Shown here piece after piece: positions 1-64,000 of a DNA stretch of 64,000 bases. This stretch comes from Nanoarchaeota archaeon. GTDB taxonomy: Archaea > EX4484-52 > LFW-46. The translations under genes were made by a program, and so were the position numbers. Below the pieces are notes generated by a model. That model was not told where the DNA came from and did no database searches. It was given only the letters and a program-made list of their open reading frames with translations. The DNA lies in NCBI GenBank assembly GCA_018897155.1, contig JAHILE010000040.1, forward strand, positions 29,072 to 93,071, read 5' to 3'. Each line of letters starts with the position of its first letter. The first letter of the stretch is position 1.

Positions 1-169
1 TATATGGATTTACAGATACATAGGACCGTGGTTTTTCTGGAATCTGTGTATTTTTAACGGGCTTAGTTTCTTCAATTGGCTTTTCATCACTAAATGATTC
101 TGTTTCCGAATCAAGGCCGACAATTGCGCGAAGTTTCTCTATTTCCATGTCGCTTAGCTTTTCATCCAT
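1..169 (-). CDS. Hypothetical protein, N-terminal part only
   Basis: The first 56 codons of a leftward gene that runs off the left edge. It opens MDEKLSDMEIEKLRAIVG, a charged and probably helical segment, followed by a Glu/Lys/Pro-rich linker (residues 22-50). The ATG at 169 is the first in frame, and the AT-rich stretch behind it (170-290) looks like promoter DNA. Nothing in the visible part identifies a family. Confidence 0.55.
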   Translation of the reverse strand, partial: MDEKLSDMEIEKLRAIVGLDSETESFSDEKPIEETKPVKNTQIPEKPRSYVSVNPY

Positions 170-291
170 AAACGTCAATATAAATATTTATTCACGTTAC
201 TATATATCCTTTATTCGCGACAGCCCCAAAATCATCCAAACTTTTGAAACATTTTGGCTTTAAATTTTTGAAAAATAAAATTAGTTTTGAT

Positions 292-363
292 GGACCTGTA
301 GTCTAACGGATAGGACACGGCCTTGCGGAGGCTGAGATCCGGGTTCGATTCCCGGTGGGTTCG
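292..363 (+). tRNA. tRNA-Arg (anticodon GCG)
   Basis: A full cloverleaf without intron. The acceptor GGACCTG pairs with TGGGTTC (some G-U pairs), and the discriminator is G. The anticodon stem CGGCC/GGCTG encloses the loop TTGCGGA, giving anticodon GCG, which reads CGC. The T-arm is CCGGG-TTCGATT-CCCGG. No CCA is encoded. It lies tail to tail with the methionine aminopeptidase gene. Confidence 0.93.
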
Positions 364-388
364 TTTTTAATCATCATGCAAGTTGTGT

Positions 389-1279
389 TTATTTTGTCGT
401 CACAATCGGCTCGTCCGCTACAATTACTGTATGCTCTGCCTGAGATATGCAGCCACCAACAACTTCTTTTAACGGAGGATATGTGTGAAGCCCCCCTAAA
501 GAAACAAGCTCACGAAGTCCGTTTTCTCGCAGCATTCCTTTGACACAAATTATGCTTCTCGATGAAAATGGCAAACCATTCAGCTTTTTTGCAAACAATT
601 GTATGTTCCTTGCACTATCAGAACGGGGAGAAACATCCCGGATAAAACTAAAAATCATTGCGCGCGAAGTGTCCTTAACCTCGCCGGAGCCATCTGTTGC
701 AAAGGGTTCTATTGCGATTACATCACCTTCATTCAGAATGGCTTTTGAAGTATTCATGACATTGGGGATGCTGGGCGCTCCATGAATTATGTATTTTCCA
801 AGATAATGCCCTGTAAGGTTTGCTATCGGAAAGAACCCTGATTTTCGTATTGTGGCCTCAATAATTCCTGAAAGTTCAAATATTTTTGCGCCAGGGCGCA
901 CGACAGAAATAGCAGCCTGGAGCGCAGATTTTGATGCATCAACAAGATCAAGTTTCTTTTTATCGCTGCCAAGGTAAATTGTTACAGCAGTGTCTGCGAT
1001 ATATCCCTCAACATGCACTCCGAGGTCTATCTTCACCATGTCGCCTTCTTGAAAAACTTTTGAATCATTGTCTATTGGAGTGTAATGCGCTGCGATTTCA
1101 TTCAATGAGATATTTGCAGGAAACGCCAGTTCCCCGCCAAGTGCCGTTATTTCCGATTCTATTTTTTCTGCAGCATCAAGCAATTTTGCGCCGGAAACAA
1201 TCCATTTTTTTGATTTTTCACGGACTTGGGAGGCTATTTTTCCGGCGCGCATATAACAATCAAGAGTCTGTGTATCCAT
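389..1279 (-). CDS. map: Methionine aminopeptidase, type II (archaeal)
   Basis: Removes the initiator methionine from new proteins in the cytoplasm. The 296 residues match the usual length of archaeal type II enzymes. The five metal ligands of the pita-bread fold are visible: Asp85 (KIDLG), Asp96 (IADTA), His158 (TGHYLG), Glu191 (AIEPF) and Glu282 (AEHTV). The type II helical insertion lies between His158 and the C-terminus, and His65 fits the conserved substrate-side His. The start at 1279 faces the divergent gene at 1324, so the 44-base gap must hold both promoters. Confidence 0.93.
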   Translation of the reverse strand: MDTQTLDCYMRAGKIASQVREKSKKWIVSGAKLLDAAEKIESEITALGGELAFPANISLNEIAAHYTPIDNDSKVFQEGDMVKIDLGVHVEGYIADTAVTIYLGSDKKKLDLVDASKSALQAAISVVRPGAKIFELSGIIEATIRKSGFFPIANLTGHYLGKYIIHGAPSIPNVMNTSKAILNEGDVIAIEPFATDGSGEVKDTSRAMIFSFIRDVSPRSDSARNIQLFAKKLNGLPFSSRSIICVKGMLRENGLRELVSLGGLHTYPPLKEVVGGCISQAEHTVIVADEPIVTTK

Positions 1280-1323
1280 ACAATCACTAAAGGTATATAA
1301 TATTATATGACACTATAACTTTT

Positions 1324-2937
1324 ATGAGCTTTAAATTTCTGTTATTCATACTCATTCTTCTTTCTCCGATTACAAATGCCGAAATAACCATAAACGAAAT
1401 AATGTACGCGCCAAACAGCAACTGGGGTGGAGAAAATAATGAGTGGATAGAATTGTTTAATAACGGCATAGAAGATGCAAGCATCGCAAACTGGACAATC
1501 GATGAAAAAACAATACCTTACGCCATCGTTCCGGCGCAAGGATATTTAATCCTTGCAAAAAACACAACAAAATTCATAGAAGTATACGGCCGATCGTCTG
1601 TCCGCGTACCGTTTACGCTTTCAAACAGTGGAAAGGCGCTGTACTTAAAAACAGCTGGCGGCTCAACAATAGATTCCTTCGAGTATACAGAATACGCCAC
1701 TAGCGAGATGGCCAAAAACAACAACCGCACACTTGAACGAAATACAACAATCTGGCTTGAAAGCGCTGGGGTTGGTGGAACTCCGGGAGAGCAAAACAGC
1801 ATATCATTCAACGCGCCTCCGGTTCAAACTCCAATGAATGAAACGAAAAACACAACAAATACAACACCATCCACAAATACTCAAGAAAATGACAGTGATA
1901 TCCCGAACACGCAACAAAATCAGGAATCAGAAAATCCAATGAGCCTCGAAATACTTGTCGCGCCGGATACAATGAACTTCGGCGGATATTCCACGATTCG
2001 TGCAAAATTCAATTCAGGAAACCGAGACTTCGAAACAGTGCGCTTTGTAGCATACATCTATAAGCCGTCGTGGATTTTGCGCGACCTGAATGGCAACGGA
2101 ACAACGCTGCGAAATTCGCCATATAATTCAAATGCTGCTGCAGAAGTTCGAGAAATTTCCGCAGACGAAACATATTATCTCGTACTCCCGATTTTTCTAA
2201 AATGCAACACAGAAGGATATGCTGATGCCACCTATACAGCCCGGCTGCGCGCTTATACTTATGAAAACGACGAATGGAAGGCGCTAACAGAAAGCGACAT
2301 AAATATTTTTGTCAGTGGAGAAAGCGAATCTTGCAAAAAAGAAATTGGAAAAGAAACCTCGTGCATAAATAAAACAATTGAAAAAAACTGCACTGAAAAA
2401 ACAAAAATATTGCGCGAATATGCGCTTGAAATCAACATCACTCACCCGGAAATTATTTTTGCCGGCGAAAATTTCACTACAACGGTTTTTCTAAAAAACA
2501 ATGGCGAAAAATTGCGCGACATTGAAATATACTCATACATGTACGAGCATAGCACAATAATATCAAGCGGATTTGATGGCACAAAATGGGGCAATACAAG
2601 AACTGCGAACTCGAGAAAAGTAACGCTTTCAGCAAACGATTCCATAACAATTGAACTTTTGAATCGGGCAAAAGAAAATGCAAGCACGGAAAAGTACACC
2701 TATAAGGTAGTTTTTGCTGATTTGGCGGACGATAAAAAATCAGAGGAACGAATATCTCTGATTGAGCTTGATGCGCGCAATGCATCTGAAACTAACGGCT
2801 TAAAAAACGAAACGCTTTCAAACATGACCGAAATAGAAAATAAAATTACCGGGAATATGCTTGCGAAAAACGCAGTACCGAAAAAGCTTTCGCTTTTTGA
2901 CAGAATAATATATAAAATAAAAAGCTGGCTAATTTAA
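1324..2937 (+). CDS. Secreted lamin-tail-domain protein
   Basis: A 537-residue exported protein. Residues 1-19 (MSFKFLLFILILLSPITNA) are a signal peptide with an Ala cleavage site. They are followed by a lamin-tail domain (about 20-150) with the typical opening ITINEIMY, the WIELFN strand, and a GTPGEQN end. A low-complexity Asn/Thr/Gln linker (about 165-205) leads to a beta-rich region with Cys pairs (about 330-360), probably Ig-like. The C-terminus is basic and hydrophobic (FDRIIYKIKSWLI) and could touch the membrane. Many N-x-T/S sites suit a glycosylated surface protein. Its ligand is unknown. Confidence 0.72.
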   Translation: MSFKFLLFILILLSPITNAEITINEIMYAPNSNWGGENNEWIELFNNGIEDASIANWTIDEKTIPYAIVPAQGYLILAKNTTKFIEVYGRSSVRVPFTLSNSGKALYLKTAGGSTIDSFEYTEYATSEMAKNNNRTLERNTTIWLESAGVGGTPGEQNSISFNAPPVQTPMNETKNTTNTTPSTNTQENDSDIPNTQQNQESENPMSLEILVAPDTMNFGGYSTIRAKFNSGNRDFETVRFVAYIYKPSWILRDLNGNGTTLRNSPYNSNAAAEVREISADETYYLVLPIFLKCNTEGYADATYTARLRAYTYENDEWKALTESDINIFVSGESESCKKEIGKETSCINKTIEKNCTEKTKILREYALEINITHPEIIFAGENFTTTVFLKNNGEKLRDIEIYSYMYEHSTIISSGFDGTKWGNTRTANSRKVTLSANDSITIELLNRAKENASTEKYTYKVVFADLADDKKSEERISLIELDARNASETNGLKNETLSNMTEIENKITGNMLAKNAVPKKLSLFDRIIYKIKSWLI

Positions 2938-2961
2938 CAAATTATTAAAGTATCTCTAAAG

Positions 2962-3269
2962 ATGATTATGGCAACTCTGCAAAATTTGGAAAAAGAAATA
3001 GAAAAACTAAAGGAACGAAACATCCGTGTTGAAGCCGACAAAGCATGGGAAACAAGCTATTCGCGGCGAATGCTTCTTATGGTGTATACGTATCTTGCAG
3101 TTGGTTTTTATCTAAGCGCGACGTATCTTGCAGTTGGTTTTTATCTAAGCGCGATAAAAATCGCTAGTCCCTGGATGAATGCGATAGTCCCTACAGTCGG
3201 ATTATGCTTTCAACGCTGACGATGCCGTTTTTCAAGAAATTGTGGTTAAAACACAAATACGAGAGATAA
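2962..3269 (+). pseudogene. Small membrane protein gene with a frameshift
   Basis: The protein has an N-terminal coiled coil (LEKEIEKLKERNIRVEADKA), the motif WETSYSRR, a membrane segment and INAIVPT-like residues. It belongs to a small family that I recall from other uncultured archaea and bacteria. The reading frame stops at 3219, but from 3204 another frame continues with LSTLTMPFFKKLWLKHKYER and stops at 3269, which is the tail expected in the family. One missing base near 3203 (GGATT-ATG) explains it. The membrane segment also carries a 33-base tandem duplication. It may be a decaying gene or an assembly error. Confidence 0.6.
3087..3152 (+). repeat. 33-base tandem duplication inside the small membrane protein gene
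   Basis: Two adjacent identical units, each coding TYLAVGFYLSA in frame. The duplication doubles the transmembrane segment of the protein (TYLAVGFYLSA twice), which would disturb topology. It is perfect at the DNA level, so it is either recent or an assembly artefact. Confidence 0.85.
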
Positions 3270-3432
3270 TAGCCCTTTTTAAAGATGGAAAAACAATAAG
3301 AATTATCGAGCGAGTTCAAAAACATTTGATAAATATATACATAAAAAATATATACGTATTCTAGTGTCTTTTGGATTCCCGTATCCTCGCGCGTTCGTGC
3401 CCGGATATATGAAAACAAAAAAGGCGTAATTA

Positions 3433-4680
3433 ATGAAATTCGAAGAATTGAACCTTAAACCCCTTATTCTGAAAAAGATTAAAGAAGAAGGGTTTTTGGA
3501 ACCGACAGAAATACAAGAAAAATGCATTCCCGAAATAAAAAAAGGACGGGATGTTGTAGGCCAGGCAATGACTGGATCGGGCAAAACAGTAGCGTTCTGC
3601 ATACCGATTATAGAGGCCGTATCTCCCGGAAGAGGAGTTCAGGCGCTTATTCTTACACCTACAAGAGAATTGTGCGTGCAGGTATCCGACACATTCCATA
3701 AATTCGGCCGCGAGATGAACGTACACACAACCGCAATATATGGCGGCGTCGGGATGGAGCCGCAATATCATGCGCTGAAGCGCGCTGATGTTGTCATAGC
3801 AACTCCTGGAAGGCTGATGGACCATATGCGCAGAAATTCGATAAAATTAGCCGGTCTGAGATATCTTGTGCTTGATGAAATGGACAAAATGCTCGATATG
3901 GGTTTTGTCGATGATGTTGACACCATTGTCAGAAATATTCCGAAAAATAGGCAGACTATGCTTTTCAGCGCGACAATGCCGCAAAGCATAAATTCGCTGA
4001 TTCACAAATATCTGAATTCACCGCAAATTCTGCGGGCGCAGACAAAGGTTGACAAAAGCCTCCTGAAGCAGATATATTATGTTGTCGAGCAACATGAAAA
4101 ATTCTCGCTTCTTGTGCATTTATTGAAGCACAAAACAAGCGGTTTTGCAATGGTCTTCTGCGGAACAAGGCATCAGGTTGATGCGATTACCCGGAATCTG
4201 CAGAAAAACAGCATAAATTCAATGGCAATACATGGCGGCCTGACTCAAAACAGGCGAATGCATGCGCTTGAATCTCTGAAAAAAGCCAGCATTGATGTTC
4301 TTGTCGCAACAGATGTTGCTGCACGAGGGCTTGACATACAGAACGTAACGCACGTTTACAATTTCGACGCCCCGAAAACTCCTGATGAATACACGCACCG
4401 CGTCGGAAGAACTGCAAGAGCTGGAAAAGCAGGCGATGCAATAACGCTTTTATCTCATCGGGATTTTGAAAATTTCGACCGAGTCCTGCGCGATAAAACC
4501 CTTGAAGTCAGAAAAGAAGAGCTGCCGAAATTCGAGCGCATCCATTTCAAAGCGCGCGAAGATACTTTTGTAAGAAGCGGTGGACGAGATTTTCGTGGCG
4601 GAGGGCGTGAAAGCCAAGGCCCGAGAAAAAGCTTTGGCGCGCCCAAATTCCAGAAAAGAGTAAGATGGAAAGACGGATAA
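3433..4680 (+). CDS. DEAD-box ATP-dependent RNA helicase
   Basis: An ATP-driven RNA-unwinding enzyme, probably for ribosome assembly or mRNA turnover. Its 415 residues hold both RecA lobes: Q-motif region (FLEPTEIQ, 21-28), motif I AMTGSGKT (45-52), Ia PTRELCVQ (76-83), Ib TPGR, motif II DEMD (148-151, Met in place of the Ala of DEAD), motif III SAT (179-181), and motif VI HRVGRTARAG in the second lobe. The C-terminus ends in a short Arg/Gly-rich RNA-binding tail (GGRDFRGGGR). It lies convergent and one base from the PspC gene. Confidence 0.95.
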   Translation: MKFEELNLKPLILKKIKEEGFLEPTEIQEKCIPEIKKGRDVVGQAMTGSGKTVAFCIPIIEAVSPGRGVQALILTPTRELCVQVSDTFHKFGREMNVHTTAIYGGVGMEPQYHALKRADVVIATPGRLMDHMRRNSIKLAGLRYLVLDEMDKMLDMGFVDDVDTIVRNIPKNRQTMLFSATMPQSINSLIHKYLNSPQILRAQTKVDKSLLKQIYYVVEQHEKFSLLVHLLKHKTSGFAMVFCGTRHQVDAITRNLQKNSINSMAIHGGLTQNRRMHALESLKKASIDVLVATDVAARGLDIQNVTHVYNFDAPKTPDEYTHRVGRTARAGKAGDAITLLSHRDFENFDRVLRDKTLEVRKEELPKFERIHFKAREDTFVRSGGRDFRGGGRESQGPRKSFGAPKFQKRVRWKDG

Positions 4681-5592
4681 TCACCATCTATGATTCGGAT
4701 TTCTTGGTATTATCAGCCATGCGATTAAATACAATAATACGCCCGATCCGCCTGCAAACGTCAAAATAACCCATATCAGACGGATAGGAACCGGATCCAC
4801 GCCCAAATATTCTGCAAGCCCGCCGCAAACGCCGCCGATAATCCTGTCGTTGCCGGAGCGATAAAGCCTTTTTACCCCATTGCTTGGAATATGATGCAAT
4901 TCCGTTTCTGCACTTCTGCGATGGGGTTTTGTAATGTACTCCTGAATAATGAGCTGCATCAAAAGAAGAAAATACCCTAAAAGCAAAAAGAACCAAAAGA
5001 TTCCTACCAGATTCACTTTCACATATTGCGCGAGCACATAAATCACAGGGCTTACGATCATCCCGCCATCAACGAGCATTATGCTTGAAGCAATCCAGAA
5101 AAACACAGCTATTCCGAATGCAGCAGAAAGCGGAGAGACAAGCAGATGCCCGGTTCTACAGCATCTTGAAAAATATGTAAGAAGTGATGAAAAAATCAAA
5201 ATAAGAATGAATATACCGATGTTCAAAAGAAAAAAATCATGCATCGCATAAAGTATTGCACTCCCTGTTCGTTGCGCAAGAAATTCAAGTGCCCAGATGC
5301 AGACTGCCAATCCCACGATGCCAATGATTATTGAAAAAATGAGCTCGATAGCGCCAAAGGGGTGATAATCCCTGCCGCAGCATTCATTACTATGTTTCTC
5401 TATTCTTTCCCCGAATGCTTTGCCATGTTTTTCGAATCGTTTCCCAAACTCTTCGCCGCGTTCACCTAATTTTTTTCCAAGAGCTTCAGCCTCTTCGCCG
5501 AAATGCTTTACCTGCTTCTCGAATTTCTTTTTGCGGGATTCGCGCGACATGGCTGCTTTTTGTTTTGCCTTGCGCGGCTTCTTTTTTGGCAT
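4681..5592 (-). CDS. PspC-domain integral membrane protein
   Basis: A 303-residue membrane protein. Residues 1-75 are strongly basic and charged, with repeats of the type GERGEEFGKRFEKHGKAFG that suggest an amphipathic helix or coiled coil. About five membrane segments follow (about 80-220). The C-terminus carries a clear PspC domain (about 240-300: RIIGGVCGGLAEYLGVDP, then a hydrophobic segment ending LIAWLIIP). PspC domains are known from phage-shock and envelope-stress proteins. The actual role here is unknown. It is transcribed alone, against the helicase gene. Confidence 0.8.
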   Translation of the reverse strand: MPKKKPRKAKQKAAMSRESRKKKFEKQVKHFGEEAEALGKKLGERGEEFGKRFEKHGKAFGERIEKHSNECCGRDYHPFGAIELIFSIIIGIVGLAVCIWALEFLAQRTGSAILYAMHDFFLLNIGIFILILIFSSLLTYFSRCCRTGHLLVSPLSAAFGIAVFFWIASSIMLVDGGMIVSPVIYVLAQYVKVNLVGIFWFFLLLGYFLLLMQLIIQEYITKPHRRSAETELHHIPSNGVKRLYRSGNDRIIGGVCGGLAEYLGVDPVPIRLIWVILTFAGGSGVLLYLIAWLIIPRNPNHRW

Positions 5593-5716
5593 ATGGTTTA
5601 TTTTGCGCGCGGGAACTTATATAGAAAAATCATATAAAATGTTCGGCAGGAGACGACACTATTAAAACATTTGCAATTCTGACGAATTAATGAATTAATA
5701 AATATCTCATCCATAG

Positions 5717-6598
5717 ATGATTATGGGGATTTTAGAAAAAATCAAAGAGATCTGGAAAAATATAGGCACATCTAAAAAATCTGTAAGGATATTGGATTTG
5801 ATAACAATAGTGAGTTTTATTTTGATTTTCTACGGATTTAATGAAAGCAAAAAATCAGAGGAAAACATAATCAATAATGTTAATTCATCAACATCAACAA
5901 TTACTTTAGGGCAGAAAGAGATTAAAGAACTAATGCTTACCGATAAGATATCCGACTGGAATGTAAATAGTTGTCCCGACATCGTCGATAATCTTAAAAC
6001 AAAATTTCCGGAATTAACTTGTTTATCTCCGATAAAGACGGAATATTGCGCATCCCAGCCCACCATTGAAAATAGTACCCTTCTTATCGATGGTTGTGAT
6101 ATAGCATATAAAAAAATAGATCTTCCGGATTCGGGATATGCGATTAGGATTCGCTTCAAATCATCATGGAACGCAAATATCGACTCAATACATTATCTAT
6201 TTGATAATATTGGCGGGGATAATCCTGAGAGGAACAGAATCTCACTATATGTTCAAAATGGTTATTTGAAGTATTCTATTCTTAATGAATACGGAACTGA
6301 AGAACATATGATGAAACTGAAGTTAGAAAATAACTCTGCATGGAACGAAAAGGAGTTTAATACCATTGAAATTGGATGGGTTAAAGATCAAAACCGAATG
6401 TTTTTAGAAGTAAATGGAAATGAATACAATAAGGTAGTTGGAAATATTAGCCTAAATACATCAAATTCTATTATGTTCCTAGGTTCTGCTATTTTTGGAA
6501 ACTATCAAGCAGATGGGTATTTCGATTACTGGTTTGTGAGAAAGTACATTTATCCAGAACCGACAGTTTCAATAGGTGCAGAGCAAAGAATATCGTAA
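5717..6598 (+). CDS. Membrane-anchored LamG/concanavalin-like surface protein
   Basis: 293 residues. A basic N-terminus leads into one membrane segment (about 24-42, LDLITIVSFILIFYGF), then an extracellular region. Residues about 130-285 look like a LamG or concanavalin-A-like jelly roll: YAIRIRFKSSW, FNTIEIGWVKD, FLEVNGNEY, GYFDYWFVRKYIYPEPTVSIG. The last motif is typical of the end of DUF2341/LamG proteins. Two cysteines near 87 and 96 could form a disulphide. Sugar or matrix binding is an inference. ATG codons at 5717 and 5723 are both possible starts. Confidence 0.6.
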   Translation: MIMGILEKIKEIWKNIGTSKKSVRILDLITIVSFILIFYGFNESKKSEENIINNVNSSTSTITLGQKEIKELMLTDKISDWNVNSCPDIVDNLKTKFPELTCLSPIKTEYCASQPTIENSTLLIDGCDIAYKKIDLPDSGYAIRIRFKSSWNANIDSIHYLFDNIGGDNPERNRISLYVQNGYLKYSILNEYGTEEHMMKLKLENNSAWNEKEFNTIEIGWVKDQNRMFLEVNGNEYNKVVGNISLNTSNSIMFLGSAIFGNYQADGYFDYWFVRKYIYPEPTVSIGAEQRIS

Positions 6599-6705
6599 AT
6601 CTACAGAATTATTATTGCCCGCGAACATCAATGTAATAATAACGTCGTTATTGTTTTGACAGCTTGTATCTAACTGTCATACACACACCAACTTATTTCG
6701 CCCCC

Positions 6706-6741
6706 CCCCCAACTTCCCATCCCCTCCTGCTTTGCGCGCCC
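6706..6741 (-). repeat. Displaced copy of the polB 3' end
   Basis: 36 bases matching 32 of 36 with the 3' end of polB at 8477-8512, in the same orientation. Read on the minus strand it codes GRAKQEGMGSWG, against GRAKQKGLGSWG at the true C-terminus of PolB. Similarity begins exactly at GGGCGCGC, three bases after the stop of the MNT gene plus one. A run of ten C (6701-6710) overlaps its end. It looks like the remnant of an insertion or duplication event. Confidence 0.7.
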
Positions 6742-6745
6742 ACCT

Positions 6746-7336
6746 TCAAACCAGCCGTATGCCGTCGCGCTTTACCTGCTCCACTACGCCGCCTGTGGTT
6801 TTTTCAAATTCAATTTCTGTGAAAAAATGCGGCTGTATCTCGCGCCCGAATCTAATCTCTGCGCGCTCGCCTATTTTTTCAAGCAGTATTCTTTCTTTTG
6901 CCGAAAGCTCCTTTTCAGTAATTATCGCCATATCCACATCAGAATCCGCCCTGTACGAGCTTTTTACAATCGAGCCGAACACATATATTGCGGATATCTC
7001 GACGGAATCCGTTGCCTGCCGCACATACTCCCTAAGAATCATTGCGATTTTCGGGCTCATGTTGTTCAGGTCTTTTCGCTCGCTCTGGATTATTTCAGCG
7101 GCCATGCGCGCGTATTTATTTGCCATATTCATGCGGTAATATGTTTTATTTCCTGATTTTTCATAATCAACTATGCTGTTATGAAGAAGGATTTCCATCG
7201 ACCGGAAAATGGCGTTTCCGCCAAGCTTTGTTATTTCTTTTATCTCTTCTTTTGTAACGCCCTGTCCCGGAGCTTGCGCAAGAACAACTAGCGCGCGCCA
7301 CACCGCCTTTGACCCGAAAACAATATCAACCAGCAT
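6746..7336 (-). CDS. MNT-type nucleotidyltransferase with N-terminal winged helix (antitoxin)
   Basis: 196 residues. Residues 10-70 form a winged-helix DNA-binding domain (GVTKEEIKEITKLGGNAIFRSM, read in parts). The C-terminal half is a minimal nucleotidyltransferase: G121-S122, then D133 and D135 in the GSx10DxD pattern (SDVDMAII), with a later catalytic-type acidic strand (EIQPHFFTEIEF). In HEPN/MNT modules this partner neutralises the HEPN RNase, in some cases by AMPylation. It overlaps the HEPN gene by 11 bases. The winged helix suggests that it also represses its own promoter. Confidence 0.8.
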   Translation of the reverse strand: MLVDIVFGSKAVWRALVVLAQAPGQGVTKEEIKEITKLGGNAIFRSMEILLHNSIVDYEKSGNKTYYRMNMANKYARMAAEIIQSERKDLNNMSPKIAMILREYVRQATDSVEISAIYVFGSIVKSSYRADSDVDMAIITEKELSAKERILLEKIGERAEIRFGREIQPHFFTEIEFEKTTGGVVEQVKRDGIRLV

Positions 7337-7811
7337 TGAGCAGCCCCTCCATGATTTTTATGAACGGCTCTGCGATATTTGCAATGAACCAAAGCGCTTT
7401 CTTTGAATAATCGATATTTTTAGACGATGTCTGCTCGGAATAATATTGCGCTTTCCCGCGCTCCTTTTTTCCAGTTATGAGCAGATACGGCACCGAATCG
7501 GGTTCAACGCCGGCTATTTCATCCTCTGCTTTTTCAAGAAGTTTTATGACTTTTTCTTTCTCCTCTTTTTGCTCAAAAACATTTTTCAGTTCATCAATAG
7601 TTTGCCTGTGGGTTTCGGATCCGGAAATCTTGAGGTTATGAATATTTCCAAGATAAAGCTTTGCAATATCATGCATCGCATAGTAACTGCAAATTATCGC
7701 CCAGCGCGGATGTTCTTTAATAATTTTTTCTGCCAGCCGAAAATCATCCTTATACGCAAATTCATGAAACTCAAGCCATATCTTTCGCTCAACTTCTGTA
7801 AGATTTGTCAT
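7326..7811 (-). CDS. HEPN-domain protein, partner of the MNT protein (probable toxin)
   Basis: 161 residues, all helical. It has the classic HEPN helix CSYYAMHDIAKLYLGN (about 41-56) and a C-terminal helix KKALWFIANIAEPFIKIMEGLL (read in parts, about 137-157) preceded by RGKAQYY. The gene order HEPN then MNT with overlapping ends is the standard toxin-antitoxin layout. A clean RxxxxH RNase motif is not obvious, so catalytic activity is uncertain. The start ATG at 7811 has a Shine-Dalgarno-like GGAGG ten bases upstream. The upstream gap holds paired direct repeats. Confidence 0.72.
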   Translation of the reverse strand: MTNLTEVERKIWLEFHEFAYKDDFRLAEKIIKEHPRWAIICSYYAMHDIAKLYLGNIHNLKISGSETHRQTIDELKNVFEQKEEKEKVIKLLEKAEDEIAGVEPDSVPYLLITGKKERGKAQYYSEQTSSKNIDYSKKALWFIANIAEPFIKIMEGLLNAG

Positions 7812-7925
7812 TTTTAATCATTCCTCCATTACAATGGATTAAAATCATCTCGCTTTGCTCGAAGCTTTTAAACCTTCGTTCAAAAAGCTTGAAATTGGCC
7901 TTTATGCCATGCAATTTCATGAGTA

Positions 7926-7980
7926 TATCACTTTTATGATATTATATTCGCTTATTTATATAGTTTATCACTTTTATGAT
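7926..7980. promoter_or_regulatory. Paired direct repeats, candidate operator of the HEPN-MNT operon
   Basis: TATCACTTTTATGAT occurs at 7926-7940 and again at 7966-7980, 40 bases (about four helical turns) apart, in the 213-base gap upstream of the HEPN start. Spacing by whole turns suits a winged-helix repressor such as the MNT protein. The link to that protein is inferred. Confidence 0.4.
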
Positions 7981-8024
7981 GAATTTGCATCACTTTTTGT
8001 GCAGACGTGCGTTCCAATAATCGC

Positions 8025-8471
8025 TTATATTTCTTTTCGCAGTATAATAATTTCGCCGATATTTTTATCGCGCTTTTTTTCAATCTCCTTATAGCCGAGC
8101 TTTTTGTAAAACTTGTCTGCGGTTATACTTGACGGCAGCTCGACAAAGGAATATCCTCTGTTCTTAACTATTTTTTCGGCATGTGCCATCAGTCTTGTGC
8201 CGATTCCAATTCCATGAAAGGTTGGATTGACAAAAAGATTAAAGACGTGGTTATTTTCTATGCCGACAATCCCGAAAATTTTCGCGTTTTCCGCTGCTAC
8301 AAAGATTGCTCTTTTTTTAGAAGCATCAATTAATCTTTTTGGAGAATACTCATCACACAGATATTGAATTGCTGATGGGGGATAATCTTTGCTGTTGACT
8401 TCAACCAACGCTTTTCTGATAAGATTTGAAACTTTTCGCGCGTCTTCTTTTTTGAATTTCCTAATCATCAC
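8025..8471 (-). CDS. GNAT-family N-acetyltransferase
   Basis: 148 residues with the GNAT fold. The first strand and helix (MIRKFKKEDARKVSNLIRKAL) precede the central acetyl-CoA loop FHGIGIGTRLMAHAEK (about 97-112, the R/Q-x-x-G-x-G/A pattern), then the motif B strand YSFVELPSS and helix DKFYKKLGYKEIEKK. The substrate cannot be told. The start overlaps the polB stop by four bases (ATGA), so the two are translationally coupled, although the gene lies inside the segment bounded by the two polB 3' ends. Confidence 0.8.
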   Translation of the reverse strand: MMIRKFKKEDARKVSNLIRKALVEVNSKDYPPSAIQYLCDEYSPKRLIDASKKRAIFVAAENAKIFGIVGIENNHVFNLFVNPTFHGIGIGTRLMAHAEKIVKNRGYSFVELPSSITADKFYKKLGYKEIEKKRDKNIGEIIILRKEI

Positions 8472-11011
8472 TTCTTCCCCCAGCTTCCAAGCCCCTTCTG
8501 CTTTGCGCGCCCGAGTAAATCGTCTTCTGTCACGCCGAAAATGTGCAAGACGCGCAATGCTGCAGGCACAATCTGGTTGTTGATGTAATACTCCGGGTCG
8601 TAATTCTTTGCGTATTCAGTCAATTCCGCGCGATCGCTGATAGAACCGCTTCCTTTTGTAATGACGTATTCGATTGTCTCGCCGACCCGAATTTCTTTGC
8701 CGCGCGCGTTTGCCTTCTCAACCGCTGCAACATGCGGGCCGCGCTGGACATAATGCTTGAGTTGCCGCGTAAGCTGCGTATAGACGCGCAACTCAGTCAA
8801 AGGCACTTTCTCAAGCTTTACTTCCTGCACGATTTTTTTAACATACTCGACAGCTTCTTTCTGCCGTTTATTCAGAACCAAGTCAAGCACTTTTTCTTGA
8901 GTATCTTTTGCAAGCCTTGACCAGTCCCTGCGCACTTTTTCAAATCCGCGAATTGTGATATTGCCGTCTTTGTCTATCAGAGCATATCGCTTTTTCGCCC
9001 CACCCTCGCCGGCTTTCTTTGAAACAAAAATTCCGCGCACATAAATTCCCTGCAAATCAAGCTCCATTATTCCAGGAAGTGTTGCATTCACTTTCTGCAA
9101 AAAATTATGCGCCTCAACTTCTGTATTTTTGTCGATGCGCAAAAATAAAGAATCCGTATCGCCATATAGCGCTTCAAAACCCTGCTCCTCTGCCATTGCA
9201 ATGACATTCTGTATATAGTTTCTGCCGAATGCAGTGACTGCTGACGCACATTCCCTATTATACCATCGCGAGCCGGCAAAGCCAAGATACCCGTACATTG
9301 CGTTGCTGACTGTCTTTACCGCGAACTGGCGCGCATTCAGTTCGGCATAATCGCGGCTTTTCTTATCATGGAATTTCATCTTTTCCTTTATGTGCTTTCT
9401 TTCCTGGAAAAGGTCTAAAAGAATTTCCGGAATAAACCCTTTTGTATTTGTACAAAAATGGCTTCTGCTTCCAGGAATTTTATTTTCCTGCCGGTCCTTA
9501 CAGCACGAACAATTCAGCGTCTCAGGATCTATGTTGTGTGAGACAATTATGCTTGGATACAATCCCCGAAAGTCAAACACGGCAATATTTTCATGCATCC
9601 CTGCTTTCGGCTCTTTGACAAAGCCGCCGGCAAACTGCTCCATATCCTTTCGGTCTCCGATTTCCTCTGACGATGGCCGATTCGGCACAACCACATTCAT
9701 CTGCGATGCTTTTTTTATTGCATAGCTTTCAACAAGCTGGCCGTAAGTCATTCGTGACGCATCGCTTGGCAATTGAGCAGTGAGATTTGACAGCTCAAAA
9801 ATATTCGGCATTATCCGGTCTGCAAGCTTTAATGTAAGCAGTGAATCCTGCATGCAATAATCCGCAAGCTCGTGAAGCCGCGTCTTCTGTGTCCAGGCAT
9901 CTTTCAGCTCATCCCAGGTGAATCCTTTTTTCCCTTCACCGACTAATTCCATTGCCACACTATCAAGGGATAGCGTTTCAGAACTCATTGCCGGGGACAT
10001 CACCCGGGAGATGAAATTGAAAAGGTCTATATGCGGCATGCCTTTAAGAGTTGCGGCCTTTATTCTTCCTTTTTTCTGAAAGGAGAGTGGATTACCGTTC
10101 CTGCCGGAAATGATTTTCTCCTTAAGGTCTTTTGCTCTGGAATCAAGCACAACAAAATCAAACCCGTCGCCATTATACGTAACTATGAAGTCGGGGTCAA
10201 TAGATTTTATCTCTGAAAAAAGCGTTGACATAAGCTCTTTTTCTGATTTGACAAAAATTTCTTTTTCAAATCCGTTTTTCTCATAGCTTATGACCTTTGC
10301 GCGCCCGGCAGATGATGCAAAACTCGCCATGATTATCTTCTGTTTTTTATCCTCGTCAATTGTTTCAAGATCAAATGCAACTGTCTTTAATCCATTATGA
10401 AATGATTCTGTTTTTGATGCAGAAACGTTTTTTGCTAGAATAACAATATCTGCAGAATATCCAAAACGTTCTGCATTTTCCTTCTGCAATACCTCTGTTC
10501 CTTCTGCACAAACCCATGTAAGTGGCGCTATTTTTTTGTCAAGAAAATACCGCTTGTAAAAGGATATATCATATTCGCGCACTTCTGCTATTTTTTTTGA
10601 CACTATCGGATTAGTTTTTACAATAGATTTCAGATGCGGTATGTGTGCGGGAATGTTTGCAAAAACTTTCAAGATATGGCGCTTGTCAAGACCAACAGTT
10701 TTCTCAGAAACATCAACAGATTTTACAGAAATGTCCCCGCCAGAAACAGCAGTTTCATCGCCGCCATTTGCGGTTTCATCAAACACTCTTTCAGGAGTTC
10801 CTTTCACAATTATTTTTTCAATAGCTGATTTCAACAAAAGCAAATCCTCGGTCGTTAGCCCCGGCCTTGGCACAACATAAAAATAAGGATAGAATGAGTT
10901 GTCAAGAACTATTGCAGACTTTCCTTCATGCGTCCTTCCGTAAAGCCTGACATGCGGCTTTCCATCTAGCACAACATAATCTGCGTCGATTACGAAAATA
11001 TCAAATACCAT
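8468..11011 (-). CDS. polB: Replicative DNA polymerase, family B
   Basis: 847 residues with proofreading 3'-5' exonuclease and polymerase domains. Exo I is DLET (Asp214, Glu216), exo II YNGDGFD (279-285), exo III Y385-x3-D389. Polymerase motif A is D480-FRGLYPSI, motif B KTVSNAMYGYLG (from 566), motif C YGDTDS (616-621). The C-terminus QKGLGSWG is a PCNA-binding PIP-box type (compare QVGLTSW of Pyrococcus). I chose ATG 11011 (MVFDIFVIDADYV): a start at 11140 would add 43 unrelated residues overlapping the upstream gene. GGGP synthase lies 35 bases upstream. Confidence 0.96.
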   Translation of the reverse strand: MVFDIFVIDADYVVLDGKPHVRLYGRTHEGKSAIVLDNSFYPYFYVVPRPGLTTEDLLLLKSAIEKIIVKGTPERVFDETANGGDETAVSGGDISVKSVDVSEKTVGLDKRHILKVFANIPAHIPHLKSIVKTNPIVSKKIAEVREYDISFYKRYFLDKKIAPLTWVCAEGTEVLQKENAERFGYSADIVILAKNVSASKTESFHNGLKTVAFDLETIDEDKKQKIIMASFASSAGRAKVISYEKNGFEKEIFVKSEKELMSTLFSEIKSIDPDFIVTYNGDGFDFVVLDSRAKDLKEKIISGRNGNPLSFQKKGRIKAATLKGMPHIDLFNFISRVMSPAMSSETLSLDSVAMELVGEGKKGFTWDELKDAWTQKTRLHELADYCMQDSLLTLKLADRIMPNIFELSNLTAQLPSDASRMTYGQLVESYAIKKASQMNVVVPNRPSSEEIGDRKDMEQFAGGFVKEPKAGMHENIAVFDFRGLYPSIIVSHNIDPETLNCSCCKDRQENKIPGSRSHFCTNTKGFIPEILLDLFQERKHIKEKMKFHDKKSRDYAELNARQFAVKTVSNAMYGYLGFAGSRWYNRECASAVTAFGRNYIQNVIAMAEEQGFEALYGDTDSLFLRIDKNTEVEAHNFLQKVNATLPGIMELDLQGIYVRGIFVSKKAGEGGAKKRYALIDKDGNITIRGFEKVRRDWSRLAKDTQEKVLDLVLNKRQKEAVEYVKKIVQEVKLEKVPLTELRVYTQLTRQLKHYVQRGPHVAAVEKANARGKEIRVGETIEYVITKGSGSISDRAELTEYAKNYDPEYYINNQIVPAALRVLHIFGVTEDDLLGRAKQKGLGSWGKK

Positions 11012-11046
11012 ACATATATTTGCACTCAAAGAATTAAATGCCTGAT

Positions 11047-11823
11047 TCATTCTTTTTCGCCATGTATTGCCTTTGCAAATTCCATTGTTCTTGCAAGCGG
11101 ATCTGCCGCATCCTCTATTTTTGTCCCAATGTGAATGCAATCGGCACCGACCTCAATCAACGCCTTTGCCTGTTCTGGTGTTTTGACGCCACCAGCAATC
11201 ACTATTACAAGATCCGTCGCCTTTCGTATTGCGGTCACAACCTCAAGCGGAACATGAACCGAGGCACCTGAACCTGATTCCAGAATCACAAAACGCATAC
11301 CCATGCACTCTGCTGCCAAAGCATATGCAACAGCCACATCCGGCTTGTCGCGCGGAATAAGGTTTGCCTCACTCACCCAGCCGACGGTCTGGCCAGGCTC
11401 AAATATCAGGTATGCTGTCGGAATCGCCTCTACATTATGCTTTCTGATGAATGGCGCACCCACGGCCTGCACTCCGGAAATCCAGTACGGATTCTCCGAA
11501 TTCAAAACAGTCATAAAATATATCGAATCGGCATGCTTTGTAAGCGCTGTCGCATTACCTGTAAAAAGATGAAGCGGCAAAGAACAAGTTTCCTTTATTC
11601 CCTTTCCGCAGAGATCTATCAGCGCCTCGGTTCCCATAGACCCCCCAAGCATTAGTATATCCGCTCCGCCTTTTTGAAGCATCTTGGCAAGTTCAACTGT
11701 TTTTTCGGGCGCGTATTTGCCGGGATCAAGAAGACCCATGAACACTCCCCTGCCTTTGGCGCGTATGTCTCTGATATGCTGCTCAACGCTGCCTTTAAAA
11801 GTATGTGATTTATTGCCATTCAT
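11047..11823 (-). CDS. Geranylgeranylglyceryl phosphate synthase
   Basis: Makes the first ether bond of archaeal membrane lipids from sn-glycerol-1-phosphate and geranylgeranyl diphosphate. The 258 residues form a TIM barrel with the family marks: LLDPGKY near the N-terminus, GGADILMLGGSMG, LHLFTGN, YLIFEPGQTVGW, LESGSGA, VIAGGVKTPEQA and a final phosphate loop with IHIGTKIED. The loop sequences fit the group II enzymes. It is divergent from the SDR gene and upstream of polB in the same direction. Confidence 0.93.
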   Translation of the reverse strand: MNGNKSHTFKGSVEQHIRDIRAKGRGVFMGLLDPGKYAPEKTVELAKMLQKGGADILMLGGSMGTEALIDLCGKGIKETCSLPLHLFTGNATALTKHADSIYFMTVLNSENPYWISGVQAVGAPFIRKHNVEAIPTAYLIFEPGQTVGWVSEANLIPRDKPDVAVAYALAAECMGMRFVILESGSGASVHVPLEVVTAIRKATDLVIVIAGGVKTPEQAKALIEVGADCIHIGTKIEDAADPLARTMEFAKAIHGEKE

Positions 11824-11882
11824 AAGTTTTTGTTGTAGCCGAAGGTTTAAAAACGCAAAGATTCAATATTTTGTATGCGAAA

Positions 11883-11940
11883 CTTGGCATTGATTATGCC
11901 AAGCTTTTCATTTTGAGGCCGTAGAGCCCTCAAAAGCTTG
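11883..11940. other. Two stem-loops in the divergent intergenic region
   Basis: CTTGGCAT/ATGCCAAG (11883-11903, five-base loop) is followed directly by a second, larger stem in which TTGAGG pairs with CCTCAA and the outer CAAGCTT with AAGCTTG, with a six-base bulge. They lie between the GGGP synthase start (11823) and the SDR start (12029). They could be a small RNA, an operator or a degenerate insertion. Nothing visible decides between these. Confidence 0.4.
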
Positions 11941-12028
11941 ACACGAAGTCCTCTCGTTTTCCCTTGAGGCTTTACAATCATCAAATTGTAAATGGCATGA
12001 TTTTTTCGATATGTATGGTGGCTCAAAA

Positions 12029-12967
12029 ATGAAAATTCTGATAACCGGAGGCGCGGGTTTCCTTGGAAGGCGGATTGCAAAAGAGGCAAAAAGGCGCGGC
12101 GCAGATGTTGCTGTTTTTACCCGAAATTCCGATAAAGAGCTTGAATCTCTTGGCATAAAGATAATTGCCGGAGATATCATGAGCCGCGAACAATTAAAGC
12201 GCGCGTTTGCCGGCTATGATGTCGTATACCACCTTGCTGCAGAAATTGATGAATCATCTAAGGATTTGTGGAACATTAATGTTGAAGGCACGCGAAACGT
12301 GGTCCGGGCATGCAAAGCGTCCGGAATAAAGCGGCTGATTTTCGCATCATCTATTGGCGTTCTTGGAGGATCGCAGGTGCAGCTTACAGAAGATTCGCCT
12401 CATGCTCCTGAAACCGCATACGAAAAAACAAAAGCTGCTGCGGAAAAACTAGTTGTTGCTTCCGGAATTCCATACACTATTGTACGCATGCCGCCGATTG
12501 TCGGCCCAAACAAGACGTGGCAAAAAATATTTGATGCTGCAAAAAAAGAATATCCAATTATCGGCTCCGGAGAAAATTACTGGGCTCTAGTATATATCGA
12601 TGATGCTATTGAAGCGCTTCTCAAAATGCTTCGCCAGATAGCAAAAAACCAGGTATACAATATTGCGGAAGCAGAACCTCATAAATACAACGAAGTCTAT
12701 TTCACAATCACGCGCGTACTTGTTTGCCCTGCGCCCGAGAAGCACATGCCCGTATGGATTGCAATAATTGGGGCTTTTTTCTACGAATTAAAATGCAAAC
12801 TCGCGCATAAAAAACCAAGCGTCACACTAATGATGGCAAGCATCAAGCGGCTTACAAGCAACCGCATCGTTAGCATAGAAAAGGCTAAGCGCGACCTTGA
12901 TTATTCGCCGAAATACACGCTTAAGGATGCGATGAGTAAAACTGCGGAAGGGCTGGAAAAAATATAA
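12029..12967 (+). CDS. NAD(P)-dependent epimerase/dehydratase (extended SDR)
   Basis: 312 residues. The Rossmann start MKILITGGAGFLG has the TGxxGxxG dinucleotide motif. The active-site pair Y-x3-K is in TAYEKTKAAAEK, with the preceding Ser in FASSIGVLGG. The middle strand ENYWALVYIDDAIEALL and the hydrophobic C-terminal helix fit the 3-beta-hydroxysteroid dehydrogenase-like or sugar-nucleotide epimerase group. ATG 12029 is preferred over 12011, because it starts directly with the Rossmann strand. The substrate is not determined: UDP-sugars or an isoprenoid alcohol are possible. Confidence 0.85.
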   Translation: MKILITGGAGFLGRRIAKEAKRRGADVAVFTRNSDKELESLGIKIIAGDIMSREQLKRAFAGYDVVYHLAAEIDESSKDLWNINVEGTRNVVRACKASGIKRLIFASSIGVLGGSQVQLTEDSPHAPETAYEKTKAAAEKLVVASGIPYTIVRMPPIVGPNKTWQKIFDAAKKEYPIIGSGENYWALVYIDDAIEALLKMLRQIAKNQVYNIAEAEPHKYNEVYFTITRVLVCPAPEKHMPVWIAIIGAFFYELKCKLAHKKPSVTLMMASIKRLTSNRIVSIEKAKRDLDYSPKYTLKDAMSKTAEGLEKI

Positions 12968-12992
12968 GAAGCAAAATAAATCTCCAAAAAGA

Positions 12993-14327
12993 TTATTGGC
13001 ATAAATAATCGCTGCCACGCAATTCTTGCATGTTCAAAATTGCCTTTGAAATATGTTCCTGAGTGCCGATGTCGGGTCGGTGATATATTGCTCCTCGGAC
13101 TCCTGAAAAACCGGCCTCTGCATTTTTTTCTGCCGCACCAAGATTGTCTCCCACACCCAAAAATCCAAATGCCCTTGATTTTGTCAGATATAAGTTTTCG
13201 CCGCTTTCATAGACATTTGCATAAATTAATTGCGAATTGCCGGGCTTCTGGATGATTATAGCCCGATCAACAACTGGGTTTCCCGGATATCCTTCGGGAA
13301 CGCCATATTTGAAAACAGTTGCCTGTTTTTTGAATTTTACGTTTTCTTTATTGAGCTTTCCATTCACAATCGCATTGAAAACATCAAGAATATCATTTTT
13401 AAGAAGCGGAAGAACATTGATAATTTCGGAATCTCCGCCGCGGGCATTGAATTCGATGACTGAAATCCCTTTTGCAGCGGCCATGAACTGACCGTATAGA
13501 ATCCCCTGATACGGAATGCTTGTTTCTTTCTTTATCGCACCGGCAGTATCAGCCATTATTTTTTTGGCACCATCATAATCCGCTTGCGTCATGAACGGCA
13601 AAATGTCTTTTGAATCATTATATGAACCCATGCCGCCGGTGTTCGGGCCTTTTTCCCGGGCACGCTTCTCATCCTGAACCGCAGGCCCAAAAGCAAGAGT
13701 ATCCCCGTCGACAAATGCCTGAAGAGTAAATTCCTCGCCGCGCAGCCTTTCTTCAATCACCAGATCAGATTTTTTCAAAACTTCCGCGGCATACTTTTTT
13801 GCGCCGCCAATATCAAAATGATCCGGAAAAAGGCGAACGCCTTTGCCGCCTGTCAAGCCTGCCGGTTTTATGACCGGGTCAATATCCTGCGAAATCAATT
13901 CATCGATGTACGCTCCAACATCAAATGCGGTGTTTTCATTTTTTCTGAAAATGCAATACTGCGGATTTCCCGGAATGTGGTGCTTCTCCATTATGGATTC
14001 TCTGGCCCATGGCTTGTTTGTTTCAATCTGCGCAGCAAGCTTTTTCGGCCCCACTGTCGGAATGCCTGCATCCCAAAGCAAATCAGATATGCTTGCTGCA
14101 AGCGAAGTTTCGCCGCCAATGACTGCAAGCTCAATTTTTTTCTTCTCTGCATAATCAACAATTCCGCAATCATCTTCAGAAATAATCTTAAAGCCTTTGC
14201 ATAATTTCGAAATGCCCGGATTCCTTTTGCTCATCGCTGCATAAAGTTCCGGTTCATTATAACTGCTAGAAATCACTTTGGCAAATTCGTGCTCCCGCCC
14301 TCCGCTTCCAACCAGGAGAACTTTCAT
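12993..14327 (-). CDS. purD: Phosphoribosylamine-glycine ligase (GAR synthetase)
   Basis: Second step of purine synthesis: joins glycine to phosphoribosylamine using ATP. 444 residues with the ATP-grasp fold. N-terminal MKVLLVGSGGREHEFA, the PAGLTGGKGVRL loop (about 160-171), RLRGEEFTLQAFVDGD, GPNTGGMGSYND, and the metal site region IEFNARGGDSEI. A strong Shine-Dalgarno GAGGTGA five bases before ATG 14327 decides the start. No other pur gene is present in the window. Fibrillarin ends 15 bases upstream. Confidence 0.95.
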   Translation of the reverse strand: MKVLLVGSGGREHEFAKVISSSYNEPELYAAMSKRNPGISKLCKGFKIISEDDCGIVDYAEKKKIELAVIGGETSLAASISDLLWDAGIPTVGPKKLAAQIETNKPWARESIMEKHHIPGNPQYCIFRKNENTAFDVGAYIDELISQDIDPVIKPAGLTGGKGVRLFPDHFDIGGAKKYAAEVLKKSDLVIEERLRGEEFTLQAFVDGDTLAFGPAVQDEKRAREKGPNTGGMGSYNDSKDILPFMTQADYDGAKKIMADTAGAIKKETSIPYQGILYGQFMAAAKGISVIEFNARGGDSEIINVLPLLKNDILDVFNAIVNGKLNKENVKFKKQATVFKYGVPEGYPGNPVVDRAIIIQKPGNSQLIYANVYESGENLYLTKSRAFGFLGVGDNLGAAEKNAEAGFSGVRGAIYHRPDIGTQEHISKAILNMQELRGSDYLCQ

Positions 14328-14342
14328 GCATATCACCTCAGA

Positions 14343-14981
14343 TCATTTCATCTTCCCAACCATAAAGCAATGGTCCTTTTCAAGAGGATCAAGTTCTATC
14401 TGTTCAAGAATATTAAACATCTTTGAAAGCTTCGCGCGCTCTTCTGCATAAATCTGCTGCGGCTTTTTTGCGACATTTATGCTTCGCGCCTTTACTGCAA
14501 TCATCATCCAGCCCTGCGGCTTAAGGAAGACTTTTGCATTGCGCATAATGATTTCAGACTGGTCCGGCTGGGCAACGTCGCAGTAAACCAGATCGACTTT
14601 CTCAACAATCTGCGCGTAATTCTCAGGCATCCTTGCATCATCAAGAATCGGCGCGATATTTTTCCTCTGCCTTGCAAGCGGAATTAAATCGCGCATAGAG
14701 CGGCCTGAAAATTCTACGGCATAAATTATTCCGTTGCGCTCAACAATGTCAGAAATATGACTCGGCGTTGTTCCTGTGCTTGCGCCAAGATAAAGTATCT
14801 TCATTCCTTTTTTTATCGGAAAGTTCTTCAGGCCCTTGACAAGCGCCGCCCCGAGCTTTGAGCTAGTGGGGTCCCAGACGCGCCATTCCTCCTTTCCCTT
14901 TCGCATAATGCGCTCTCCGTAGACTTTTTTTCCGTTCACAAGATTTTTTGTCGCATAGTCGCGCCCGAATTTTTGCATCAT
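14343..14981 (-). CDS. flpA: Fibrillarin-like 2'-O-methyltransferase
   Basis: Catalytic subunit of the box C/D sRNP, which methylates ribose 2'-OH in rRNA and tRNA at sites chosen by guide RNAs. 212 residues, the usual archaeal length. Seen: YGERIMRKGKEEWRVWDP, the SAM-binding motif ILYLGASTGTTPSH, the acidic strand IYAVEFSGRSMRDL, and VDLVYCDVAQPDQ with the catalytic-type Asp, then WMMIAVKARSINV. The partner gene nop5 ends four bases upstream, an operon conserved in archaea. Confidence 0.96.
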   Translation of the reverse strand: MMQKFGRDYATKNLVNGKKVYGERIMRKGKEEWRVWDPTSSKLGAALVKGLKNFPIKKGMKILYLGASTGTTPSHISDIVERNGIIYAVEFSGRSMRDLIPLARQRKNIAPILDDARMPENYAQIVEKVDLVYCDVAQPDQSEIIMRNAKVFLKPQGWMMIAVKARSINVAKKPQQIYAEERAKLSKMFNILEQIELDPLEKDHCFMVGKMK

Positions 14982-14985
14982 AAAA

Positions 14986-16026
14986 TCATTTCCCTCGCTT
15001 CATTTTCGAAAGTTCTGCATCAAGCTCTCTTTTGTATTCCGCACCCACTGGCTTGCCTTTGTAAAAATCAACTTTTATCGCCATCGACAGCTTTGATGCA
15101 AGAAGGCGCGCCATTTTCCCTTTCCTCTCAAACGGCGCCTGCTGAACATAATTTGTCTGGAACAGTATGCCGTATTTCGGCGACTTTCCGCCGGTTACGA
15201 GATGGCGGAACAGCGCTTTTTCCGCGCCAAGAATCTGAATTGTAGATGACGGGAATTTGGCAAGCTTAACAAGCGAGCCGGCAATAGCCAGGAGCCTTGC
15301 CGCAATCACGCTTCCAATAATAGCCGTTGTATTCGGCATGATTTCTTTTAATCGCGACTCGACATATCCCTCTATTGATTTTCTCTGTGCATACATTGCC
15401 TGAAGCGACTTCGCAAGGCTTTGCATCTGCAGAAGGTCTTTCTTTTCTATATCCGCGCCTATAGTCTCTGAAACATCAATTCCTTTGACATCTTTGCGGT
15501 AAAGCTCATCAGCAACATAACTTACCATTTGCTCGCTGTCCTGCATCTTTTCAAGAAGCTCAGGAAAGTAATATCCATACCACTCGCGCAGGCGTATTGA
15601 AAGCAGATTAGTGGTTTTATCCAGCTCGTCAATCGCATTCACTGCCTGTATGACCAGCTTGTCGTTTGAGAAGTCCGAAACCATCTTTTTTGCGGATAAT
15701 TCGAGCGCAATAGAAGAAACAAATTCGAAAAGCATATCCCTTGACGCGATTCCGCTTTTTGATGCTATTGTTTCAAGGTTCCTGCGCAGGTATTCGCCGG
15801 CAGGATTCGGAAATTCGTGCTCATATCCTTCCTTTCTCTGCTCAAAAACGATTTTATCTGCCGCAATTTGCGAAAGAAGCTTTTTTTCGGCGTCGGTTAC
15901 CGCGTATTCTGAGCATGCGTGCATGCTTTCAGCGGCTTTTGCGCGGTCAAAAAGGACGTGCCCAATCTCCTTGCCAGATGCATCAACTACAAATACGCCA
16001 AGCGCGCAATACGAAACAAAAATCAT
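14986..16026 (-). CDS. nop5: Nop5/Nop56-related C/D box sRNP core protein
   Basis: Scaffold that joins fibrillarin to L7Ae and guide RNA. 346 residues: an N-terminal fibrillarin-binding domain (MIFVSYCALGVFVVDASG), a coiled-coil pair (about 110-215), and the NOP domain (about 235-330: IIGSVIAARLLAIAGS, LGAEKALFRHL, YGILFQTNYVQQAP, GKMARLLASKLSMA). The start at 16026 was preferred over the 16035 start (MVFMIF). It lacks the long Lys-rich tail of eukaryotic Nop56. The divergent rps17e promoter lies upstream. Confidence 0.94.
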   Translation of the reverse strand: MIFVSYCALGVFVVDASGKEIGHVLFDRAKAAESMHACSEYAVTDAEKKLLSQIAADKIVFEQRKEGYEHEFPNPAGEYLRRNLETIASKSGIASRDMLFEFVSSIALELSAKKMVSDFSNDKLVIQAVNAIDELDKTTNLLSIRLREWYGYYFPELLEKMQDSEQMVSYVADELYRKDVKGIDVSETIGADIEKKDLLQMQSLAKSLQAMYAQRKSIEGYVESRLKEIMPNTTAIIGSVIAARLLAIAGSLVKLAKFPSSTIQILGAEKALFRHLVTGGKSPKYGILFQTNYVQQAPFERKGKMARLLASKLSMAIKVDFYKGKPVGAEYKRELDAELSKMKRGK

Positions 16027-16162
16027 GAAAACCACAATACCTTAATACACTCCATATATAACTATTTTCAAGTTTTTAATGCAGTGCCTAAAAACTATCA
16101 CACACCATTAGTGCTTTAAATAGCTTTAAAAATGTATTAGTCAATAAATATGAGAGATACTT

Positions 16163-16354
16163 ATGGGAAGAATCAAGCAAAAATTCATAAAAAACAGGGC
16201 CTTTGAGCTTGTCTGCGAACACGAGAAATTCACCACGGATTTCAAAAAGAACAAGGAAATCCTGCCTGAATTCGCGGATGTAAAGAACAAAAAAACAAAG
16301 AACAAGCTCGTGGGTTACATAACTAGGCTTGAAAAACAGAAAAAAAGGTATTGA
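16163..16354 (+). CDS. rps17e: Small ribosomal subunit protein eS17
   Basis: A 63-residue basic protein matching archaeal S17e in length and pattern: MGRIKQKFIKNRAFELV, then FTTDFKKNKEIL and the C-terminal NKLVGYITRLEKQKK. It is a 30S subunit protein found in archaea and eukaryotes. ATG 16163 follows a weak GAG ten bases upstream. An AT-rich promoter (CTTTAAATAG) lies about 50 bases before the start. It sits just upstream of the Hxs-like operon, with a 78-base gap and no visible link to it. Confidence 0.93.
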   Translation: MGRIKQKFIKNRAFELVCEHEKFTTDFKKNKEILPEFADVKNKKTKNKLVGYITRLEKQKKRY

Positions 16355-16390
16355 TTCTTGTCAGTGGCATAAGCGCCATACCGCACAGAT

Positions 16391-16402
16391 TAAAGTATTT
16401 AA
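16391..16402 (+). promoter_or_regulatory. Probable TATA box of the Hxs-like operon
   Basis: TAAAGTATTTAA ends about 31 bases before ATG 16433, the spacing expected for a leaderless or short-leader archaeal transcript. It is the main reason for choosing 16433, not TTG 16406, as the start of the first gene. Confidence 0.45.
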
Positions 16403-16432
16403 CTTTTGAAGGGTAAAATAATCTGTGAATTG

Positions 16433-17071
16433 ATGATACCTGAAGAATCCAAAAATCTGGTTCTTGACGAAAGCGCAAAAACAGTAAAAATCACGCTGAA
16501 TCCGCGGCTTTATCCGCAGACTGTTGTGATGCGCGCAGCCTACCGTTTCACCGATGATTTCGACGTTATTGTTGACGGAGATCCTCTGTCAAGCATATTC
16601 GTAACGCTAAAGGTCAAGGCAGAAGATGTGGAAAGCACAACGCGTAAAGATTTGGAACAGCTTGAAAATGCTTTTTTCTCCGAGCTCATCCATGCAAATG
16701 TCGAAGAGACTCAGTCGCGCAGGTATGCTGATACAAGAAACGCGCTGATAGGGGCTGCGCTGAGGAACTTAATGGTCCAGGCAACACCGGAAAAGATTGA
16801 GAATATCGGAAAAAAACAAAAAACAACTGACGAAGAAAGTGCTTTTGATAAAATTTACAAATACATGCCAAAACAGAATTGTGGAAAATGCGGCGCAGAT
16901 TGTGAAAAAACCGCAAAAAAAATACTTACAGGTGCTGCGAATCCAAATACATGTTTTCATCTGAAAAGGGCAGAATTTTCTGTGGTGCGAGAAGGGCTTG
17001 AAAATGCGCTTATTGCGCTAAAAAACAATAATGATTGCTATGAGCTTAATAAGAAAGACGAAAAATGCTGA
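16433..17071 (+). CDS. HxsD-like protein fused to a 4Fe-4S domain
   Basis: 212 residues. The N-terminal part (about 5-115) resembles HxsD of His-Xaa-Ser systems: KTVKITLNPRLYPQTVVMRA then AYRFTDDFDV, and FFSELIHANVEETQSRRYAD matching the bacterial F-x-NELLxxxLRExxxxET helix. The C-terminal part (about 140-185) has YMPKQNCGKCGADCEKTAKK, with Cys150, Cys153, Cys157 and Cys174. This is the C-x2-C-G-x-x-C...C pattern of FeS domains (PF04060 type, as in RnfB and corrinoid Fe-S protein). The fusion suggests electron supply to the radical SAM partners. Its 3' end overlaps the next gene by 41 bases. Confidence 0.75.
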   Translation: MIPEESKNLVLDESAKTVKITLNPRLYPQTVVMRAAYRFTDDFDVIVDGDPLSSIFVTLKVKAEDVESTTRKDLEQLENAFFSELIHANVEETQSRRYADTRNALIGAALRNLMVQATPEKIENIGKKQKTTDEESAFDKIYKYMPKQNCGKCGADCEKTAKKILTGAANPNTCFHLKRAEFSVVREGLENALIALKNNNDCYELNKKDEKC

Positions 17072-17996
17072 TTCCATTCTGGCAAATGGTGCCTGTCAAA
17101 CCGCAGAGCATGGCAAAACAGATTATATTCTTATAGGCATCAACAGAATTTGCGATAATGACTGCCTATTCTGCACAGATAACGAAAGCCATCCGGAATT
17201 AAACACAGATGCTAATGGCGTTATCAAAAGAATCGATTCACTAAATATTAAAAAATACCGCACAATAATACTCTCTGGCGGAGAGCCTGCAGAACAAGAA
17301 GGAATATCGGGAATAATATCACACTTAACTAGAGAGGGTCATACGGTTCAGATAATCACAAACGCAAGAAAATTTTCAGATAATATATTTTCAAAAAATG
17401 TTGCGGATTCTGGCCTGAAAACCGCAATTACTGAAATACATTCTTCGATTCCCGAGGTACATGACTACATCACGCAAAGGCCCGGAAGCTTCAACGAAAC
17501 CGTACTCGGAATAAGAAATCTAATTAATCTGAATGTAAACGTGCAAATAAAAATCATACTGAACCGCATAAATTACAAGACTTTGCCGCAGATTATAAAA
17601 TATATTTGCAGGACATTCCCGGAATCAAAAATCAATATCACAACAACAAACATTAGTGGAAACGCACTAAAAAATAAGGAATTACTCGCGGTCCGATTCT
17701 CTGAGGCTGCTGAGTACATAGAAAAAGGAATAAATGTTGCAAACCGATTTAATGCGCGAGTTTCTATCTCATGTTTGCCGCTTTGCGTGCTTCGTCCGCA
17801 GTATCGCACGTACATATTATCGAATGTACAATACCAGTATCTTGATGTTGGAAGCGATAAGATGCACACGCCAAAAAGGCACTTTGCACCATCATGCGAA
17901 CGCTGTATTGATTCATGCAGATGCATGGGATTTTGGCGCAGCTACCTGGACTTATTCGGAGAAAGCGAAATACCCCCCATATTTGCGAAAGATTAG
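17031..17996 (+). CDS. HxsC-like radical SAM enzyme, copy 1
   Basis: 321 residues. The radical SAM cluster motif C-x3-C-x2-C is RICDNDCLFC (Cys41, Cys45, Cys48), followed by LSGGEP (82-87) and the strand TVQIITNARKFS. The middle part HDYITQRPGSFNETVLGIRNL (read in parts) and the NALKN-type segment match HxsC of bacterial His-Xaa-Ser systems. The C-terminal Cys cluster SCERCIDSCRCMGFW could hold an auxiliary cluster. It overlaps the HxsD-like gene by 41 bases (starts ATG 17031 or 17040). It is a clear paralogue of the enzyme at 18437. Predicted role: C-C or thioether modification of the repeat protein, by inference. Confidence 0.82.
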   Translation: MIAMSLIRKTKNADSILANGACQTAEHGKTDYILIGINRICDNDCLFCTDNESHPELNTDANGVIKRIDSLNIKKYRTIILSGGEPAEQEGISGIISHLTREGHTVQIITNARKFSDNIFSKNVADSGLKTAITEIHSSIPEVHDYITQRPGSFNETVLGIRNLINLNVNVQIKIILNRINYKTLPQIIKYICRTFPESKINITTTNISGNALKNKELLAVRFSEAAEYIEKGINVANRFNARVSISCLPLCVLRPQYRTYILSNVQYQYLDVGSDKMHTPKRHFAPSCERCIDSCRCMGFWRSYLDLFGESEIPPIFAKD

Positions 17997-18004
17997 CAAA
18001 CGCG

Positions 18005-18014
18005 TTTTTATAAT
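18005..18014 (+). promoter_or_regulatory. Probable TATA box of the repeat-peptide gene
   Basis: TTTTATAATT lies about 65 bases upstream of ATG 18075, right after the stop of the first HxsC-like gene. It would give a transcript with a short leader carrying a Shine-Dalgarno AAGGTG five bases before the ATG. A private promoter for the substrate gene inside the operon would let the peptide be made in excess over its enzymes. Confidence 0.45.
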
Positions 18015-18074
18015 TTGGCTGACAATTTAGTATATGCCCAGTAGATGCGTTAGCGTATGTAATAAGGTGCTTCA

Positions 18075-18425
18075 ATGAGTTTAAAGGAAAAACTGGAAAG
18101 AATAAAAAACCAGAACATAAAAAAAGCGTTTGAACTCCCGGAAAATGAAAAAACCGGAGTTGTAAACGGGCTCCTGATTCTTGGCGCGGCCATCGGAGCG
18201 CTAATAAGCCAGCAGCAAACCGCACATAGCACTCCGACGCCGACAAGCTGCGCAGATACATTAAACGACAAAGTAACGGAAACAGAAATACCTGCAAATA
18301 ATCTGGATTTGGGTTTTGTTGAAAACTCCTGGCAGGACCACTGTTGGTGGGATCATTGCTGGTGGGATCATTGGGACCATTGGGATCATTGGGATTTTAC
18401 ATTGTTTGCAAATGGTGGTAATTAG
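18075..18425 (+). CDS. Trp-Asp-His repeat protein, probable substrate of the Hxs-like enzymes
   Basis: 116 residues. Residues 1-28 form a basic helix (LKEKLERIKNQNIKKAF), 29-52 hold a hydrophobic stretch (GVVNGLLILGAAIGALI) that may be a leader, signal or membrane segment, and 53-85 a polar linker. The C-terminus (86-108) is built of WQDHC, WWDHC, WWDHW, DHW, DHW, DF, then FANGGN. It sits between two HxsC-like genes, exactly where a substrate gene is expected, like HxsA, whose C-terminus repeats His-x-Ser. The repeated Trp-x-His and His-x-x spacing suits three-residue cyclophane crosslinks. Start: AAGGTG before ATG 18075. Confidence 0.7.
   Translation: MSLKEKLERIKNQNIKKAFELPENEKTGVVNGLLILGAAIGALISQQQTAHSTPTPTSCADTLNDKVTETEIPANNLDLGFVENSWQDHCWWDHCWWDHWDHWDHWDFTLFANGGN
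18330..18398 (+). repeat. Core repeat coding W-D-H triplets
   Basis: In-frame array of TGG/GAT/CAT-type codons, with two 15-base units (DHCWW) followed by three 9-base units (DHW). Synonymous changes between units (GAC/GAT, CAC/CAT, TGT/TGC) show selection for the peptide rather than simple DNA slippage. Confidence 0.85.
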
Positions 18426-18436
18426 GTGACGCACGT

Positions 18437-19333
18437 ATGACGAATAGATTATACTGTGCATTTAGCTACGAGTGCAACAACAATTGCCTGCATTGCGCAG
18501 CTGATTCGGAAAAACAAAGAAATCTTTCACTGTCTATTGAAGATATTGAACGGCTGCTTAAAAAAATAGACGAAATGAAAGACGTTGAAGTGGAACTTTC
18601 CGGAGGCGAGCCGACGCTAAAGCCAGAATTATATTATTTCCTTGCGCGCCTGACTGAAAGCCATCCGGAAATAAAGCACGTACTGCTTACAAACGGGCGC
18701 ACATTTTCAAATCCCAACAACGCCGCAAAACTGAGTGAATATAATCCATACAGCATTTTTGTGCCGCTTCATGCTGACACGCGAGAACTTCACGACAAAA
18801 TTTCCGGCGCAAAAAACAGTTTTGATGAAACAATGCTCGGCTTAAAAAATATGTATGAGTATCGCCTTCCGGTAAATATAAAAACAGTTGTCAATAAGCT
18901 GAATTATCAGCGCATGCCGAATCTCGTTGAAATGGTTGCGCAGACACTTCCAGAATGCAAATGGATTACGCTGAATGGCCTAGAACTTTCCGGAAGGGCG
19001 CTAAAAAACAAAGATATGCTTGGAATAAGAATAAGCGACACCAAAACACATATAGAGAAAGCCATAGACATGGCAAATAAATACGGACTTAGAATCGCCA
19101 CTTACTCCATCCCGCCTTGCATCTTAAGCAAAGATTATTGGAAATATGTCGGAAGAAAGCGGCGCAACGTCATAATTACAAAAACGCCGACAACAGACAT
19201 GAAACGCGTTGAATTAACGTACGGAACCGTGCCTGAGTGCAAAGAATGCCGCTTTTTTAACGGCTGTACGGGTGCGTGGTATAGTTACTTTGAGGTTTAT
19301 GGAAAAGACGAACTGAAACCGGTGATAAAATGA
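18437..19333 (+). CDS. HxsC-like radical SAM enzyme, copy 2
   Basis: 298 residues. C-x3-C-x2-C is ECNNNCLHC (Cys13, Cys17, Cys20), then LSGGEPTLKPE, LLTNGRTFSNPNNAAKL and VPLHADTRELHDKISGAK-NSFDETMLGLKN, which matches bacterial HxsC (P-L-x-A-D...HD...FDETVLGL) closely. LNGLELSGRALKNKDMLGIR and SIPPCIL follow. The C-terminus PECKECRFFNGCTGAW holds a Cys cluster. It starts 11 bases after the repeat gene, with GGTGA as Shine-Dalgarno, and its stop overlaps the next start (ATGA). Two HxsC-type paralogues in one locus is unusual and suggests two successive modifications. Confidence 0.87.
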   Translation: MTNRLYCAFSYECNNNCLHCAADSEKQRNLSLSIEDIERLLKKIDEMKDVEVELSGGEPTLKPELYYFLARLTESHPEIKHVLLTNGRTFSNPNNAAKLSEYNPYSIFVPLHADTRELHDKISGAKNSFDETMLGLKNMYEYRLPVNIKTVVNKLNYQRMPNLVEMVAQTLPECKWITLNGLELSGRALKNKDMLGIRISDTKTHIEKAIDMANKYGLRIATYSIPPCILSKDYWKYVGRKRRNVIITKTPTTDMKRVELTYGTVPECKECRFFNGCTGAWYSYFEVYGKDELKPVIK

Positions 19334-20730
19334 CTGAAAATAAATCCGATGCTATGTGCAGCACGGTTTGTGCGCCAAACGAATATTTTACAAAAAAACT
19401 ATCAACTGGAAAGTATCTTGTGACTACGCGGCACAGACAGTATGCATTTCTTGACGCCAAGGAATATGACTTGCTTTATAGAGAACAATTTCAAGAAAAT
19501 AAAGAGCTTTTTGAAAAACTGGAAAAAACAGGCATCATATTCACTGAAAAAAACATTAAAAAAATAGTGGGCTCGTTTGAGAAACAATACATATTTCTTT
19601 TCTTTCCAAAATCGTTCCGAATTAATTTGTCAAATGAGTGCAATCTCATGTGCAGTTACTGCCTGTCAAATGCGACCCCCACCCAGCACGAAACAATGTC
19701 AGACGAATTAGTGGATGCAACAATCAAATTCATGCTTTCTGCGCCCGGAAAAAAGTTTTATATGGAATTTCAGGGAGGCGAACCGCTTGTAAAATTCAAT
19801 GAAATAAAAAAATTCGTAGCGAAAATAAAACTTGCTGCTGAGGTGGGAAAAAAAGAAATAGAAAAAATAGTTATTGTAACAAATATGACTCTCATGACTG
19901 AAGAAATAGCAGAATATCTGCTCGAAAACAACATAGGGTTATGCTCTTCCCTTGATGGGCCTGAAGAGCTTCACGATATCCATCGCAAGTTTGGCGGCGG
20001 CGGCGGAACTTACAAAACAGTTACAAAATGGCTTTCGTACTTTCGGGAGCGAGGTAAGACAATAAATACGCTGCCCACAATAACTGCACACAGCATAAAA
20101 TTTGGCGCGCGAAAAATAATTGACGAATATCTCAAACAGGGATGCATTCGAATCCCCATTAGGGCAGTAATTCCGGTTGGGCGGGCAAAACAAAATGACA
20201 ACCACACATATTCTGCAGAAGAGTTCATTGCGTTTTGGAAAGATGCTGTCGAATACCTGGTGGAAATAACGCTGAATGGCAACCCCGTATTTGACCCTAA
20301 CACGCAAGCAATGCTAAGAAACATAATGGATGGCCCGGTATCCTATATGTGCATGCGAAAACCATGCGGAGGTGCAATATCGCACATGTCGATATCCTGT
20401 GACGGAACAATCATGCCTTGCGACCTTTCAAAAACACTGCCTGAAATGGCTATCGGAAACGTGCGCGAAAGCCATATTGATGTTGCTCTAAGGACAATTA
20501 ACATGAATGCGCGAACTTCTGATTTCCAACCGCTCTGCAACACCTGCGCGTTCGGGCCGTACTGCGGAAACTGCTACACCAGAACGCGTGCCGTTTTTTC
20601 CGATGAAACCCCGAGAACTCCGCGCGACTTTGAATGTAAAGTAAACAAGGCAATGTTTACATATCTTTTTGAAAAAATGCAGGACGCAAAATACGTAAAA
20701 GTTTTCCGCATTTGGATAAATGGCAGGTGA
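19330..20730 (+). CDS. HxsB-like radical SAM/SPASM maturase
   Basis: 466 residues. The N-terminal part (about 15-80: KYLVTTRHRQYAFLDAKEYD) resembles the leader-handling region of HxsB. The radical SAM core has ECNLMCSYC (Cys104, Cys108, Cys111), EFQGGEPLVKF, VIVTNMTLMTEE and LCSSLDGPEELHD. The C-terminus is a SPASM domain with auxiliary cluster cysteines: CMRKPCGG, ISCDGTIMPCD, LCNTCAFGPYCGNC and a last FECKVNKAMFTYLFE. This family includes enzymes that form three-residue cyclophanes on aromatic or His motifs. It is the strongest match to a maturase for the W-D-H repeat, coupled by ATGA to the upstream HxsC-like gene. Confidence 0.87.
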   Translation: MTENKSDAMCSTVCAPNEYFTKKLSTGKYLVTTRHRQYAFLDAKEYDLLYREQFQENKELFEKLEKTGIIFTEKNIKKIVGSFEKQYIFLFFPKSFRINLSNECNLMCSYCLSNATPTQHETMSDELVDATIKFMLSAPGKKFYMEFQGGEPLVKFNEIKKFVAKIKLAAEVGKKEIEKIVIVTNMTLMTEEIAEYLLENNIGLCSSLDGPEELHDIHRKFGGGGGTYKTVTKWLSYFRERGKTINTLPTITAHSIKFGARKIIDEYLKQGCIRIPIRAVIPVGRAKQNDNHTYSAEEFIAFWKDAVEYLVEITLNGNPVFDPNTQAMLRNIMDGPVSYMCMRKPCGGAISHMSISCDGTIMPCDLSKTLPEMAIGNVRESHIDVALRTINMNARTSDFQPLCNTCAFGPYCGNCYTRTRAVFSDETPRTPRDFECKVNKAMFTYLFEKMQDAKYVKVFRIWINGR

Positions 20731-20734
20731 TTAA

Positions 20735-21583
20735 TTGTATTCGCTCATATTAAAGGCAGCAATAGTTGCAGCAATCTTGAAAGCGACAAACGCGTTTAAA
20801 TGGCGCGCAGTTATTGTATATTTCTTGCTGTCAGTTTTTATGATATACTTCTCCGGCGCACAATATGCTCCGGAAAGAATCCTAGTATACACATTTGAAT
20901 TTTTTGCAGCATATGTCGCAATCGGCATCATTAAGTACCGCATAAATCGCGCAAAAACAAAAACCCCCGTATACGGAGGAGTTACTCTTTCGCTGAATTC
21001 GCTTCTGTTAATGTTTTCAATGGGCTACATGTTTGCGCTTAGTGAAATAAATAAATATGCTTCGTTTTTTGTTACAATGCTTCTTTTTTTTATTCTCAAT
21101 AAAAACGCTTACCGAAAAAAAATGATTTTGTTTTGGAAGGCCGTATTTATGTTGTCAATAATTCATTCGCTAATAATTTCCGGCGGCAGAACGCTAATAA
21201 CCCCGACGTATTTTGTTGCGACATACGCGGTAATAACACATCTTTTTTTCGCTGCAAAAGATGCGTTCAGTTATGCACATTCGCCTGAAGAATTAACCGA
21301 GGGTATGATGCCGGCAGAAAGTATTGTTCAAGACAATAAAAAATATATTTTCGGAAGCACGCTGTTCCCGAGTGCGTTTGGGCTTATTAGATATGTCGCA
21401 GGCGACATTCTGCTGAAAAGACGTGTTGTGGCTTCATTTTTTGTTCCGCTAACAAAGAAAAACATTCTTGAGATAAGAAAAATCGCAAAGGAACATAAAC
21501 GTCCTTTTTTTCTTGTGCAAAAAGAAATAGACTTTTTGCCATTCATTGTTTTGGGCGCAATTGTTGCACTTTTAACAATGTAG
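20735..21583 (+). CDS. Polytopic membrane protein with prepilin-peptidase-like C-terminus
   Basis: 282 residues with about six membrane helices in the first 170. The C-terminal part (EELTEGMMPAESIV, LTKKNILEIRKIAKE, DFLPFIVLGAIVALL) resembles the C-terminal region of archaeal A24 prepilin peptidases, but no catalytic Asp pair (D...GxGD) is visible in the membrane part. It starts with TTG at 20735, four bases after a GGTGA and five after the HxsB-like stop, so it is the last gene of the operon. It may export or cleave the modified peptide or be a scaffold. That role is inference. Confidence 0.5.
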   Translation: MYSLILKAAIVAAILKATNAFKWRAVIVYFLLSVFMIYFSGAQYAPERILVYTFEFFAAYVAIGIIKYRINRAKTKTPVYGGVTLSLNSLLLMFSMGYMFALSEINKYASFFVTMLLFFILNKNAYRKKMILFWKAVFMLSIIHSLIISGGRTLITPTYFVATYAVITHLFFAAKDAFSYAHSPEELTEGMMPAESIVQDNKKYIFGSTLFPSAFGLIRYVAGDILLKRRVVASFFVPLTKKNILEIRKIAKEHKRPFFLVQKEIDFLPFIVLGAIVALLTM

Positions 21584-21611
21584 CTTTTTATCGCGTTGCC
21601 AAAAATCGATT

Positions 21612-23705
21612 CTATGCAGCAATACAACACACCTTACTTAAAAGAGGCATATCAACACAGCCATCACTACATGCCTCCATACCCGGTGGACAGCCGCCCA
21701 TAAACTCAAATACAAGGTCACATGTTGGTGGTGGTGGCAATCCTACTTTGCAGCAGATTTTAGTTATTTCCTGGCAATCTGAAATAGTTATTTTAGGAAC
21801 TTCATTTTCTCCTTCCAGACACGCACCCAAAAAATAGCACGTTCCGCCGTTATCGGCGCACGTTAATCCAGCTGGTGCGTCTTTGCAGCAAAGTTCACCT
21901 GCATCACAAGTTCCTGAAGCGACGATCTTGCCAACAGGACATCCCGCTCCTGCTTCACATGTCTGGCCTGCTGTATTTTCACATGTGTATAATAGCGGCG
22001 AGGGCACTTCAATTGGAGGTACTGTTTGAGGCCCAAAAGCACCGCCGCTTTGCGTAGAACAAACATGGCCGAAATCATCGCATGCATTGTCATCCACTAT
22101 ATCTATTTCGACAAAAAAGGTAAACTGGTACGGCACCCATTTCTTTTCAACGCTGTCAAAAACATTATATTTTTCATCGATAATCGTCACATTTATTGGA
22201 ACGTTTTTTAAAACATATCTACTGTCATAATGCATGTAACAAGTATTTGAAGTATCACAACCGCCAGTACAACCAGATGTTGATGAGCATTTGCCCGTAT
22301 TCACAGCCAATCCGCTTTTGTATCTATAATATTCCAAATTTTGGCCGCTGCACCATTCGTTTTCATCGGCGGATGGTTGAGAATTTATGGGGCATATTTG
22401 AAAATCTGGTGCAATGCTAAGTTTCAATTTTATATCCGCCCCCACATTATCAAACTGATTTGATATATCACCGGCGATAATATCCAAGCCGCTGTTAAGG
22501 ACAATCCGAAAATCAACTGCAGTATATTGTGGCGTAGGGTCTGAAGGGCATCCGTTCGCATAACTCAATCTTCCAGAATTGCATCCAAGTGTGTTTGATG
22601 GTATTTGATGATCTACCAACGTATTAAGTTGATTATACCATCTCGGCTTCACCCACGCCTCATAATTATCAACAAAAAACTTCGCGACCCCGTACATTCT
22701 CCAGTACCTGATTTGAGCGTCTTCTTCTACAAGGTTCCAGTTTTTCAGATTGGCGTCTGCGCTCAAGGAGCTTATTTTGTCGGGCCCATAAGCACTTCCT
22801 CTCAAAAAGCCTTCGCCGTTATTGAGCGTCTCGTAAACGCCTTTCCCTGCCGGCACAAAAAAAGCATTTAACGGTTCTATCTCAAAGCGTTGTAATTTGA
22901 GTTTTTGTCGGTAGCTTTCTATACTTGCGTTAAGTGCTGCATTAAGATTATTCACAACATCTTTGTCATATATTGAAACCGCCATAACACGAATATGCGC
23001 AACATCAACGGCAGAGCCAGTAAATATGAGTGTAATATCCTCAACAGAATTTTGCACAATGCTGTTTCCAATTGGAAGGATTGTCGTGCCTGAGGTTGTG
23101 ATTGTTGTAACACCATTACAATTTGCATTCTGGCAAATCTGGACATCAACAGATTCTTCTTTCAGCATAATCACATTAAACATTATGTTCAGCTGATAGT
23201 CTCCTCGCACAACATCCTTCATAGTCTCGACATACTCCGCGGCGGAAACTACTGTGTATGTCTTGGCATCTGTTCCAAGCTTAAAATTGGCATCAATATA
23301 AGACAAATACGGCATTCGTTTTCGTATTGTGCTCTCGGAAGTTCCAACTGTCTTGCATCGGGAAACCGCAAAATTCAGAACGCCGTCGGTAATGTCCATT
23401 TTCGGCACAGGATCATTTCCAGGATCTCCATCAGTAGCTGCAGTAATTACTGCCGCGCTTACTCCGCCATGCACTCCAAGCTCCTTTGCAGTATTCATGA
23501 GCCCAAAAAAAAGCGCGGTTTTTTCAAACGACTGCTTTATTCCGTGAAGCGCAAGATTAGCATCAGATATTGCGTCAGCACTTCTTGAAGATGTGCCCTG
23601 CGCAGCAGAAAATCTAAAAAGATCATATAATAAGGCACTGCCCAAAGCAATAACTAAAAAGAAGACCCCGAACAAAACAAAATGCCTTGACAATGCTTTT
23701 TTCAT
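21612..23705 (-). CDS. Large membrane-anchored Cys-rich secreted protein
   Basis: 697 residues. One N-terminal membrane segment (about 9-27, FVLFGVFFLVIALGSALLY), then a long extracellular region with few cysteines. The last 130 residues hold three Cys-rich units ending in CCK or CC (AGELCCKD, ITKICCKVG, LSKVCCIAA), each preceded by a C-x-x-GG-x-C or C-x-G-x-x-C pattern, like small disulphide-knot domains. It is the last gene of the leftward pilin-like operon, convergent with the Hxs-like operon (28 bases apart). Function unknown. Adhesion or a pilus tip is possible. Confidence 0.6.
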   Translation of the reverse strand: MKKALSRHFVLFGVFFLVIALGSALLYDLFRFSAAQGTSSRSADAISDANLALHGIKQSFEKTALFFGLMNTAKELGVHGGVSAAVITAATDGDPGNDPVPKMDITDGVLNFAVSRCKTVGTSESTIRKRMPYLSYIDANFKLGTDAKTYTVVSAAEYVETMKDVVRGDYQLNIMFNVIMLKEESVDVQICQNANCNGVTTITTSGTTILPIGNSIVQNSVEDITLIFTGSAVDVAHIRVMAVSIYDKDVVNNLNAALNASIESYRQKLKLQRFEIEPLNAFFVPAGKGVYETLNNGEGFLRGSAYGPDKISSLSADANLKNWNLVEEDAQIRYWRMYGVAKFFVDNYEAWVKPRWYNQLNTLVDHQIPSNTLGCNSGRLSYANGCPSDPTPQYTAVDFRIVLNSGLDIIAGDISNQFDNVGADIKLKLSIAPDFQICPINSQPSADENEWCSGQNLEYYRYKSGLAVNTGKCSSTSGCTGGCDTSNTCYMHYDSRYVLKNVPINVTIIDEKYNVFDSVEKKWVPYQFTFFVEIDIVDDNACDDFGHVCSTQSGGAFGPQTVPPIEVPSPLLYTCENTAGQTCEAGAGCPVGKIVASGTCDAGELCCKDAPAGLTCADNGGTCYFLGACLEGENEVPKITISDCQEITKICCKVGLPPPPTCDLVFEFMGGCPPGMEACSDGCVDMPLLSKVCCIAA

Positions 23706-23709
23706 AAAA

Positions 23710-24228
23710 TCATCCCCTTGTTTTCAATACCACTTTGGCAACGTCGCCGTTTGGAAGAGCGATGTACTCAAAGGACAAAACATTGAAACCGGTAGGGCCC
23801 ATACTGGGCATTCCATAACATCCCGAAACCCCGAGAAGTGGTGGGCAGAGTACGGAATGTTCTACATAAAAATCATATGTTGTAATAGATAGTTCCATTA
23901 ACCACCCAAAACAATCCACAGGTTTCACAGAGTCTGTTTTCCCTCCGTACTCTATTTGAACCACGTCGCCTAAAAAGCTGTTTGTTTTCCCTTCGCCAAT
24001 ACCTATTGCTAACACATCCCTTAAAGGCAGTTTTGTATTCGGTGCGCAATCCGTGCTTTCAAGTATGCTGTGAAGCGCATATTGTGTAGTTTTGCTCTTA
24101 TCATCATATAATAGTGACGTTACTTTCAGATAAGCCACAATTGCTATTATCACTATGAATATCAGCATTATAACCAAAAGCCATGGCGCAAGAGGCTCAG
24201 TCTGTCCGCACCTTTTTTTGTTATTCAT
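23710..24228 (-). CDS. Membrane-anchored pilin-operon protein
   Basis: 172 residues from ATG 24228 (MNNKKRCGQTEPL), placed 13 bases after the upstream stop. A longer start at 24354 would overlap that gene by more than 100 bases. One N-terminal membrane segment (about 14-36), then an extracellular domain with scattered cysteines (CAPN, CFGW, CPPLLGVSGC). It fits the single-anchor exported proteins of this operon. No family recognised. Confidence 0.6.
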   Translation of the reverse strand: MNNKKRCGQTEPLAPWLLVIMLIFIVIIAIVAYLKVTSLLYDDKSKTTQYALHSILESTDCAPNTKLPLRDVLAIGIGEGKTNSFLGDVVQIEYGGKTDSVKPVDCFGWLMELSITTYDFYVEHSVLCPPLLGVSGCYGMPSMGPTGFNVLSFEYIALPNGDVAKVVLKTRG

Positions 24229-24241
24229 ATAATCATCTAAC

Positions 24242-24949
24242 TTAGCTACAGGCATCATCAAACCCCACTGTTTGAAGCGATTTATCACATATTTTTGAAC
24301 AAAAACATTTTGTATAAGGGCATTGAATGTCGCAAAGGCATAGCGGATATCCATCTGCGTAAAAATCAGTTCCTGAATCCGCGTCCAATATTACTTTTAT
24401 TGATGCAAGAGCCATTTTATCATCGCTATTTACGACGCCGGAAAATCTTAAAAAATTTCCATCACTGCCGTAATTATAAGGGGATGGCATAAGCGTTTCG
24501 AACCCGAGCGGCCCTCCAACAGTCGAATATAAAAAAAAACCGCGATCCGAAATGCAACGTTTAGTTATTCCGCGAGCATGCGTATTATATGCATAATCAA
24601 TATTGTTGTTGTTCTGAAAATACCACGTATCGGTCCCGCTTTTGACTTCAATATAATACAGAGAGCCGGGCAGGTCCAGCGGTTCCGATGTTCCGGCGCA
24701 AACAATGCTATTGTTGTACTTGTCGAGAGCAGTCTTGTTAAATACAAATTTTTCTGTTGATCCTTTTACGTCATTCAAATTTATGCACGGAGCTGACAAA
24801 AGCTTTTCTGAAAGCGCTATTGAAGATCCGCGAGTTTCTATATCTCCTATAACCGTCTTTGCCCATACAAATATTACAATAAGCGCAACTGCGCAAGCAG
24901 TGCCTATGATGACGTAAATTGCAGACATTAAATTATCAACAAATTCCAT
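24242..24949 (-). CDS. Membrane-anchored protein with Cys-rich C-terminus
   Basis: 235 residues. One membrane segment near the N-terminus (about 10-30: AIYVIIGTACAVALIVIFVW), then an extracellular domain. The last 45 residues hold nine cysteines (YPLCLCDIQCPYTKCFCSKIC...), suggesting a disulphide-stabilised module. It is followed at 13 bases by the next gene of the operon. No known family recognised. Confidence 0.6.
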   Translation of the reverse strand: MEFVDNLMSAIYVIIGTACAVALIVIFVWAKTVIGDIETRGSSIALSEKLLSAPCINLNDVKGSTEKFVFNKTALDKYNNSIVCAGTSEPLDLPGSLYYIEVKSGTDTWYFQNNNNIDYAYNTHARGITKRCISDRGFFLYSTVGGPLGFETLMPSPYNYGSDGNFLRFSGVVNSDDKMALASIKVILDADSGTDFYADGYPLCLCDIQCPYTKCFCSKICDKSLQTVGFDDACS

Positions 24950-24958
24950 TATATCCCT

Positions 24959-25426
24959 CTAGCAAAAAGATTCTTGAAATACTGCATTGCAGCAGGCAGT
25001 ACCTTGGACACAAACTTCGACAAACGGCCGGCATGAATCAGCCGGATCTTTTTTCTTAATAACGCAAAATGCACGGGCTTCAATTGGCGTAATTATCTGC
25101 TTTAGCTCCGCTGTGTAGTGGCTCATTTTAAGCTTCGGCGTTAATGCTTCAATAGTGATGGCATCGCCGGAGTACTGAACTTGTATTGAATCTTCATCAA
25201 TTTCCACAGTATAATTTTCATCATTCGGCAGTTTATATATCGCAATGCCGTTTTCAGCCACAGATATTTGGACGATGGTGTTTCTTAGCCCCATTATGGC
25301 AAGCTCTGTTTCGCCCCGCTTGTCTGCAAAAACATTGGCTGTTGTGGAAAGGGCAAATACCAATATGACAACCACTATAAGAAGCGCTCCGATACCGTTT
25401 ATAACATTTCCAACAATGCCTTTCAA
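24959..25426 (-). CDS. Pilin-like membrane-anchored protein
   Basis: 155 residues. A short basic start (MKGIVGNVINGIG) leads into a 20-residue hydrophobic helix, then a beta-rich domain (about 45-115) and a Cys-rich end (AFCVIKKKD, SCRPFVEVCVQGTACC). The layout is that of archaeal type IV pilin-like or minor pilin proteins, although a canonical class III cleavage site is not clear. It ends ten bases before the downstream start. Confidence 0.55.
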   Translation of the reverse strand: MKGIVGNVINGIGALLIVVVILVFALSTTANVFADKRGETELAIMGLRNTIVQISVAENGIAIYKLPNDENYTVEIDEDSIQVQYSGDAITIEALTPKLKMSHYTAELKQIITPIEARAFCVIKKKDPADSCRPFVEVCVQGTACCNAVFQESFC

Positions 25427-25430
25427 AAAA

Positions 25431-25640
25431 TCACCAAAAGCTCAAAAGACCGGCGCATGCAGACCAGTCCCATCTCAGGCAATCCAAAATTTTTGCCGTT
25501 CTTTCAGCAACAGGAATTGCCGGACCCATTGCTGCGCTGATAAAGTAAAAAACAATCACTAAAAGTATTATAAATATAAGCAGCTGCCGGATACCGTCTA
25601 TAGAAAATACAAACGCGCCCTTCCGCCTTGAAAAAATCAT
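25431..25640 (-). CDS. Small pilin-like protein
   Basis: 69 residues: basic start MIFSRRKGAFVFS, where RRKG followed by a Phe/Ser could be a class III prepilin site, then a hydrophobic helix (about 17-37) and a short tail ending with two cysteines around a Trp pair. It is probably processed or simply membrane-anchored. A 38-base AT-rich gap (25641-25678) upstream could hold an extra promoter. Confidence 0.55.
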   Translation of the reverse strand: MIFSRRKGAFVFSIDGIRQLLIFIILLVIVFYFISAAMGPAIPVAERTAKILDCLRWDWSACAGLLSFW

Positions 25641-25678
25641 ACTATTATATTATATCAAAGGCTATTAATATAAGTTCT

Positions 25679-25900
25679 CTATAGCAGCCAGCAGAGCGGC
25701 AGGCACTTGACAAGGCCATTCTCAGGAATACATTTGCCGCAGTCTGAAAGAGACTTGAACATGCCTGTTGATTTTGTCAAAAAGCCGGAATTCGTATTTA
25801 CAAAAAACAAAATTACTAAAACCGCCATAATCAGGCCCAGAATTATGATTATGGTTGTTGAATTCACCTCTACCTGGCCTTTAGGTGATTTTGAGTTCAT
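25679..25900 (-). CDS. Small pilin-like protein
   Basis: 73 residues. PKGQVEVNSTTIIIILGLIM at the N-terminus has the charged G-x-(V/E) type prepilin site followed by the hydrophobic helix, then a short tail with four cysteines (DCGKCIPENGLVKCLPLC) that probably make two disulphides. It lies 18 bases after the 651-residue protein gene in the same operon. Confidence 0.6.
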   Translation of the reverse strand: MNSKSPKGQVEVNSTTIIIILGLIMAVLVILFFVNTNSGFLTKSTGMFKSLSDCGKCIPENGLVKCLPLCWLL

Positions 25901-25918
25901 AGAAGTCCTCGATTGCGT

Positions 25919-27874
25919 TCAGGCTTTTGGCTGACATACCGCTAAGACATTATTCCAGATACATGCAGAACATTTCGGGCAATTTGTCTTGGTATTGTAT
26001 GTCGGAGTTCCGCACAGATCGCCGCATTTGCTTACACAGGTTTCTAAAACCCATTTACATAGGCTTGAACAAACATCACAATATGTCTGGCTAGTGCCCG
26101 CATATTCCGCACAATTATATCCGCAGGAAAAGAACGCCACGCTCTTTGACCATGTAACCGGAGTTGCCAAATTATCTGCGCTTGCAGATGTTGCTAATGT
26201 GGCGCTGACCGATGTTTCAAGCAGAGGCACTGTCGGCGAATCCTCTTTAAGGAGAACAAATGAGTAATTCCTTGACGCACTTACCGGAATATTTATATTA
26301 TCGCCGCCCAAAAGAGCCAAATCCTTTGCCCCTAACTTTGCGCTAATATGATCGCTAACTTTTATCGCTGCCATGGTACCCGTATTTTTTACAGTGACGT
26401 TAACAATGCGATCACTGACGAGGTCTTCATAAATTCTTGAAACACCGATTTTTTTGTCTTGAATATATACATTCGTTATCTCAAGCTTTGGCGCTTTGCA
26501 GCTTCCATCTGCGCATCCTGTTAAGCAGGAATCATCTGCCTTAGTAGTATATTTACAGCCCGTCACAGTATCAGAATATCCAGAATCGCTCGGGCCTGAA
26601 AGGACATAATCACCGTCACATCCACCAGTTTGCGATGAACACGACCAGGTAAAATCTTTTTCAATATAATTTATTATGTATGGCTTCGTATCAAATGTTT
26701 TTATGCAAAGAACGTTTTTGCCATCCCCTTGGCGCTCAACACGCAGCGTATTTTTTCCATCATTAAAGCCGCCAACTCCGACCTTAGGCAGATCAAACAG
26801 AATTTCTTTAGGATTTGCGGGATTAATTTTCTTCCCTGCAATAACTTCCACAGTATTCAGCTTAACCACAACATGCGCGGGATTCCAAATATCGCTTTCA
26901 AATATCGCGCCCATTTGCTTTCCAGGCCCAAACGGCAGATCTGCGTCAAAAGTGACTGCCGGGCAAGTCCATGAAAAACTAACATCACGATCTGCTGTTT
27001 CAATTCCGCGTTTTACGTGAATTTTCAAAGTATACCCGCCATTATACAAAGCTGCCACAGGCACTCTAAAACTATAAGACGCCATATTTTCGATGCAAGC
27101 AACAAGAGGACCTAGATTGCATTTTTGTTCAACCCCTCCTTTCCGTAATATAACTGTTAGACCGTCCACGGGGTTTTCAAGTGGTCCCATACCCACTTTA
27201 ATTTTAACATATACTTGTTCTCCTGCTTTTACTGAAGATATTTTAATGTCACAATTCACATCTGAACAAAGAATAACGCGATTTACGCCCGTTTCTTCTT
27301 CCGCTTCTTCTTCATCTTCCTGAATTGGTTTCGCGCCTTTGTCAACCAACATCGTAATCGGCTTTGACGGGTAATTATCTGCGCTGACAGTTAGCGTCAC
27401 ATACCCCTGCTGAATGTTTGTGGTGCTTATTGTACCTTGATAAACTCCAGGAGTTGTGGTTTCATCGAACGCGTCCGTTATGTATGGCCCTGTTATTGTT
27501 CCGCCGGTAATCGGAGCGCCATTATATGTCAGTGCGATGTTTATTATATTCTCCCCCTCGCCTAGTTTCTCCGGATAAGTTGCTTCAATTGTCTTTGCCA
27601 GATGATCTAAAAATTCCCTGCAGGTCTGATCATTCATCTGCGGGTCTTTTACCGTCAAACATGCGGCGCCTGTCGGATTATCATTGCACACTTTTGTGCA
27701 ATAATCTATTTTTGAAGAATTGCTTCCAAGTGAGGGATCTGTGCCTTTTATTATTTCTTCCGTTCCTGTTGCTCGCCCGTTTAGGATAATATAAATAATT
27801 GCAGAAATTGCCAAGAGCACGATTATGTAAATCACCATATTCATTGAAACTTCAAACGTGCCTTTGCGTTTCAT
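25919..27874 (-). CDS. Large pilin-like surface protein with Ig-like domains and Cys-rich end
   Basis: 651 residues from ATG 27874, which has GATGGTG just upstream. KRKGTFEVSMNMVIYIIVLL gives a prepilin-like site plus helix. Residues about 95-170 look like an Ig or carboxypeptidase-regulatory fold (YNGAPITGGTITGPY, GYVTLTVSADNYPSKPI). There follows an acidic linker (EDEEEAEEETG), further beta-sandwich segments (about 195-430) and a CARDB-like stretch (about 455-560, VNVTVKNTGTMAAIKVSD). The last 80 residues hold many Cys pairs. It is probably an adhesin-like minor pilin. Confidence 0.62.
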   Translation of the reverse strand: MKRKGTFEVSMNMVIYIIVLLAISAIIYIILNGRATGTEEIIKGTDPSLGSNSSKIDYCTKVCNDNPTGAACLTVKDPQMNDQTCREFLDHLAKTIEATYPEKLGEGENIINIALTYNGAPITGGTITGPYITDAFDETTTPGVYQGTISTTNIQQGYVTLTVSADNYPSKPITMLVDKGAKPIQEDEEEAEEETGVNRVILCSDVNCDIKISSVKAGEQVYVKIKVGMGPLENPVDGLTVILRKGGVEQKCNLGPLVACIENMASYSFRVPVAALYNGGYTLKIHVKRGIETADRDVSFSWTCPAVTFDADLPFGPGKQMGAIFESDIWNPAHVVVKLNTVEVIAGKKINPANPKEILFDLPKVGVGGFNDGKNTLRVERQGDGKNVLCIKTFDTKPYIINYIEKDFTWSCSSQTGGCDGDYVLSGPSDSGYSDTVTGCKYTTKADDSCLTGCADGSCKAPKLEITNVYIQDKKIGVSRIYEDLVSDRIVNVTVKNTGTMAAIKVSDHISAKLGAKDLALLGGDNINIPVSASRNYSFVLLKEDSPTVPLLETSVSATLATSASADNLATPVTWSKSVAFFSCGYNCAEYAGTSQTYCDVCSSLCKWVLETCVSKCGDLCGTPTYNTKTNCPKCSACIWNNVLAVCQPKA

Positions 27875-27884
27875 AAACACACCA

Positions 27885-28157
27885 TCAACATACCGTCATA
27901 ATCCCTTTAGTTACGCAGTCGCCTCCAAAATCGTCCCAAACACAGCCGTCTCCATAAATCTGCTTGCAAGTGTTGCATCTTTCCTGGCATATCTGGGCTT
28001 GAATCACATTGTTCGCATTATCTGAAGTGGCTTGATTTCTTTCATCTGCCTTATTTGTAGAACTGCTGAAAACCAGAAGGATTACCACGGCAACTGCCAG
28101 CGCAATCACTATTGCAATAATAATCCACATAGCCTGGCTTGTTCCTTTTTTAAACAT
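27885..28157 (-). CDS. Small pilin-like protein, class III type signal
   Basis: 90 residues. MFKKGTSQAMWIIIAIVIAL is the typical archaeal class III start (K-K-G followed by a polar residue, Gln and a long helix). The tail has seven cysteines (QICQERCNTCKQIYGDGCVW...), probably disulphide-bonded outside the cell. Ten bases separate it from the next gene. Good candidate for a major pilin-like subunit. Confidence 0.66.
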   Translation of the reverse strand: MFKKGTSQAMWIIIAIVIALAVAVVILLVFSSSTNKADERNQATSDNANNVIQAQICQERCNTCKQIYGDGCVWDDFGGDCVTKGIMTVC

Positions 28158-28158
28158 G

Positions 28159-28308
28159 TCATACCCCCGGAATATGGATGGTTTTCAAAACCATTATAAT
28201 TGACCTGTCGCGCATAAAAAATAACATATACACCAACACAAGAAGCACAATCAAAGCAAGAACCCATTTTATAATGGTTTCTATAGGCATGCTGAAACCC
28301 TTTTTCAT
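28159..28308 (-). CDS. Very small pilin-like protein, first gene of the leftward operon
   Basis: 49 residues from ATG 28308 (MKKGFSMPIETIIKWVLALI), almost only the prepilin site and a hydrophobic helix. A start at 28347 would read through the promoter, so I rejected it. The palindromic TATA box centres 25 bases upstream of the ATG, so the transcript is probably leaderless. Confidence 0.6.
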   Translation of the reverse strand: MKKGFSMPIETIIKWVLALIVLLVLVYMLFFMRDRSIIMVLKTIHIPGV

Positions 28309-28326
28309 AATTAATTTATGTGCGAG

Positions 28327-28340
28327 CTTATTTAAATAAG
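28327..28340. promoter_or_regulatory. Palindromic, bidirectional TATA box
   Basis: CTTATTTAAATAAG is a perfect 14-base palindrome in a 49-base gap between two divergent starts. Its centre is 25.5 bases from ATG 28308 (left) and 24.5 from ATG 28358 (right), the normal TATA-to-start distance for leaderless archaeal transcripts. One TBP site could serve both pilin operons. TFB contacts would set the direction. Confidence 0.6.
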
Positions 28341-28357
28341 CATTCACAATAATTTAT

Positions 28358-28468
28358 ATGCGAAAGGGAATTGAGACCGAACGGCTCACAAATGTTGGAA
28401 TTGCCATTGCATTGGTTTCGCTGGTACTTATTTTTGCATACACTTTGATGAAAAAACATCTTGGGTGA
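28358..28468 (+). CDS. Very small pilin-like protein, first gene of the rightward operon
   Basis: 36 residues: MRKGIETERLTNVGIAIALV followed by a hydrophobic helix and the basic end MKKHLG. It has an R-K-G site like its leftward neighbours. ATG 28358 lies 25 bases from the palindromic TATA box. The stop (28466-28468) overlaps a GGTGA that can serve the next gene. Confidence 0.55.
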   Translation: MRKGIETERLTNVGIAIALVSLVLIFAYTLMKKHLG

Positions 28469-28472
28469 TTGA

Positions 28473-28625
28473 ATTCGAAGTAAAGGGCTTTCAGATATTT
28501 TCAAGACGCTAGTATTCGTAATACTTGCACTGATAGTCTTTGTTATTGTTTTATATCTGAGCGGAAATCTTGGAAATATGATGAGTGATGGATCAAAAAG
28601 TTTAATAGAGGGGCTGCCCGGATGA
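28473..28625 (+). CDS. Small pilin-like protein, apparent ATT start
   Basis: About 50 residues: RSKGLSDIFKTLVFVILALI (after the initiator) then a hydrophobic helix and SGNLGNMMSDGSKSLIEGLPG. No ATG, GTG or TTG lies between the in-frame stop TGA (28470-28472) and this reading frame. ATT at 28473 is four bases after GGTGA, the same spacing as the TTG start at 20735. The 3' end overlaps the next ATG (ATGA). The coding character is clear; only the start is unusual. Confidence 0.5.
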   Translation: MRSKGLSDIFKTLVFVILALIVFVIVLYLSGNLGNMMSDGSKSLIEGLPG

Positions 28626-28828
28626 AAAAGCATTTAATAAAAGGAAGTATTGATTGGGGAATGATTATAAAAATAATACTTGCATTGATTGTATTCGTGG
28701 TTTTTTTCACAATCATGACACAAACCCAAACAGGATCCAAGGATAGCGCGTGTGGTGGTTTGCTGGAATCCTTTAAAGCATACGTTTATGAGCCGCTGGG
28801 AATACCTCCCCCGACAAAATTGTGTTAA
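28622..28828 (+). CDS. Small pilin-like protein
   Basis: 68 residues: MKKHLIKGSIDWGMIIKIIL with a membrane helix (about 14-32), then a Gln/Thr linker and two cysteines (ACGGLL and the terminal LC) that may form a disulphide. It overlaps the previous gene by four bases. The CDC48 gene starts 40 bases downstream. Confidence 0.58.
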   Translation: MKKHLIKGSIDWGMIIKIILALIVFVVFFTIMTQTQTGSKDSACGGLLESFKAYVYEPLGIPPPTKLC

Positions 28829-28868
28829 TACTTGAAGTCTATAAAAATCTTCTTCAACAATTATTCGC

Positions 28869-31121
28869 ATGCCTGAAAATAATAAAGAAATCACACTGCG
28901 CGTCGCAGAACTGCCGTCAAGCCAGCAGTCAGATATCGGGATAGGTATTGCAAGAATGGACTTGCGCAGGATGGCTGAACTCGGCGTAAGAGAAGGTGAA
29001 GTCATAGAAATTGAAGGCTCTCGCAAAACAGGCGCCATTGCTTACAGGCCATATCCTTCTGATTCTGGCCTTGACATAATCCGTATGGACCCTTACCTTC
29101 GAAAAAACGCAGGGACTTCAGCTGGAGAAAAAGTGACGGTAAAAAAAGGAGAGTACAAAGAAGCAAAAAAAGCAGTCATCTGTCCTGCGGAAAATGTTTC
29201 TCTTGTTCCTGTGCCTCAATTAAATGACCGCGTCAAGCTCCGCTTAATCGGGCGCGTCCTTACAAGGGGGGATATTATTTCTTTAGTCACGCGAAAAATG
29301 CAGCTGCCCGGCTCAACCGCAGAAGTTGCAGTTGACATTCCGCTTCCTTTTGAAACAAAATTTGTGATTGCGAATACAGAGCCCAAAGGAGGTATTGTAA
29401 AAATAACCGAAATTACAGAAATCGAAGTACTTTCAAAAGCAGTTGAAGTAAAGGATGAAGCAGAAGTGCCTTCAACAAGCTATGAAGATGTCGGAGGATT
29501 AAAAGAGGAGCTGAAAAAAGTCAGGGAAATGATAGAGCATCCGCTCAAGCATCCGGAAATATTTGAGCGCGTCGGCGTAAGCCCTCCAAAAGGCATACTC
29601 CTGTACGGCCCACCCGGAACCGGAAAAACGTTGCTTGCGCGCGCAATCGCAAGCGAATGCGGCGTAAATTTCATATCTCTTGTAGGCTCTGAACTTGTGG
29701 AAAAATTTCTCGGCGATACTGAAAAAAAGATACGCGACCTGTTCGATCAGGCTGCAGAAAAGGCACCAACAATAATATTTGTTGATGAAATCGATGCAAT
29801 AGCGCCAAAGCGCGGCGAAGTCAACAACTACGACCGCTTCGTCACTCAGCTTCTTGCATGCATGGACGGCATGGAAGACCGCGGACAGGTTGTAGTAATT
29901 GCCGCAACAAATCAGATATCTGCCATAGATCCTGCCCTGCGAAGGCCCGGGCGTTTTGACCGCGAAATAGAAATCGGAGTCCCTAACAAAGACGGCAGAA
30001 AAGAAATTCTGCAGATCCATACAAGAAATATGCCGCTTGCAAAAAATGTTGATGTTGAAAAAATAGCAAATATAACCCATGGTTATGTTGGGGCTGATTT
30101 ATCTGCGCTTGTCAGGGAGGCTGCCATGGCCGCGCTTAGAAAAAAGGTTTTCCCGAAAATAGATGCAAGCCAAAAAGAAATAGATATGAAAGTTCTTGAC
30201 GCGCTGGATGTTGACATGGCTGATTTTGAAGACGCTTTAAAAATTGTAGAGCCAAGCGCAATGCGCGAGGTGTCTATAGACATTCCAAACGTTTCTTGGA
30301 ATGATGTGGGCGGCCTTGACAAAATCAAGCAATATTTGAATGAAATGGTGGAGTGGCCGCTGAAGCATCCGGAAGCATTTACAAAAATGGGAATAACACC
30401 TCCAAAAGGCATACTTCTTTACGGACTGCCCGGAACCGGAAAAACATTAATTGCAAAGGCCGTTGCGCATGAAGGCGGCCTAAATTTCATATCTGTCAAA
30501 GGCCCGGAGTTGCACTCGAAATGGGTAAATGAATCAGAAAAACATATACGAGATCTTTTCAAACGTGCAAAGCAGGTGGCCCCAGTCATTATTTTCTTTG
30601 ATGAAATCGACGCCCTCGCCCCAAGAAGAGATGCGCATGGAAATGAAATGTTTAACAAGCCGGTTGCACAGCTCTTGACAGAACTTGATGGTCTTGAGGG
30701 ATTAAAAGGTGTCATAGTTATTGGTGCAACAAACCGGCCGGACATGCTTGATCCTGCACTTTTGCGCCCGGGAAGATTTGACAGGCATGTCGAAGTGCCT
30801 CTTCCTGACAAAGCTTCAAGAAAGAAAATATTTGAAGTCCATCTTAAAGGCGTACCTATTGACAAATCTGTTAAGACAGATGCACTTGTTGCAAAAACAG
30901 ACGGTTTTGTCGGTGCAGACATCGAAGCCCTTTGTAGGGAAGCCGCAATTGTCGCCCTTCGCGAGGACATAAACGCAAAAGCAGTTACTGAAAAGCACTT
31001 TAAAGAAGCTCTATCTGTTATGAAACCATCAACTACAAAAGAAGATGCTGAAAAGTTCAAAAAACGCGTTGAAAAAACATCAAAGATAAAAGCTCCAGAA
31101 GACATAGCATACTTAGGGTAG
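28869..31121 (+). CDS. CDC48/VCP-type AAA+ ATPase
   Basis: A hexameric unfoldase that feeds substrates to the proteasome or remodels complexes. 750 residues: N-domain (1-190, with the double-psi barrel TLRVAELPSSQQSDIGIGIA), D1 with Walker A GPPGTGKT (247-254) and Walker B IIFVDEIDA, D2 with Walker A GLPGTGKT (519-526; Leu replaces the usual Pro) and FFDEIDALAPRR. Arginine fingers follow in both (RRPGRFDR, LRPGRFDR). The C-terminus lacks the long tail of eukaryotic p97. A short AT-rich promoter separates it from the pilin genes. Confidence 0.96.
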   Translation: MPENNKEITLRVAELPSSQQSDIGIGIARMDLRRMAELGVREGEVIEIEGSRKTGAIAYRPYPSDSGLDIIRMDPYLRKNAGTSAGEKVTVKKGEYKEAKKAVICPAENVSLVPVPQLNDRVKLRLIGRVLTRGDIISLVTRKMQLPGSTAEVAVDIPLPFETKFVIANTEPKGGIVKITEITEIEVLSKAVEVKDEAEVPSTSYEDVGGLKEELKKVREMIEHPLKHPEIFERVGVSPPKGILLYGPPGTGKTLLARAIASECGVNFISLVGSELVEKFLGDTEKKIRDLFDQAAEKAPTIIFVDEIDAIAPKRGEVNNYDRFVTQLLACMDGMEDRGQVVVIAATNQISAIDPALRRPGRFDREIEIGVPNKDGRKEILQIHTRNMPLAKNVDVEKIANITHGYVGADLSALVREAAMAALRKKVFPKIDASQKEIDMKVLDALDVDMADFEDALKIVEPSAMREVSIDIPNVSWNDVGGLDKIKQYLNEMVEWPLKHPEAFTKMGITPPKGILLYGLPGTGKTLIAKAVAHEGGLNFISVKGPELHSKWVNESEKHIRDLFKRAKQVAPVIIFFDEIDALAPRRDAHGNEMFNKPVAQLLTELDGLEGLKGVIVIGATNRPDMLDPALLRPGRFDRHVEVPLPDKASRKKIFEVHLKGVPIDKSVKTDALVAKTDGFVGADIEALCREAAIVALREDINAKAVTEKHFKEALSVMKPSTTKEDAEKFKKRVEKTSKIKAPEDIAYLG

Positions 31122-31127
31122 TTTCCG

Positions 31128-31556
31128 ATGGAATTAAAAAGCAGCCATATTGCGCTTGCCGGAGTAATTATTCGATTTGGAGATCAGTTAATTATTACGC
31201 CATCGCATTTCTTAGTGGCCGCATCAAAAGACAAATGGCTTGTTTGGTCAAACAACCTTACAGCCAACATATCCACAACCATTATTATGGTCGCGCTCTT
31301 CGCGATGCTATGTATTAACAATAAGACAAAGATAGCTGGCGCAATACTGAGCATTCTTTTTGGCACCTGGTTCATAACAAGCGGCCTTGTTGGTGTCGGC
31401 CTTAGTGCAGTTCTTTTTTTGCTGGCATATCCGATGCAATTCACATTCACGTTTACGCCAGCAATCCTTTTTATTGTGGCTGGCTGGCGATATTTGAATA
31501 ATGAAAACGCAGAAACTACAAAAAAGATTGCGGAATTAAAGTCAAAAATCTTCTAA
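31128..31556 (+). CDS. Four-helix membrane protein, unknown
   Basis: 142 residues, starting six bases after the CDC48 stop, so probably co-transcribed. It contains about four hydrophobic helices (about 8-27, 42-63, 68-100, 105-122) with a charged C-terminal tail (KKIAELKSKIF). No motif that I recognise. Confidence 0.6.
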   Translation: MELKSSHIALAGVIIRFGDQLIITPSHFLVAASKDKWLVWSNNLTANISTTIIMVALFAMLCINNKTKIAGAILSILFGTWFITSGLVGVGLSAVLFLLAYPMQFTFTFTPAILFIVAGWRYLNNENAETTKKIAELKSKIF

Positions 31557-31589
31557 AAAGCATAAATACTTTGGAGGTTCATAAACAGT

Positions 31590-31859
31590 ATGGCAGAATA
31601 CCCGAACATTACGGAAACGAATTACTTTACAAATCGTGCGCTTGAGAATGAAAGTGGTGAAAAAAACGGCAAAATCATTATGTGGCGCGTTAAAGGCAAA
31701 GAAAAATTTCATTATGCTCTTAAATGCCCGTATTGTGGCGAAACAACAGAACGTGATGAACTTTTTGAAAAAAAACCATATAGGCCGTGGTGCGACAAAT
31801 GCGGTAAGAAAGTAATGGTTGAGAAGATTAAGGCAAAAAAGGAGAAACATAAAAAATAA
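31590..31859 (+). CDS. Small zinc-ribbon protein
   Basis: 89 residues. Two Cys pairs CPYCG (about 46-49) and CDKCG (about 68-71) form a zinc ribbon of C-x2-C...C-x2-C type, followed by a Lys-rich tail (KAKKEKHKK). The N-terminal half is polar (MAEYPNITETNYFT). A nucleic-acid or translation-related role is likely but not shown. It starts 33 bases after the membrane protein gene. Confidence 0.7.
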   Translation: MAEYPNITETNYFTNRALENESGEKNGKIIMWRVKGKEKFHYALKCPYCGETTERDELFEKKPYRPWCDKCGKKVMVEKIKAKKEKHKK

Positions 31860-31881
31860 TATTTGGCTATTAAAGGTTTAT

Positions 31882-31973
31882 TTTTCAAGCTTTGCTTGAA
31901 AATCGTCTCACTACGTTCGAAGCTTTCCATGCTTCGCCTGTAAAAGATAGAAATCGCGAATTGAGCGATTTCT
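31882..31973 (+). terminator. Three successive hairpins between the zinc-ribbon gene and tRNA-Thr
   Basis: TTTTCAAGC/GCTTGAAAA (31882-31902, three-base loop), CGAAGC/GCTTCG (about 31919-31937), and AGAAATCGC/GCGATTTCT (31949-31973). They follow the stop at 31859 and a T-rich run. They may end the CDC48 transcript or shape the tRNA precursor. The middle part resembles a stretch near 7850 (CGAAGCTTT context), which hints at a dispersed repeat. Confidence 0.4.
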
Positions 31974-32008
31974 TTATAAATTTTTTTCAATACTATATTG
32001 AGAGTTAG

Positions 32009-32186
32009 GCCTCGGTAGCTCAGCTCGGTGGAGCGCGTGACTTGTACGTTAATACAAACGCGAGACTCGTACGCTCGTGATATGTCTTCAAAGCAAAGAT
32101 ATCACGCGGTCGAGGGTTCAAAAACAGGATTTTGTTTAAAGTGGATAACATCTCAGCATTTCCTGTGGAACTTCCCTCCCGAGGCT
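32009..32186 (+). tRNA. tRNA-Thr (anticodon TGT) with two introns
   Basis: Acceptor GCCTCGG/CCGAGGC is perfect. D-stem GCTC/GAGC. Anticodon stem CGTGA (32036-32040) pairs with TCACG (32102-32106), the loop CTTGTA...A gives anticodon TGT (32043-32045). Intron 1 (about 32047-32100, 54 bases) is at the canonical 37/38 site. The T-stem is GAGGG/CCCTC, with the T-loop TTCAA interrupted after 32121 by intron 2 (about 32122-32171, 50 bases) before TT. The ends of intron 2 pair (ACAGGA/TCCTGT) and TTC/GAA plus bulges form a bulge-helix-bulge. Discriminator T73 is the archaeal Thr identity base. Confidence 0.85.
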
Positions 32187-32497
32187 TAAACTATTTTTTA
32201 AGCTTTTTTTGTAATTGTAAAGCACATTTGAATAATAAAATTACTTGAAAACCTGAAGAATTTACTTAATTTTTCATTATTTTTTATAAAATCGTGGGCA
32301 GAATACCCACAAATTTATTTGTGGGATGAATGCCGTGCCTCTTTTCAGTTTTTGTGCGAGAGGCAGAAACAGTAAAAACATTTAATAGAGTTTTCTGTTC
32401 ATTCTGGCTCATTAGAGCAATTGGGACTAAGTATCAAGGGGACAATTTTAATTCGTAGGGGAGGGAGCGACCTGTTTTGTTCTTTTACAAAAGCAAA
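32187..32497. other. Gene-free AT-rich stretch with mutually exclusive hairpins
   Basis: 311 bases without a plausible gene. GTGGG (32294-32298), CCCACAAA (32306-32313) and TTTGTGGG (32318-32325) can form either of two exclusive hairpins. A third hairpin is TGCCTCT/AGAGGCA (32336-32365). The right part holds one half of the inverted repeat that bounds the restriction island. Confidence 0.5.
32436..32471 (+). repeat. Left inverted repeat of the restriction-modification island
   Basis: AAGGGGACAATTTTAATTCG followed by AGGGGAGGGAGCGAC. The same elements appear on the minus strand at 37912-37958 (GGGGGACAAATTTAAACG ... AGGGGAGGGGGCGAC) with a spacer of different length. The pair brackets the Type III system and its companions exactly. 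Confidence 0.6.
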
Positions 32498-34678
32498 TTA
32501 TAGTTTTAAGAATTTCCAGTCCGATAAGTTATTCTCATCATAATTGTATCTTTCATTATCGTTATATCTACAACTCTCATCTTTAAAGATAATAATCCCG
32601 CCAAATAGCTTTTTATTATGCTTTTGATTTTGTGTTTTAATGTATTTGCTTAGTGCTTCTGCTTTTTCTTTAGCGACTTTTGCGGTTATTCCACTTTTAG
32701 TATCAAAAATACCTATTCTTCCATCATCAAGCATAATTACAAAATCAACATAAAATCCTCTTTCCACACCTGCATCGTCTTTATATTTTACTGCAAGGTA
32801 TTTTTTATCTGATTCTCCGTTTTTGAACCACCATTTAACAGAATTTTTTGGATTTTCAAGTAGTTTTATGAAATCTTTTTCTGGCACACTTTCGGCAGAA
32901 ATAAAATAAGGTTTCATAATTGCTTTTTTATGTGGCAATTCTTTGTATTTGCTGTTATAAGTTATTAGTTTGGGAACATTCCAGACAAGATGCTCTGTTT
33001 CTCTTTGTTCTGGCAATCCTCCAACAATCTTGAGTTTGTATTCCTCTTTTGCTTCATTAATGCAATCAGTAAATAACTGATTATTTTCTTCTCCTAAAAT
33101 TATCTTTTGAGCAAAAGTTTCATCTTCGATTTTTATTACTTTTTCAAAAAACTTATAGAGTGCTGTTCTTATTCTTCCTTGTGAATCAGCAGGAGCAAAA
33201 GGAGTACAGCTTCCTCTTACAAATAAGTCAAATCTATGTTGTAATTCAACAGCACTTAACTTAAATTGCATTTCTCCTTTATGTTCTACTGTTTGAACTT
33301 TATCTAAAACCAATATTTTTCCATCAACCATTATTTTAGTTACGAGAGATTTTGGCTTTAGATTTATTTTCTTTGCAAGTTCGCTTTTTTGTGCAATTTC
33401 TAAGAATAATTTTGTAAATTCTCCAGAAAGTCTTGTCTTTTCTCTTTGTCTTATGAGATAGATTGAATTAAGATCAATATTGCTATATAATTCTTCTCTT
33501 CTTTTTGCTTCGTAAATTGTGATATAATCTTTAGCGACTTCTTCAGTTATGTTAATGTCAGCAAGATTTGTGAATACATAACCTTTATTCAATTCTTCAG
33601 TTTCATAATGCTTAAACTCTGGCATTCTCATTATTCTGCCTACTGTCTGAATGGTAAAGTCCATACTTTGCATATCTCTGAACATTACCAGAATGTATGC
33701 TCTTGGACAATCCCAACCTAATGCTATAGCTTGTTTGAAAATAAGAACTTGAACATCGTTATCAGGCATTTCAATATTCTCAAGGTTGGTTTTTTCTTCT
33801 GATAAATAAATCCCTAATTTTCCGTTTTCTGTTGTTATTTTGAATTTATCTCTTAAAATTCCCGTAATCTGTTCTTGCCTGTCAATAACTCCTGTCTTTT
33901 TATCAGGAAGCTGAATTAAAATTAATGGATTGATATCGGATTTTTCTTTTTCTAATAGTTTAAGCATTTCCTGTCTTTTCTTTAAAGCACATTCAATAAC
34001 TAATTCATCAGGAGATTTGTCAGAAACTTTTCCTTTGTCTAATTCTGGATTTATGGCAATTTCTTTCTTTATCATTCCCTCTTTTCTTACATCTTCAAAT
34101 TCTACAAGAACATTATAAAAAGAATGAATGTGCGGAGTAGCTGAAACTTCCAAAATTACATCGGGATCAATATCATTTATTAAATTTCTTGAAGTTTCTG
34201 TTTTAGCAGTAAAGTGACTTTCGTCTATAATTAAAACTATTTTTGTGCCGTCTTCTTTCGTGTTTTCAATAATTTTAGATAAATTTCTTTCCTGTTCATT
34301 TTCTCTAATATAAACATTATCTGTTTTGTTTATGCTTTCCCAATTCAAGAACAAAATTTCATCTGGCTCAATTTTATTACCTACTAAATCTTCAAAAAAT
34401 TTACACTCTATCGCTCTTGTCGTAGAATAATATTTATCTAATTTTTCTTTACTTTGTGTATGTAATTGTCTTGGAGCTGTCCAAATAAAAGCGATTTGCT
34501 TTCCATCGTCTCTTCTATCAACAAGTCTTTTAATAAATTCGGCCACCATTAAAGTTTTACCAGAGCCTGTCGGAGATTTAAAAACTAAAGTTTCTCTTGA
34601 ATCTCGATTTAGTAATTCGTTAATCTGTTCTTTTAGTTTTAAAATTGCTTTCTCTTGATAATCTTTAATTTCAATCAT
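32498..34678 (-). CDS. Type III restriction enzyme, Res subunit
   Basis: The cleavage and translocation subunit, which cuts DNA after ATP-driven contact between two unmodified sites. 726 residues: Walker A PTGSGKT (36-42), DESH box (152-155), SATPH motif III, and helicase motif VI QTVGRIMRMPE. The C-terminal nuclease shows the PD-(D/E)xK type strand pair VDFVIML and IGIFDTKSG (about 660-690). Low GC, clearly below the neighbouring core genes, suggests transfer. Its start overlaps the Mod stop by eight bases, the usual mod-res order. Confidence 0.9.
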   Translation of the reverse strand: MIEIKDYQEKAILKLKEQINELLNRDSRETLVFKSPTGSGKTLMVAEFIKRLVDRRDDGKQIAFIWTAPRQLHTQSKEKLDKYYSTTRAIECKFFEDLVGNKIEPDEILFLNWESINKTDNVYIRENEQERNLSKIIENTKEDGTKIVLIIDESHFTAKTETSRNLINDIDPDVILEVSATPHIHSFYNVLVEFEDVRKEGMIKKEIAINPELDKGKVSDKSPDELVIECALKKRQEMLKLLEKEKSDINPLILIQLPDKKTGVIDRQEQITGILRDKFKITTENGKLGIYLSEEKTNLENIEMPDNDVQVLIFKQAIALGWDCPRAYILVMFRDMQSMDFTIQTVGRIMRMPEFKHYETEELNKGYVFTNLADINITEEVAKDYITIYEAKRREELYSNIDLNSIYLIRQREKTRLSGEFTKLFLEIAQKSELAKKINLKPKSLVTKIMVDGKILVLDKVQTVEHKGEMQFKLSAVELQHRFDLFVRGSCTPFAPADSQGRIRTALYKFFEKVIKIEDETFAQKIILGEENNQLFTDCINEAKEEYKLKIVGGLPEQRETEHLVWNVPKLITYNSKYKELPHKKAIMKPYFISAESVPEKDFIKLLENPKNSVKWWFKNGESDKKYLAVKYKDDAGVERGFYVDFVIMLDDGRIGIFDTKSGITAKVAKEKAEALSKYIKTQNQKHNKKLFGGIIIFKDESCRYNDNERYNYDENNLSDWKFLKL

Positions 34679-36422
34679 TCTTGAAAACCTTCCTATAAAC
34701 TTTTAAGATTGTTTCTGGAATAGGACATAAAGTAACTTTGTTTTTAATGGTTTTAAATTCCTTTGTCGGCACAGAATCATCATGCGAGAATACATATACA
34801 TGGATTTTTCCGTTTATTTTTTCTGCTTCTTTGACAAATTCATCAATATACTCGTCATCAAATACTATTCCTAAATGCAGTTTATCATTTTTGAAAATCT
34901 TGAATTTCTTTGTGTCTTTGACTTTTTCAAAAGTATTTTCCTTAATGCAAAGCATTTCTGTGCAGTTATCAACCAGTTTACGCTTGTTTTTATCTGTTTG
35001 CTCTGCTTCAACAAAATCTGTTTTATAATATTTGAGATTACCGCCAAGACCTTCGATTTTTTCGTTAGATGCGTTAGTATATCCTTTAATTATTTTTTGT
35101 ATTCTTGGATAACATACATCTGAGCAAATATTGCCTTCATTATTAGTGCATAAAATAAATGATAAATCTTGATTGAGTTCATCGTTTAGTTCCATTACTG
35201 CATGGCCTGTAGTTCCTGAACCTGCCATGAAATCTAAGACAACGCCTTTTTCTGGACAAGAATATTTAATTAGTTCTTTAAGTAATTTCTTAGGTTTTGG
35301 ATAATTAAATAATTGTTTACCAAATATATTTCTAAGCTCCTTTGTCGCAGCTTGATTTAAATCAGATTGCATTATTTTTATTCCATTTTCGTCTTCTTCA
35401 GAATCAATGGCGACTTTTTTTATAACCGATGCTTCTATCCATGTTGATAAAGGTTTAAAGTTAGATTTTAACTCGTTTGCAAACCGTTTATATTGTGGTG
35501 TTCCGTTCTCTTTTTTTGGAAAGATTACTTTACCTGCTTTAATCTCATTTAACATTCTAACTCTCTCAAAACGCCAAACCCTGCTTGGATTAGCAGGATA
35601 AACCTTTCCTGTTTTAGGGTCGGTTATATCATAATATAAATTAGGTCTTTCATCTTTTGTTTTACCGCAAGTAAGATCTCCTGCTGTCCAAGGGCCCCTA
35701 GGGTCGTTATTAGGATTCTTATAGTTGCTTAAATCTTTCTCTATACCAAAAAGAGAGGCTTTTTCTGATTTTTTATAGCAAAAAATATATTCATGGTCAG
35801 TTGATACTAAATTTTTTGGATCATTTGCTCCACTTCTTCTTTTCCAAACAAAATTAGCTACAAAATTGGTCTCTCCAAATATATCCTCACAGAGTAGTTT
35901 TAATTGTGCATTTTCATTATCATCAATCGAGATAAAAATAATTCCTGTATCTTTTAGTAGATTTTTAGCAAGAGCTAAACGCTTACTCATAAAAGAAAGC
36001 CATTTACTATGTCTATATCCATCTTCTTTATCTACAAATTTATCATTATACTTAAAATCCTTATTTCCTGTGTTATACGGTGGATCTATATAGATAACAT
36101 CCACAGAATTTTTATGTGTGAAATTAAGAACAGCAAGTGAATGGTAATTATCTCCTTCAATTAAAAGATTAACTGGCTTGTCTTTATCTGAATTTATCTC
36201 TTTATCTTTTACTTCTGCTAAAACTGGAAACTTATCTTTACTTTCTGGGCTAAATTCTTCTTTAGTCTTTTCGCCTTCCCAGTTAATGAATAAGTCAAAA
36301 TCTTCTTTAGTTTTCTCTCGTTCCCAAACTAAACCGTAAGTTTTTTGCTTCTTTAAAGCCAAAATTTCTCTTATGAGCTCCTCTTTTGACCATTCAATGT
36401 AATTTCTTTTTCCATTAACCAT
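34671..36422 (-). CDS. Type III DNA methyltransferase, Mod subunit
   Basis: Recognises the site and methylates adenine N6. 583 residues, with the beta-type motif order: DPPYNTG (113-119, motif IV) before DFMAGSGTTG (397-406, motif I, SAM binding). The region between them is probably the target recognition domain. Preceding TEEF and KDKPVNLLIEGDNYHSL are typical of Type III Mod. It is upstream of and overlaps res. The start is ATG 36422, and the Ymh gene ends 54 bases upstream. Confidence 0.92.
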   Translation of the reverse strand: MVNGKRNYIEWSKEELIREILALKKQKTYGLVWEREKTKEDFDLFINWEGEKTKEEFSPESKDKFPVLAEVKDKEINSDKDKPVNLLIEGDNYHSLAVLNFTHKNSVDVIYIDPPYNTGNKDFKYNDKFVDKEDGYRHSKWLSFMSKRLALAKNLLKDTGIIFISIDDNENAQLKLLCEDIFGETNFVANFVWKRRSGANDPKNLVSTDHEYIFCYKKSEKASLFGIEKDLSNYKNPNNDPRGPWTAGDLTCGKTKDERPNLYYDITDPKTGKVYPANPSRVWRFERVRMLNEIKAGKVIFPKKENGTPQYKRFANELKSNFKPLSTWIEASVIKKVAIDSEEDENGIKIMQSDLNQAATKELRNIFGKQLFNYPKPKKLLKELIKYSCPEKGVVLDFMAGSGTTGHAVMELNDELNQDLSFILCTNNEGNICSDVCYPRIQKIIKGYTNASNEKIEGLGGNLKYYKTDFVEAEQTDKNKRKLVDNCTEMLCIKENTFEKVKDTKKFKIFKNDKLHLGIVFDDEYIDEFVKEAEKINGKIHVYVFSHDDSVPTKEFKTIKNKVTLCPIPETILKVYRKVFKND

Positions 36423-36476
36423 TTATTTGTTCCCCTTTATTCTCAATATAACCTATGATGTTTATTAATGTTTTTC

Positions 36477-37115
36477 TTATTTAACCATTGTGTTGCATTC
36501 TTCTAATCTTTCACAAAGCAAACTGGCAAAACTCAGATATTTTAATGCCCTGTTTTTATCTTTTTGGATAATATTCTCATGTCCCTTTGGGTTTCTTATA
36601 CCCATTATTGCACCTGCATAAAGATGCATAAATCCTTCTTGTTCATCTTTATCTGATTGGGATACAAGTCCATTCATTTTTAGTAGAGGGCTATTTACAC
36701 TAAAAGCAGTTAGCATAAGACTTTTACCATCCAAGTCTTTGCGACAAGATTTCTCTTTAACAAGATTATTTATTTTCTTAAAAGCCTCAAAAATTGCTTG
36801 AGCATAATGTTTATCATAAAATAATTTTTTACTGACGGATTCTATTTCAGGATGGATATTTAATAATCTAAAATATTCCACTTCTGTTTTTTTCCCTTCA
36901 TAGAAATCCGCATTATTTTTTTGAATCCAACCTTTATCCTCTAAACGTAAGAATTTTTTACAGGATTTAAGTTGCATTAAAATATTTGAGCAGGTTATTT
37001 GATATTCGTCAAAAAGTTTGTTTTTTACGTCGCTTGGCCTTCTATGTTCTAGAAAGTATCCATTTTTCCATAATTCGCTTATTGCAGTATTTATTTTCAT
37101 GTTAATCAGATACAT
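36477..37115 (-). CDS. Ymh-family HEPN protein (TIGR02391 type)
   Basis: 212 residues. The C-terminal half has the Ymh signature: FMHLYAGAIMGIRNPKGHEN (about 167-186), where R-N-P-K-G-H is the HEPN R-x4-H RNase motif. HPEIESVSKKLFYDKHYAQA is also typical. Ymh proteins are linked to abortive infection and defence islands. Here it lies between two winged-helix-like genes and a Type III system, so a role as an infection-sensing RNase is likely but inferred. It overlaps the next upstream gene by 14 bases. Confidence 0.78.
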   Translation of the reverse strand: MYLINMKINTAISELWKNGYFLEHRRPSDVKNKLFDEYQITCSNILMQLKSCKKFLRLEDKGWIQKNNADFYEGKKTEVEYFRLLNIHPEIESVSKKLFYDKHYAQAIFEAFKKINNLVKEKSCRKDLDGKSLMLTAFSVNSPLLKMNGLVSQSDKDEQEGFMHLYAGAIMGIRNPKGHENIIQKDKNRALKYLSFASLLCERLEECNTMVK

Positions 37116-37461
37116 AAGCCCATTTCTTTAATTTTGTCCCATTATTTAGCGTCTTGGTCTTTTTAAGAGAGCCATTCCTAACAATATTCCTTAGTGGGAG
37201 CGTAATGTCTGATGCTTTAAAATGGTAGTCTTTTTCTTTTAACTTATCCAACATTTCTTTTACAGTTCTAGGTTGATTAAAAAAGTTTCCTAAAGAAAGA
37301 ATCTTCTCAGTAGTGCTTCCTTTTCTGTACCAGTTAGCTAATTTCTCACTTTTCACTTCTTTGGATTTAGACGCTGGCTCTTTGCGTTCTAAAAGGGTAA
37401 TTCTTCTTTCATGGTCATCAAGAATTGCCTTAAACTCTTTTTCTGTTATCATCTTTATCAT
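37102..37461 (-). CDS. Winged-helix-like protein, island companion 1
   Basis: 119 residues from ATG 37461, which overlaps the upstream stop (ATGA). An N-terminal coiled coil (EKEFKAILDDHERRITLLERK) and Lys-rich linker lead to a C-terminal domain (about 50-119) with GNFFNQPRTVKEMLDKLKEK and a final WAYV strand. That domain resembles the C-terminal half of the next gene (GFFNKPKSLAELKQGLEEQG ... WVYVRR), so the two are paralogues. Probably DNA- or RNA-binding. It is not a family I can name. Confidence 0.62.
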   Translation of the reverse strand: MIKMITEKEFKAILDDHERRITLLERKEPASKSKEVKSEKLANWYRKGSTTEKILSLGNFFNQPRTVKEMLDKLKEKDYHFKASDITLPLRNIVRNGSLKKTKTLNNGTKLKKWAYVSD

Positions 37462-37826
37462 CTCCGAACATAAACCCACTTTTTCTCTTGTTTAATTCTT
37501 CTTAATTCCTTACCTTTTACCAATCCTAGAACTATTGCAGATAAGGTGGTAATTGGGATAAATGTTCCTTGTTCTTCAAGCCCTTGTTTCAATTCAGCCA
37601 GACTTTTTGGCTTGTTAAAAAATCCTTCTGCAAGAATCTTTCTGATAGTATCTGTTATAGTTGGTTTTGAATTAGCCTTAGCTTTGATAAATTTTTTAAA
37701 TTCTTTTGCAGGAGTTTCAGGAGTTTTTTCATCTTTATATAGATTCATAACTTTTGAAATCTCTTCTGGAGTACCCTCTATAACAATTTTAGTCCCATCT
37801 TTTGTTTCAATATTTGCTTTAGTCAT
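37458..37826 (-). CDS. Winged-helix-like protein, island companion 2 (operon head)
   Basis: 122 residues. N-terminal MTKANIETKDGTKIVIEGT looks like a small beta unit. The C-terminal winged-helix-like domain (about 60-122) has the FFNKPKSLAELKQGLEEQGT segment and a closing KKWVYVRR. Paralogue of the following gene. A TATA-like TTTAAATA (about 37871-37878) upstream on the minus strand fits it as first gene of a five-gene operon running through res. Likely regulator or partner of the Ymh protein, by inference. Confidence 0.62.
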   Translation of the reverse strand: MTKANIETKDGTKIVIEGTPEEISKVMNLYKDEKTPETPAKEFKKFIKAKANSKPTITDTIRKILAEGFFNKPKSLAELKQGLEEQGTFIPITTLSAIVLGLVKGKELRRIKQEKKWVYVRR

Positions 37827-37911
37827 TTTTAATCGCCCTTAATAACATAATAGTGTAATAATGCAATAGTATTTAAATCTTTCGCCTATTTGTCCAGTGG
37901 TTCGTAGTTTC

Positions 37912-37958
37912 GTCGCCCCCTCCCCTGTTCGTCGTTTTTCGTTTAAATTTGTCCCCCT
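37912..37958 (-). repeat. Right inverted repeat of the restriction-modification island
   Basis: On the minus strand it reads GGGGGACAAATTTAAACG, a 14-base spacer, AGGGGAGGGGGCGAC, matching the left copy at 32436-32471 except that the left spacer is missing. With the left copy it encloses 5.5 kb and five genes. Confidence 0.6.
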
Positions 37959-37962
37959 TCTT

Positions 37963-37985
37963 GAGATTTCACTTTGTGAAATCTC
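37963..37985. repeat. Perfect hairpin at the 3' end of the transposase gene
   Basis: GAGATTTCAC, three-base loop, GTGAAATCTC. It overlaps the tnpA stop (37969). IS200/IS605 elements are recognised through imperfect hairpins at their ends, so this is a candidate right-end structure, or a terminator. Confidence 0.5.
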
Positions 37986-38523
37986 CTATTGTTAGCTGTC
38001 CTTTCAATTCTGTAGGGCATCCATAAATATCATATTCAAAGACATCTTTGCCTTGCTGTTCTTGAATGTATCTCTTAACTTGCTCTTGTGAAACGTGTCC
38101 AGCAGAGCCACAGTAATAACCTCTTGCCCAGAGGTTATCAAAACCTTTGCCGAAGTGCTGTTTATATCCAAGATACCTTAATTCAGGAAAGCATCGCCTT
38201 AATTGTATTGAAGTATTGCCTTTCAGCTTATGAATTATCTTGAAAGGAGTTACTGTCGGCTTTGCACCTACGAATAGATGCAAGTGGTCAGGCATAATCT
38301 CGAATGCCAGATTGCTAATGCTCATTTCTTGGCATTGCCCTTCAATGATTGCTTTCAGAACTTCAACAACCTTTCCAGTCAATACTGGCTTCCTGTATTT
38401 TGGAATCCAAATAATGTGGTAATTGATGTTGTATTTGCAATGGTGAGATGTCCTCACAGTTGCGATTTTACTCTCGATTTTGTGCACTTCTGGATTGAAG
38501 TGCGGATATAGTTTTTTAGTCAT
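37969..38523 (-). CDS. tnpA: IS200/IS605-family TnpA transposase (Y1 HUH type)
   Basis: A single-strand DNA transposase. 184 residues with the HUH motif MPDHLHLF (about 85-92) and the catalytic Tyr in VKRYIQEQ (about 155). TSHHCKYNINYHIIWIPKYR at the N-terminus is the family signature. ATG 38523 is five bases after a GAGGTGG Shine-Dalgarno. No tnpB lies nearby, so the element is of the IS200 (tnpA-only) kind or has lost its partner. The ends carry hairpins at 37963-37985 and 38525-38552. It borders the restriction island directly. Confidence 0.9.
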   Translation of the reverse strand: MTKKLYPHFNPEVHKIESKIATVRTSHHCKYNINYHIIWIPKYRKPVLTGKVVEVLKAIIEGQCQEMSISNLAFEIMPDHLHLFVGAKPTVTPFKIIHKLKGNTSIQLRRCFPELRYLGYKQHFGKGFDNLWARGYYCGSAGHVSQEQVKRYIQEQQGKDVFEYDIYGCPTELKGQLTIGDFTK

Positions 38524-38524
38524 A

Positions 38525-38661
38525 GCGACCACCTCATGCTGAAGGTGGTTGCTTGTATCGTTAGGGGGTTCTCGTTTAGCGAACCATACATTAAACTTTT
38601 AGCGTAGCGACCTCTGCAAGAGGGAAAAGTTTAAGTTAAATGGTTTGCGTGAGAAACCCCC
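38525..38661. repeat. Transposon left-end hairpin and adjacent long inverted repeat
   Basis: GCGACCACCT/AGGTGGTTGC (38525-38552) is a ten-pair hairpin with one wobble just upstream of tnpA, as at IS200 left ends. It is followed by an imperfect inverted repeat with arms of about 37 bases (38564-38600 and 38625-38661, GGGGGTTCTC ... GAGAAACCCCC), then a small CAGC/GCTG hairpin. The long arms are not needed by IS200 TnpA and could be a second, MITE-like element or the rest of an older insertion. Confidence 0.55.
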
Positions 38662-38714
38662 AGCTTTAGCTGGATTTATTTTGGGAGTATGTTATTTCTA
38701 AAAATAAATATTAT

Positions 38715-38930
38715 TTATCTCCCACCCCATCATTTCCCTTAGAGATGTTTTTTGATTTTTCAATATGTTGCTATTGTTATAACAATGTTATATTCGGTTC
38801 TATATAGGTATAGTATATAGTTCCATACGAAATGATGGGGTGGGGGTGTTTAAAATCGAAAAATATTTTCATTTTTTATTTTTCAAAAAATCTTAAAAAT
38901 TTCTATTGGAACTTTAAGAGGGGTTGGGTT
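38715..38930. other. Probable replication origin beside orc1/cdc6
   Basis: CCCACCCCATCATTTC (38721-38736) and its exact reverse complement (38829-38844) flank a 92-base AT-rich core holding the palindrome ATTGTTATAACAAT (38773-38786). The right arm with its upstream part, TTCCATACGAAATGATGGGGT (positions 38821-38841), has the layout of an archaeal origin recognition box: TTCCA, GAAA and a G string. A third ORB-like element lies at 38901-38924 (TTCTATTGGAAC ... GGGGTT). The orc1/cdc6 gene starts 86 bases further on, the usual place for an archaeal origin. Confidence 0.7.
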
Positions 38931-39010
38931 CTTATGGAAACCCCAGAAAGAAAAAGATATAAGCTTTTTAAGCAAATAAAGCATACCTTTGTTTCTCATG
39001 GAGGGCGTTG

Positions 39011-40228
39011 ATGCAAATGGCTCAAACAACAATTCAGCAAATATTCTCTAATTATATGACAAAGCAACCGCTTTTTTTAGATAAACGAGCACTTACTACA
39101 TCATACACACCGGAAAATGTTCCGCATAGGGAAGAACAGATATCACAACTTGCATCGATTGTCACTCCTGTTCTGAAAAAAGAGAGGCCTTCAAATGTTT
39201 TTATATACGGTCCAACAGGAAGTGGCAAAACACTTGTTACGCAATATGTTGCATCAGAGCTAAAAACGGCGGCAAAAAACAACAACATACCATTTCATAT
39301 TGTTTATGTGAATTGTAAAATGAAACGCGTGGCTGATACAGAGTACCGCCTCCTTGCGCACCTTGCAAATCTGCTCGGAAAAACCGTACCGCCCACAGGC
39401 TTGCCCACAGATCAGGTATATAAGATATTTTACAGCGCGCTTGATGAGCGTGAAGGCGTGGTTATATTTATCATTGACGAAATAGACGCGCTTATTAAAA
39501 AAGTCGGTGACGAACTGCTTTACAATTTTACAAGAATGAATCAAGATATAAAAAATGTAAAGGTGTCTATAATCGGTATTTCAAACGACATTGCATTTAC
39601 AGAAAATCTTGATGCGCGTGTCCGATCATCCCTTTCAGAAGAGGAACTTCTCTTTCCACCATATAACGCACTTCAGCTTCAAAGAATACTTTCAGAGCGC
39701 GCAAGCATAGCATTCAATAAATCAAAAGTATCCGATGGCGTGATTTCAAAATGTGCGGCTCTTGCAGCCCAGGAACATGGCGATGCAAGGCGCGCATTGG
39801 ATTTATTGAGGGTTGCAGGAGAGCTTGCAGAGCGTGAAAACGCGCCAATGGTTGAGGAAAAGCATGTTGATGCCGCAGAATCAAAGGTTGACCTGGACCG
39901 GGTAATAGAAACAGTAAAAATGCAGCCCAAACAGTCAAAAGCAATACTTTACAGCATAATTTATCTTACGCGCGGTGATGAAAAGACCTGCCTTTCAGGC
40001 GATGTTTATGAGGAATATGTGCGCATCACAAAGGTCCTTGGCCTTAAGCCCCTGACACAGAGGCGTGTTTCTGACATAATTTCAGAGCTTGACATAATGG
40101 GTGTAATAACGTCAAAAGTCATAAGCAAGGGGAGGTATGGGAGAATGCGTGATATTGGCCTTGCTATATCGACGGAGATTTACCAAAAACTGCTGAATTT
40201 TTTAAAGAGCGATTTTGGATTTGATTAA
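39011..40228 (+). CDS. Orc1/Cdc6 replication initiator
   Basis: Binds origin repeats and loads MCM. 405 residues: AAA+ domain with Walker A GPTGSGKT (67-74), Walker B VIFIIDEIDALI, sensor-1 region (IGISNDIAF) and sensor 2 (GDARRALDLLR), then a C-terminal winged helix (about 320-400) with the origin-contacting RRVSDIISELDIMG segment. YTPENVPHREEQISQL is the conserved N-terminal start. ATG 39011 has GGAGG six bases upstream and is preferred to the TTG at 39008. Its position beside ORB-like repeats supports the origin call. Confidence 0.95.
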   Translation: MQMAQTTIQQIFSNYMTKQPLFLDKRALTTSYTPENVPHREEQISQLASIVTPVLKKERPSNVFIYGPTGSGKTLVTQYVASELKTAAKNNNIPFHIVYVNCKMKRVADTEYRLLAHLANLLGKTVPPTGLPTDQVYKIFYSALDEREGVVIFIIDEIDALIKKVGDELLYNFTRMNQDIKNVKVSIIGISNDIAFTENLDARVRSSLSEEELLFPPYNALQLQRILSERASIAFNKSKVSDGVISKCAALAAQEHGDARRALDLLRVAGELAERENAPMVEEKHVDAAESKVDLDRVIETVKMQPKQSKAILYSIIYLTRGDEKTCLSGDVYEEYVRITKVLGLKPLTQRRVSDIISELDIMGVITSKVISKGRYGRMRDIGLAISTEIYQKLLNFLKSDFGFD

Positions 40229-40242
40229 GACCTGGTGGCGTT

Positions 40243-40681
40243 ATGACTGAAAAACAAAAAAAGTTTTACCTTCTTGATATGGGGTGTGGTGACAATCCCT
40301 ACGATGAGAAAGGCAAAAACAACAATAGGTATCGATTCTTTACAATATCCGCTTAAACGAGCTAAAACCAACGGGCATGAGGTACTTATGTGTGAGGCAG
40401 AACATCTTCCATTCAAGGAAGGTGTATTTGAAAAAGTAGTGGGAAGACGAGCGTTTGGATTTATGGATGATTATCTTAACAAAGCAGTTGATGAGGCTAT
40501 GCGTGTCCATAAAAACGGCGGTTCTGTTGTAATTGACGACGATAAACAAGTAGTTAGCAATATAGAGAAACACATCAAAGCAGAGGGTTATACACCTCGT
40601 AAAATGATGAATTATTTATTGAAAAAGAACAAGAATACGAAAAAATACGTACGAAAACGCGGTGAAATAATCATCGAATAA
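40243..40681 (+). pseudogene. SAM-dependent methyltransferase split by a frameshift
   Basis: From ATG 40243 (GGTGG Shine-Dalgarno four bases before) the frame codes MTEKQKKFYLLDMGCGDNPY with the SAM motif I, but runs into a stop after about 37 codons. A frame shifted by one continues with TTIGIDSLQYPLKRAKTNGH and CEAEHLPFKEGVFEKVV, the expected motifs II and III. One extra A in the A-run at 40315-40319 explains it. The repaired protein would have about 145 residues. It follows orc1/cdc6 by 14 bases. It is a broken gene, an assembly error or a site of frameshifting. Confidence 0.65.
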
Positions 40682-40732
40682 AGAACGTTATCGTTAACAA
40701 GTTATTTAAAATCGCGCGAACATCCATTTTCT

Positions 40733-42010
40733 ATGAAACTCTGCGTCATAGGCACAGGATATGCCGGCATAGTCAATGCAGTTGGGTTTGCCGCGCTTGG
40801 AAACGATGTTTTATGCGTTGATATTGATGAAAAAAAAGTCGCGCTGATAAATTCCGGAAAGTCGCCGATTTTTGAGCCCGAGCTTGAGGAAAAGCTTGTC
40901 GCAGCGTTTAAACAGAAAAAAATACACGCGACAACAGACCTAAGCGCAGGTATAAAGGATGCTGAAATTATTTTTGTCTCTGTGGGCACGCCGTCAAAAG
41001 ACGACGGAAGCATAGACCTTAAATACATCGAATCTTCGGCAAAAAGTCTTGGAAGCGCGATGAAAAACAGAAGCTACTGCGTAATCATCATGAAGAGCAC
41101 AGTTGTTCCCGGAACAACCGAAGGCGCGTTTCTTAAAATTCTTGAGGAAGAATCCGGCAAAAAAGCAGGCAAGAGTTTTGGGCTTTCAATGTGCCCGGAA
41201 TTTTTGCGCGAGGGCCACGCAGTTTATGATTTTTTCAATCCGGACCGCGTTGTAATCGGAGTATCTGATAAAAAAGCCGAAGCACTTGTTGTTGAGTTGC
41301 ATAATCCGCTGAAATCAAAAACCTTGATTACTGATATCAAGACCGCGGAAATGATAAAATACGCATCAAACGCATTTCTTGCTGTGAAAGTTTCGTTTTC
41401 AAACGAAATCGGAAATATTTGCAAAAAACTCGGGATAGATGTTTATGATGTGATGAAAGGTGTTGGCATGGACGCGCGCATTTCTCCTCATTTTCTTAAT
41501 GCCGGCGCAGGATTCGGGGGGTCATGCTTTCCAAAAGACGTAAAGGCGCTTGTTGCAAAATCAAAAGAGCTTGGATATGAGCCGAAACTTCTTGACAGCG
41601 CGCTTGAATTAAACAAGACTCAGCCGCTAAAACTCATCGAGCTTTTGAAAAAGCATCTGAAGAATTTGCGAGGCCAGAAAATAACAATACTCGGCCTTGC
41701 GTTTAAGCCAGAAACAGATGACATCCGCGAGGCTCCGTCATTGAAAATAATTTTTGAGATGATAAAAGAAGGTGCAGATGTGATTGTATACGATCCAGTT
41801 GCCAAAAACAACGTCCGTCAGATTTTTGGCGACAAGATAAAATATGCCGAAACTTTGAAAGACGCGCTTGATTTCTCAAAACATATTCTTATTGTTACAG
41901 AATGGAACGAATTTCGTGATGAAAAATTATATCGCGGCAAGATTGTTATTGACGGAAGAAAGGCCCTGAACAAAAAGACTGGCGGAGATTATGAAGGCCT
42001 TTGCTGGTGA
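40733..42010 (+). CDS. UDP-glucose/UDP-sugar 6-dehydrogenase
   Basis: Oxidises a UDP-hexose twice to the uronate for surface glycans. 425 residues: Rossmann start MKLCVIGTGYAGIVNAVGFA (GxGYxG), VGTPSKDDGSIDL, STVVPGTTE, the linker helix with Lys KYASNAFLAVKVSFSNE, and catalytic Cys in GAGFGGSCFPKD (about 256-267), then the third domain with ITILGLAFKPETDDIREAPS. UDP-glucose is the most likely substrate, but UDP-ManNAc or GDP-mannose cannot be excluded. The HD gene overlaps its end by 20 bases. Confidence 0.9.
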   Translation: MKLCVIGTGYAGIVNAVGFAALGNDVLCVDIDEKKVALINSGKSPIFEPELEEKLVAAFKQKKIHATTDLSAGIKDAEIIFVSVGTPSKDDGSIDLKYIESSAKSLGSAMKNRSYCVIIMKSTVVPGTTEGAFLKILEEESGKKAGKSFGLSMCPEFLREGHAVYDFFNPDRVVIGVSDKKAEALVVELHNPLKSKTLITDIKTAEMIKYASNAFLAVKVSFSNEIGNICKKLGIDVYDVMKGVGMDARISPHFLNAGAGFGGSCFPKDVKALVAKSKELGYEPKLLDSALELNKTQPLKLIELLKKHLKNLRGQKITILGLAFKPETDDIREAPSLKIIFEMIKEGADVIVYDPVAKNNVRQIFGDKIKYAETLKDALDFSKHILIVTEWNEFRDEKLYRGKIVIDGRKALNKKTGGDYEGLCW

Positions 42011-42581
42011 TTTTATTTTGATTGAGAAATACGCGCAAGTTTGGGATTTGGCGCTTCCATACCTTGAAGCTGGAAAGAAAAAAGATTTTGTTCTGCACAC
42101 AAAATGCGTTATCAAATCAATGCAGATGCTGCTTGAAAATGAAAAAGGCGATGCGGATATTCTGATGCCTGCGGCAATTCTTCACGACACGGGCTGGTCA
42201 AAGGTTCCTGCAGCTCTTCAAAAAAGCCTTGACAAAGCCGAAGCAAAAAAGGCCATGCAGATGCATTTGGAATGCGGCGCGTTAATAGCCGAAGAACTTT
42301 TGGCAAAACTTAATTATGGTAAGGACAAAATAAAGCGTATTGCTGCCATTGTTTTTGCGCATAAGTTTCAAAGCCCGCAAGACTCTGAAAAGCAGATAAT
42401 GATTGATGCGGATAACCTTACTGATGTTTTTTATGAACAATTTTATGGTGATTGCAAAGACTATAAATTGACGCCGGAAGAGCTTTTTAATATACGAAAG
42501 AACAATACGTACTATACAAAAACTGCGCGCAAAATATTTGCATCTGAATTGGATGCGCGAAAAAAAGAAATTTGGAATTGA
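41991..42581 (+). CDS. HD-domain phosphohydrolase
   Basis: 196 residues. Metal ligands of the HD superfamily: His36 (FVLHTK), His65-Asp66 (ILHDTGW), His92 (MHLECGA) and Asp139 (IDADNLTDV). Short HD proteins like this hydrolyse nucleotides or phosphate esters, but the substrate is unknown. The start ATG 41991 lies inside the end of the dehydrogenase gene. The malate dehydrogenase start follows four bases after the stop. Confidence 0.8.
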   Translation: MKAFAGDFILIEKYAQVWDLALPYLEAGKKKDFVLHTKCVIKSMQMLLENEKGDADILMPAAILHDTGWSKVPAALQKSLDKAEAKKAMQMHLECGALIAEELLAKLNYGKDKIKRIAAIVFAHKFQSPQDSEKQIMIDADNLTDVFYEQFYGDCKDYKLTPEELFNIRKNNTYYTKTARKIFASELDARKKEIWN

Positions 42582-42585
42582 TTGT

Positions 42586-43497
42586 ATGAAAGTTTCCATA
42601 ATCGGCGCAGGAAGGCTTGGCAGCTTAATCGGCTTTTTGATAGCTGACAGAGGGCTTGCGGATGAAATTGTTTTTGTCGATATAAACAAAGCCGGAGCAG
42701 AAGGGCAGGCACTTGACATAAATCACGCATTCCTAAAATCCGGCAAAGCGCCGAAAATTTCAGCAGGAGATTATTCAGCAACGTCTGGTTCTAACATAGT
42801 TATAATTACTGCAGGAAAGCCGCGCACCGCGGCAATGACCTCACGCGCCGAGCTTCTGGCAGACAATGCAAAAATCATCAAAGGAATTGCTGACGAGATA
42901 AAAGCGCATAGCAAAGGCGCGATTTTAATCACAACAACGAATCCCATAGATGCCATCAACTACGTTCTTTGGAAAGAAACCGGATTTGCGCGCGAGAAAA
43001 TCATAGGTTTCGGAGGGCTTTTAGATTCATCGAGGTTTAAGGCAATGGTGTCGGAAGAGCTTAACATTCCTGCAAATTCGATAGTATGTGAAGTTTTAGG
43101 AGAGCACGGCGAGAACATGACGCCGCTTTTCAGCAGGATGACTATTGATGGAAAATCAACCGCGCTTTCAAGCGAACAGACGGAAAAAATTAGAATCCAA
43201 CTTCTTGGCACAGCAAAAACAGTGATAGAAAAAAAAGGCGCTACAGAATACGGACCGACAAGCCAGCTTTTGCGCATTGTCGATGCAATTGTAAATAATA
43301 AAAAAGAGGTTCTTTTGTGCTCCTGTGTTTTGCAAGGCGAATACGGGTTGAGCGATGTTTCAATAGGCGCGCCGGCAGTAATCGGTGCGCGCGGCATAGA
43401 AAAAATTGAAGTTTGGCAGATTGATTCTGACGAACTGGAAAGATTAAGGCGCGCAGGAGAAAAAATCAAAGCGGATGTTGGCGCGGCGATGAAGTGA
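42586..43497 (+). CDS. Malate dehydrogenase (lactate/malate dehydrogenase family)
   Basis: 303 residues from ATG 42586 (MKVSIIGAGRLGSLIGFLIA). The frame stays open upstream to 42538, but those residues overlap the HD gene. NAD site GAGRLG and the acidic Asp32 for the ribose. Substrate and catalytic residues: Arg80 in the AGKPRT loop (Arg selects malate over lactate), Arg87, Asn119, Arg150, and His174 in GEHGE. It links oxaloacetate and malate with NAD(H). No other citrate-cycle gene lies in the window. Confidence 0.9.
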   Translation: MKVSIIGAGRLGSLIGFLIADRGLADEIVFVDINKAGAEGQALDINHAFLKSGKAPKISAGDYSATSGSNIVIITAGKPRTAAMTSRAELLADNAKIIKGIADEIKAHSKGAILITTTNPIDAINYVLWKETGFAREKIIGFGGLLDSSRFKAMVSEELNIPANSIVCEVLGEHGENMTPLFSRMTIDGKSTALSSEQTEKIRIQLLGTAKTVIEKKGATEYGPTSQLLRIVDAIVNNKKEVLLCSCVLQGEYGLSDVSIGAPAVIGARGIEKIEVWQIDSDELERLRRAGEKIKADVGAAMK

Positions 43498-43633
43498 ATT
43501 GCAGTCGATTGAGTTTAACGTTTTGCGGATGAAAGAAGTTTTCGAAGGAAATTTGGGCGGGGTGAAACGAAGCCTTTTAGCTGCTGTTAAGTGAATGTAT
43601 GGCGCAAGGCAGTTCAATAATAAAACAATAAGT

Positions 43634-44140
43634 TTAAACCAATATCAACATGAATGTCAAAGATAAAAAATTATTGGAATAATGTGATAACAGACTTCCT
43701 TTAAATTGATATTTCTTGTAGACTAACCCAAAAACGATACCTATTAACATCATGTCAATTGCTTTAAGTATGCCCCACCCAAATAAAATGTGCCAAAAAC
43801 CAAATAGAGTACTTGAAATAAACAATCCTAATCTAAACCGTTCATTTAAAATAAACCAATTAAGTAATCCTCTTCTAAAAATTACTTCCTCAAAAAAGGG
43901 TGCAAAAATACCCACATACAAAATTTTAACGAGAGGAGATTGACTTAACCACCAAGAACCTTTACCAACCGTTAGTGCTATAGTGGCAGGATATAAATAA
44001 AAAATTAATTTCAAAAGATGATAATTGATTAAATAAAGAGAAAAACCAATCAAAATCGGGCAGAATAATCTACCATGTTTATTATCTATAAAACTATTAT
44101 CTATAAAACTGTTTAATTTTGAGAAAGTTATACGGGACAT
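43634..44140 (-). CDS. CPBP-family intramembrane metalloprotease
   Basis: 168 residues with about four membrane helices. The CAAX-protease/CPBP motifs are present: FFEEVIFRRGLL (EExxxR, about 80-91) and FGFWHILFG (FxxxH, about 113-121). The N-terminus holds a 15-base tandem duplication (NSFIDNSFIDN). Members mature or degrade membrane-associated peptides, but the substrate here is unknown. It is AT-richer than the core genes and lies alone. Confidence 0.8.
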   Translation of the reverse strand: MSRITFSKLNSFIDNSFIDNKHGRLFCPILIGFSLYLINYHLLKLIFYLYPATIALTVGKGSWWLSQSPLVKILYVGIFAPFFEEVIFRRGLLNWFILNERFRLGLFISSTLFGFWHILFGWGILKAIDMMLIGIVFGLVYKKYQFKGSLLSHYSNNFLSLTFMLILV

Positions 44141-44406
44141 AGTATATTTTTTAAATCAAATAATTTAAAGTTTCCTTCTGAGTCCAACTGAGTAATATTT
44201 CACTTAACTCCGAGGTTTAAAGAACTTCGCGAAGCGAAATTGGACGGAGAAACCTGTAATGTTTCGGAGCCGTTAAAGCGCCGAGTTAGTTTCGCCCCAC
44301 ATGGATTGATTTTTAGCGCAGCGTTCCCGAAGAAAAAAATCAAAGTCGCGAGGGCGCTTTATGTGCGAAAAGAATTTATTTGAATGAAATCTTCGATGTT
44401 AATATT

Positions 44407-44607
44407 TTATTTTTGCTTTAATACCAACCAGTACCAGAAATTAACTACTATTGGAATAATGGTTATGATAATAACAAGAATAACGAACTGCCACGTCAAA
44501 GAGTTCAAGTCTGTGCCATGCTTTTTAAGTGCATAGAAGATTATTGAATCTGTTGCTGCTACAACAATAGTAACTATAATAACTAATCTTGTGAAGAGGC
44601 TCATCAT
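44407..44607 (-). CDS. Small two-helix membrane protein
   Basis: 66 residues with two membrane helices (about 7-26 and 40-62) joined by a polar loop (LKKHGTDLNSLTW). No family recognised. The 266 bases between it and the CPBP gene hold no gene, only an imperfect CTTCGCGAAG palindrome (about 44224-44233). Confidence 0.5.
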   Translation of the reverse strand: MMSLFTRLVIIVTIVVAATDSIIFYALKKHGTDLNSLTWQFVILVIIITIIPIVVNFWYWLVLKQK

Positions 44608-45246
44608 ATTATTAATAAGATTCTGGATTTAATAACTATGTTGTTTTTTTGGCGCCCTCTCGATTTGGAGTAAATTCCGCTTTTCGCGCCATTAGTGGAT
44701 AAAAGCGGAATCCCGCAGAGAAGTGGCGATTATTACGCGCTTAAAAGAACCAGCTCTTGCTGCGCAATTAAATTATAAAGAAAAATTGGCGATGCGAGAA
44801 GAACATCAATTAATTCCCGCACCGAGAGTATTTCATGTCCCTGTTTACGTCTGTCTTAATCAAAATCGTCTTGGAGCCTTCATAGGCGATCGCGTATGAA
44901 ATTCGATCATTTTGTTAATCCTTTTGACCTCTTTCCAGTTGCCGCGTAAAGCCATTTGAGCTTTCATTTCCTTTAGTGTTAATACGTCCATATCTATCAC
45001 CTATATTGTTTTAAGGTTTTATGCCGCTTGAAACAAACACGAACCCGTGGAGTTTAAACCGTTTAACCTACCTTACAGTATTTGTTTCATCTCCTAAAAC
45101 AACTGCAATTAAAGAACTCCCCTTTGCAACCGTTTGTCTTCCATATCTATGGATGAGGTGGTATATAAATCTATCGTAGTCTACTGCTATCGAAATCTAA
45201 AAAATCAGAGCGCGAAAAGCAATTTTTTACGACAGTTGTTGATTTT
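44608..45246. other. Gene-poor stretch with coding remnants
   Basis: 639 bases without a normal gene. On the minus strand one small frame (44860-44991) is plausible. Next to it another frame reads GHEILSVRELIDVLLASPIF then LYNLIAQQELVLLSA and stops near 44736, without a start. A third frame continues with RVIIATSLRDSAFIH. This looks like a decayed gene with several frameshifts. Confidence 0.4.
44860..44991 (-). CDS. Small hypothetical protein (43 residues)
   Basis: MDVLTLKEMKAQMALRGNWK continues to a basic end (SPMKAPRRF). ATG 44991 has GGTGATAG upstream as a Shine-Dalgarno. It could be an antitoxin-like DNA-binding peptide or the intact start of the decayed gene that follows it. The short length limits confidence. 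Confidence 0.35.
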   Translation of the reverse strand: MDVLTLKEMKAQMALRGNWKEVKRINKMIEFHTRSPMKAPRRF

Positions 45247-45681
45247 TTAGCTGTTAAAGAACCGCAAAGCGCTGAATTTTTGTTTTTTATCTCCGTTTTC
45301 ATCAAATTCTTCGTCTTCTGAATCGTCTTTCGGTTTGTTTTCTTCTAATTCCGCATTATTTGGCGCAACATTAGTAATTTCTTCAGTCATTACACTTGCC
45401 GCATATTCTACAAAGTCATCCTTCTCAGCGGGTTCAAAAGGTCGTGCACCGGGCGCGCTATATGTGGGCGCGACATTTCTTGCGACTGGTTTTGTTTCCT
45501 CGAAAGAATTTGGCGCAGCTGTGACATACTCAGCCTCTGTTTTTCGTGTTTTGTATTGCAGTACTTCATCCCGGGGGGCATAAATTGCTTCGCGCTGACG
45601 TGTTTTTGGCTTTTTGCCGTGTTTCATCCAATAGACTGCAAAAAAGCATGCCAACGACACACCCAAAAAGAATTCCCACAT
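45247..45681 (-). CDS. Membrane-anchored acidic protein
   Basis: 144 residues. One N-terminal membrane helix (about 3-19, FFLGVSLACFFAVYW), a basic patch (KHGKKPKTRQR), then a long polar and acidic region, probably disordered, with a final EDEEFDENGDKKQ. Topology suggests a cytoplasmic tail. Divergent from the geranylgeranyl reductase gene with a 33-base gap. No known family. Confidence 0.55.
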   Translation of the reverse strand: MWEFFLGVSLACFFAVYWMKHGKKPKTRQREAIYAPRDEVLQYKTRKTEAEYVTAAPNSFEETKPVARNVAPTYSAPGARPFEPAEKDDFVEYAASVMTEEITNVAPNNAELEENKPKDDSEDEEFDENGDKKQKFSALRFFNS

Positions 45682-45714
45682 GTTTTATTAATTGTTCGCA
45701 GGTATTTATAAGAT

Positions 45715-46776
45715 ATGTTGGAACCGCATAAACTCAAGCAGTATGATATAATAATCGCCGGTGCAGGCCCGGTAGGCGCGCATCTTGCATATCTTCTTTC
45801 AAAAAAAGGGCTTTCTGTTCTTGTTCTTGAGAAAAAGCGCGCGCCAGGAAAATCAGCTTGTTCAGGACTTATCAGCTTGCGACTAAAAAAACTTATTCCA
45901 CTCGATAATTCGTTTGTTGAGCATCTGATCTATGGCGCGACATTCCACTCAAAAAACACATATTTGACAGTTGAAAAAAAGAAGCCGGTGGCATATGTAA
46001 TAAATCGCGTTCTTTTTGACCGGCATATGATTATGCTGGCAGAAAAGACGGGCGCAAAAATTGTACTCGGCGAGCCGTTTGAATCATACTCTATTAAAGA
46101 AAATCGCATTGTTGTGAATGAAAAATATCGTGCTGAAATGCTTGTTGGAGCAGATGGCGCGGCAAGCGCGGTGCGCAGGCTTTCAGGGCTCAAAGGCAAA
46201 TTATGTTTGATTAACGGCATTATTTCAATATTTAGTGAGCCATCGATTTATAGAACCGTCGATGTTTTTTACGGAAAATCGATAGCTCCAGGCTTTTTTG
46301 CTTGGAGAATTCCGCGCGGGAAATCTATAGAGTATGGACTTGCCTCTAATAAAAACCATATCGCATATTTTGAGAAATTCCTTAAGCAGCACAACCGAAT
46401 GCTTGGAAAATATTACACACACCCGATAGTTTTTGGGCAAACAGAAACTGTGGGGGATCGTGTAATTTTGGTCGGCGACGCAGCGCTTCAAGTTAAGCCA
46501 TTCTCCGGCGGCGGGGTGATTTATGGCTTAATGTGCGCGAAAATTGCTGATAAAGCGATAACCAATGCATTCAAAAAAGACGATTTCAGCAAAGCGTTTT
46601 TTGAAAAAAATTACGATGGACTATGGAAGGAAAAGCTTATGGAGCCCATAAAAAACGGGAAATTGGTTCGAGAGATGCTGAATTCCCTTGATGATGAAGA
46701 GCTTGACGCGTTTTTTGAGCTTGCTGCAAAGAGAAAAGATGATATAGGATCTTTTGGAGATATGGATTTTTTATAA
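45715..46776 (+). CDS. Geranylgeranyl reductase family flavoprotein
   Basis: Saturates the isoprenoid chains of archaeal ether lipids. 353 residues: FAD-binding IIAGAGPVGAHLAYLL (about 13-28), ACSGLIS, the second FAD motif EMLVGADGAASAVRR, GFFAWRIPRG (the substrate-side PxxYxWxFP-like motif) and VGDAALQVKPFSGGGVIYG. Together with GGGP synthase at 11047 it is the second membrane-lipid enzyme in the window. Other archaeal FAD reductases of this family, for example for chlorophyll-like or menaquinone tails, are less likely. Confidence 0.88.
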   Translation: MLEPHKLKQYDIIIAGAGPVGAHLAYLLSKKGLSVLVLEKKRAPGKSACSGLISLRLKKLIPLDNSFVEHLIYGATFHSKNTYLTVEKKKPVAYVINRVLFDRHMIMLAEKTGAKIVLGEPFESYSIKENRIVVNEKYRAEMLVGADGAASAVRRLSGLKGKLCLINGIISIFSEPSIYRTVDVFYGKSIAPGFFAWRIPRGKSIEYGLASNKNHIAYFEKFLKQHNRMLGKYYTHPIVFGQTETVGDRVILVGDAALQVKPFSGGGVIYGLMCAKIADKAITNAFKKDDFSKAFFEKNYDGLWKEKLMEPIKNGKLVREMLNSLDDEELDAFFELAAKRKDDIGSFGDMDFL

Positions 46777-46817
46777 TTCTCGCAAATATATATTTTTAAG
46801 ACACTGCAATAGGTATT

Positions 46818-47870
46818 ATGGTTTCTTTTGATGTCTTTTTTTTAAGCATGATTTACATACTGACTGCAAGTTTTTGTGCGGGCGTGGCCACATACATTAT
46901 GACGAAACGAATAATAATTGTTTCTAAAAATATAGGGGCCGTCGGGTATGATATACATAAAAAAAATAAGCCCGAGATCGCAGAACTCGGAGGATTTCCA
47001 GTTCTTCTTGGGTACCTTACAGGTATTTTATCATATGTGTTCGCACTTACATTTTATCTTAAAATAGATGGAGGTACAACTTCAAAAATACTTGCGGCAA
47101 CACTTACCATCGTAATCATAACCCTTTTTGGATTGCTTGATGATTTGACTGCGCTTCTTCAGAAAAGAAAAATCATTGGCGGAAAAATTAATTCTGAAAA
47201 AAAGATCGGATTTAAACAAAGCACAAAATTCTTATTGCCTTTATTTGCTGCAGTTCCTCTTGCAGTTGTTAATTCCGGAGTTTCATCAATAACAATTCCT
47301 TTTTTAGGAAATGTTGATCTCGGAATTCTTTATCCTATTTTGATGATTCCGCTCGGCATTTTTGGCGCGTCAAACGCAACAAATATGCTTGCGGGCATGA
47401 ATGGGCTTACAGCAGGGCTTGGAGCAGTGCTTATTTCTGCACTCGGAGTATTTGCATTTATGAATGGTGGTGTGGTGGCTGCAGCTATTGCATTTATTTT
47501 TGTTGGCGCGCTTGTCGCGTTTCTTTTTTATAACTGGTGCCCGGCAAAAATATTTCCGGGCGACAGCTTGGATTATACAATCGGTGCAGTTGCCGCATCA
47601 GTTGCAATTCTTGGTAATATAGAGCGCTTCGCAGTTATTGCATTCACACCATGGTTTGTCGAATTTTTGCTAAAGGCACGAAGCCGTTTCACAGCAGAGT
47701 CTTTTGGCGTGCTGCAAGCCGACGGAACATTAAAAGCGCCGTATGAAAAAACATATTCTCTAACGCACATTATTATGAAATCGGGCAGATTTACAGAAAA
47801 ACAGGTTGTTTCAATATTGTTGGCCGTAGAGGCTGTTTTTTGCGCAATTGCGTTTGCGGTTTTTCTTTAA
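46818..47870 (+). CDS. Polyprenyl-phosphate GlcNAc-1-P transferase family (GT4/MraY type)
   Basis: Transfers a sugar-1-phosphate to a lipid carrier to start N-glycan or surface polymer synthesis. 350 residues with about ten membrane helices. Family motifs: LLDDLTALLQ (Asp108-Asp109, metal), SNATNMLAGMNGL (185-197), and FPGDSLDYTIGA (246-257). IGFKQSTK and SEKKIG fit the nucleotide-binding loop. AglH or a MraY-like enzyme are the main options. In the archaeal setting the AglH role is more likely. Confidence 0.88.
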   Translation: MVSFDVFFLSMIYILTASFCAGVATYIMTKRIIIVSKNIGAVGYDIHKKNKPEIAELGGFPVLLGYLTGILSYVFALTFYLKIDGGTTSKILAATLTIVIITLFGLLDDLTALLQKRKIIGGKINSEKKIGFKQSTKFLLPLFAAVPLAVVNSGVSSITIPFLGNVDLGILYPILMIPLGIFGASNATNMLAGMNGLTAGLGAVLISALGVFAFMNGGVVAAAIAFIFVGALVAFLFYNWCPAKIFPGDSLDYTIGAVAASVAILGNIERFAVIAFTPWFVEFLLKARSRFTAESFGVLQADGTLKAPYEKTYSLTHIIMKSGRFTEKQVVSILLAVEAVFCAIAFAVFL

Positions 47871-47934
47871 TCGTTTATATTGATTATTCAAACAAAAACT
47901 CAAGGTTTATAAAACTACCGTATCAACGTTAGCT

Positions 47935-48813
47935 ATGCTTTCAAAAATGGTGGACTGGAGCCTTTTGCATTATAGGAAAGGGCTTATATTTACGGCGATG
48001 TTGCTTGTTTTTGTTCTGGGTATTCTTTTTAGCACATATATGAAAACAGGCGATTTTGTCGAGCGCGGCATTGATTTTAAAGGCGGTACAGAAATTGTTG
48101 TTCCAATAACCCCAGGAATCGCCGTTGACCTGCAGAAAATACAGGCAACTGCAAGCAAAGCAGTTTCCGGCGATATAACGCTGAAAGAAACCAAAGGGTC
48201 TGCGACAATGCTTATATTCCAGAGCGATGCATCAATTACAAAAGAAAATATTATTCGCGTTCTTGATTCTGAAGGCGTTTCCTATGACTCTGGCGGAATA
48301 AGCTCGCAGGCAGTCGGAGCATCTCTTGGCACCGCATTCTGGTCTCAGGCAAAAATGGCGATAGTTGCGGCATTTTTGGTAATGGCGGGTGTTGTCTTTT
48401 ACGTTTTTAAAAATCCGATACCTGCGGCCGCAGTTGTTGCTGCAGGACTTTCGGATTTTTTGTTTGCTGCAGCAATGATGGATGTTGTAGGATTGAAACT
48501 TAGCCTTGCAACCCTTGCGGCGCTGCTTATAACATTAGGGTATTCAGTGGATACTGATATATTGCTTACAACGCGTGTCCTAAAGCGCCACGACGAACAG
48601 TCTGTGGATGAGCGCATTAAATCATCGATGAAGACCGGGATGACTATGACTGTTTGTGCAATTGCTGCTATGGCGGTTCTTTATTTTGTGTCAACCTCGG
48701 TCGTGCTTAGCGAAATTGCGCTCGTGATACTATTTGGGCTGGTTGCAGACATTCCGTTTACATGGGTTCAGAATGTCGGCATTTTAAAGTTATATCTTGA
48801 AAAAAGAAAATGA
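47935..48813 (+). CDS. secF: Protein translocase subunit SecF
   Basis: 292 residues, six membrane helices. The first periplasm-like loop begins FVERGIDFKGGTEIVV (typical RGIDFKGG), and the C-terminal half has LGYSVDTDILLTTRV, the SecF proton-path motif. It works with SecD to use the ion gradient for late steps of Sec export. The order secF then secD, 20 bases apart, is the archaeal order. Confidence 0.94.
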   Translation: MLSKMVDWSLLHYRKGLIFTAMLLVFVLGILFSTYMKTGDFVERGIDFKGGTEIVVPITPGIAVDLQKIQATASKAVSGDITLKETKGSATMLIFQSDASITKENIIRVLDSEGVSYDSGGISSQAVGASLGTAFWSQAKMAIVAAFLVMAGVVFYVFKNPIPAAAVVAAGLSDFLFAAAMMDVVGLKLSLATLAALLITLGYSVDTDILLTTRVLKRHDEQSVDERIKSSMKTGMTMTVCAIAAMAVLYFVSTSVVLSEIALVILFGLVADIPFTWVQNVGILKLYLEKRK

Positions 48814-48833
48814 ATTGTTTTTTGTGTGATTAA

Positions 48834-50306
48834 ATGGACGTTAAAAGATTGCTGAAAGAGCCAAGAATTATATTTCTCGCAGTCCTGCTCATAGCCTCGC
48901 TTGCCGTAATTGGGCCTCATTTTGTGTTTGCTCCGGGAGAGCCTGCGCAGCTTGAGACAAAAATTGTCAAAGGCCTTGATCTTCAGGGAGGGGTGCGCGC
49001 GTTGATTGCCTTAGACAACGCGACAGACGAACAGTTTCAGCAGTCGATTTCAATATTGTCAAATAGGATCAATTATTTCGGCTTAAAGGAAATGAATATA
49101 CGCCCGGTGATTATAGATAACACACAATATATACAGCTTGAGCTTGCGGGCGCGAATGAGGCCCAGATGCGCGACCTTCTTGAAAAGCAGGGGAAATTTG
49201 ATGCCTATATAGACCGGCATGTTTCTTTATCCGACGGAACCGGCGTTTTGAAAATTGGCGGGATTGATTTTGCAATTTCTGAAAATAATGGCACAATAAC
49301 TGTCGGAAACAGCACGGTTTCAGAAAACCAGTCGTTTGCACTCGATGTTTCAGGGACAAAAATCGACATAAAGTACCAGAACAAAACAAACAACATCATC
49401 CTTCTTTTTGCAAAGGTGTATGCTGGAGCAGACATCAAGCAGATTTATCATGATGCCCAGCATTCAAATGTTGTGCAAGGTTCGGGCGGCGCGTGGATTT
49501 TTCAGTTCTCGATAGTTACTTCAACCGATTCTGCGGCGCGGTTTTCAAAAATAACGCAGGATGTACCTGTTGATTTTGCAGGAATCCAGAGGCAAAATTA
49601 TCTTTCAAGCAAGATCTATTTATATCTTGATGACAATGAAATGGATTCATTAAGCATATCTTCTGATCTGAAAGGCAATTTCCTCACGCAGCCGTCAATT
49701 TCAGGACCTGGTGAAAGCAAGCAGGATGCTGTTGATAAAATGAAAAAGCTTCAGGCAATTCTTGAAAGCGGCGCATTGCCTACAAAAATAGAGCTTGTAA
49801 GCGTTGCGGAAGTTTCGCCAACTCTCGGGGCGCAATTCATGAAAATGGCTATAGTGGCGATTTTTGCAGCAATTCTTGTTGTGAGTGTTATAATTTATTT
49901 AAGGTACAGAGACCCTAGAATAGTTATTCCGATAATACTTACATCCGGCGCAGAAGTGATAATTATATTTGGAGTTGCTGTGTTGATAAAGTGGACAATA
50001 GATCTTGCATCTATTGCAGGCATTCTTGCAGCAATAGGTACCGGTGTTGATGCGCAAATAGTTTTAGTTGACGAGTCGCGAAAAAAGCATGCTGCTGAGA
50101 TGAGCCTTAAAAGAAAACTCGATCAGGCGTTCTTTATAATTGTGTCTTCGGGCGCAACTATGATTGGCGCAATGTTGCCGCTTCTTTTTATCGGTGCAGG
50201 TGTGATAAAGGGCTTTGCATTTACAACAATACTCGGCGTGTTTATCGGAATTTTTATAACAAGACCAACATTCTCAAAGATTTTGGAGTATGTTCGCGCA
50301 GAATAG
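48834..50306 (+). CDS. secD: Protein translocase subunit SecD
   Basis: 490 residues. The N-terminal membrane helix is followed by KGLDLQGGVRALIAL (the D1 DLxGG motif), the large extracellular P1 region with the LEKQGKFDAYIDR segment, and the C-terminal domain with IAGILAAIGTGVDAQIVLVDE. Together with SecF it forms the RND-like SecDF complex. It is followed by the tRNA-Ile gene on the other strand. Confidence 0.94.
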   Translation: MDVKRLLKEPRIIFLAVLLIASLAVIGPHFVFAPGEPAQLETKIVKGLDLQGGVRALIALDNATDEQFQQSISILSNRINYFGLKEMNIRPVIIDNTQYIQLELAGANEAQMRDLLEKQGKFDAYIDRHVSLSDGTGVLKIGGIDFAISENNGTITVGNSTVSENQSFALDVSGTKIDIKYQNKTNNIILLFAKVYAGADIKQIYHDAQHSNVVQGSGGAWIFQFSIVTSTDSAARFSKITQDVPVDFAGIQRQNYLSSKIYLYLDDNEMDSLSISSDLKGNFLTQPSISGPGESKQDAVDKMKKLQAILESGALPTKIELVSVAEVSPTLGAQFMKMAIVAIFAAILVVSVIIYLRYRDPRIVIPIILTSGAEVIIIFGVAVLIKWTIDLASIAGILAAIGTGVDAQIVLVDESRKKHAAEMSLKRKLDQAFFIIVSSGATMIGAMLPLLFIGAGVIKGFAFTTILGVFIGIFITRPTFSKILEYVRAE

Positions 50307-50326
50307 TCGGCGGTTAGAAATTGGAG

Positions 50327-50583
50327 TGGCCCCGTTGAGATTTATTCATGCCGAATCAGCAGCGGACAGGTGACTGCACCGAAGGTGCAATCGCCCTAAG
50401 CGCCGACCGATTACGCGGCCGTTGAACTCAAGACCTCCGGCTCACTAAAACGCTAAGCGCAAGTAAGCACTTGGATTTGGGCAGGACAAACTGTTCGCCC
50501 AAACGTCATATAAGACCGGCGCTCCTTCTGGCGGAATTTCGCGAATTTTTGGCAAAACCCGAAACCAGCTGAGCTACGGGACC
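50327..50583 (-). tRNA. tRNA-Ile (anticodon TAT) with three introns
   Basis: The acceptor GGTCCCG (50583-50577) pairs with CGGGGCC (50334-50328), discriminator A. D-stem GCTC/GAGC is separated by 46 bases (50525-50570), so an intron of about 37 bases sits in the D-loop. Anticodon stem CCGGT/GCCGG and loop CTTATA...A give anticodon TAT (50512-50510). Intron 2 (about 50443-50508, 66 bases) is at 37/38. T-stem TTGAG/CTCAA with T-loop TTCAA...AT interrupted by intron 3 (about 50342-50421, 80 bases), whose flanks allow a TTCA/TGAA and GCCG/CGGC bulge-helix-bulge. Exact borders are approximate. Confidence 0.8.
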
Positions 50584-50662
50584 ACTAAAACCCTATATTG
50601 GCGGAGTTTTAAAAAGGTTTCTTATCTCAGATATATAAAAACCGGCTTCAAATAATCAATCT

Positions 50663-51256
50663 ATGAAAGGAAAATTTATTGTGGTTGAAGGCCTGGATGG
50701 AAGCGGAGCATCTACGCAAGTGGCTATGCTTTCCGAATATCTGGCAAGCAAAGGATATAATGTTCTTGTGACAAAAGAACCGACAAATAACCTCATCGGC
50801 GGGCTTATAAGGGGGCAATTGACGCACGAATGGAAATCAAATCCTGAGTGTTTGCAGCTTCTTTTTGCAGCAGACCGCTCGCACCACATTGAAAAAGAAA
50901 TAATTCCGGCGCTTGAGAAAGGCATGCTTGTCATATCCGACCGCTATATGTATTCCTCACTTGCTTTCGGCTCGATAGATTGTGATATGGAATGGCTGAA
51001 ACATATAAATGCAAAATTCTTAAGGCCTGATGTTTCCATAATACTGAACGTTTCGCCTGAAGTTTCTGTTGAACGGATAGGGCGAACGCGCGCAGGTTTT
51101 GAGCTTTTTGAGGACAAGTCGAAGCTTGAAAAGGTTCGCACAGCTTTTGATGCGTTGGCAAAAGAAACGAAAGGCATTACAGTTATCGATGGCACTATGC
51201 CGGTAAATAAGGTTTCCATGGCGATTGTGCGGGAAGTTCAGAAGGTTCTGCAATAG
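50663..51256 (+). CDS. tmk: Thymidylate kinase, atypical P-loop
   Basis: Phosphorylates dTMP to dTDP. 197 residues: P-loop region FIVVEGLDGSGAST (5-18), the TKEPT strand (about 38), DRYMYSSLAF (about 93-102) with the DR(Y/F) catalytic motif, and a LID RIGRTRAGFELFED. The Walker A Lys is replaced by Ala (GSGAST, Ala16), which is odd for a kinase. The rest is conserved, so it may use another residue or be a regulator. The start is ATG 50663, after a promoter next to tRNA-Ile. Confidence 0.85.
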   Translation: MKGKFIVVEGLDGSGASTQVAMLSEYLASKGYNVLVTKEPTNNLIGGLIRGQLTHEWKSNPECLQLLFAADRSHHIEKEIIPALEKGMLVISDRYMYSSLAFGSIDCDMEWLKHINAKFLRPDVSIILNVSPEVSVERIGRTRAGFELFEDKSKLEKVRTAFDALAKETKGITVIDGTMPVNKVSMAIVREVQKVLQ

Positions 51257-51336
51257 ATGCGCGTGTGTTGTAGACATATTTAATTAGTCGTAAAAGAATA
51301 AATATGCAATCGAGCCAATTTATTAGTGGTGCTTTG

Positions 51337-51693
51337 GCGCGCGCAAGATTGATGAAACTGGAATTACTGTTAGCGATTTTTCTTCCGGAGAAAATTTTGT
51401 AGGCTATATGGCTCTTGATTTTATTGCCGATGCGCGCATTCCGCGAAAATATGTGGATTCTATGAGGCGCATGGGCTAATGTTCTTTACATAAATGAAAG
51501 TAATGGCAGGATGCAGTATATTGAAATCATGCGCCTTGGCCAGCGCTTTGAAGTGCCTATTGCCACGCAGAATATTCGCCACTTTGGCGCGTATTATAAG
51601 CTGATTCCGCTGAAGTCAAGAAAAAGCGTGCGCCGATTAATTCAGGAGACTATGAAGCATTTTTCTAAAAGGGGTTGTCTGTCGCGCCGCTAA
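51337..51693 (+). pseudogene. Broken PIN-like (DUF5615-type) gene
   Basis: One frame codes KIDETGITVSDFSSGENFVG and YMALDFIADARIPRKYVDSM before a stop at about 51478. A frame shifted by one continues with ANVLYINESNGRMQYIEIMR and GQRFEVPIATQNIRHFG. Together they match the intact paralogue at 51768 (VLYMAEID...NIPVITFNIPHFLGCVELIPLK). The first frame has no start codon. One frameshift near 51471-51478 and a lost 5' end make it a pseudogene. Confidence 0.6.
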
Positions 51694-51767
51694 TGGTGCT
51701 GCGATATTTCGCGAATATATTTATTTTGTTTTTTGGAGTATAAATAATCTGGTGTACTAAGTAATTA

Positions 51768-52130
51768 GTGGTGTTCTTGGAGCTTGCGCAAAAAGAGAAG
51801 TATTCTAATGAGATGCCGCCTAATGCGTATTCTTTAACAAAGAAATATATTGACTCTTTTAAAAAAATAGACTGTGTCGTAGACGCATGCGTTTCTGCAG
51901 AACTTGTTAAATTAATGCGCGAAAACGGCAAAAATGTTTTGTATATGGCTGAAATTGATGCACTAACTGGAGGGCATTTATCTGATAACGATATAATTAA
52001 CATAGCAAATAGCCATAATATTCCGGTGATTACTTTTAATATTCCGCATTTTTTGGGTTGTGTTGAACTCATTCCGCTGAAAGCCACCAGCGTGAAACGC
52101 CAATTTGCGGTGATATCAAGTTACGAATAA
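51768..52130 (+). CDS. PIN-like protein, DUF5615 type
   Basis: 120 residues. The core LVKLMRENGKNVLYMAEIDA ... HLSDNDIINIANSHNIPVIT and FNIPHFLGCVELIPLK follow the DUF5615 pattern (Asp strand, LREEGHDV-like helix, S-D-x-E/D-I, IPVIT-F/D), a PIN-domain relative with RNase-like acidic residues. Start GTG 51768 lies 28 bases after TATAAATA (51739-51746), so it is probably leaderless. No antitoxin partner is visible. It is either a toxin-like RNase or a stand-alone PIN protein. Confidence 0.62.
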   Translation: MVFLELAQKEKYSNEMPPNAYSLTKKYIDSFKKIDCVVDACVSAELVKLMRENGKNVLYMAEIDALTGGHLSDNDIINIANSHNIPVITFNIPHFLGCVELIPLKATSVKRQFAVISSYE

Positions 52131-52202
52131 TATTGTTGCATCAACAAATTCTGAAATGTTTTTTCATGACGTTTTAATAATAAAAACATTTGCAATAAAT
52201 AT

Positions 52203-52835
52203 TTGAGTGGTTGCATTTATGCGCATAGCGATGTTGTAAAAAAACCCTTTTTGTTCTTAGCAGAATTTGCTATATCCGGCAAAGATAAAAAAGGAAAACA
52301 AGCGGATGAATATAAACGAACACTTATTGATTCAGGACTTTTCGAATATATTGACACGGGCATAGCCTGTGTAATTTCTGGCGGCGAATTGCGTGCTCGC
52401 AATAATTTTGATTTTAGAATATTTGTAAAATGTATTCCCGATTATGTGTTGGGGAATGTAATGTCTTATCTGAAAGAGTCGCACGCACAAAGCATGCTGG
52501 CAGCTAATCTGAAGCTGTTTGACAAAAACACTATTTCGAGTGGAGCTGACATATATCAACTTCTTGTGCTTGATACTGCTCAGCGCCAAAAAGTGGGCGA
52601 TGCTGCATTCGGCGATGCACAAGGCCACGCGTTAGAAGGAGCACTTAGAGCGATGCTTACAAAAAAAGAATATCTTCCTGACGGCGGAGAATATGTTGAT
52701 TTGCGTCAGCCGCCATACTCTGTAGATGCCGATTTTGGAATTTCTTTTGATTCAGAGAACTGCCTTTTAGAATATTATCGGAATTTGCGCGATGCCGAGT
52801 CTTGTTTTAAACTGCAGACAAAACGCAGATTATGA
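52203..52835 (+). CDS. Hypothetical protein
   Basis: 210 residues with no family recognised. It starts with TTG at 52203 (no ATG upstream in frame), 72 bases after the PIN-like stop. Central LRARNNFDFRIFVKCIPDYV and a C-terminal VDLRQPPYSVDADFGISFD have conserved-looking acidic and aromatic residues, and a DAAFGDAQGHALEGALRAML helix. The end overlaps the convergent hisS end by six bases. A nucleotide-binding or enzyme role cannot be judged. Confidence 0.5.
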   Translation: MSGCIYAHSDVVKKPFLFLAEFAISGKDKKGKQADEYKRTLIDSGLFEYIDTGIACVISGGELRARNNFDFRIFVKCIPDYVLGNVMSYLKESHAQSMLAANLKLFDKNTISSGADIYQLLVLDTAQRQKVGDAAFGDAQGHALEGALRAMLTKKEYLPDGGEYVDLRQPPYSVDADFGISFDSENCLLEYYRNLRDAESCFKLQTKRRL

Positions 52836-54107
52836 CGTAAGTTCGCTAACGCGTACTTTCCCTTCTTTTCCGGTCTTCATATTTCTCACAATAACTGCGC
52901 CTTCTGCAAGCTCTTTTGGACCTACAATTATGATTTTTTTTGCGCCGGTTTTATTTGCAAAGTCGAACTGCTCGCGCAGGCTTTTGTTCATTATGTCGAT
53001 TTCTGCAGAAATTCCGGATTTGCGCAAGTTCGCAGCGATTTTTATAGTATCCGCGCGCATGGAATCATTTACAGCCGCAACGAAATATTCCGCGCCGTTT
53101 TTTTTGCCGCCAAAAAGCCCTGCAGCCTCCATTGCTGCAAGAGTGCGCTCTATCCCCCCGGCAACGCCGCATGCAGGCATTTTCCTGCCGTATATTCCTG
53201 CTAGATTGTCATATCTTCCGCCGCCAAAAAGAGAGCCCAGTTCAGGCGTTTTCAAGTCTGCGGCTTCGTAGACAATGCCTGTGTAATATCCAAGGCCCCT
53301 CACAACTGATAAATCCAGCACGCACTTGTCATAAACTCCGAACGCGCGAAGCAGTTCGCCCAATGTCTTGAATTCGCCAATAATTTGTTCAAGTCCGCCA
53401 AATTCTTTTGATTTTTCAAGCTTTGCAGTGACGTCGGCGATTTTTCCGCGCATAGAAAGGGACGAAAGTATCTTTTCTGCATCTGCTTTTTTTATTCCGT
53501 ACTTTTCGAATTCCGACAAAAGCGCATGTTTCTGGAGCTTTGCGATTTTATCTATTGTACGAAGCGCGCCTTCTACATTTTCTTCTTTTACCCCGCAGCT
53601 TTTGATTATGCATTCAACAAGCCTGCGGTCATTTATTCGCACTTCGAAATTTTTCAGGCCAAGAGCATTGAGTATCTCGACAGCAAGCGCGATTGTTTCT
53701 GCATCTGCCTTGATGCCCTTTGCGCCGAAAATCTCGACATCCCACTGCCAGAATGAGCGGAAGCGGCCGAATTGGGGGTTGTCATAGCGCCACATATTTG
53801 AAATGGCGTATGCTTTAAATGGAAATGTCACCGGTGCGGTTGCAGCCATTCGCGCAAGCCCCACGGTTAAATCAAAGCGCAGCCCCAGTTCTCGGCCGCC
53901 TTTGTCCTTGAGTATGTATATTTCGTTTTTGACATCCTCCCCGGATTTTGCAGTAAGCGTTTTTAAATCTTCGAGTGCTGGCGGCTCTACTTCAGTATAG
54001 TTCCAGCGGTCCAGCACCGAGCGTATCTTTGCATATATTTCCTTTCTTTTCGCCATTTCTTCTGGCATTATGTCCTTCATGCCTTTCGGCGGCTGGAATT
54101 CGGGCAT
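52830..54107 (-). CDS. hisS: Histidyl-tRNA synthetase
   Basis: Class II synthetase charging tRNA-His. 425 residues: motif 1 region (MPEEMAKRKEIYAKIRSVLD), motif 2 GRFRSFWQWDVEIFG (about 116-130), the His-specific RGLGYYTGIVYEA (about 273-285), motif 3 AGGIERTLAAME, and a C-terminal anticodon-binding domain (about 330-425, YFVAAVND, KKIIIVGPKEL). The start ATG 54107 is followed by MPEFQPPKGMKDIMPEEM, typical of the family. Convergent with the hypothetical gene at 52203. Confidence 0.95.
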   Translation of the reverse strand: MPEFQPPKGMKDIMPEEMAKRKEIYAKIRSVLDRWNYTEVEPPALEDLKTLTAKSGEDVKNEIYILKDKGGRELGLRFDLTVGLARMAATAPVTFPFKAYAISNMWRYDNPQFGRFRSFWQWDVEIFGAKGIKADAETIALAVEILNALGLKNFEVRINDRRLVECIIKSCGVKEENVEGALRTIDKIAKLQKHALLSEFEKYGIKKADAEKILSSLSMRGKIADVTAKLEKSKEFGGLEQIIGEFKTLGELLRAFGVYDKCVLDLSVVRGLGYYTGIVYEAADLKTPELGSLFGGGRYDNLAGIYGRKMPACGVAGGIERTLAAMEAAGLFGGKKNGAEYFVAAVNDSMRADTIKIAANLRKSGISAEIDIMNKSLREQFDFANKTGAKKIIIVGPKELAEGAVIVRNMKTGKEGKVRVSELTS

Positions 54108-54160
54108 ATAATCACTTTTGATTTTAACAATATATATTCATCTGCAGATGAATTATTAGT

Positions 54161-54355
54161 TTATTTAAAAAACACGCGCAAATCATTCAAAACAATATAA
54201 TTGCTTGTTTCAAAGCGCGCGTTTTCTTCCGGATTATTTCCATCTTCTTTTGAAATCAGTGGCGCGAGGTCACTTCCATATTGGTTTGTCATTTCAAAAG
54301 ATCGTTGTCTCGTTTTTTCTTCAGAAAACGGCGCATTATCTAGTGGGCTATACAT
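54161..54355 (-). CDS. Small protein paired with an AbrB-type gene
   Basis: 64 residues from ATG 54355 (MYSPLDNAPFSEEKTRQRSF), overlapping the AbrB-type gene by eight bases. The body is polar (GSDLAPLISKEDGNNPEEN), the end hydrophobic (IVLNDLRVFF). No toxin family can be recognised. The coupled arrangement suits a partner of the AbrB-type protein. A longer frame to 54418 lies inside the neighbouring gene and is rejected. Confidence 0.45.
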   Translation of the reverse strand: MYSPLDNAPFSEEKTRQRSFEMTNQYGSDLAPLISKEDGNNPEENARFETSNYIVLNDLRVFFK

Positions 54356-54560
54356 TACTCTCACCCCCTTCGGTTTCAGGAACATTAATCGCGCTTCCGC
54401 TATCGGTAATTTTTTCAATACCTACAAAAACAACCGCGCCAAAGCTAAGTTTAAGCCTTTTTCTGATTGACGCAGGAACGATTATTCTTGCGCGCTCATC
54501 GAGCTTTGCGGTGAAAAACAGAATTCGAGAATTCGGGCTGTCGCTGATGCCGAAAATCAT
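54348..54560 (-). CDS. AbrB/MazE-type DNA-binding protein
   Basis: 70 residues with the swapped-hairpin AbrB motif ARIIVPASIRKRLKLSFGAV (about 23-42) after a short N-terminal strand. Proteins of this kind are transition-state regulators or antitoxins. A 14-codon frame upstream (ATG 54602 to the stop overlapping ATG 54560, MPKDIKGELLHPKG) is coupled by ATGA and may be a leader peptide or mark a frameshift. Promoter: the AT-rich 54603-54663 gap shared with the divergent alkyltransferase. Confidence 0.65.
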   Translation of the reverse strand: MIFGISDSPNSRILFFTAKLDERARIIVPASIRKRLKLSFGAVVFVGIEKITDSGSAINVPETEGGESNV

Positions 54561-54663
54561 CCTTTCGGATGAAGCAATTCACCTTTTATGTCCTTTGGCA
54601 TAGATTTCACCACTTAGTAATTGTAATTAAAAGTATATAAACTTATGTGGGAAATTACCCTTT

Positions 54664-54978
54664 ATGCCCCTTTCTTTTTCAGCACGTGTCCTTGAACTTA
54701 CAAAAAGAATCCCAAAAGGCAAAGTTTCGACTTACGGCGACATTGCAAAGGCGCTCGGAAACCCAAAAGCTGCGCGCGCTGTAGGAAACGCATTGAATAA
54801 AAACCCGCATCCAGTAACTGTTCCGTGCCACAGGGTTGTGCGCTCTGGCGGCGCTGTTGGCGGCTATGTTTCTGGGAAAAAAGAGAAAATCGCGCTCCTT
54901 AAAAGCGAAGGAATCAAAATTAAGCGCGGCAAAGTCGCGGATTTTGATAATATACGATGGATTTTTAGAAAACGTTGA
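54664..54978 (+). CDS. ogt: Methylated-DNA-protein cysteine methyltransferase (C-terminal domain form)
   Basis: Repairs O6-alkylguanine by taking the alkyl group on its own cysteine. 104 residues, consisting only of the alkyltransferase domain: GKVSTYGDIAKALGNPKAAR (about 19-38), the Arg finger region ARAVGNALN, and active site PCHRVV with Cys55 (54-59). The Cys is intact, so it is an active type rather than an alkyltransferase-like protein. The short form without N-terminal domain is common in small genomes. It ends one base before tRNA-Cys on the other strand. Confidence 0.92.
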   Translation: MPLSFSARVLELTKRIPKGKVSTYGDIAKALGNPKAARAVGNALNKNPHPVTVPCHRVVRSGGAVGGYVSGKKEKIALLKSEGIKIKRGKVADFDNIRWIFRKR

Positions 54979-55052
54979 AGCAGAGGGTGGGATTTGAACC
55001 CACATAAACGGGCTTTGCAGGCCCGCGCCAAACCGGGTTAGGCGACCTCTGC
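54979..55052 (-). tRNA. tRNA-Cys (anticodon GCA)
   Basis: Intronless. Acceptor GCAGAGG/CCTCTGC, discriminator T. Anticodon stem CGGGC/GCCCG with loop CTGCAAA, anticodon GCA. T-arm GTGGG-TTCAAAT-CCCAC. No CCA is encoded. It lies tail to tail with ogt, and its promoter region is 55053-55134. Confidence 0.93.
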
Positions 55053-55134
55053 GTGTTTTGTCATTTTTATGTGTGCGAGAAGTTATTTAAATGCTGTTTT
55101 GGTTAAAACAAAATCAATAAAGAAAAAAATCAAT

Positions 55135-55158
55135 AACTCCGGCGGTTAAGCCGGAGTT
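55135..55158. terminator. GC-rich hairpin between the lipoprotein gene and tRNA-Cys
   Basis: AACTCCGGC, six-base loop, GCCGGAGTT: a perfect nine-pair stem. On the minus strand it follows the lipoprotein stop (55183) by 24 bases and is followed by a T-rich run (ATTGATTTTTTTC), which fits a transcription terminator of that gene. It is also in the upstream region of tRNA-Cys. Confidence 0.45.
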
Positions 55159-55182
55159 TGCTTGTTTAAAAATTTATTTTTT

Positions 55183-56100
55183 TTATTGTTCGCTTTTTAC
55201 AGTTATGTACGCTTCTTTAGTTATTAGATAATTGTATGTCGCGGTTGCAATAACTGTATGGCTTGTTGTCGGATTGGTTCCTGCTGCAGGGGTGTATGTG
55301 CAAACCACATTCTTCGCCTGTCTTATGTTGACATCTTTGCTACCATCACAACTCGTTGTTTGTCCATCAACAGTCACCATTACTCGAAGTTTATCTGTGT
55401 CTTTTTGATTAATGTCTGGATTCATTGCAGTACAATCACCGGCTGGTAATGTTGTGAATCCGCCACCCACATTAGATACTTCAAATACTAATGTAAGTTT
55501 TTTCCCAGAAAGCACAGTGTCTCCCGAGAGAAGTTTCATTTGTATCGGGCCTGCTGTTGCTCTTGTGATTGCGTCCGATGTCGGGGGGTTGGATATTCTA
55601 ATCTCGTTTTTTGAAATTTCATTTATATTGCTGAATGTGGTTGTTGAGTATGGGTAGCATACTCTTGCATAGAATGTGTACGGATTAGACATTCCTGGAG
55701 CAAGACCGAGAGAGGGAGCTGTTAAATCCAATGTTTCAACAACAAGGCTTCCAGGTATTTTTCTTGCAACGTCGGGTGGTGAAAATGAAACTGTATCAAG
55801 TGTTTTTGATGTGCTTCCAGCAGTCACAGCCCAAACTTGTGGTGTGGATCCGTCCATAACCGGGCCATAGATCCAAAGCTGACTGGACGTAGTCATAGCT
55901 TTAGCGCCAACGTTCTGAACTTGAATATTTAATGTTGTTAATTCATTTTCAAATAATGCGTCTGTATCTAACGAAAAATCGTTTATTACAACACCCGCTA
56001 TTTGGCTGAATTCAACGCCGGATGTGCTGGTCGTGCCAGTGCATCCCGAAACAATCACCACTGCTAGAATAGATAATATTGCAAAGTTTTTTGTATGCAT
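55183..56100 (-). CDS. Putative lipoprotein with CARDB/Ig-like domain
   Basis: 305 residues. Signal peptide with lipobox VIVSGC (Cys20), then a Ser/Thr linker and a beta-sandwich. The N-terminal part (about 35-75: INDFSLDTDALFENELTTLN then IQVQNVGA) is CARDB-like, and residues about 200-300 form a second domain with Cys pairs. It resembles the next gene and the large protein at 58800 in the N-x-G type strand (EVSNVGGGF). Probably on the outer face of the membrane. Its role in adhesion or transport is unknown. Confidence 0.65.
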   Translation of the reverse strand: MHTKNFAILSILAVVIVSGCTGTTSTSGVEFSQIAGVVINDFSLDTDALFENELTTLNIQVQNVGAKAMTTSSQLWIYGPVMDGSTPQVWAVTAGSTSKTLDTVSFSPPDVARKIPGSLVVETLDLTAPSLGLAPGMSNPYTFYARVCYPYSTTTFSNINEISKNEIRISNPPTSDAITRATAGPIQMKLLSGDTVLSGKKLTLVFEVSNVGGGFTTLPAGDCTAMNPDINQKDTDKLRVMVTVDGQTTSCDGSKDVNIRQAKNVVCTYTPAAGTNPTTSHTVIATATYNYLITKEAYITVKSEQ

Positions 56101-56162
56101 TATCTCACCAATACATCATTTATGGTGCTGTGTATTTATATACTTTTACCACTTTAACTACT

Positions 56163-57542
56163 TTATGCGCGTCCCTTTATCGGTTTTGTTGTGATTTGCA
56201 TGTCCCGCCGTATGTAATATGTGTAATCCGCAGTTGTGACAAACCTGAACGGCGAAAGGATTGTAACCCCTTCAGGTATTGTGAGGTCGCAGGGAATGAT
56301 TGATGTTGTCTGTTTTTGGATTTGGAGCCTTGTTTTTAGATCTTCGAGCGCATCTATCAATTCAAGAAGAGTCATACTACAGACAGGATCATCTAGTTCG
56401 GGGGCGTTCATATTTCCCGGACAAAGATTAGTATCATAATCAATCACAAGTTGTTTTAGATTTTCCATACAGTACGGATTTGTAGGGTCTTTATACGGGC
56501 AGTTAGGGTCAAAACAAGAACATCGATATGCGTTAAGAGCCCCAATCACTAAAGCATCATCAGAAGCACCATATCCTTTTATGGTTTTAAAAAGAGCTAA
56601 ATTTTCATTGATATTTTTTAATCCCGCACACCCCAATATTTTGTTTCCCCGTAATTCTATTTCTGAGGCAGTTAAAATATCAAGATTACTTACCTCCGCA
56701 ATCCCTTCGCCAACATTTCTGACATTTAAGAAAACAGTCCATTCAGAATCCATTCGAGCAGGTATGGGCTGCGGCTCAGCAGGCGCAAAATTAACTGCAA
56801 CCGGGCCGTAGCTTGCGATATTGTCGCCTACAAGAGTCATGTCTTTTTTAGTATATAATCGCTGTGCGACTTCAATAGGGTCTGCGAAATAAACGTATGT
56901 ATTTGTAATCGCTTTTGCAGAATAAGCTGTCTGGAATTTGAATGTGCATTTGTGCGTCATTTCTGCGATTTTTTCGCTTGACGGGGCTTTCATCGCCCAT
57001 TGGACTGTGTGGCTTTGGCCAGAAGGTATTTTTAAATAGCATGCAGTAACGGGTTTACCGGTAAATGTTTCTATAATTCCATTAATCATTACCGCGCCTA
57101 TTGGATTTCCGCTATTGTCTTTTACAAGAGGTATTAGCGGAGCATCTAAATCAGGTGTTGCAGGATTTGCATATAACTGCACGCAGGTTGCGCCGGAAAG
57201 TATCTGGAAATCGGCATCTCTTACACCTGATTGTTTGCTGTTTGCATTGTATAATGACGGGCAGTGGTCTATCAGGAGATAATCGCCATTCCATTTTGGG
57301 TTGAGTTCTGCTTGAGAGCCTCGCGTATTTGCATCTTTATCTATCAATAGATATGTGCTTTCCTGGCCGACATTTTCAACTTCCATTCTGATAATTATTG
57401 CATCCTCTGGCTGCACAGTGTTTGCCGGAAAAATATCTATGCTTTTTATTTTCAGCATGTCTTTGCTCACTATCTGCGTTTTTGTTTTTCCGCTTTCAAG
57501 GCATCCTGCGGCAAATATTATGAATGCCAAAGTAACATACAA
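56163..57542 (-). CDS. Putative lipoprotein, large
   Basis: 459 residues from TTG 57542. Lipobox FAAGC (Cys14) follows a hydrophobic segment, but with only this start the signal lacks basic residues. The frame stays open to ATT 57581, which would add SEKKSQKKGIVVL, a normal basic n-region. The ATT start is therefore likely, as for the small gene at 28473. The body has Ig/CARDB-like strands (IIIRMEVENVGQES, PIPARMDSEWTVFLNVRNVG) and Cys pairs near 315-360. It shares the QPIP segment with the protein at 58800. Surface role inferred. Confidence 0.6.
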   Translation of the reverse strand: MYVTLAFIIFAAGCLESGKTKTQIVSKDMLKIKSIDIFPANTVQPEDAIIIRMEVENVGQESTYLLIDKDANTRGSQAELNPKWNGDYLLIDHCPSLYNANSKQSGVRDADFQILSGATCVQLYANPATPDLDAPLIPLVKDNSGNPIGAVMINGIIETFTGKPVTACYLKIPSGQSHTVQWAMKAPSSEKIAEMTHKCTFKFQTAYSAKAITNTYVYFADPIEVAQRLYTKKDMTLVGDNIASYGPVAVNFAPAEPQPIPARMDSEWTVFLNVRNVGEGIAEVSNLDILTASEIELRGNKILGCAGLKNINENLALFKTIKGYGASDDALVIGALNAYRCSCFDPNCPYKDPTNPYCMENLKQLVIDYDTNLCPGNMNAPELDDPVCSMTLLELIDALEDLKTRLQIQKQTTSIIPCDLTIPEGVTILSPFRFVTTADYTYYIRRDMQITTKPIKGRA

Positions 57543-57619
57543 TACAACAATGCCTTTTTTTTGCGATTTCTTTTCAGAAATATAAATCCCCTGCGTACTA
57601 TATAGTCATTTGGATTATT

Positions 57620-58462
57620 ATGCTTAATAACTTTTTTGAGACTGCCGGAAACTTTTTTGAAACCTATTTTTGGAACGGCATAAAATACGATACTGCCTAT
57701 AACTGGATTGACACTCTTGCCTATTCACTCATCTTTGTCGGAGCCGCGTGGTTTCTCTACGGCCGGTTTTTCAAGGCGAAAAAGATTTCAATAAACCGCG
57801 AATTTATGATTGCTCTTGTCGGGTGGATATCTTTTGGAAGCGCTATGAGGGCTGCCGAAGACGCAAAAATATTTGAGACAATCTTTCTGGTTACGCCGTT
57901 CCACTATATTACGATATTTGCAATATCTCTTTCGGCGCTTCTTTTGGCTTTGCATTTCAACAAAAGAGTTCCTTACTGGAAAAGTTGGGGTTTGTTGGGA
58001 TATTTTCTTGCTGTTTCTGTCATTTTTATGCTTCCGCTTAAAAAAGCCGACGGCGTCCTTCTAGTGCTTGGCGTCTGGCTTTTTTGGATTTTTATTTTTT
58101 GGGTTTTGCGAAAGCGTTTTTCCGGATTTTTGACTAACTGGAATATTGCCGCGCTTTCAGCCCAGATGTTTGATGCGTCATCGACATTCGTTGCTCTTAC
58201 ATTTTTTTCGAATTTCTGGGAAAAGCATATTCTTGGAAGCTCTGCAATGGCCTTTTTTGAGTCGCGAAACATTTTTCTGATATTCGGCTCCGCATCTTGG
58301 GTTATGTTTGCACTCAAGCTATTGGTAGTGCCCGCAGTTCTTTTTGCAATAGATAAATATGGAGAAACCGAAGACGAAAAGAAATTCATGAAGATGATAA
58401 TCGTTCTATTGGGCATTGCAATCGGGTTTCGAAATACGCTTGAACTCGGGATGTTTGGATAA
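57620..58462 (+). CDS. DUF63-family membrane protein
   Basis: 280 residues, about eight membrane helices. It matches the archaeal DUF63 family by its even spread of helices, the WISFGSAMRAAEDAKIF segment (about 69-85) and the GFRNTLELGMFG end. The family is widespread in archaea, with unknown function. It is divergent from the lipoprotein gene and followed by another small membrane protein. Confidence 0.78.
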   Translation: MLNNFFETAGNFFETYFWNGIKYDTAYNWIDTLAYSLIFVGAAWFLYGRFFKAKKISINREFMIALVGWISFGSAMRAAEDAKIFETIFLVTPFHYITIFAISLSALLLALHFNKRVPYWKSWGLLGYFLAVSVIFMLPLKKADGVLLVLGVWLFWIFIFWVLRKRFSGFLTNWNIAALSAQMFDASSTFVALTFFSNFWEKHILGSSAMAFFESRNIFLIFGSASWVMFALKLLVVPAVLFAIDKYGETEDEKKFMKMIIVLLGIAIGFRNTLELGMFG

Positions 58463-58493
58463 CGTATATATAACAAGCAATGCAATTGTCTCT

Positions 58494-58793
58494 ATGCTTC
58501 AGCTCATCGCATCAGTTCTTATCGATGCAATTGACGCATCCCCTATTGATGAACTTTCAGTTGTCGGGATTCCGGCAGTTGCTATTGCAGAAGGGCTCAT
58601 AATATATTGGACAACAAAAAGCAAGGCGCTTGCAGTTACAGGTATGCTGGAAAGCGTAATCCCAGTTGTTGATATTATTCCATTTGCAACAATCTCATGG
58701 ATAATCAAGCACGGAAAATTGATCGGAATAATCCTTTTGGCAGTGCTTATTGTTGTTATGTACTTGCTCGGATGGCTTGCGCTGCCGATTTGA
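58494..58793 (+). CDS. Small membrane protein
   Basis: 99 residues from ATG 58494, about 25 bases after TATATATAA (58465-58473), so it is probably leaderless with its own promoter. Three or four hydrophobic helices. IPVVDIIPFATISWIIKHGK in the middle is a pattern often seen in small archaeal membrane proteins, where it is read as a possible ion or lipid site. A start at 58416 would overlap the DUF63 gene and is rejected. Function unknown. Confidence 0.55.
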   Translation: MLQLIASVLIDAIDASPIDELSVVGIPAVAIAEGLIIYWTTKSKALAVTGMLESVIPVVDIIPFATISWIIKHGKLIGIILLAVLIVVMYLLGWLALPI

Positions 58794-58799
58794 GACCCC

Positions 58800-61040
58800 T
58801 TATTTCGGGCAGCTTGCATCCTTGCTCTCCGATGCTATGTCTACTCGAATTATTTTGTTAAGCCCAAAAGCTCCGCTGGTGTAATATATATTTCCCACGT
58901 AAATCTTTCTGTCGCTGAATAGTTCGGTGTTGTCCTCAGCATCATTGAATACATCTATCGTTTTTTCCGGTTTAAAGAACTCTAGATGGAACTCCACACC
59001 CGTATCTGAACTTACGCCCGTAAGAGTGTATGGTTCGCCGGTTACTTTTGTTTTAATATCTCCGGCAGTAATTTTATCATCGACACACCCGGCAATATTT
59101 ACTTTTATCTCTTCACATTTTTTTTCTTCACTATTTAATGAGATACTTCCTTTGTATTTCAAATAGCACGCATATATTCGCTGTGCAAACGCATCAATGA
59201 TAGCGATCTTTGTTTGCGGCGTTGTTTTCAGGGGGCTTATTGCCGATGCCCTTAAAACTTCAGCATCCTTTTTGCAGGTTTCAGCAATAGTCGGTCCCGG
59301 CTGCTTGACGCTAACAGACACAAGTTTGCTATATTCGAAGCGGTATTTTATATTTGACCGCACCAGAATCGTTGATGTTTGGCTGATGCTCTTTTTTTTG
59401 TCTTCTGAAAATCTGAATCTGCATCCGAACATGCGCATACCCGATTCGATTACAACCGGATCTCTACCTATCAGGTCTATTGGTAAGTATTTGATGTAAT
59501 CATTTAAAGTGGCTTCTGCCGCTGTTCTGAAATCGTTGCGTTTTGTTATGTACTCATCTATTGCAATTCCGCGGTATTGTGAAAGATAATTTCCTGTCGC
59601 ATCCCTTTCCGCATAAGTCAAACTGCAGGATTCATCAATTCGGGGGGTGCCATCCTCAAATGTATCTACCAGCTCAAGATCTTTTGGAATGTAGATTGTG
59701 ACTGGCGGATTGTTTGCATTCGGCGTAAGTATTGCTTTGCCTGCATGCTCTAAAACAATGCCGAAGTATATTTTAAACACTTGCATATTGTTCGGGTCGT
59801 TGATGTTTCCTGCTACTGTAATCGGTATTGGCTGCTGGCGGTCTGTCCGCATTGTGACTTTAAACGGGCCGGCAGATGCAGTGGACAACTCGTTAACCCA
59901 TACAAGCTTCTCGTTGCGCAGAAGATCTTCATAATAGTCTCTGGCAATTAGCTGCAGATTTAGTGTTGCATCAGCCTCGTAATTATAGGCTGTCTGCGTT
60001 TCTATTTTATATGTTCCCGGGCACTCTGGCGCACGGAACGAAATGCTGCCGTAGTATTTTTCAAGCGGTGCGATTTTGCCGACAAGAGTTTCATCCGAGC
60101 AATCATCACCAGTATATCCTTCACATGCGGGATCGCAAAAGATGCCCATAACTGAGCCGCAGGCATCTGTAAATGTGTTGCCGACGCTGTTTATTACGAC
60201 CTTTGTGGCTTCTTTTGTTCCTTTATTTTCAAGCGAGAAGATAACATCAACAGATTCTTTGGGATATACTGTTTTGGGCAGCGGTTCAATGCTCATTATT
60301 TCAAGCGCTGCAGATGTCAGCCCCTGGTCGCGGGTTCCCTGCTCTGCGAATTGCTTCTCATACCATTTATTGGGATTCGTAAGCATCAGCCATGTGTTGT
60401 TTAGAGCCGCGTTTATTTCGGTGCCTATGCCTTCTGTGCTGAATCCAGTGGTTACGCTTAACTGCGTGCTGAAACTGTTGACTTGTTGCGTTATGGCCGC
60501 TCCCCAGCCAGATGCCGCAATCCAGCCGACCATGAGCAATGGAACCATCATGATTGCGCCGAATGCTGCGCCCTGCCTGCACGCATAAGCGAATAATGCG
60601 GTTACTATAAGCACCATTGTTGCAAGGACGCCGGATGCAAAGAAATATGCAGTAAGAAAAGAAAGCCCGAGGAACAAGACGATGTCCTTTGCAGCCATTG
60701 ATGTTGAGATTGCTGCGGCGAACATAATGAATATAACCCGCCCCGACATGTCTGGAAGTGCATTGAGCAGTACTGCGAATAATGCAGCCACCCACGCAAG
60801 CAATGCGATGATGTTTACTATCTTCGGATCTTTTTGTTTGGTTGTGCTTCTGTTTACAGTTACGCTCCTTTCACTTTGAAGAGTTGCGCCGAAAATAACA
60901 ATGAAAAATGTGATGAGCGCAAGCAAGTAGTTGAGATTGAATCCCAACACTCCGACAGAAAGAATTATATACAGAACTAACACTGCCAAAGCGACGATTC
61001 CTTTTACGTCGTCTGTGCTGGGTTCTTTTTTGTCCGTCAT
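58800..61040 (-). CDS. Large membrane-anchored surface protein
   Basis: 746 residues. The N-terminal 190 hold about six membrane helices. Then an extracellular region with CARDB/Ig-like strands (EIMSIEPLPKTVYPKESVDV, IFSLENKGTKEATKVVIN) and Cys clusters (FCDPACEGYTGDDC). QQPIPITVAG recalls QPIPAR of the lipoprotein at 56163, so the two may be related. Probably the envelope partner of the zinc-ribbon protein whose gene ends 12 bases upstream. Function unknown. Confidence 0.62.
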   Translation of the reverse strand: MTDKKEPSTDDVKGIVALAVLVLYIILSVGVLGFNLNYLLALITFFIVIFGATLQSERSVTVNRSTTKQKDPKIVNIIALLAWVAALFAVLLNALPDMSGRVIFIMFAAAISTSMAAKDIVLFLGLSFLTAYFFASGVLATMVLIVTALFAYACRQGAAFGAIMMVPLLMVGWIAASGWGAAITQQVNSFSTQLSVTTGFSTEGIGTEINAALNNTWLMLTNPNKWYEKQFAEQGTRDQGLTSAALEIMSIEPLPKTVYPKESVDVIFSLENKGTKEATKVVINSVGNTFTDACGSVMGIFCDPACEGYTGDDCSDETLVGKIAPLEKYYGSISFRAPECPGTYKIETQTAYNYEADATLNLQLIARDYYEDLLRNEKLVWVNELSTASAGPFKVTMRTDRQQPIPITVAGNINDPNNMQVFKIYFGIVLEHAGKAILTPNANNPPVTIYIPKDLELVDTFEDGTPRIDESCSLTYAERDATGNYLSQYRGIAIDEYITKRNDFRTAAEATLNDYIKYLPIDLIGRDPVVIESGMRMFGCRFRFSEDKKKSISQTSTILVRSNIKYRFEYSKLVSVSVKQPGPTIAETCKKDAEVLRASAISPLKTTPQTKIAIIDAFAQRIYACYLKYKGSISLNSEEKKCEEIKVNIAGCVDDKITAGDIKTKVTGEPYTLTGVSSDTGVEFHLEFFKPEKTIDVFNDAEDNTELFSDRKIYVGNIYYTSGAFGLNKIIRVDIASESKDASCPK

Positions 61041-61052
61041 TTATTAACGCCC

Positions 61053-63524
61053 TCATTCGTCAAAGTATTTTTTTCTTGCTTTTTCGATTTCTTCCTGAGA
61101 AACACCTCTTTGATTTGCAAGCGATTCTTCTTCGGAAGGATAAAGCAGCTTCGTTTCATGCATAGTTTTTCCAGTTATTTGTTTTTGTTCTTCTTCCTTT
61201 TCCTCTTCTTCGGGCGGTGTTTCGCCTTTTGGCCCTTCCGGCGTAGGTGTTGGCGCACCATCCCCACCGACAGTATCATCAACTATTTTCTTTTCACCAT
61301 CTCTTTCTTGCTTTCTTTCTATGAAATCAAGAATCATTGATATCAGTCCGATAATAGTTCCGATTATTGCAAAGGTCCAATATTCACCGCCGAAATCCCC
61401 GCCGCCGAAATTAATAAGAGCCCAGCTGAAAAGGAACATTCCAAGAACAAAGACCATGAATTTCGGGGCGATTTCAGTCCAGTTGAGTTCTTTGGATTTT
61501 AAGCCGATTGGTGATTTCAGCCAACTAAAACGTCGCTTTGTGTTTTTTCCGCAAGACGAGCATTCATAATAGTCTGGCGTATTACTATTGTTCCCATTAT
61601 TATATCGTGCAAGGAATGTGGGTTGTCTACAGCGTGGGCATATATCGCGAACTCTTTTGCGATAGTCGGGGTCGTTGAGAAGACTATCACCGGACTTTTT
61701 GATAATTTCATTTTTTTCTTTTTCACTTAATTTGGATATTCTTTTGAATATTCGTTTGAAAAAGTCGCTAGTAGTATCTTTTTTTTGAGCCGTTCTACCA
61801 GAATAATCATTTACCGATTCGTTATAATCACATGCAGAGCACCGATATTCATAAAGTTCATTGTTAGTGTTATATCGCGCAAGAAGTGTGGCTTTTTTAC
61901 ATCGGGGGCAAATATTTCGGACTTCTTTTCTGTAGCTTTCATCTTTGATAAGATTGTTTTTTGATTTTTGAAAACGTTTTTTTATTGAGTCGATTAATGA
62001 ACTTTCGCGTTTTTTTGCTGCGGATTCATCATACATGAACTGCAATATTAGGATGCCTTCAGAAGACCAGTAATCAATAAGTGAGAGATATTCTTTGTTC
62101 ATTTCATCAACGAGCGAATTAACGAGTTCGATGGAGACCGTATTTGAATAAAGTCGGATTTCAAAATGAATGGTCTTCATTTTTATTATGTTAAGAATCA
62201 AAACCTTTCGCATAATTGCTTTAAAACGATCCATATCCTTTTTCATCAAGACCGGATTTGAAAAGCCATACCATTTTGAAGTAAACACATTGCTCGGCGT
62301 CAGATAGAAATATCCGTTGTTTTGAAGGTGTGTTATTGCAATTTTGGCAGTGCCTTTCAATTGGGTGTATTTGTCTTGATATATGATGCAGTTTCCTGCG
62401 CCGAATCCTTTGCCGCTATTTTTCCAAATATCTGATTGGTCTAGCCTTGATTTTGGGGTGTTTTCGGGTCTTGAGGCAGGTTTATAGAGCCTAAATATTT
62501 TTCCTTCTTCAGTTTCCGGATAAATTTCCTGCACGTCCATCGGACCTTTCAAGTCCCCTCTCCACGGTATCTTATCTATTTTCGCCTGTGATTTATCATA
62601 ATTGAATGTCAATAGAACATAATTTAGATTTTCATTCATTTTAAAAATGTTTAATACAAATAAATTCTCTGTAAAATAATTTATTATATCGGTCAGGTAA
62701 GATGTTGTAATCATTTTAGATATTGTCGTCTTCACTATTCCTTTACCTCGCAATATGTCAACAATTTCATATCCTCGCAATTTTCTTTCAGACATTCCTA
62801 AGTTAATTAGATATGAAATGACTTCGGAAGGTATGTTTTCAAATACGAGACGAACCTCTATGTCCGGCTCTATTAGATATATTTTGGATGAATCTATGGA
62901 AAAATCTATTTTGCCTTTAAACGCACTTTTGACTTTTTCTGCAAATCCTTTGAACTCTGGATGTGCTTTATTATATATTATCAAAGAAGCTCTTTTCTTT
63001 CTTTTAATGGGAACTCCGGCGGATTCGAGCACTTTTTTTAAGTCATCATTACTCTTAAGCCAAGAATCATCATTTGCTTTTACGGAAGCCGATCCTCGCC
63101 ATAAAGGGCGCGCCCTTTCGGTATCCCGATCAAGTGATTCGCGCGTTATGTTCTTTTCATAATCCTTCTCTGTTGAAAATTGTTCTGTTTCAAAAACATC
63201 ATATGGCATCGGTTTCTCATTTAATAATTCATTTATCTTTGTATCATCAAAACCTCTTTGTTGAAGCTCCTGCCGTATATCGCCCCTAAAAGGATTATTT
63301 AGATCATTCTTCTTATACTTTTTAACGAGCCGTCTTGCCGCCACTTCATTAAATGCGTCACTTTGAGTAGGTCCTGGTTCCCAATAAGTGCTCCTAATTA
63401 TGGTGGCCATCACGTTTTTTTCTTCTTCGGAGATGTTAAAATGACTATCACTGACATTACAATGCTCGCAAAGTCCATTCATGGGTATTTTATGCCCGCA
63501 AAGAGCGCAGTAATTATCTCCCAT
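61053..63524 (-). CDS. Large multi-zinc-ribbon membrane protein
   Basis: 823 residues. An N-terminal zinc ribbon (YCALCGHKIPMNGLCEHC, residues 5-22), a charged region, a helical middle part (about 190-500), and two duplicated zinc ribbons near 540-580 and 630-675 (RNICPRCKKATLLARYN ... YRCSACDY and RDICPRCRQPTFLARYN ... YECSSCGK), each preceded by a DESYRKEV/DPDYRKRV helix. Two membrane helices follow (about 695-735), then a disordered Pro/Glu-rich tail. It forms an operon with the protein at 58800. No known family. Confidence 0.6.
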   Translation of the reverse strand: MGDNYCALCGHKIPMNGLCEHCNVSDSHFNISEEEKNVMATIIRSTYWEPGPTQSDAFNEVAARRLVKKYKKNDLNNPFRGDIRQELQQRGFDDTKINELLNEKPMPYDVFETEQFSTEKDYEKNITRESLDRDTERARPLWRGSASVKANDDSWLKSNDDLKKVLESAGVPIKRKKRASLIIYNKAHPEFKGFAEKVKSAFKGKIDFSIDSSKIYLIEPDIEVRLVFENIPSEVISYLINLGMSERKLRGYEIVDILRGKGIVKTTISKMITTSYLTDIINYFTENLFVLNIFKMNENLNYVLLTFNYDKSQAKIDKIPWRGDLKGPMDVQEIYPETEEGKIFRLYKPASRPENTPKSRLDQSDIWKNSGKGFGAGNCIIYQDKYTQLKGTAKIAITHLQNNGYFYLTPSNVFTSKWYGFSNPVLMKKDMDRFKAIMRKVLILNIIKMKTIHFEIRLYSNTVSIELVNSLVDEMNKEYLSLIDYWSSEGILILQFMYDESAAKKRESSLIDSIKKRFQKSKNNLIKDESYRKEVRNICPRCKKATLLARYNTNNELYEYRCSACDYNESVNDYSGRTAQKKDTTSDFFKRIFKRISKLSEKEKNEIIKKSGDSLLNDPDYRKRVRDICPRCRQPTFLARYNNGNNSNTPDYYECSSCGKNTKRRFSWLKSPIGLKSKELNWTEIAPKFMVFVLGMFLFSWALINFGGGDFGGEYWTFAIIGTIIGLISMILDFIERKQERDGEKKIVDDTVGGDGAPTPTPEGPKGETPPEEEEKEEEQKQITGKTMHETKLLYPSEEESLANQRGVSQEEIEKARKKYFDE

Positions 63525-63639
63525 AAACCCACACGAAAAATCATTAATAATCTAATTTATCCGCGCGCGTTAATATAGATTTTCAGCGCGAAATCGTTAT
63601 ATATTATCCCGAATTAATTTCCACCCCATTATAGAATAC

Positions 63640-64000
63640 ATGAAAAAGCTGAATAACGAGAAGATTCGTTGGATCATAAGGCAGAAAGACAAACGTGCCA
63701 TAAAAAACGCAGATATTTCATTTTCGCAGAAAGTAACTGTGCGAAGAATAAATCAGCTGTATTCAGAATACACGAAAACAGGCATTATGCCCGTTTTAAA
63801 GAAATGCGGAAGAAAACCAAAACTCCTTACTGAAGAGCAAAAGAAAATAATTGATGATATTCGTGACGAATATAAAGTCGGTCCTCTTGGATTGGAAAAA
63901 GTAATTCAAAGAAAGTATAATGTGCGTATTCCGCATAACGCAATATATAAACACTTGCTTAGCAAAGGACAAGTAATGGAAAATTCAAAGAAAAAGAAAC
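63640..64000 (+). CDS. Transposase/integrase-like protein, N-terminal part
   Basis: 120 codons to the right edge, without stop. It starts MKKLNNEKIRWIIRQKDKRA, a helix-turn-helix region (ISFSQKVTVRRINQLYSEY), then GRKPKLLTEEQKKIIDDIRD and an HTH of the IS481/integrase type (YNVRIPHNAIYKHLLSKGQV). The catalytic DDE part would lie beyond the window. ATG 63640 is divergent from the zinc-ribbon gene. Typical of a mobile element, but completeness cannot be seen. Confidence 0.7.
   Translation, partial: MKKLNNEKIRWIIRQKDKRAIKNADISFSQKVTVRRINQLYSEYTKTGIMPVLKKCGRKPKLLTEEQKKIIDDIRDEYKVGPLGLEKVIQRKYNVRIPHNAIYKHLLSKGQVMENSKKKK

Follow-up and report, generated by a model that had tools for sequence, protein, structure and literature searches.

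Introduction

Hxs systems combine a repeat precursor (HxsA, HxsA2, HxsA3 or HxsA4) with the maturation proteins HxsB, HxsC and HxsD (TIGR03976, TIGR03977, TIGR03978, TIGR03979, NF038296, NF038309, NF038313). Classical (HxS)n precursors accompany HxsB in a range of lineages, among them CPR, Clostridia and DPANN archaea other than those described here. In the literature we searched, the system is seldom mentioned, no product is given, and the modification that the enzymes make in the HxS repeat is nowhere reported. Elsewhere, known radical SAM/SPASM enzymes cross-link Trp to the C-beta of an Asn or Asp at i+2, and other such enzymes form the same cross-link from His (PMC11002830).

Here we describe a locus in which Hxs-like enzymes are encoded around a Trp-repeat protein. 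It lies in the window, by which we mean the whole 64,000-nucleotide stretch of DNA that was analysed. We think this operon is probably a divergent Hxs peptide-maturation system in which the substrate core has changed from His to Trp repeats, with cross-linking, export and display as proposed below. A sequence-only reading had described it as an archaeal Hxs branch with a new core. The new core stands, but an archaeal Hxs system is not in itself new: HxS-core systems are widespread in DPANN lineages, and the NCBIfam HxsA3/HxsA4 models match several of them. The novelty here is the Trp core, not archaeal Hxs as such.

Gene layout

The operon (16433-21583, + strand) has six genes, encoding in order an HxsD-like protein, an HxsC-like protein, the W-D-H repeat protein, a second HxsC-like protein, an HxsB-like protein and a membrane protein (Table 1). 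This is the place and order that the sequence-only reading gave. Its description of the genes as overlapping or a few bases apart holds at every junction except the 78-nt gap before the repeat gene (spacings from 5' to 3': -41, +78, +11, -4 and +4 nt). HxsD starts with the ATG at 16433, and there is also an in-frame TTG at 16406. An Rfam search found no RNA element.

Genes for Nop56, fibrillarin and S17e adjoin the operon, so the window organism is an archaeon. Orthologous loci occur in 15 of the 34 genomes of the phylum Nanohalarchaeota, and because gene order, enzymes and Trp-repeat precursor all recur, the operon is not a chance arrangement. W-rich small proteins sit at the same place in these related genomes, as the sequence-only reading had expected. 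Two features had escaped that reading: the PF04060 domain of HxsD and the conserved minus-strand operon downstream.

Table 1. Features of the locus, with coordinates in the window and the evidence for each
Feature	Coordinates	Strand	Evidence
HxsD-like protein	16433..17071	+	ATG start; TIGR03976 E 5.8e-10; PF04060 E 1.8e-5; AlphaFold pLDDT ~97 in core domain
HxsC1, radical SAM, HxsC family, second paralogue	17031..17996	+	TIGR03977 E 5.8e-40; CxxxCxxC intact
Trp-repeat precursor, HxsA-like, 116 aa	18075..18425	+	Homologues in 15/34 phylum genomes; alignment
HxsC2, radical SAM, HxsC family	18437..19333	+	TIGR03977 E 1.7e-51; Trp-type clade SH-aLRT 98
HxsB, radical SAM/SPASM maturase	19330..20730	+	TIGR03978 E 4.2e-83; PF13186 SPASM; invariant cysteines
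Membrane protein, degenerate A24 peptidase homologue	20735..21583	+	PF06819; hhalign; D1/D2 columns
Convergent operon, membrane-anchored pilin-like proteins	21612..27880	-	Synteny; 697-aa family; KG-type signal motifs

Maturation enzymes

Among the NCBIfam HMMs, the best family match of each enzyme is its Hxs model (TIGR03976, TIGR03977 or TIGR03978), which agrees with the families first assigned by eye. However, all scores fall under the NCBI equivalog cut-offs (HxsD 39.4 bits vs 50, HxsC1 and HxsC2 137 and 175 vs 268, HxsB 280 vs 370), so by NCBI's own rule these proteins are divergent relatives of Hxs. The radical SAM CxxxCxxC and auxiliary-cluster cysteines are invariant in alignments of HxsB and HxsC (PF04055 and PF13186 matched), including both the radical SAM and the SPASM cysteines of HxsB.

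Second to TIGR03978, HxsB matches the HMM of PapB (E 2.6e-42), a maturase that forms thioethers. By HMM, its nearest characterised relatives are thioether-forming (PapB) or sulfatase-maturing enzymes, not cyclophane formers. Similarity to the DynA model is distant (E 7.9e-29), and the YhhB and GrrM/OscB models match far more weakly than TIGR03978 (E 2e-18 and 3e-17). A filter for HxsB columns that tell the Trp-type and HxS-type enzymes apart kept just positions 34 and 292, so specificity is not simply readable from the sequence.

HxsC2 is present in all complete Trp-type loci, where it forms one clade (SH-aLRT 98). HxsC1 is a separate gene in the window and at locus L033, is fused to HxsC2 at four loci (L040, L043, L044 and L045), and is absent from the remaining Trp-type loci. 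It clusters with the C-terminal halves of the fused HxsC-HxsC proteins (SH-aLRT 98), and the tree indicates that this extra HxsC is an old paralogue. The sequence-only reading was thus right about a second gene, which is not a constant part of such loci. A recent duplication was ruled out by the HxsC tree. A single HxsC2 sequence found no relatives in viral and genome contig collections, whereas the HxsB alignment profile did.

At its C-terminus, HxsD is extended by an Fe-S cluster domain with four Cys (PF04060). Its residues 18-124 are predicted by AlphaFold to fold as beta-beta-alpha-beta-beta-alpha. In structural comparison the model resembled small alpha/beta folds (Pcc1, S6-like) only moderately, with Z no higher than 7.0; these matches gave no hint of an RRE, although HxsD may still contain one.

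The Trp-repeat precursor

The precursor begins with a basic leader (residues 1 to about 50), which contains a hydrophobic stretch and, in the alignment, an invariant Gly28; the repeat is C-terminal. The core at the C-terminus is WQDHCWWDHCWWDHWDHWDHWDF, with 8 Trp within the last 31 residues. We found no convincing Pfam or NCBIfam match and no PDB relative. The HxS repeat is absent, and Trp precursors do not match the HxsA, HxsA2, HxsA3 or HxsA4 models, whereas the HxS precursors of other loci do.

In orthologous loci the core is always Trp-based, taking the form (WDH)n, (WxN/WxD)n or (Wx)n, with up to 14 Trp in tandem. Successive Trp residues are three or two positions apart, the residue at +2 is N, D, H or W, and Trp is the only residue that the alignment finds in all Trp-type cores. 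The W-D-H core first read from the window is correct for the window and not general, as the commonest motif is W-x-N or W-x-D. In period-3 Trp cores, the residue two after Trp is N or D in 38 of 54 cases (mean 18.9 and maximum 29 in 2000 shuffles). HxS cores have a comparable layout: of 655 His-to-His spacings, 563 are three residues long, and Ser occupies +2.

The leaders of the two types can also be compared. Direct alignment of Trp leaders to HxS leaders gave a weak score (hhalign P 0.011). When a Trp-type leader profile was run against 11,193 ORFs, all 23 Trp precursors ranked first, and the first non-members were HxS precursors with weak scores (L078, E 0.006; L049, E 0.028, of which L090 is a duplicate record).

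Origin of the Trp core

In the HxsB tree, labelled with 14 Trp-core and 42 HxS-core rows, the Trp-core loci form one clade (SH-aLRT 99), and its neighbour is L078, an HxS-type locus. The core label changes only once across the tree. The core swap from His to Trp repeats therefore had a single origin, and the operon belongs to a divergent Hxs system.

Membrane protein and neighbouring operon

HxS-type loci of archaea and Clostridia contain an A24 (prepilin-type) peptidase. The window's membrane protein aligns with these peptidases (hhalign 99.3%, E 8e-21), and PF06819 (Arc_PepC) was matched in 7 of 8 of its homologues. Both catalytic Asp residues (D1 and the GxGD-like D2) are present in 20/20 HxS-type copies and 0/10 of the Trp-type copies compared. 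These profiles and columns show the membrane protein to be a degenerate A24 homologue in which the peptidase active site is lost. The window genome also encodes a housekeeping A24 peptidase (L209). The family came from sequence profiles, as the predicted model had no convincing structural relative (Foldseek, VIA-align). Profile search also ruled out that the membrane protein is exclusive to Trp-type loci.

The convergent pilin-like operon encodes products of 697, 214, 235, 155, 69, 73 and 653 aa, and the 69-, 73- and 653-aa proteins have KG-type signal motifs at their N-termini. Synteny links this operon to every Trp-type locus, and in some genomes it is present without hxs. All 15 genomes that carry a Trp-type locus have the 697-aa family, which was absent from every HxS-type locus examined. 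In one congener (G001), the hxs cassette is exactly missing between S17e and the 697-aa gene.

Proposed mechanism and alternatives

We propose that the N-terminal leader of the 116-residue precursor recruits HxsB, HxsC2, HxsC1 and the accessory HxsD, and that the radical SAM enzymes would then work along the core, repeat by repeat. Each Trp indole would most likely be linked to the Asn, Asp, His or Trp at i+2, as in triceptides, giving a row of small rings along the chain. This proposal is made by analogy because we found no structure of any Hxs product in the literature searched. Two observations count against it: the nearest characterised relatives of HxsB are not cyclophane formers, and (Wx)n cores would require W-to-W links, unlike W-x-N.

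It is also conceivable, if unlikely, that hydrogen abstraction by HxsB and HxsC from Trp or neighbouring residues yields no ring, and that epimerisation, dehydrogenation or oxidation leaves D-residues, dehydro-Trp or hydroxylated residues. Epimerases exist among radical SAM peptide enzymes, and sequence alone does not decide between ring formation and other outcomes. However, the strict i, i+2 pairing in HxS and WxN/WxD cores suggests a two-residue product, and HxsB carries SPASM auxiliary-cluster cysteines; SPASM enzymes with auxiliary clusters usually form cross-links.

We give a lower probability to thioether chemistry (a ranthipeptide or sactipeptide), in which core Cys would be linked to Asp or other residues and the Trp repeats would be a mere scaffold. 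This would suit the PapB match of HxsB and the window core, where Cys is close to Asp (HCWWDHCWWDH). But Cys is not constant, while Trp alone is common to all Trp-type cores: HxS cores are mostly without Cys, and because the L043 core (WGNWSDWTNSWNNWSDWTNWSDWSDWEHWGNWGNWGNWGNGD) has none, a thioether product is rejected as a general rule. Finally, it is very improbable that the repeat protein is no maturation substrate but binds metal or haem at the cell surface, and that the enzymes target something else (e.g., the pilin-like proteins): His, Asp and Cys of the window core could bind metal and the pilin-like operon is linked to Trp-type loci, but His and Cys are scarce in the repeats of several cores (L043, L048), that operon is also found without hxs, and the repeat gene lies within the enzyme operon, as HxS precursors do at other Hxs loci.

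If the Trp repeats are cross-linked as we propose, the hydrophobic stretch of the leader may carry the modified chain into or across the membrane, and the chain would end outside, beside the pilin-like proteins. We infer this export and surface location from leader hydrophobicity and gene linkage. The membrane protein, which would descend from a prepilin-type leader peptidase and no longer has the active site, may now only hold or guide the precursor.

A broader and rather doubtful possibility is that all Hxs precursors are prepilin-like, with leaders read by a dedicated A24 peptidase and with repeats that are cross-linked in the cytoplasm and displayed at the cell surface, where their aromatic rings form stiff chains. 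For Nanohalarchaeota this would mean that Trp became the aromatic residue, the peptidase a non-catalytic escort, and the product part of a pilus-like surface complex, perhaps touching host or neighbour cells.

Significance

A natural sister system whose orthologous enzymes act on Trp where others act on His allows a direct comparison, which makes Hxs chemistry much easier to test. Any modification common to both must depend on an aromatic side chain and the residue at i+2. Known cyclophane-forming enzymes act on Trp-x-Asn and Trp-x-Asp, which offers a defined structure for immediate testing, and the congener with the empty site provides a natural null. The dedicated prepilin-type peptidase of Hxs loci in archaea and Clostridia is a hint at how Hxs precursors may be processed. 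Should the proposed chemistry be right, the enzymes of this operon would together produce long tandem arrays of Trp cross-links.

Comparison with known systems

The closest system is Hxs itself. As there, HxsB, HxsC and HxsD homologues are encoded together with a repeat precursor, which has a basic leader, a hydrophobic stretch and, at the C-terminus, an aromatic repeat of period 3, and with a membrane protein related to the A24 peptidase that HxS-type loci encode. The window operon differs in having Trp where Hxs cores have His, and N, D, H or W in place of Ser two residues later; its enzymes score under the curated cut-offs; its A24 homologue has neither catalytic Asp; and loci of its type have a linked pilin-like operon, which was not seen at HxS loci. 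Like the A24 peptidases of HxS-type loci (A24 family: PF01478, PF06819), the membrane protein has a C-terminal Arc_PepC domain, with the same transmembrane layout, but it lacks the N-terminal helices bearing the first Asp, and the second Asp motif (AGDxKL) is replaced.

Triceptides (three-residue cyclophanes, 3-CyFE; XncB, OscB, MscB, HaaB, YhhB) share a radical SAM/SPASM maturase and, as a motif, the aromatic-X-X pattern proposed for the window substrate (Trp and Asn/Asp or His at i, i+2). However, their maturases are of other families, as the best model for HxsB is TIGR03978 and not a known 3-CyFE family, and Trp-type loci have tandem Trp and each encode two or three distinct radical SAM enzymes. 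Darobactin and dynobactin (DarE, DynA) also have Trp-containing motifs cross-linked by radical SAM/SPASM enzymes, and HxsB is distantly DynA-like, but those are short single-core antibiotics of Gram-negative bacteria, made by one enzyme and with no tandem repeats.

An Hxs operon with a Trp-repeat precursor

The operon comprises six genes (see table), with intergenic spacings of -41, +78, +11, -4 and +4 nt. A sequence-only reading had likened its enzymes to HxsD, HxsC and HxsB, and this was borne out by NCBIfam, where the top-matching models were TIGR03976 for the HxsD-like protein (5.8e-10), TIGR03977 for the HxsC-like pair (5.8e-40 and 1.7e-51) and TIGR03978 for the HxsB-like protein (4.2e-83), all with scores below the curated equivalog cut-offs. 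The operon's neighbours (Nop56, fibrillarin and S17e) form an archaeal gene context, and examination of the whole genome gave a single Trp-type hxs locus (i.e., one with a Trp-repeat precursor). The limited open-access literature searched contained no paper on archaeal Hxs; novelty was gauged against that literature and HMM libraries. Separately, the low-G+C stretch in the table is likely acquired DNA.

Features of the window discussed in the text
Feature	Position	Strand	Remarks
Six-gene hxs operon	16433-21583	+	
HxsD-like gene	1st of six, 16433-17071	+	C-terminal four-Cys Fe-S domain
HxsC-like gene (HxsC1)	2nd of six	+	
Precursor gene	3rd of six	+	116 aa; 8 Trp within final 31 residues
HxsC-like gene (HxsC2)	4th of six	+	
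HxsB-like gene	5th of six	+	
Membrane protein gene	last of six	+	
Convergent operon	21612-27880	-	membrane-anchored proteins; KG-type signal motifs, like those of archaeal pilins, in some of them
Low-G+C stretch (about 0.30-0.32)	32498-38532		type III-like restriction enzyme (PF04851), DNA methylase (PF01555), IS200-like transposase (PF01797)

Distribution of Trp-type loci

HxsC2 was used as a query against 120 relatives, and the neighbourhoods were then fetched. The order HxsD-(HxsC1)-precursor-HxsC2-HxsB-membrane protein recurs in many genomes of the window's order. Related genomes also carry a similar small repeat protein: a profile of the Trp precursor matched 15 of 34 genomes in the window's phylum, most likely Nanohalarchaeota, and among 394 archaeal genomes it gave no convincing score outside that phylum. 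The contigs with both Trp loci of G030 match their G023 counterparts at 99.97% identity over their full length (L034-L037). Cross-binning is the probable cause, with contaminating contigs in one of the two assemblies, so 14 is a safer genome count than 15. Two genomes (G007 and G023) each have two different Trp-type loci. Loci with W-x dipeptide cores (L035, L037, L039 and L042) also encode a peptidase-like protein of the U32 family (about 350 aa; PF01136, E 5e-9), on the opposite strand between HxsD and the precursor.

Placement of the Trp core

Scanning genome contigs with HxsB alignment A1 yielded 80 named loci, from Nanohal(o)archaeota, Aenigmatarchaeota, Woesearchaeota, Diapherotrites, CPR bacteria, Clostridia, Elusimicrobia, Myxococcota and others. 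In the HxsB tree, the 14 Trp-type rows group together in a single clade (SH-aLRT 99), with the 42 HxS rows (classical His-Xaa-Ser repeat precursors) outside it, and the Trp/HxS core label changes once. Beyond the Trp clade, all recognised precursors have HxS-type repeats or a close derivative, except L088 (Thr-Thr-Ser). An HxS locus, L078, sits on the branch adjoining the Trp clade, and its leader is the top-scoring non-member when 11,193 ORFs are searched with the Trp-leader profile (E 0.006). Direct comparison of Trp and HxS leaders was weak (hhalign P 0.011), and the NCBIfam HxsA3/HxsA4 models match HxS precursors and no Trp precursors.

The membrane protein and A24 peptidases

Of eight homologues of the membrane protein, seven match PF06819, which forms the C-terminal part of archaeal A24 (prepilin-type) peptidases. 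A profile of the membrane protein also picks up 340-380-aa proteins at HxS-type loci, mostly beside HxsD or HxsB; ten representatives of these have hits to PF01478, PF06819 or both, and profile-profile comparison of the two families gives strong homology (99.3%, E 8e-21). The catalytic Asp pair (DIKxxKIxN-like and AGDxKL-like motifs) is present in 20/20 aligned HxS-type copies. All ten aligned Trp-type copies lack both residues, the N-terminal helices being missing and the second motif replaced. An intact A24 peptidase is encoded elsewhere in the window genome, separate from the operon.

An A24 gene with the second Asp motif occurs at 22/34 HxS-type or unassigned archaeal loci, 12/13 Firmicutes loci, 0/9 CPR loci and 3/25 other bacterial loci, counts which are rough because some genomes are present twice and the flanks are in several cases truncated. 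In Oscillibacter ruminantium (L126:2165-5986), a single 1273-aa reading frame has an A24 peptidase domain at its N-terminus and, towards its C-terminal end, a radical SAM domain of the HxsC type. From these sequences we infer that a prepilin-type peptidase processes, or once processed, Hxs precursors, and that the A24 partner of the Trp variant has lost its active site. The searched papers made no mention of a dedicated A24 peptidase-Hxs link. At L079, L086, L097, L094, L118, L119 and other HxS-type loci of archaea and Clostridia, a dedicated A24 gene lies in or beside the hxs operon, usually by HxsD.

The second HxsC and the HxsD extension

HxsC2 proteins from all Trp loci form one clade (support 98), and HxsC1 of the window and L033 clusters with the C-terminal halves of HxsC-HxsC fusions (support 98) from L040, L043, L044 and L045, where HxsC2 and the second HxsC are a single protein of about 590-610 aa. 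The second HxsC is therefore an old paralogue which is now separate, fused or lost. Several DPANN genomes have clustered HxsC paralogues (up to nine matches in a genome, some fused) at HxS-type or unassigned loci (L049, L052, L061, L064 and L067).

The four-Cys domain of HxsD occurs only in the window and L033 (HxsD at 3796-4497), both of which also have a free-standing HxsC1, and it may pass electrons. At several of the other Trp-type loci, the C-terminus of HxsD is a short CxxC-like tail.

The adjoining pilin-like operon

A 697-aa gene of the convergent operon belongs to a family found in 15/15 genomes with a Trp-type locus vs 7/19 others, one of them weak (Fisher p 1.4e-4, uncorrected for relatedness), and was not seen at the HxS-type loci examined. 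In the congener G001, Nop56, S17e, about 80 nt and the 697-aa gene follow in succession, and the hxs operon, including the membrane protein, is missing as one block. The six genes are therefore one cassette, and the pilin-like operon beside it can occur on its own.

Precursor cores and predicted chemistry

Three kinds of Trp-type core occur. The window, and L033 in part, has (WDH)n; L040 and L043-L048 have period-3 WxN/WxD repeats; and L037, L039, L041 and L042 have repeated W-x dipeptides, e.g., WNWSWCWCWSWGWGWG. The sole residue constant across all three is Trp, spaced by 3 (51 cases) or 2 (28 cases), with N (36), W (28), D (22) or H (12) at +2. N/D stands at +2 of 38 of the 54 Trp in period-3 cores, vs a mean of 18.9 and a maximum of 29 in 2000 shuffles. 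In HxS cores of other loci, His has period 3 in 563/655 spacings, with Ser at +2 in 598. Both core types thus pair an aromatic residue with a small or polar one at i+2. The L088 precursor (4104-5741) joins an HxsA-type leader to a Thr-Thr-Ser repeat, after which comes a long C-terminal domain; similar domains follow HxS-type repeats in L078, L104 and L121.

Open-access papers searched by Hxs names, only a handful of them relevant, gave no structure of an Hxs product. Known radical SAM/SPASM enzymes bond a ring carbon to the C-beta of the residue at i+2: Trp C6 or C7 to that of Asn, Asp or Arg, and His C2 to that of Ala or Arg (PMC11002830). By analogy with them, the best reading is that the Hxs product would be a chain of cross-links, built one repeat at a time by the HxsB and HxsC enzymes with HxsD as an accessory, since i, i+2 pairs of the kind found in known Trp and His cross-linking substrates also occur in the Trp and His cores of Hxs precursors.
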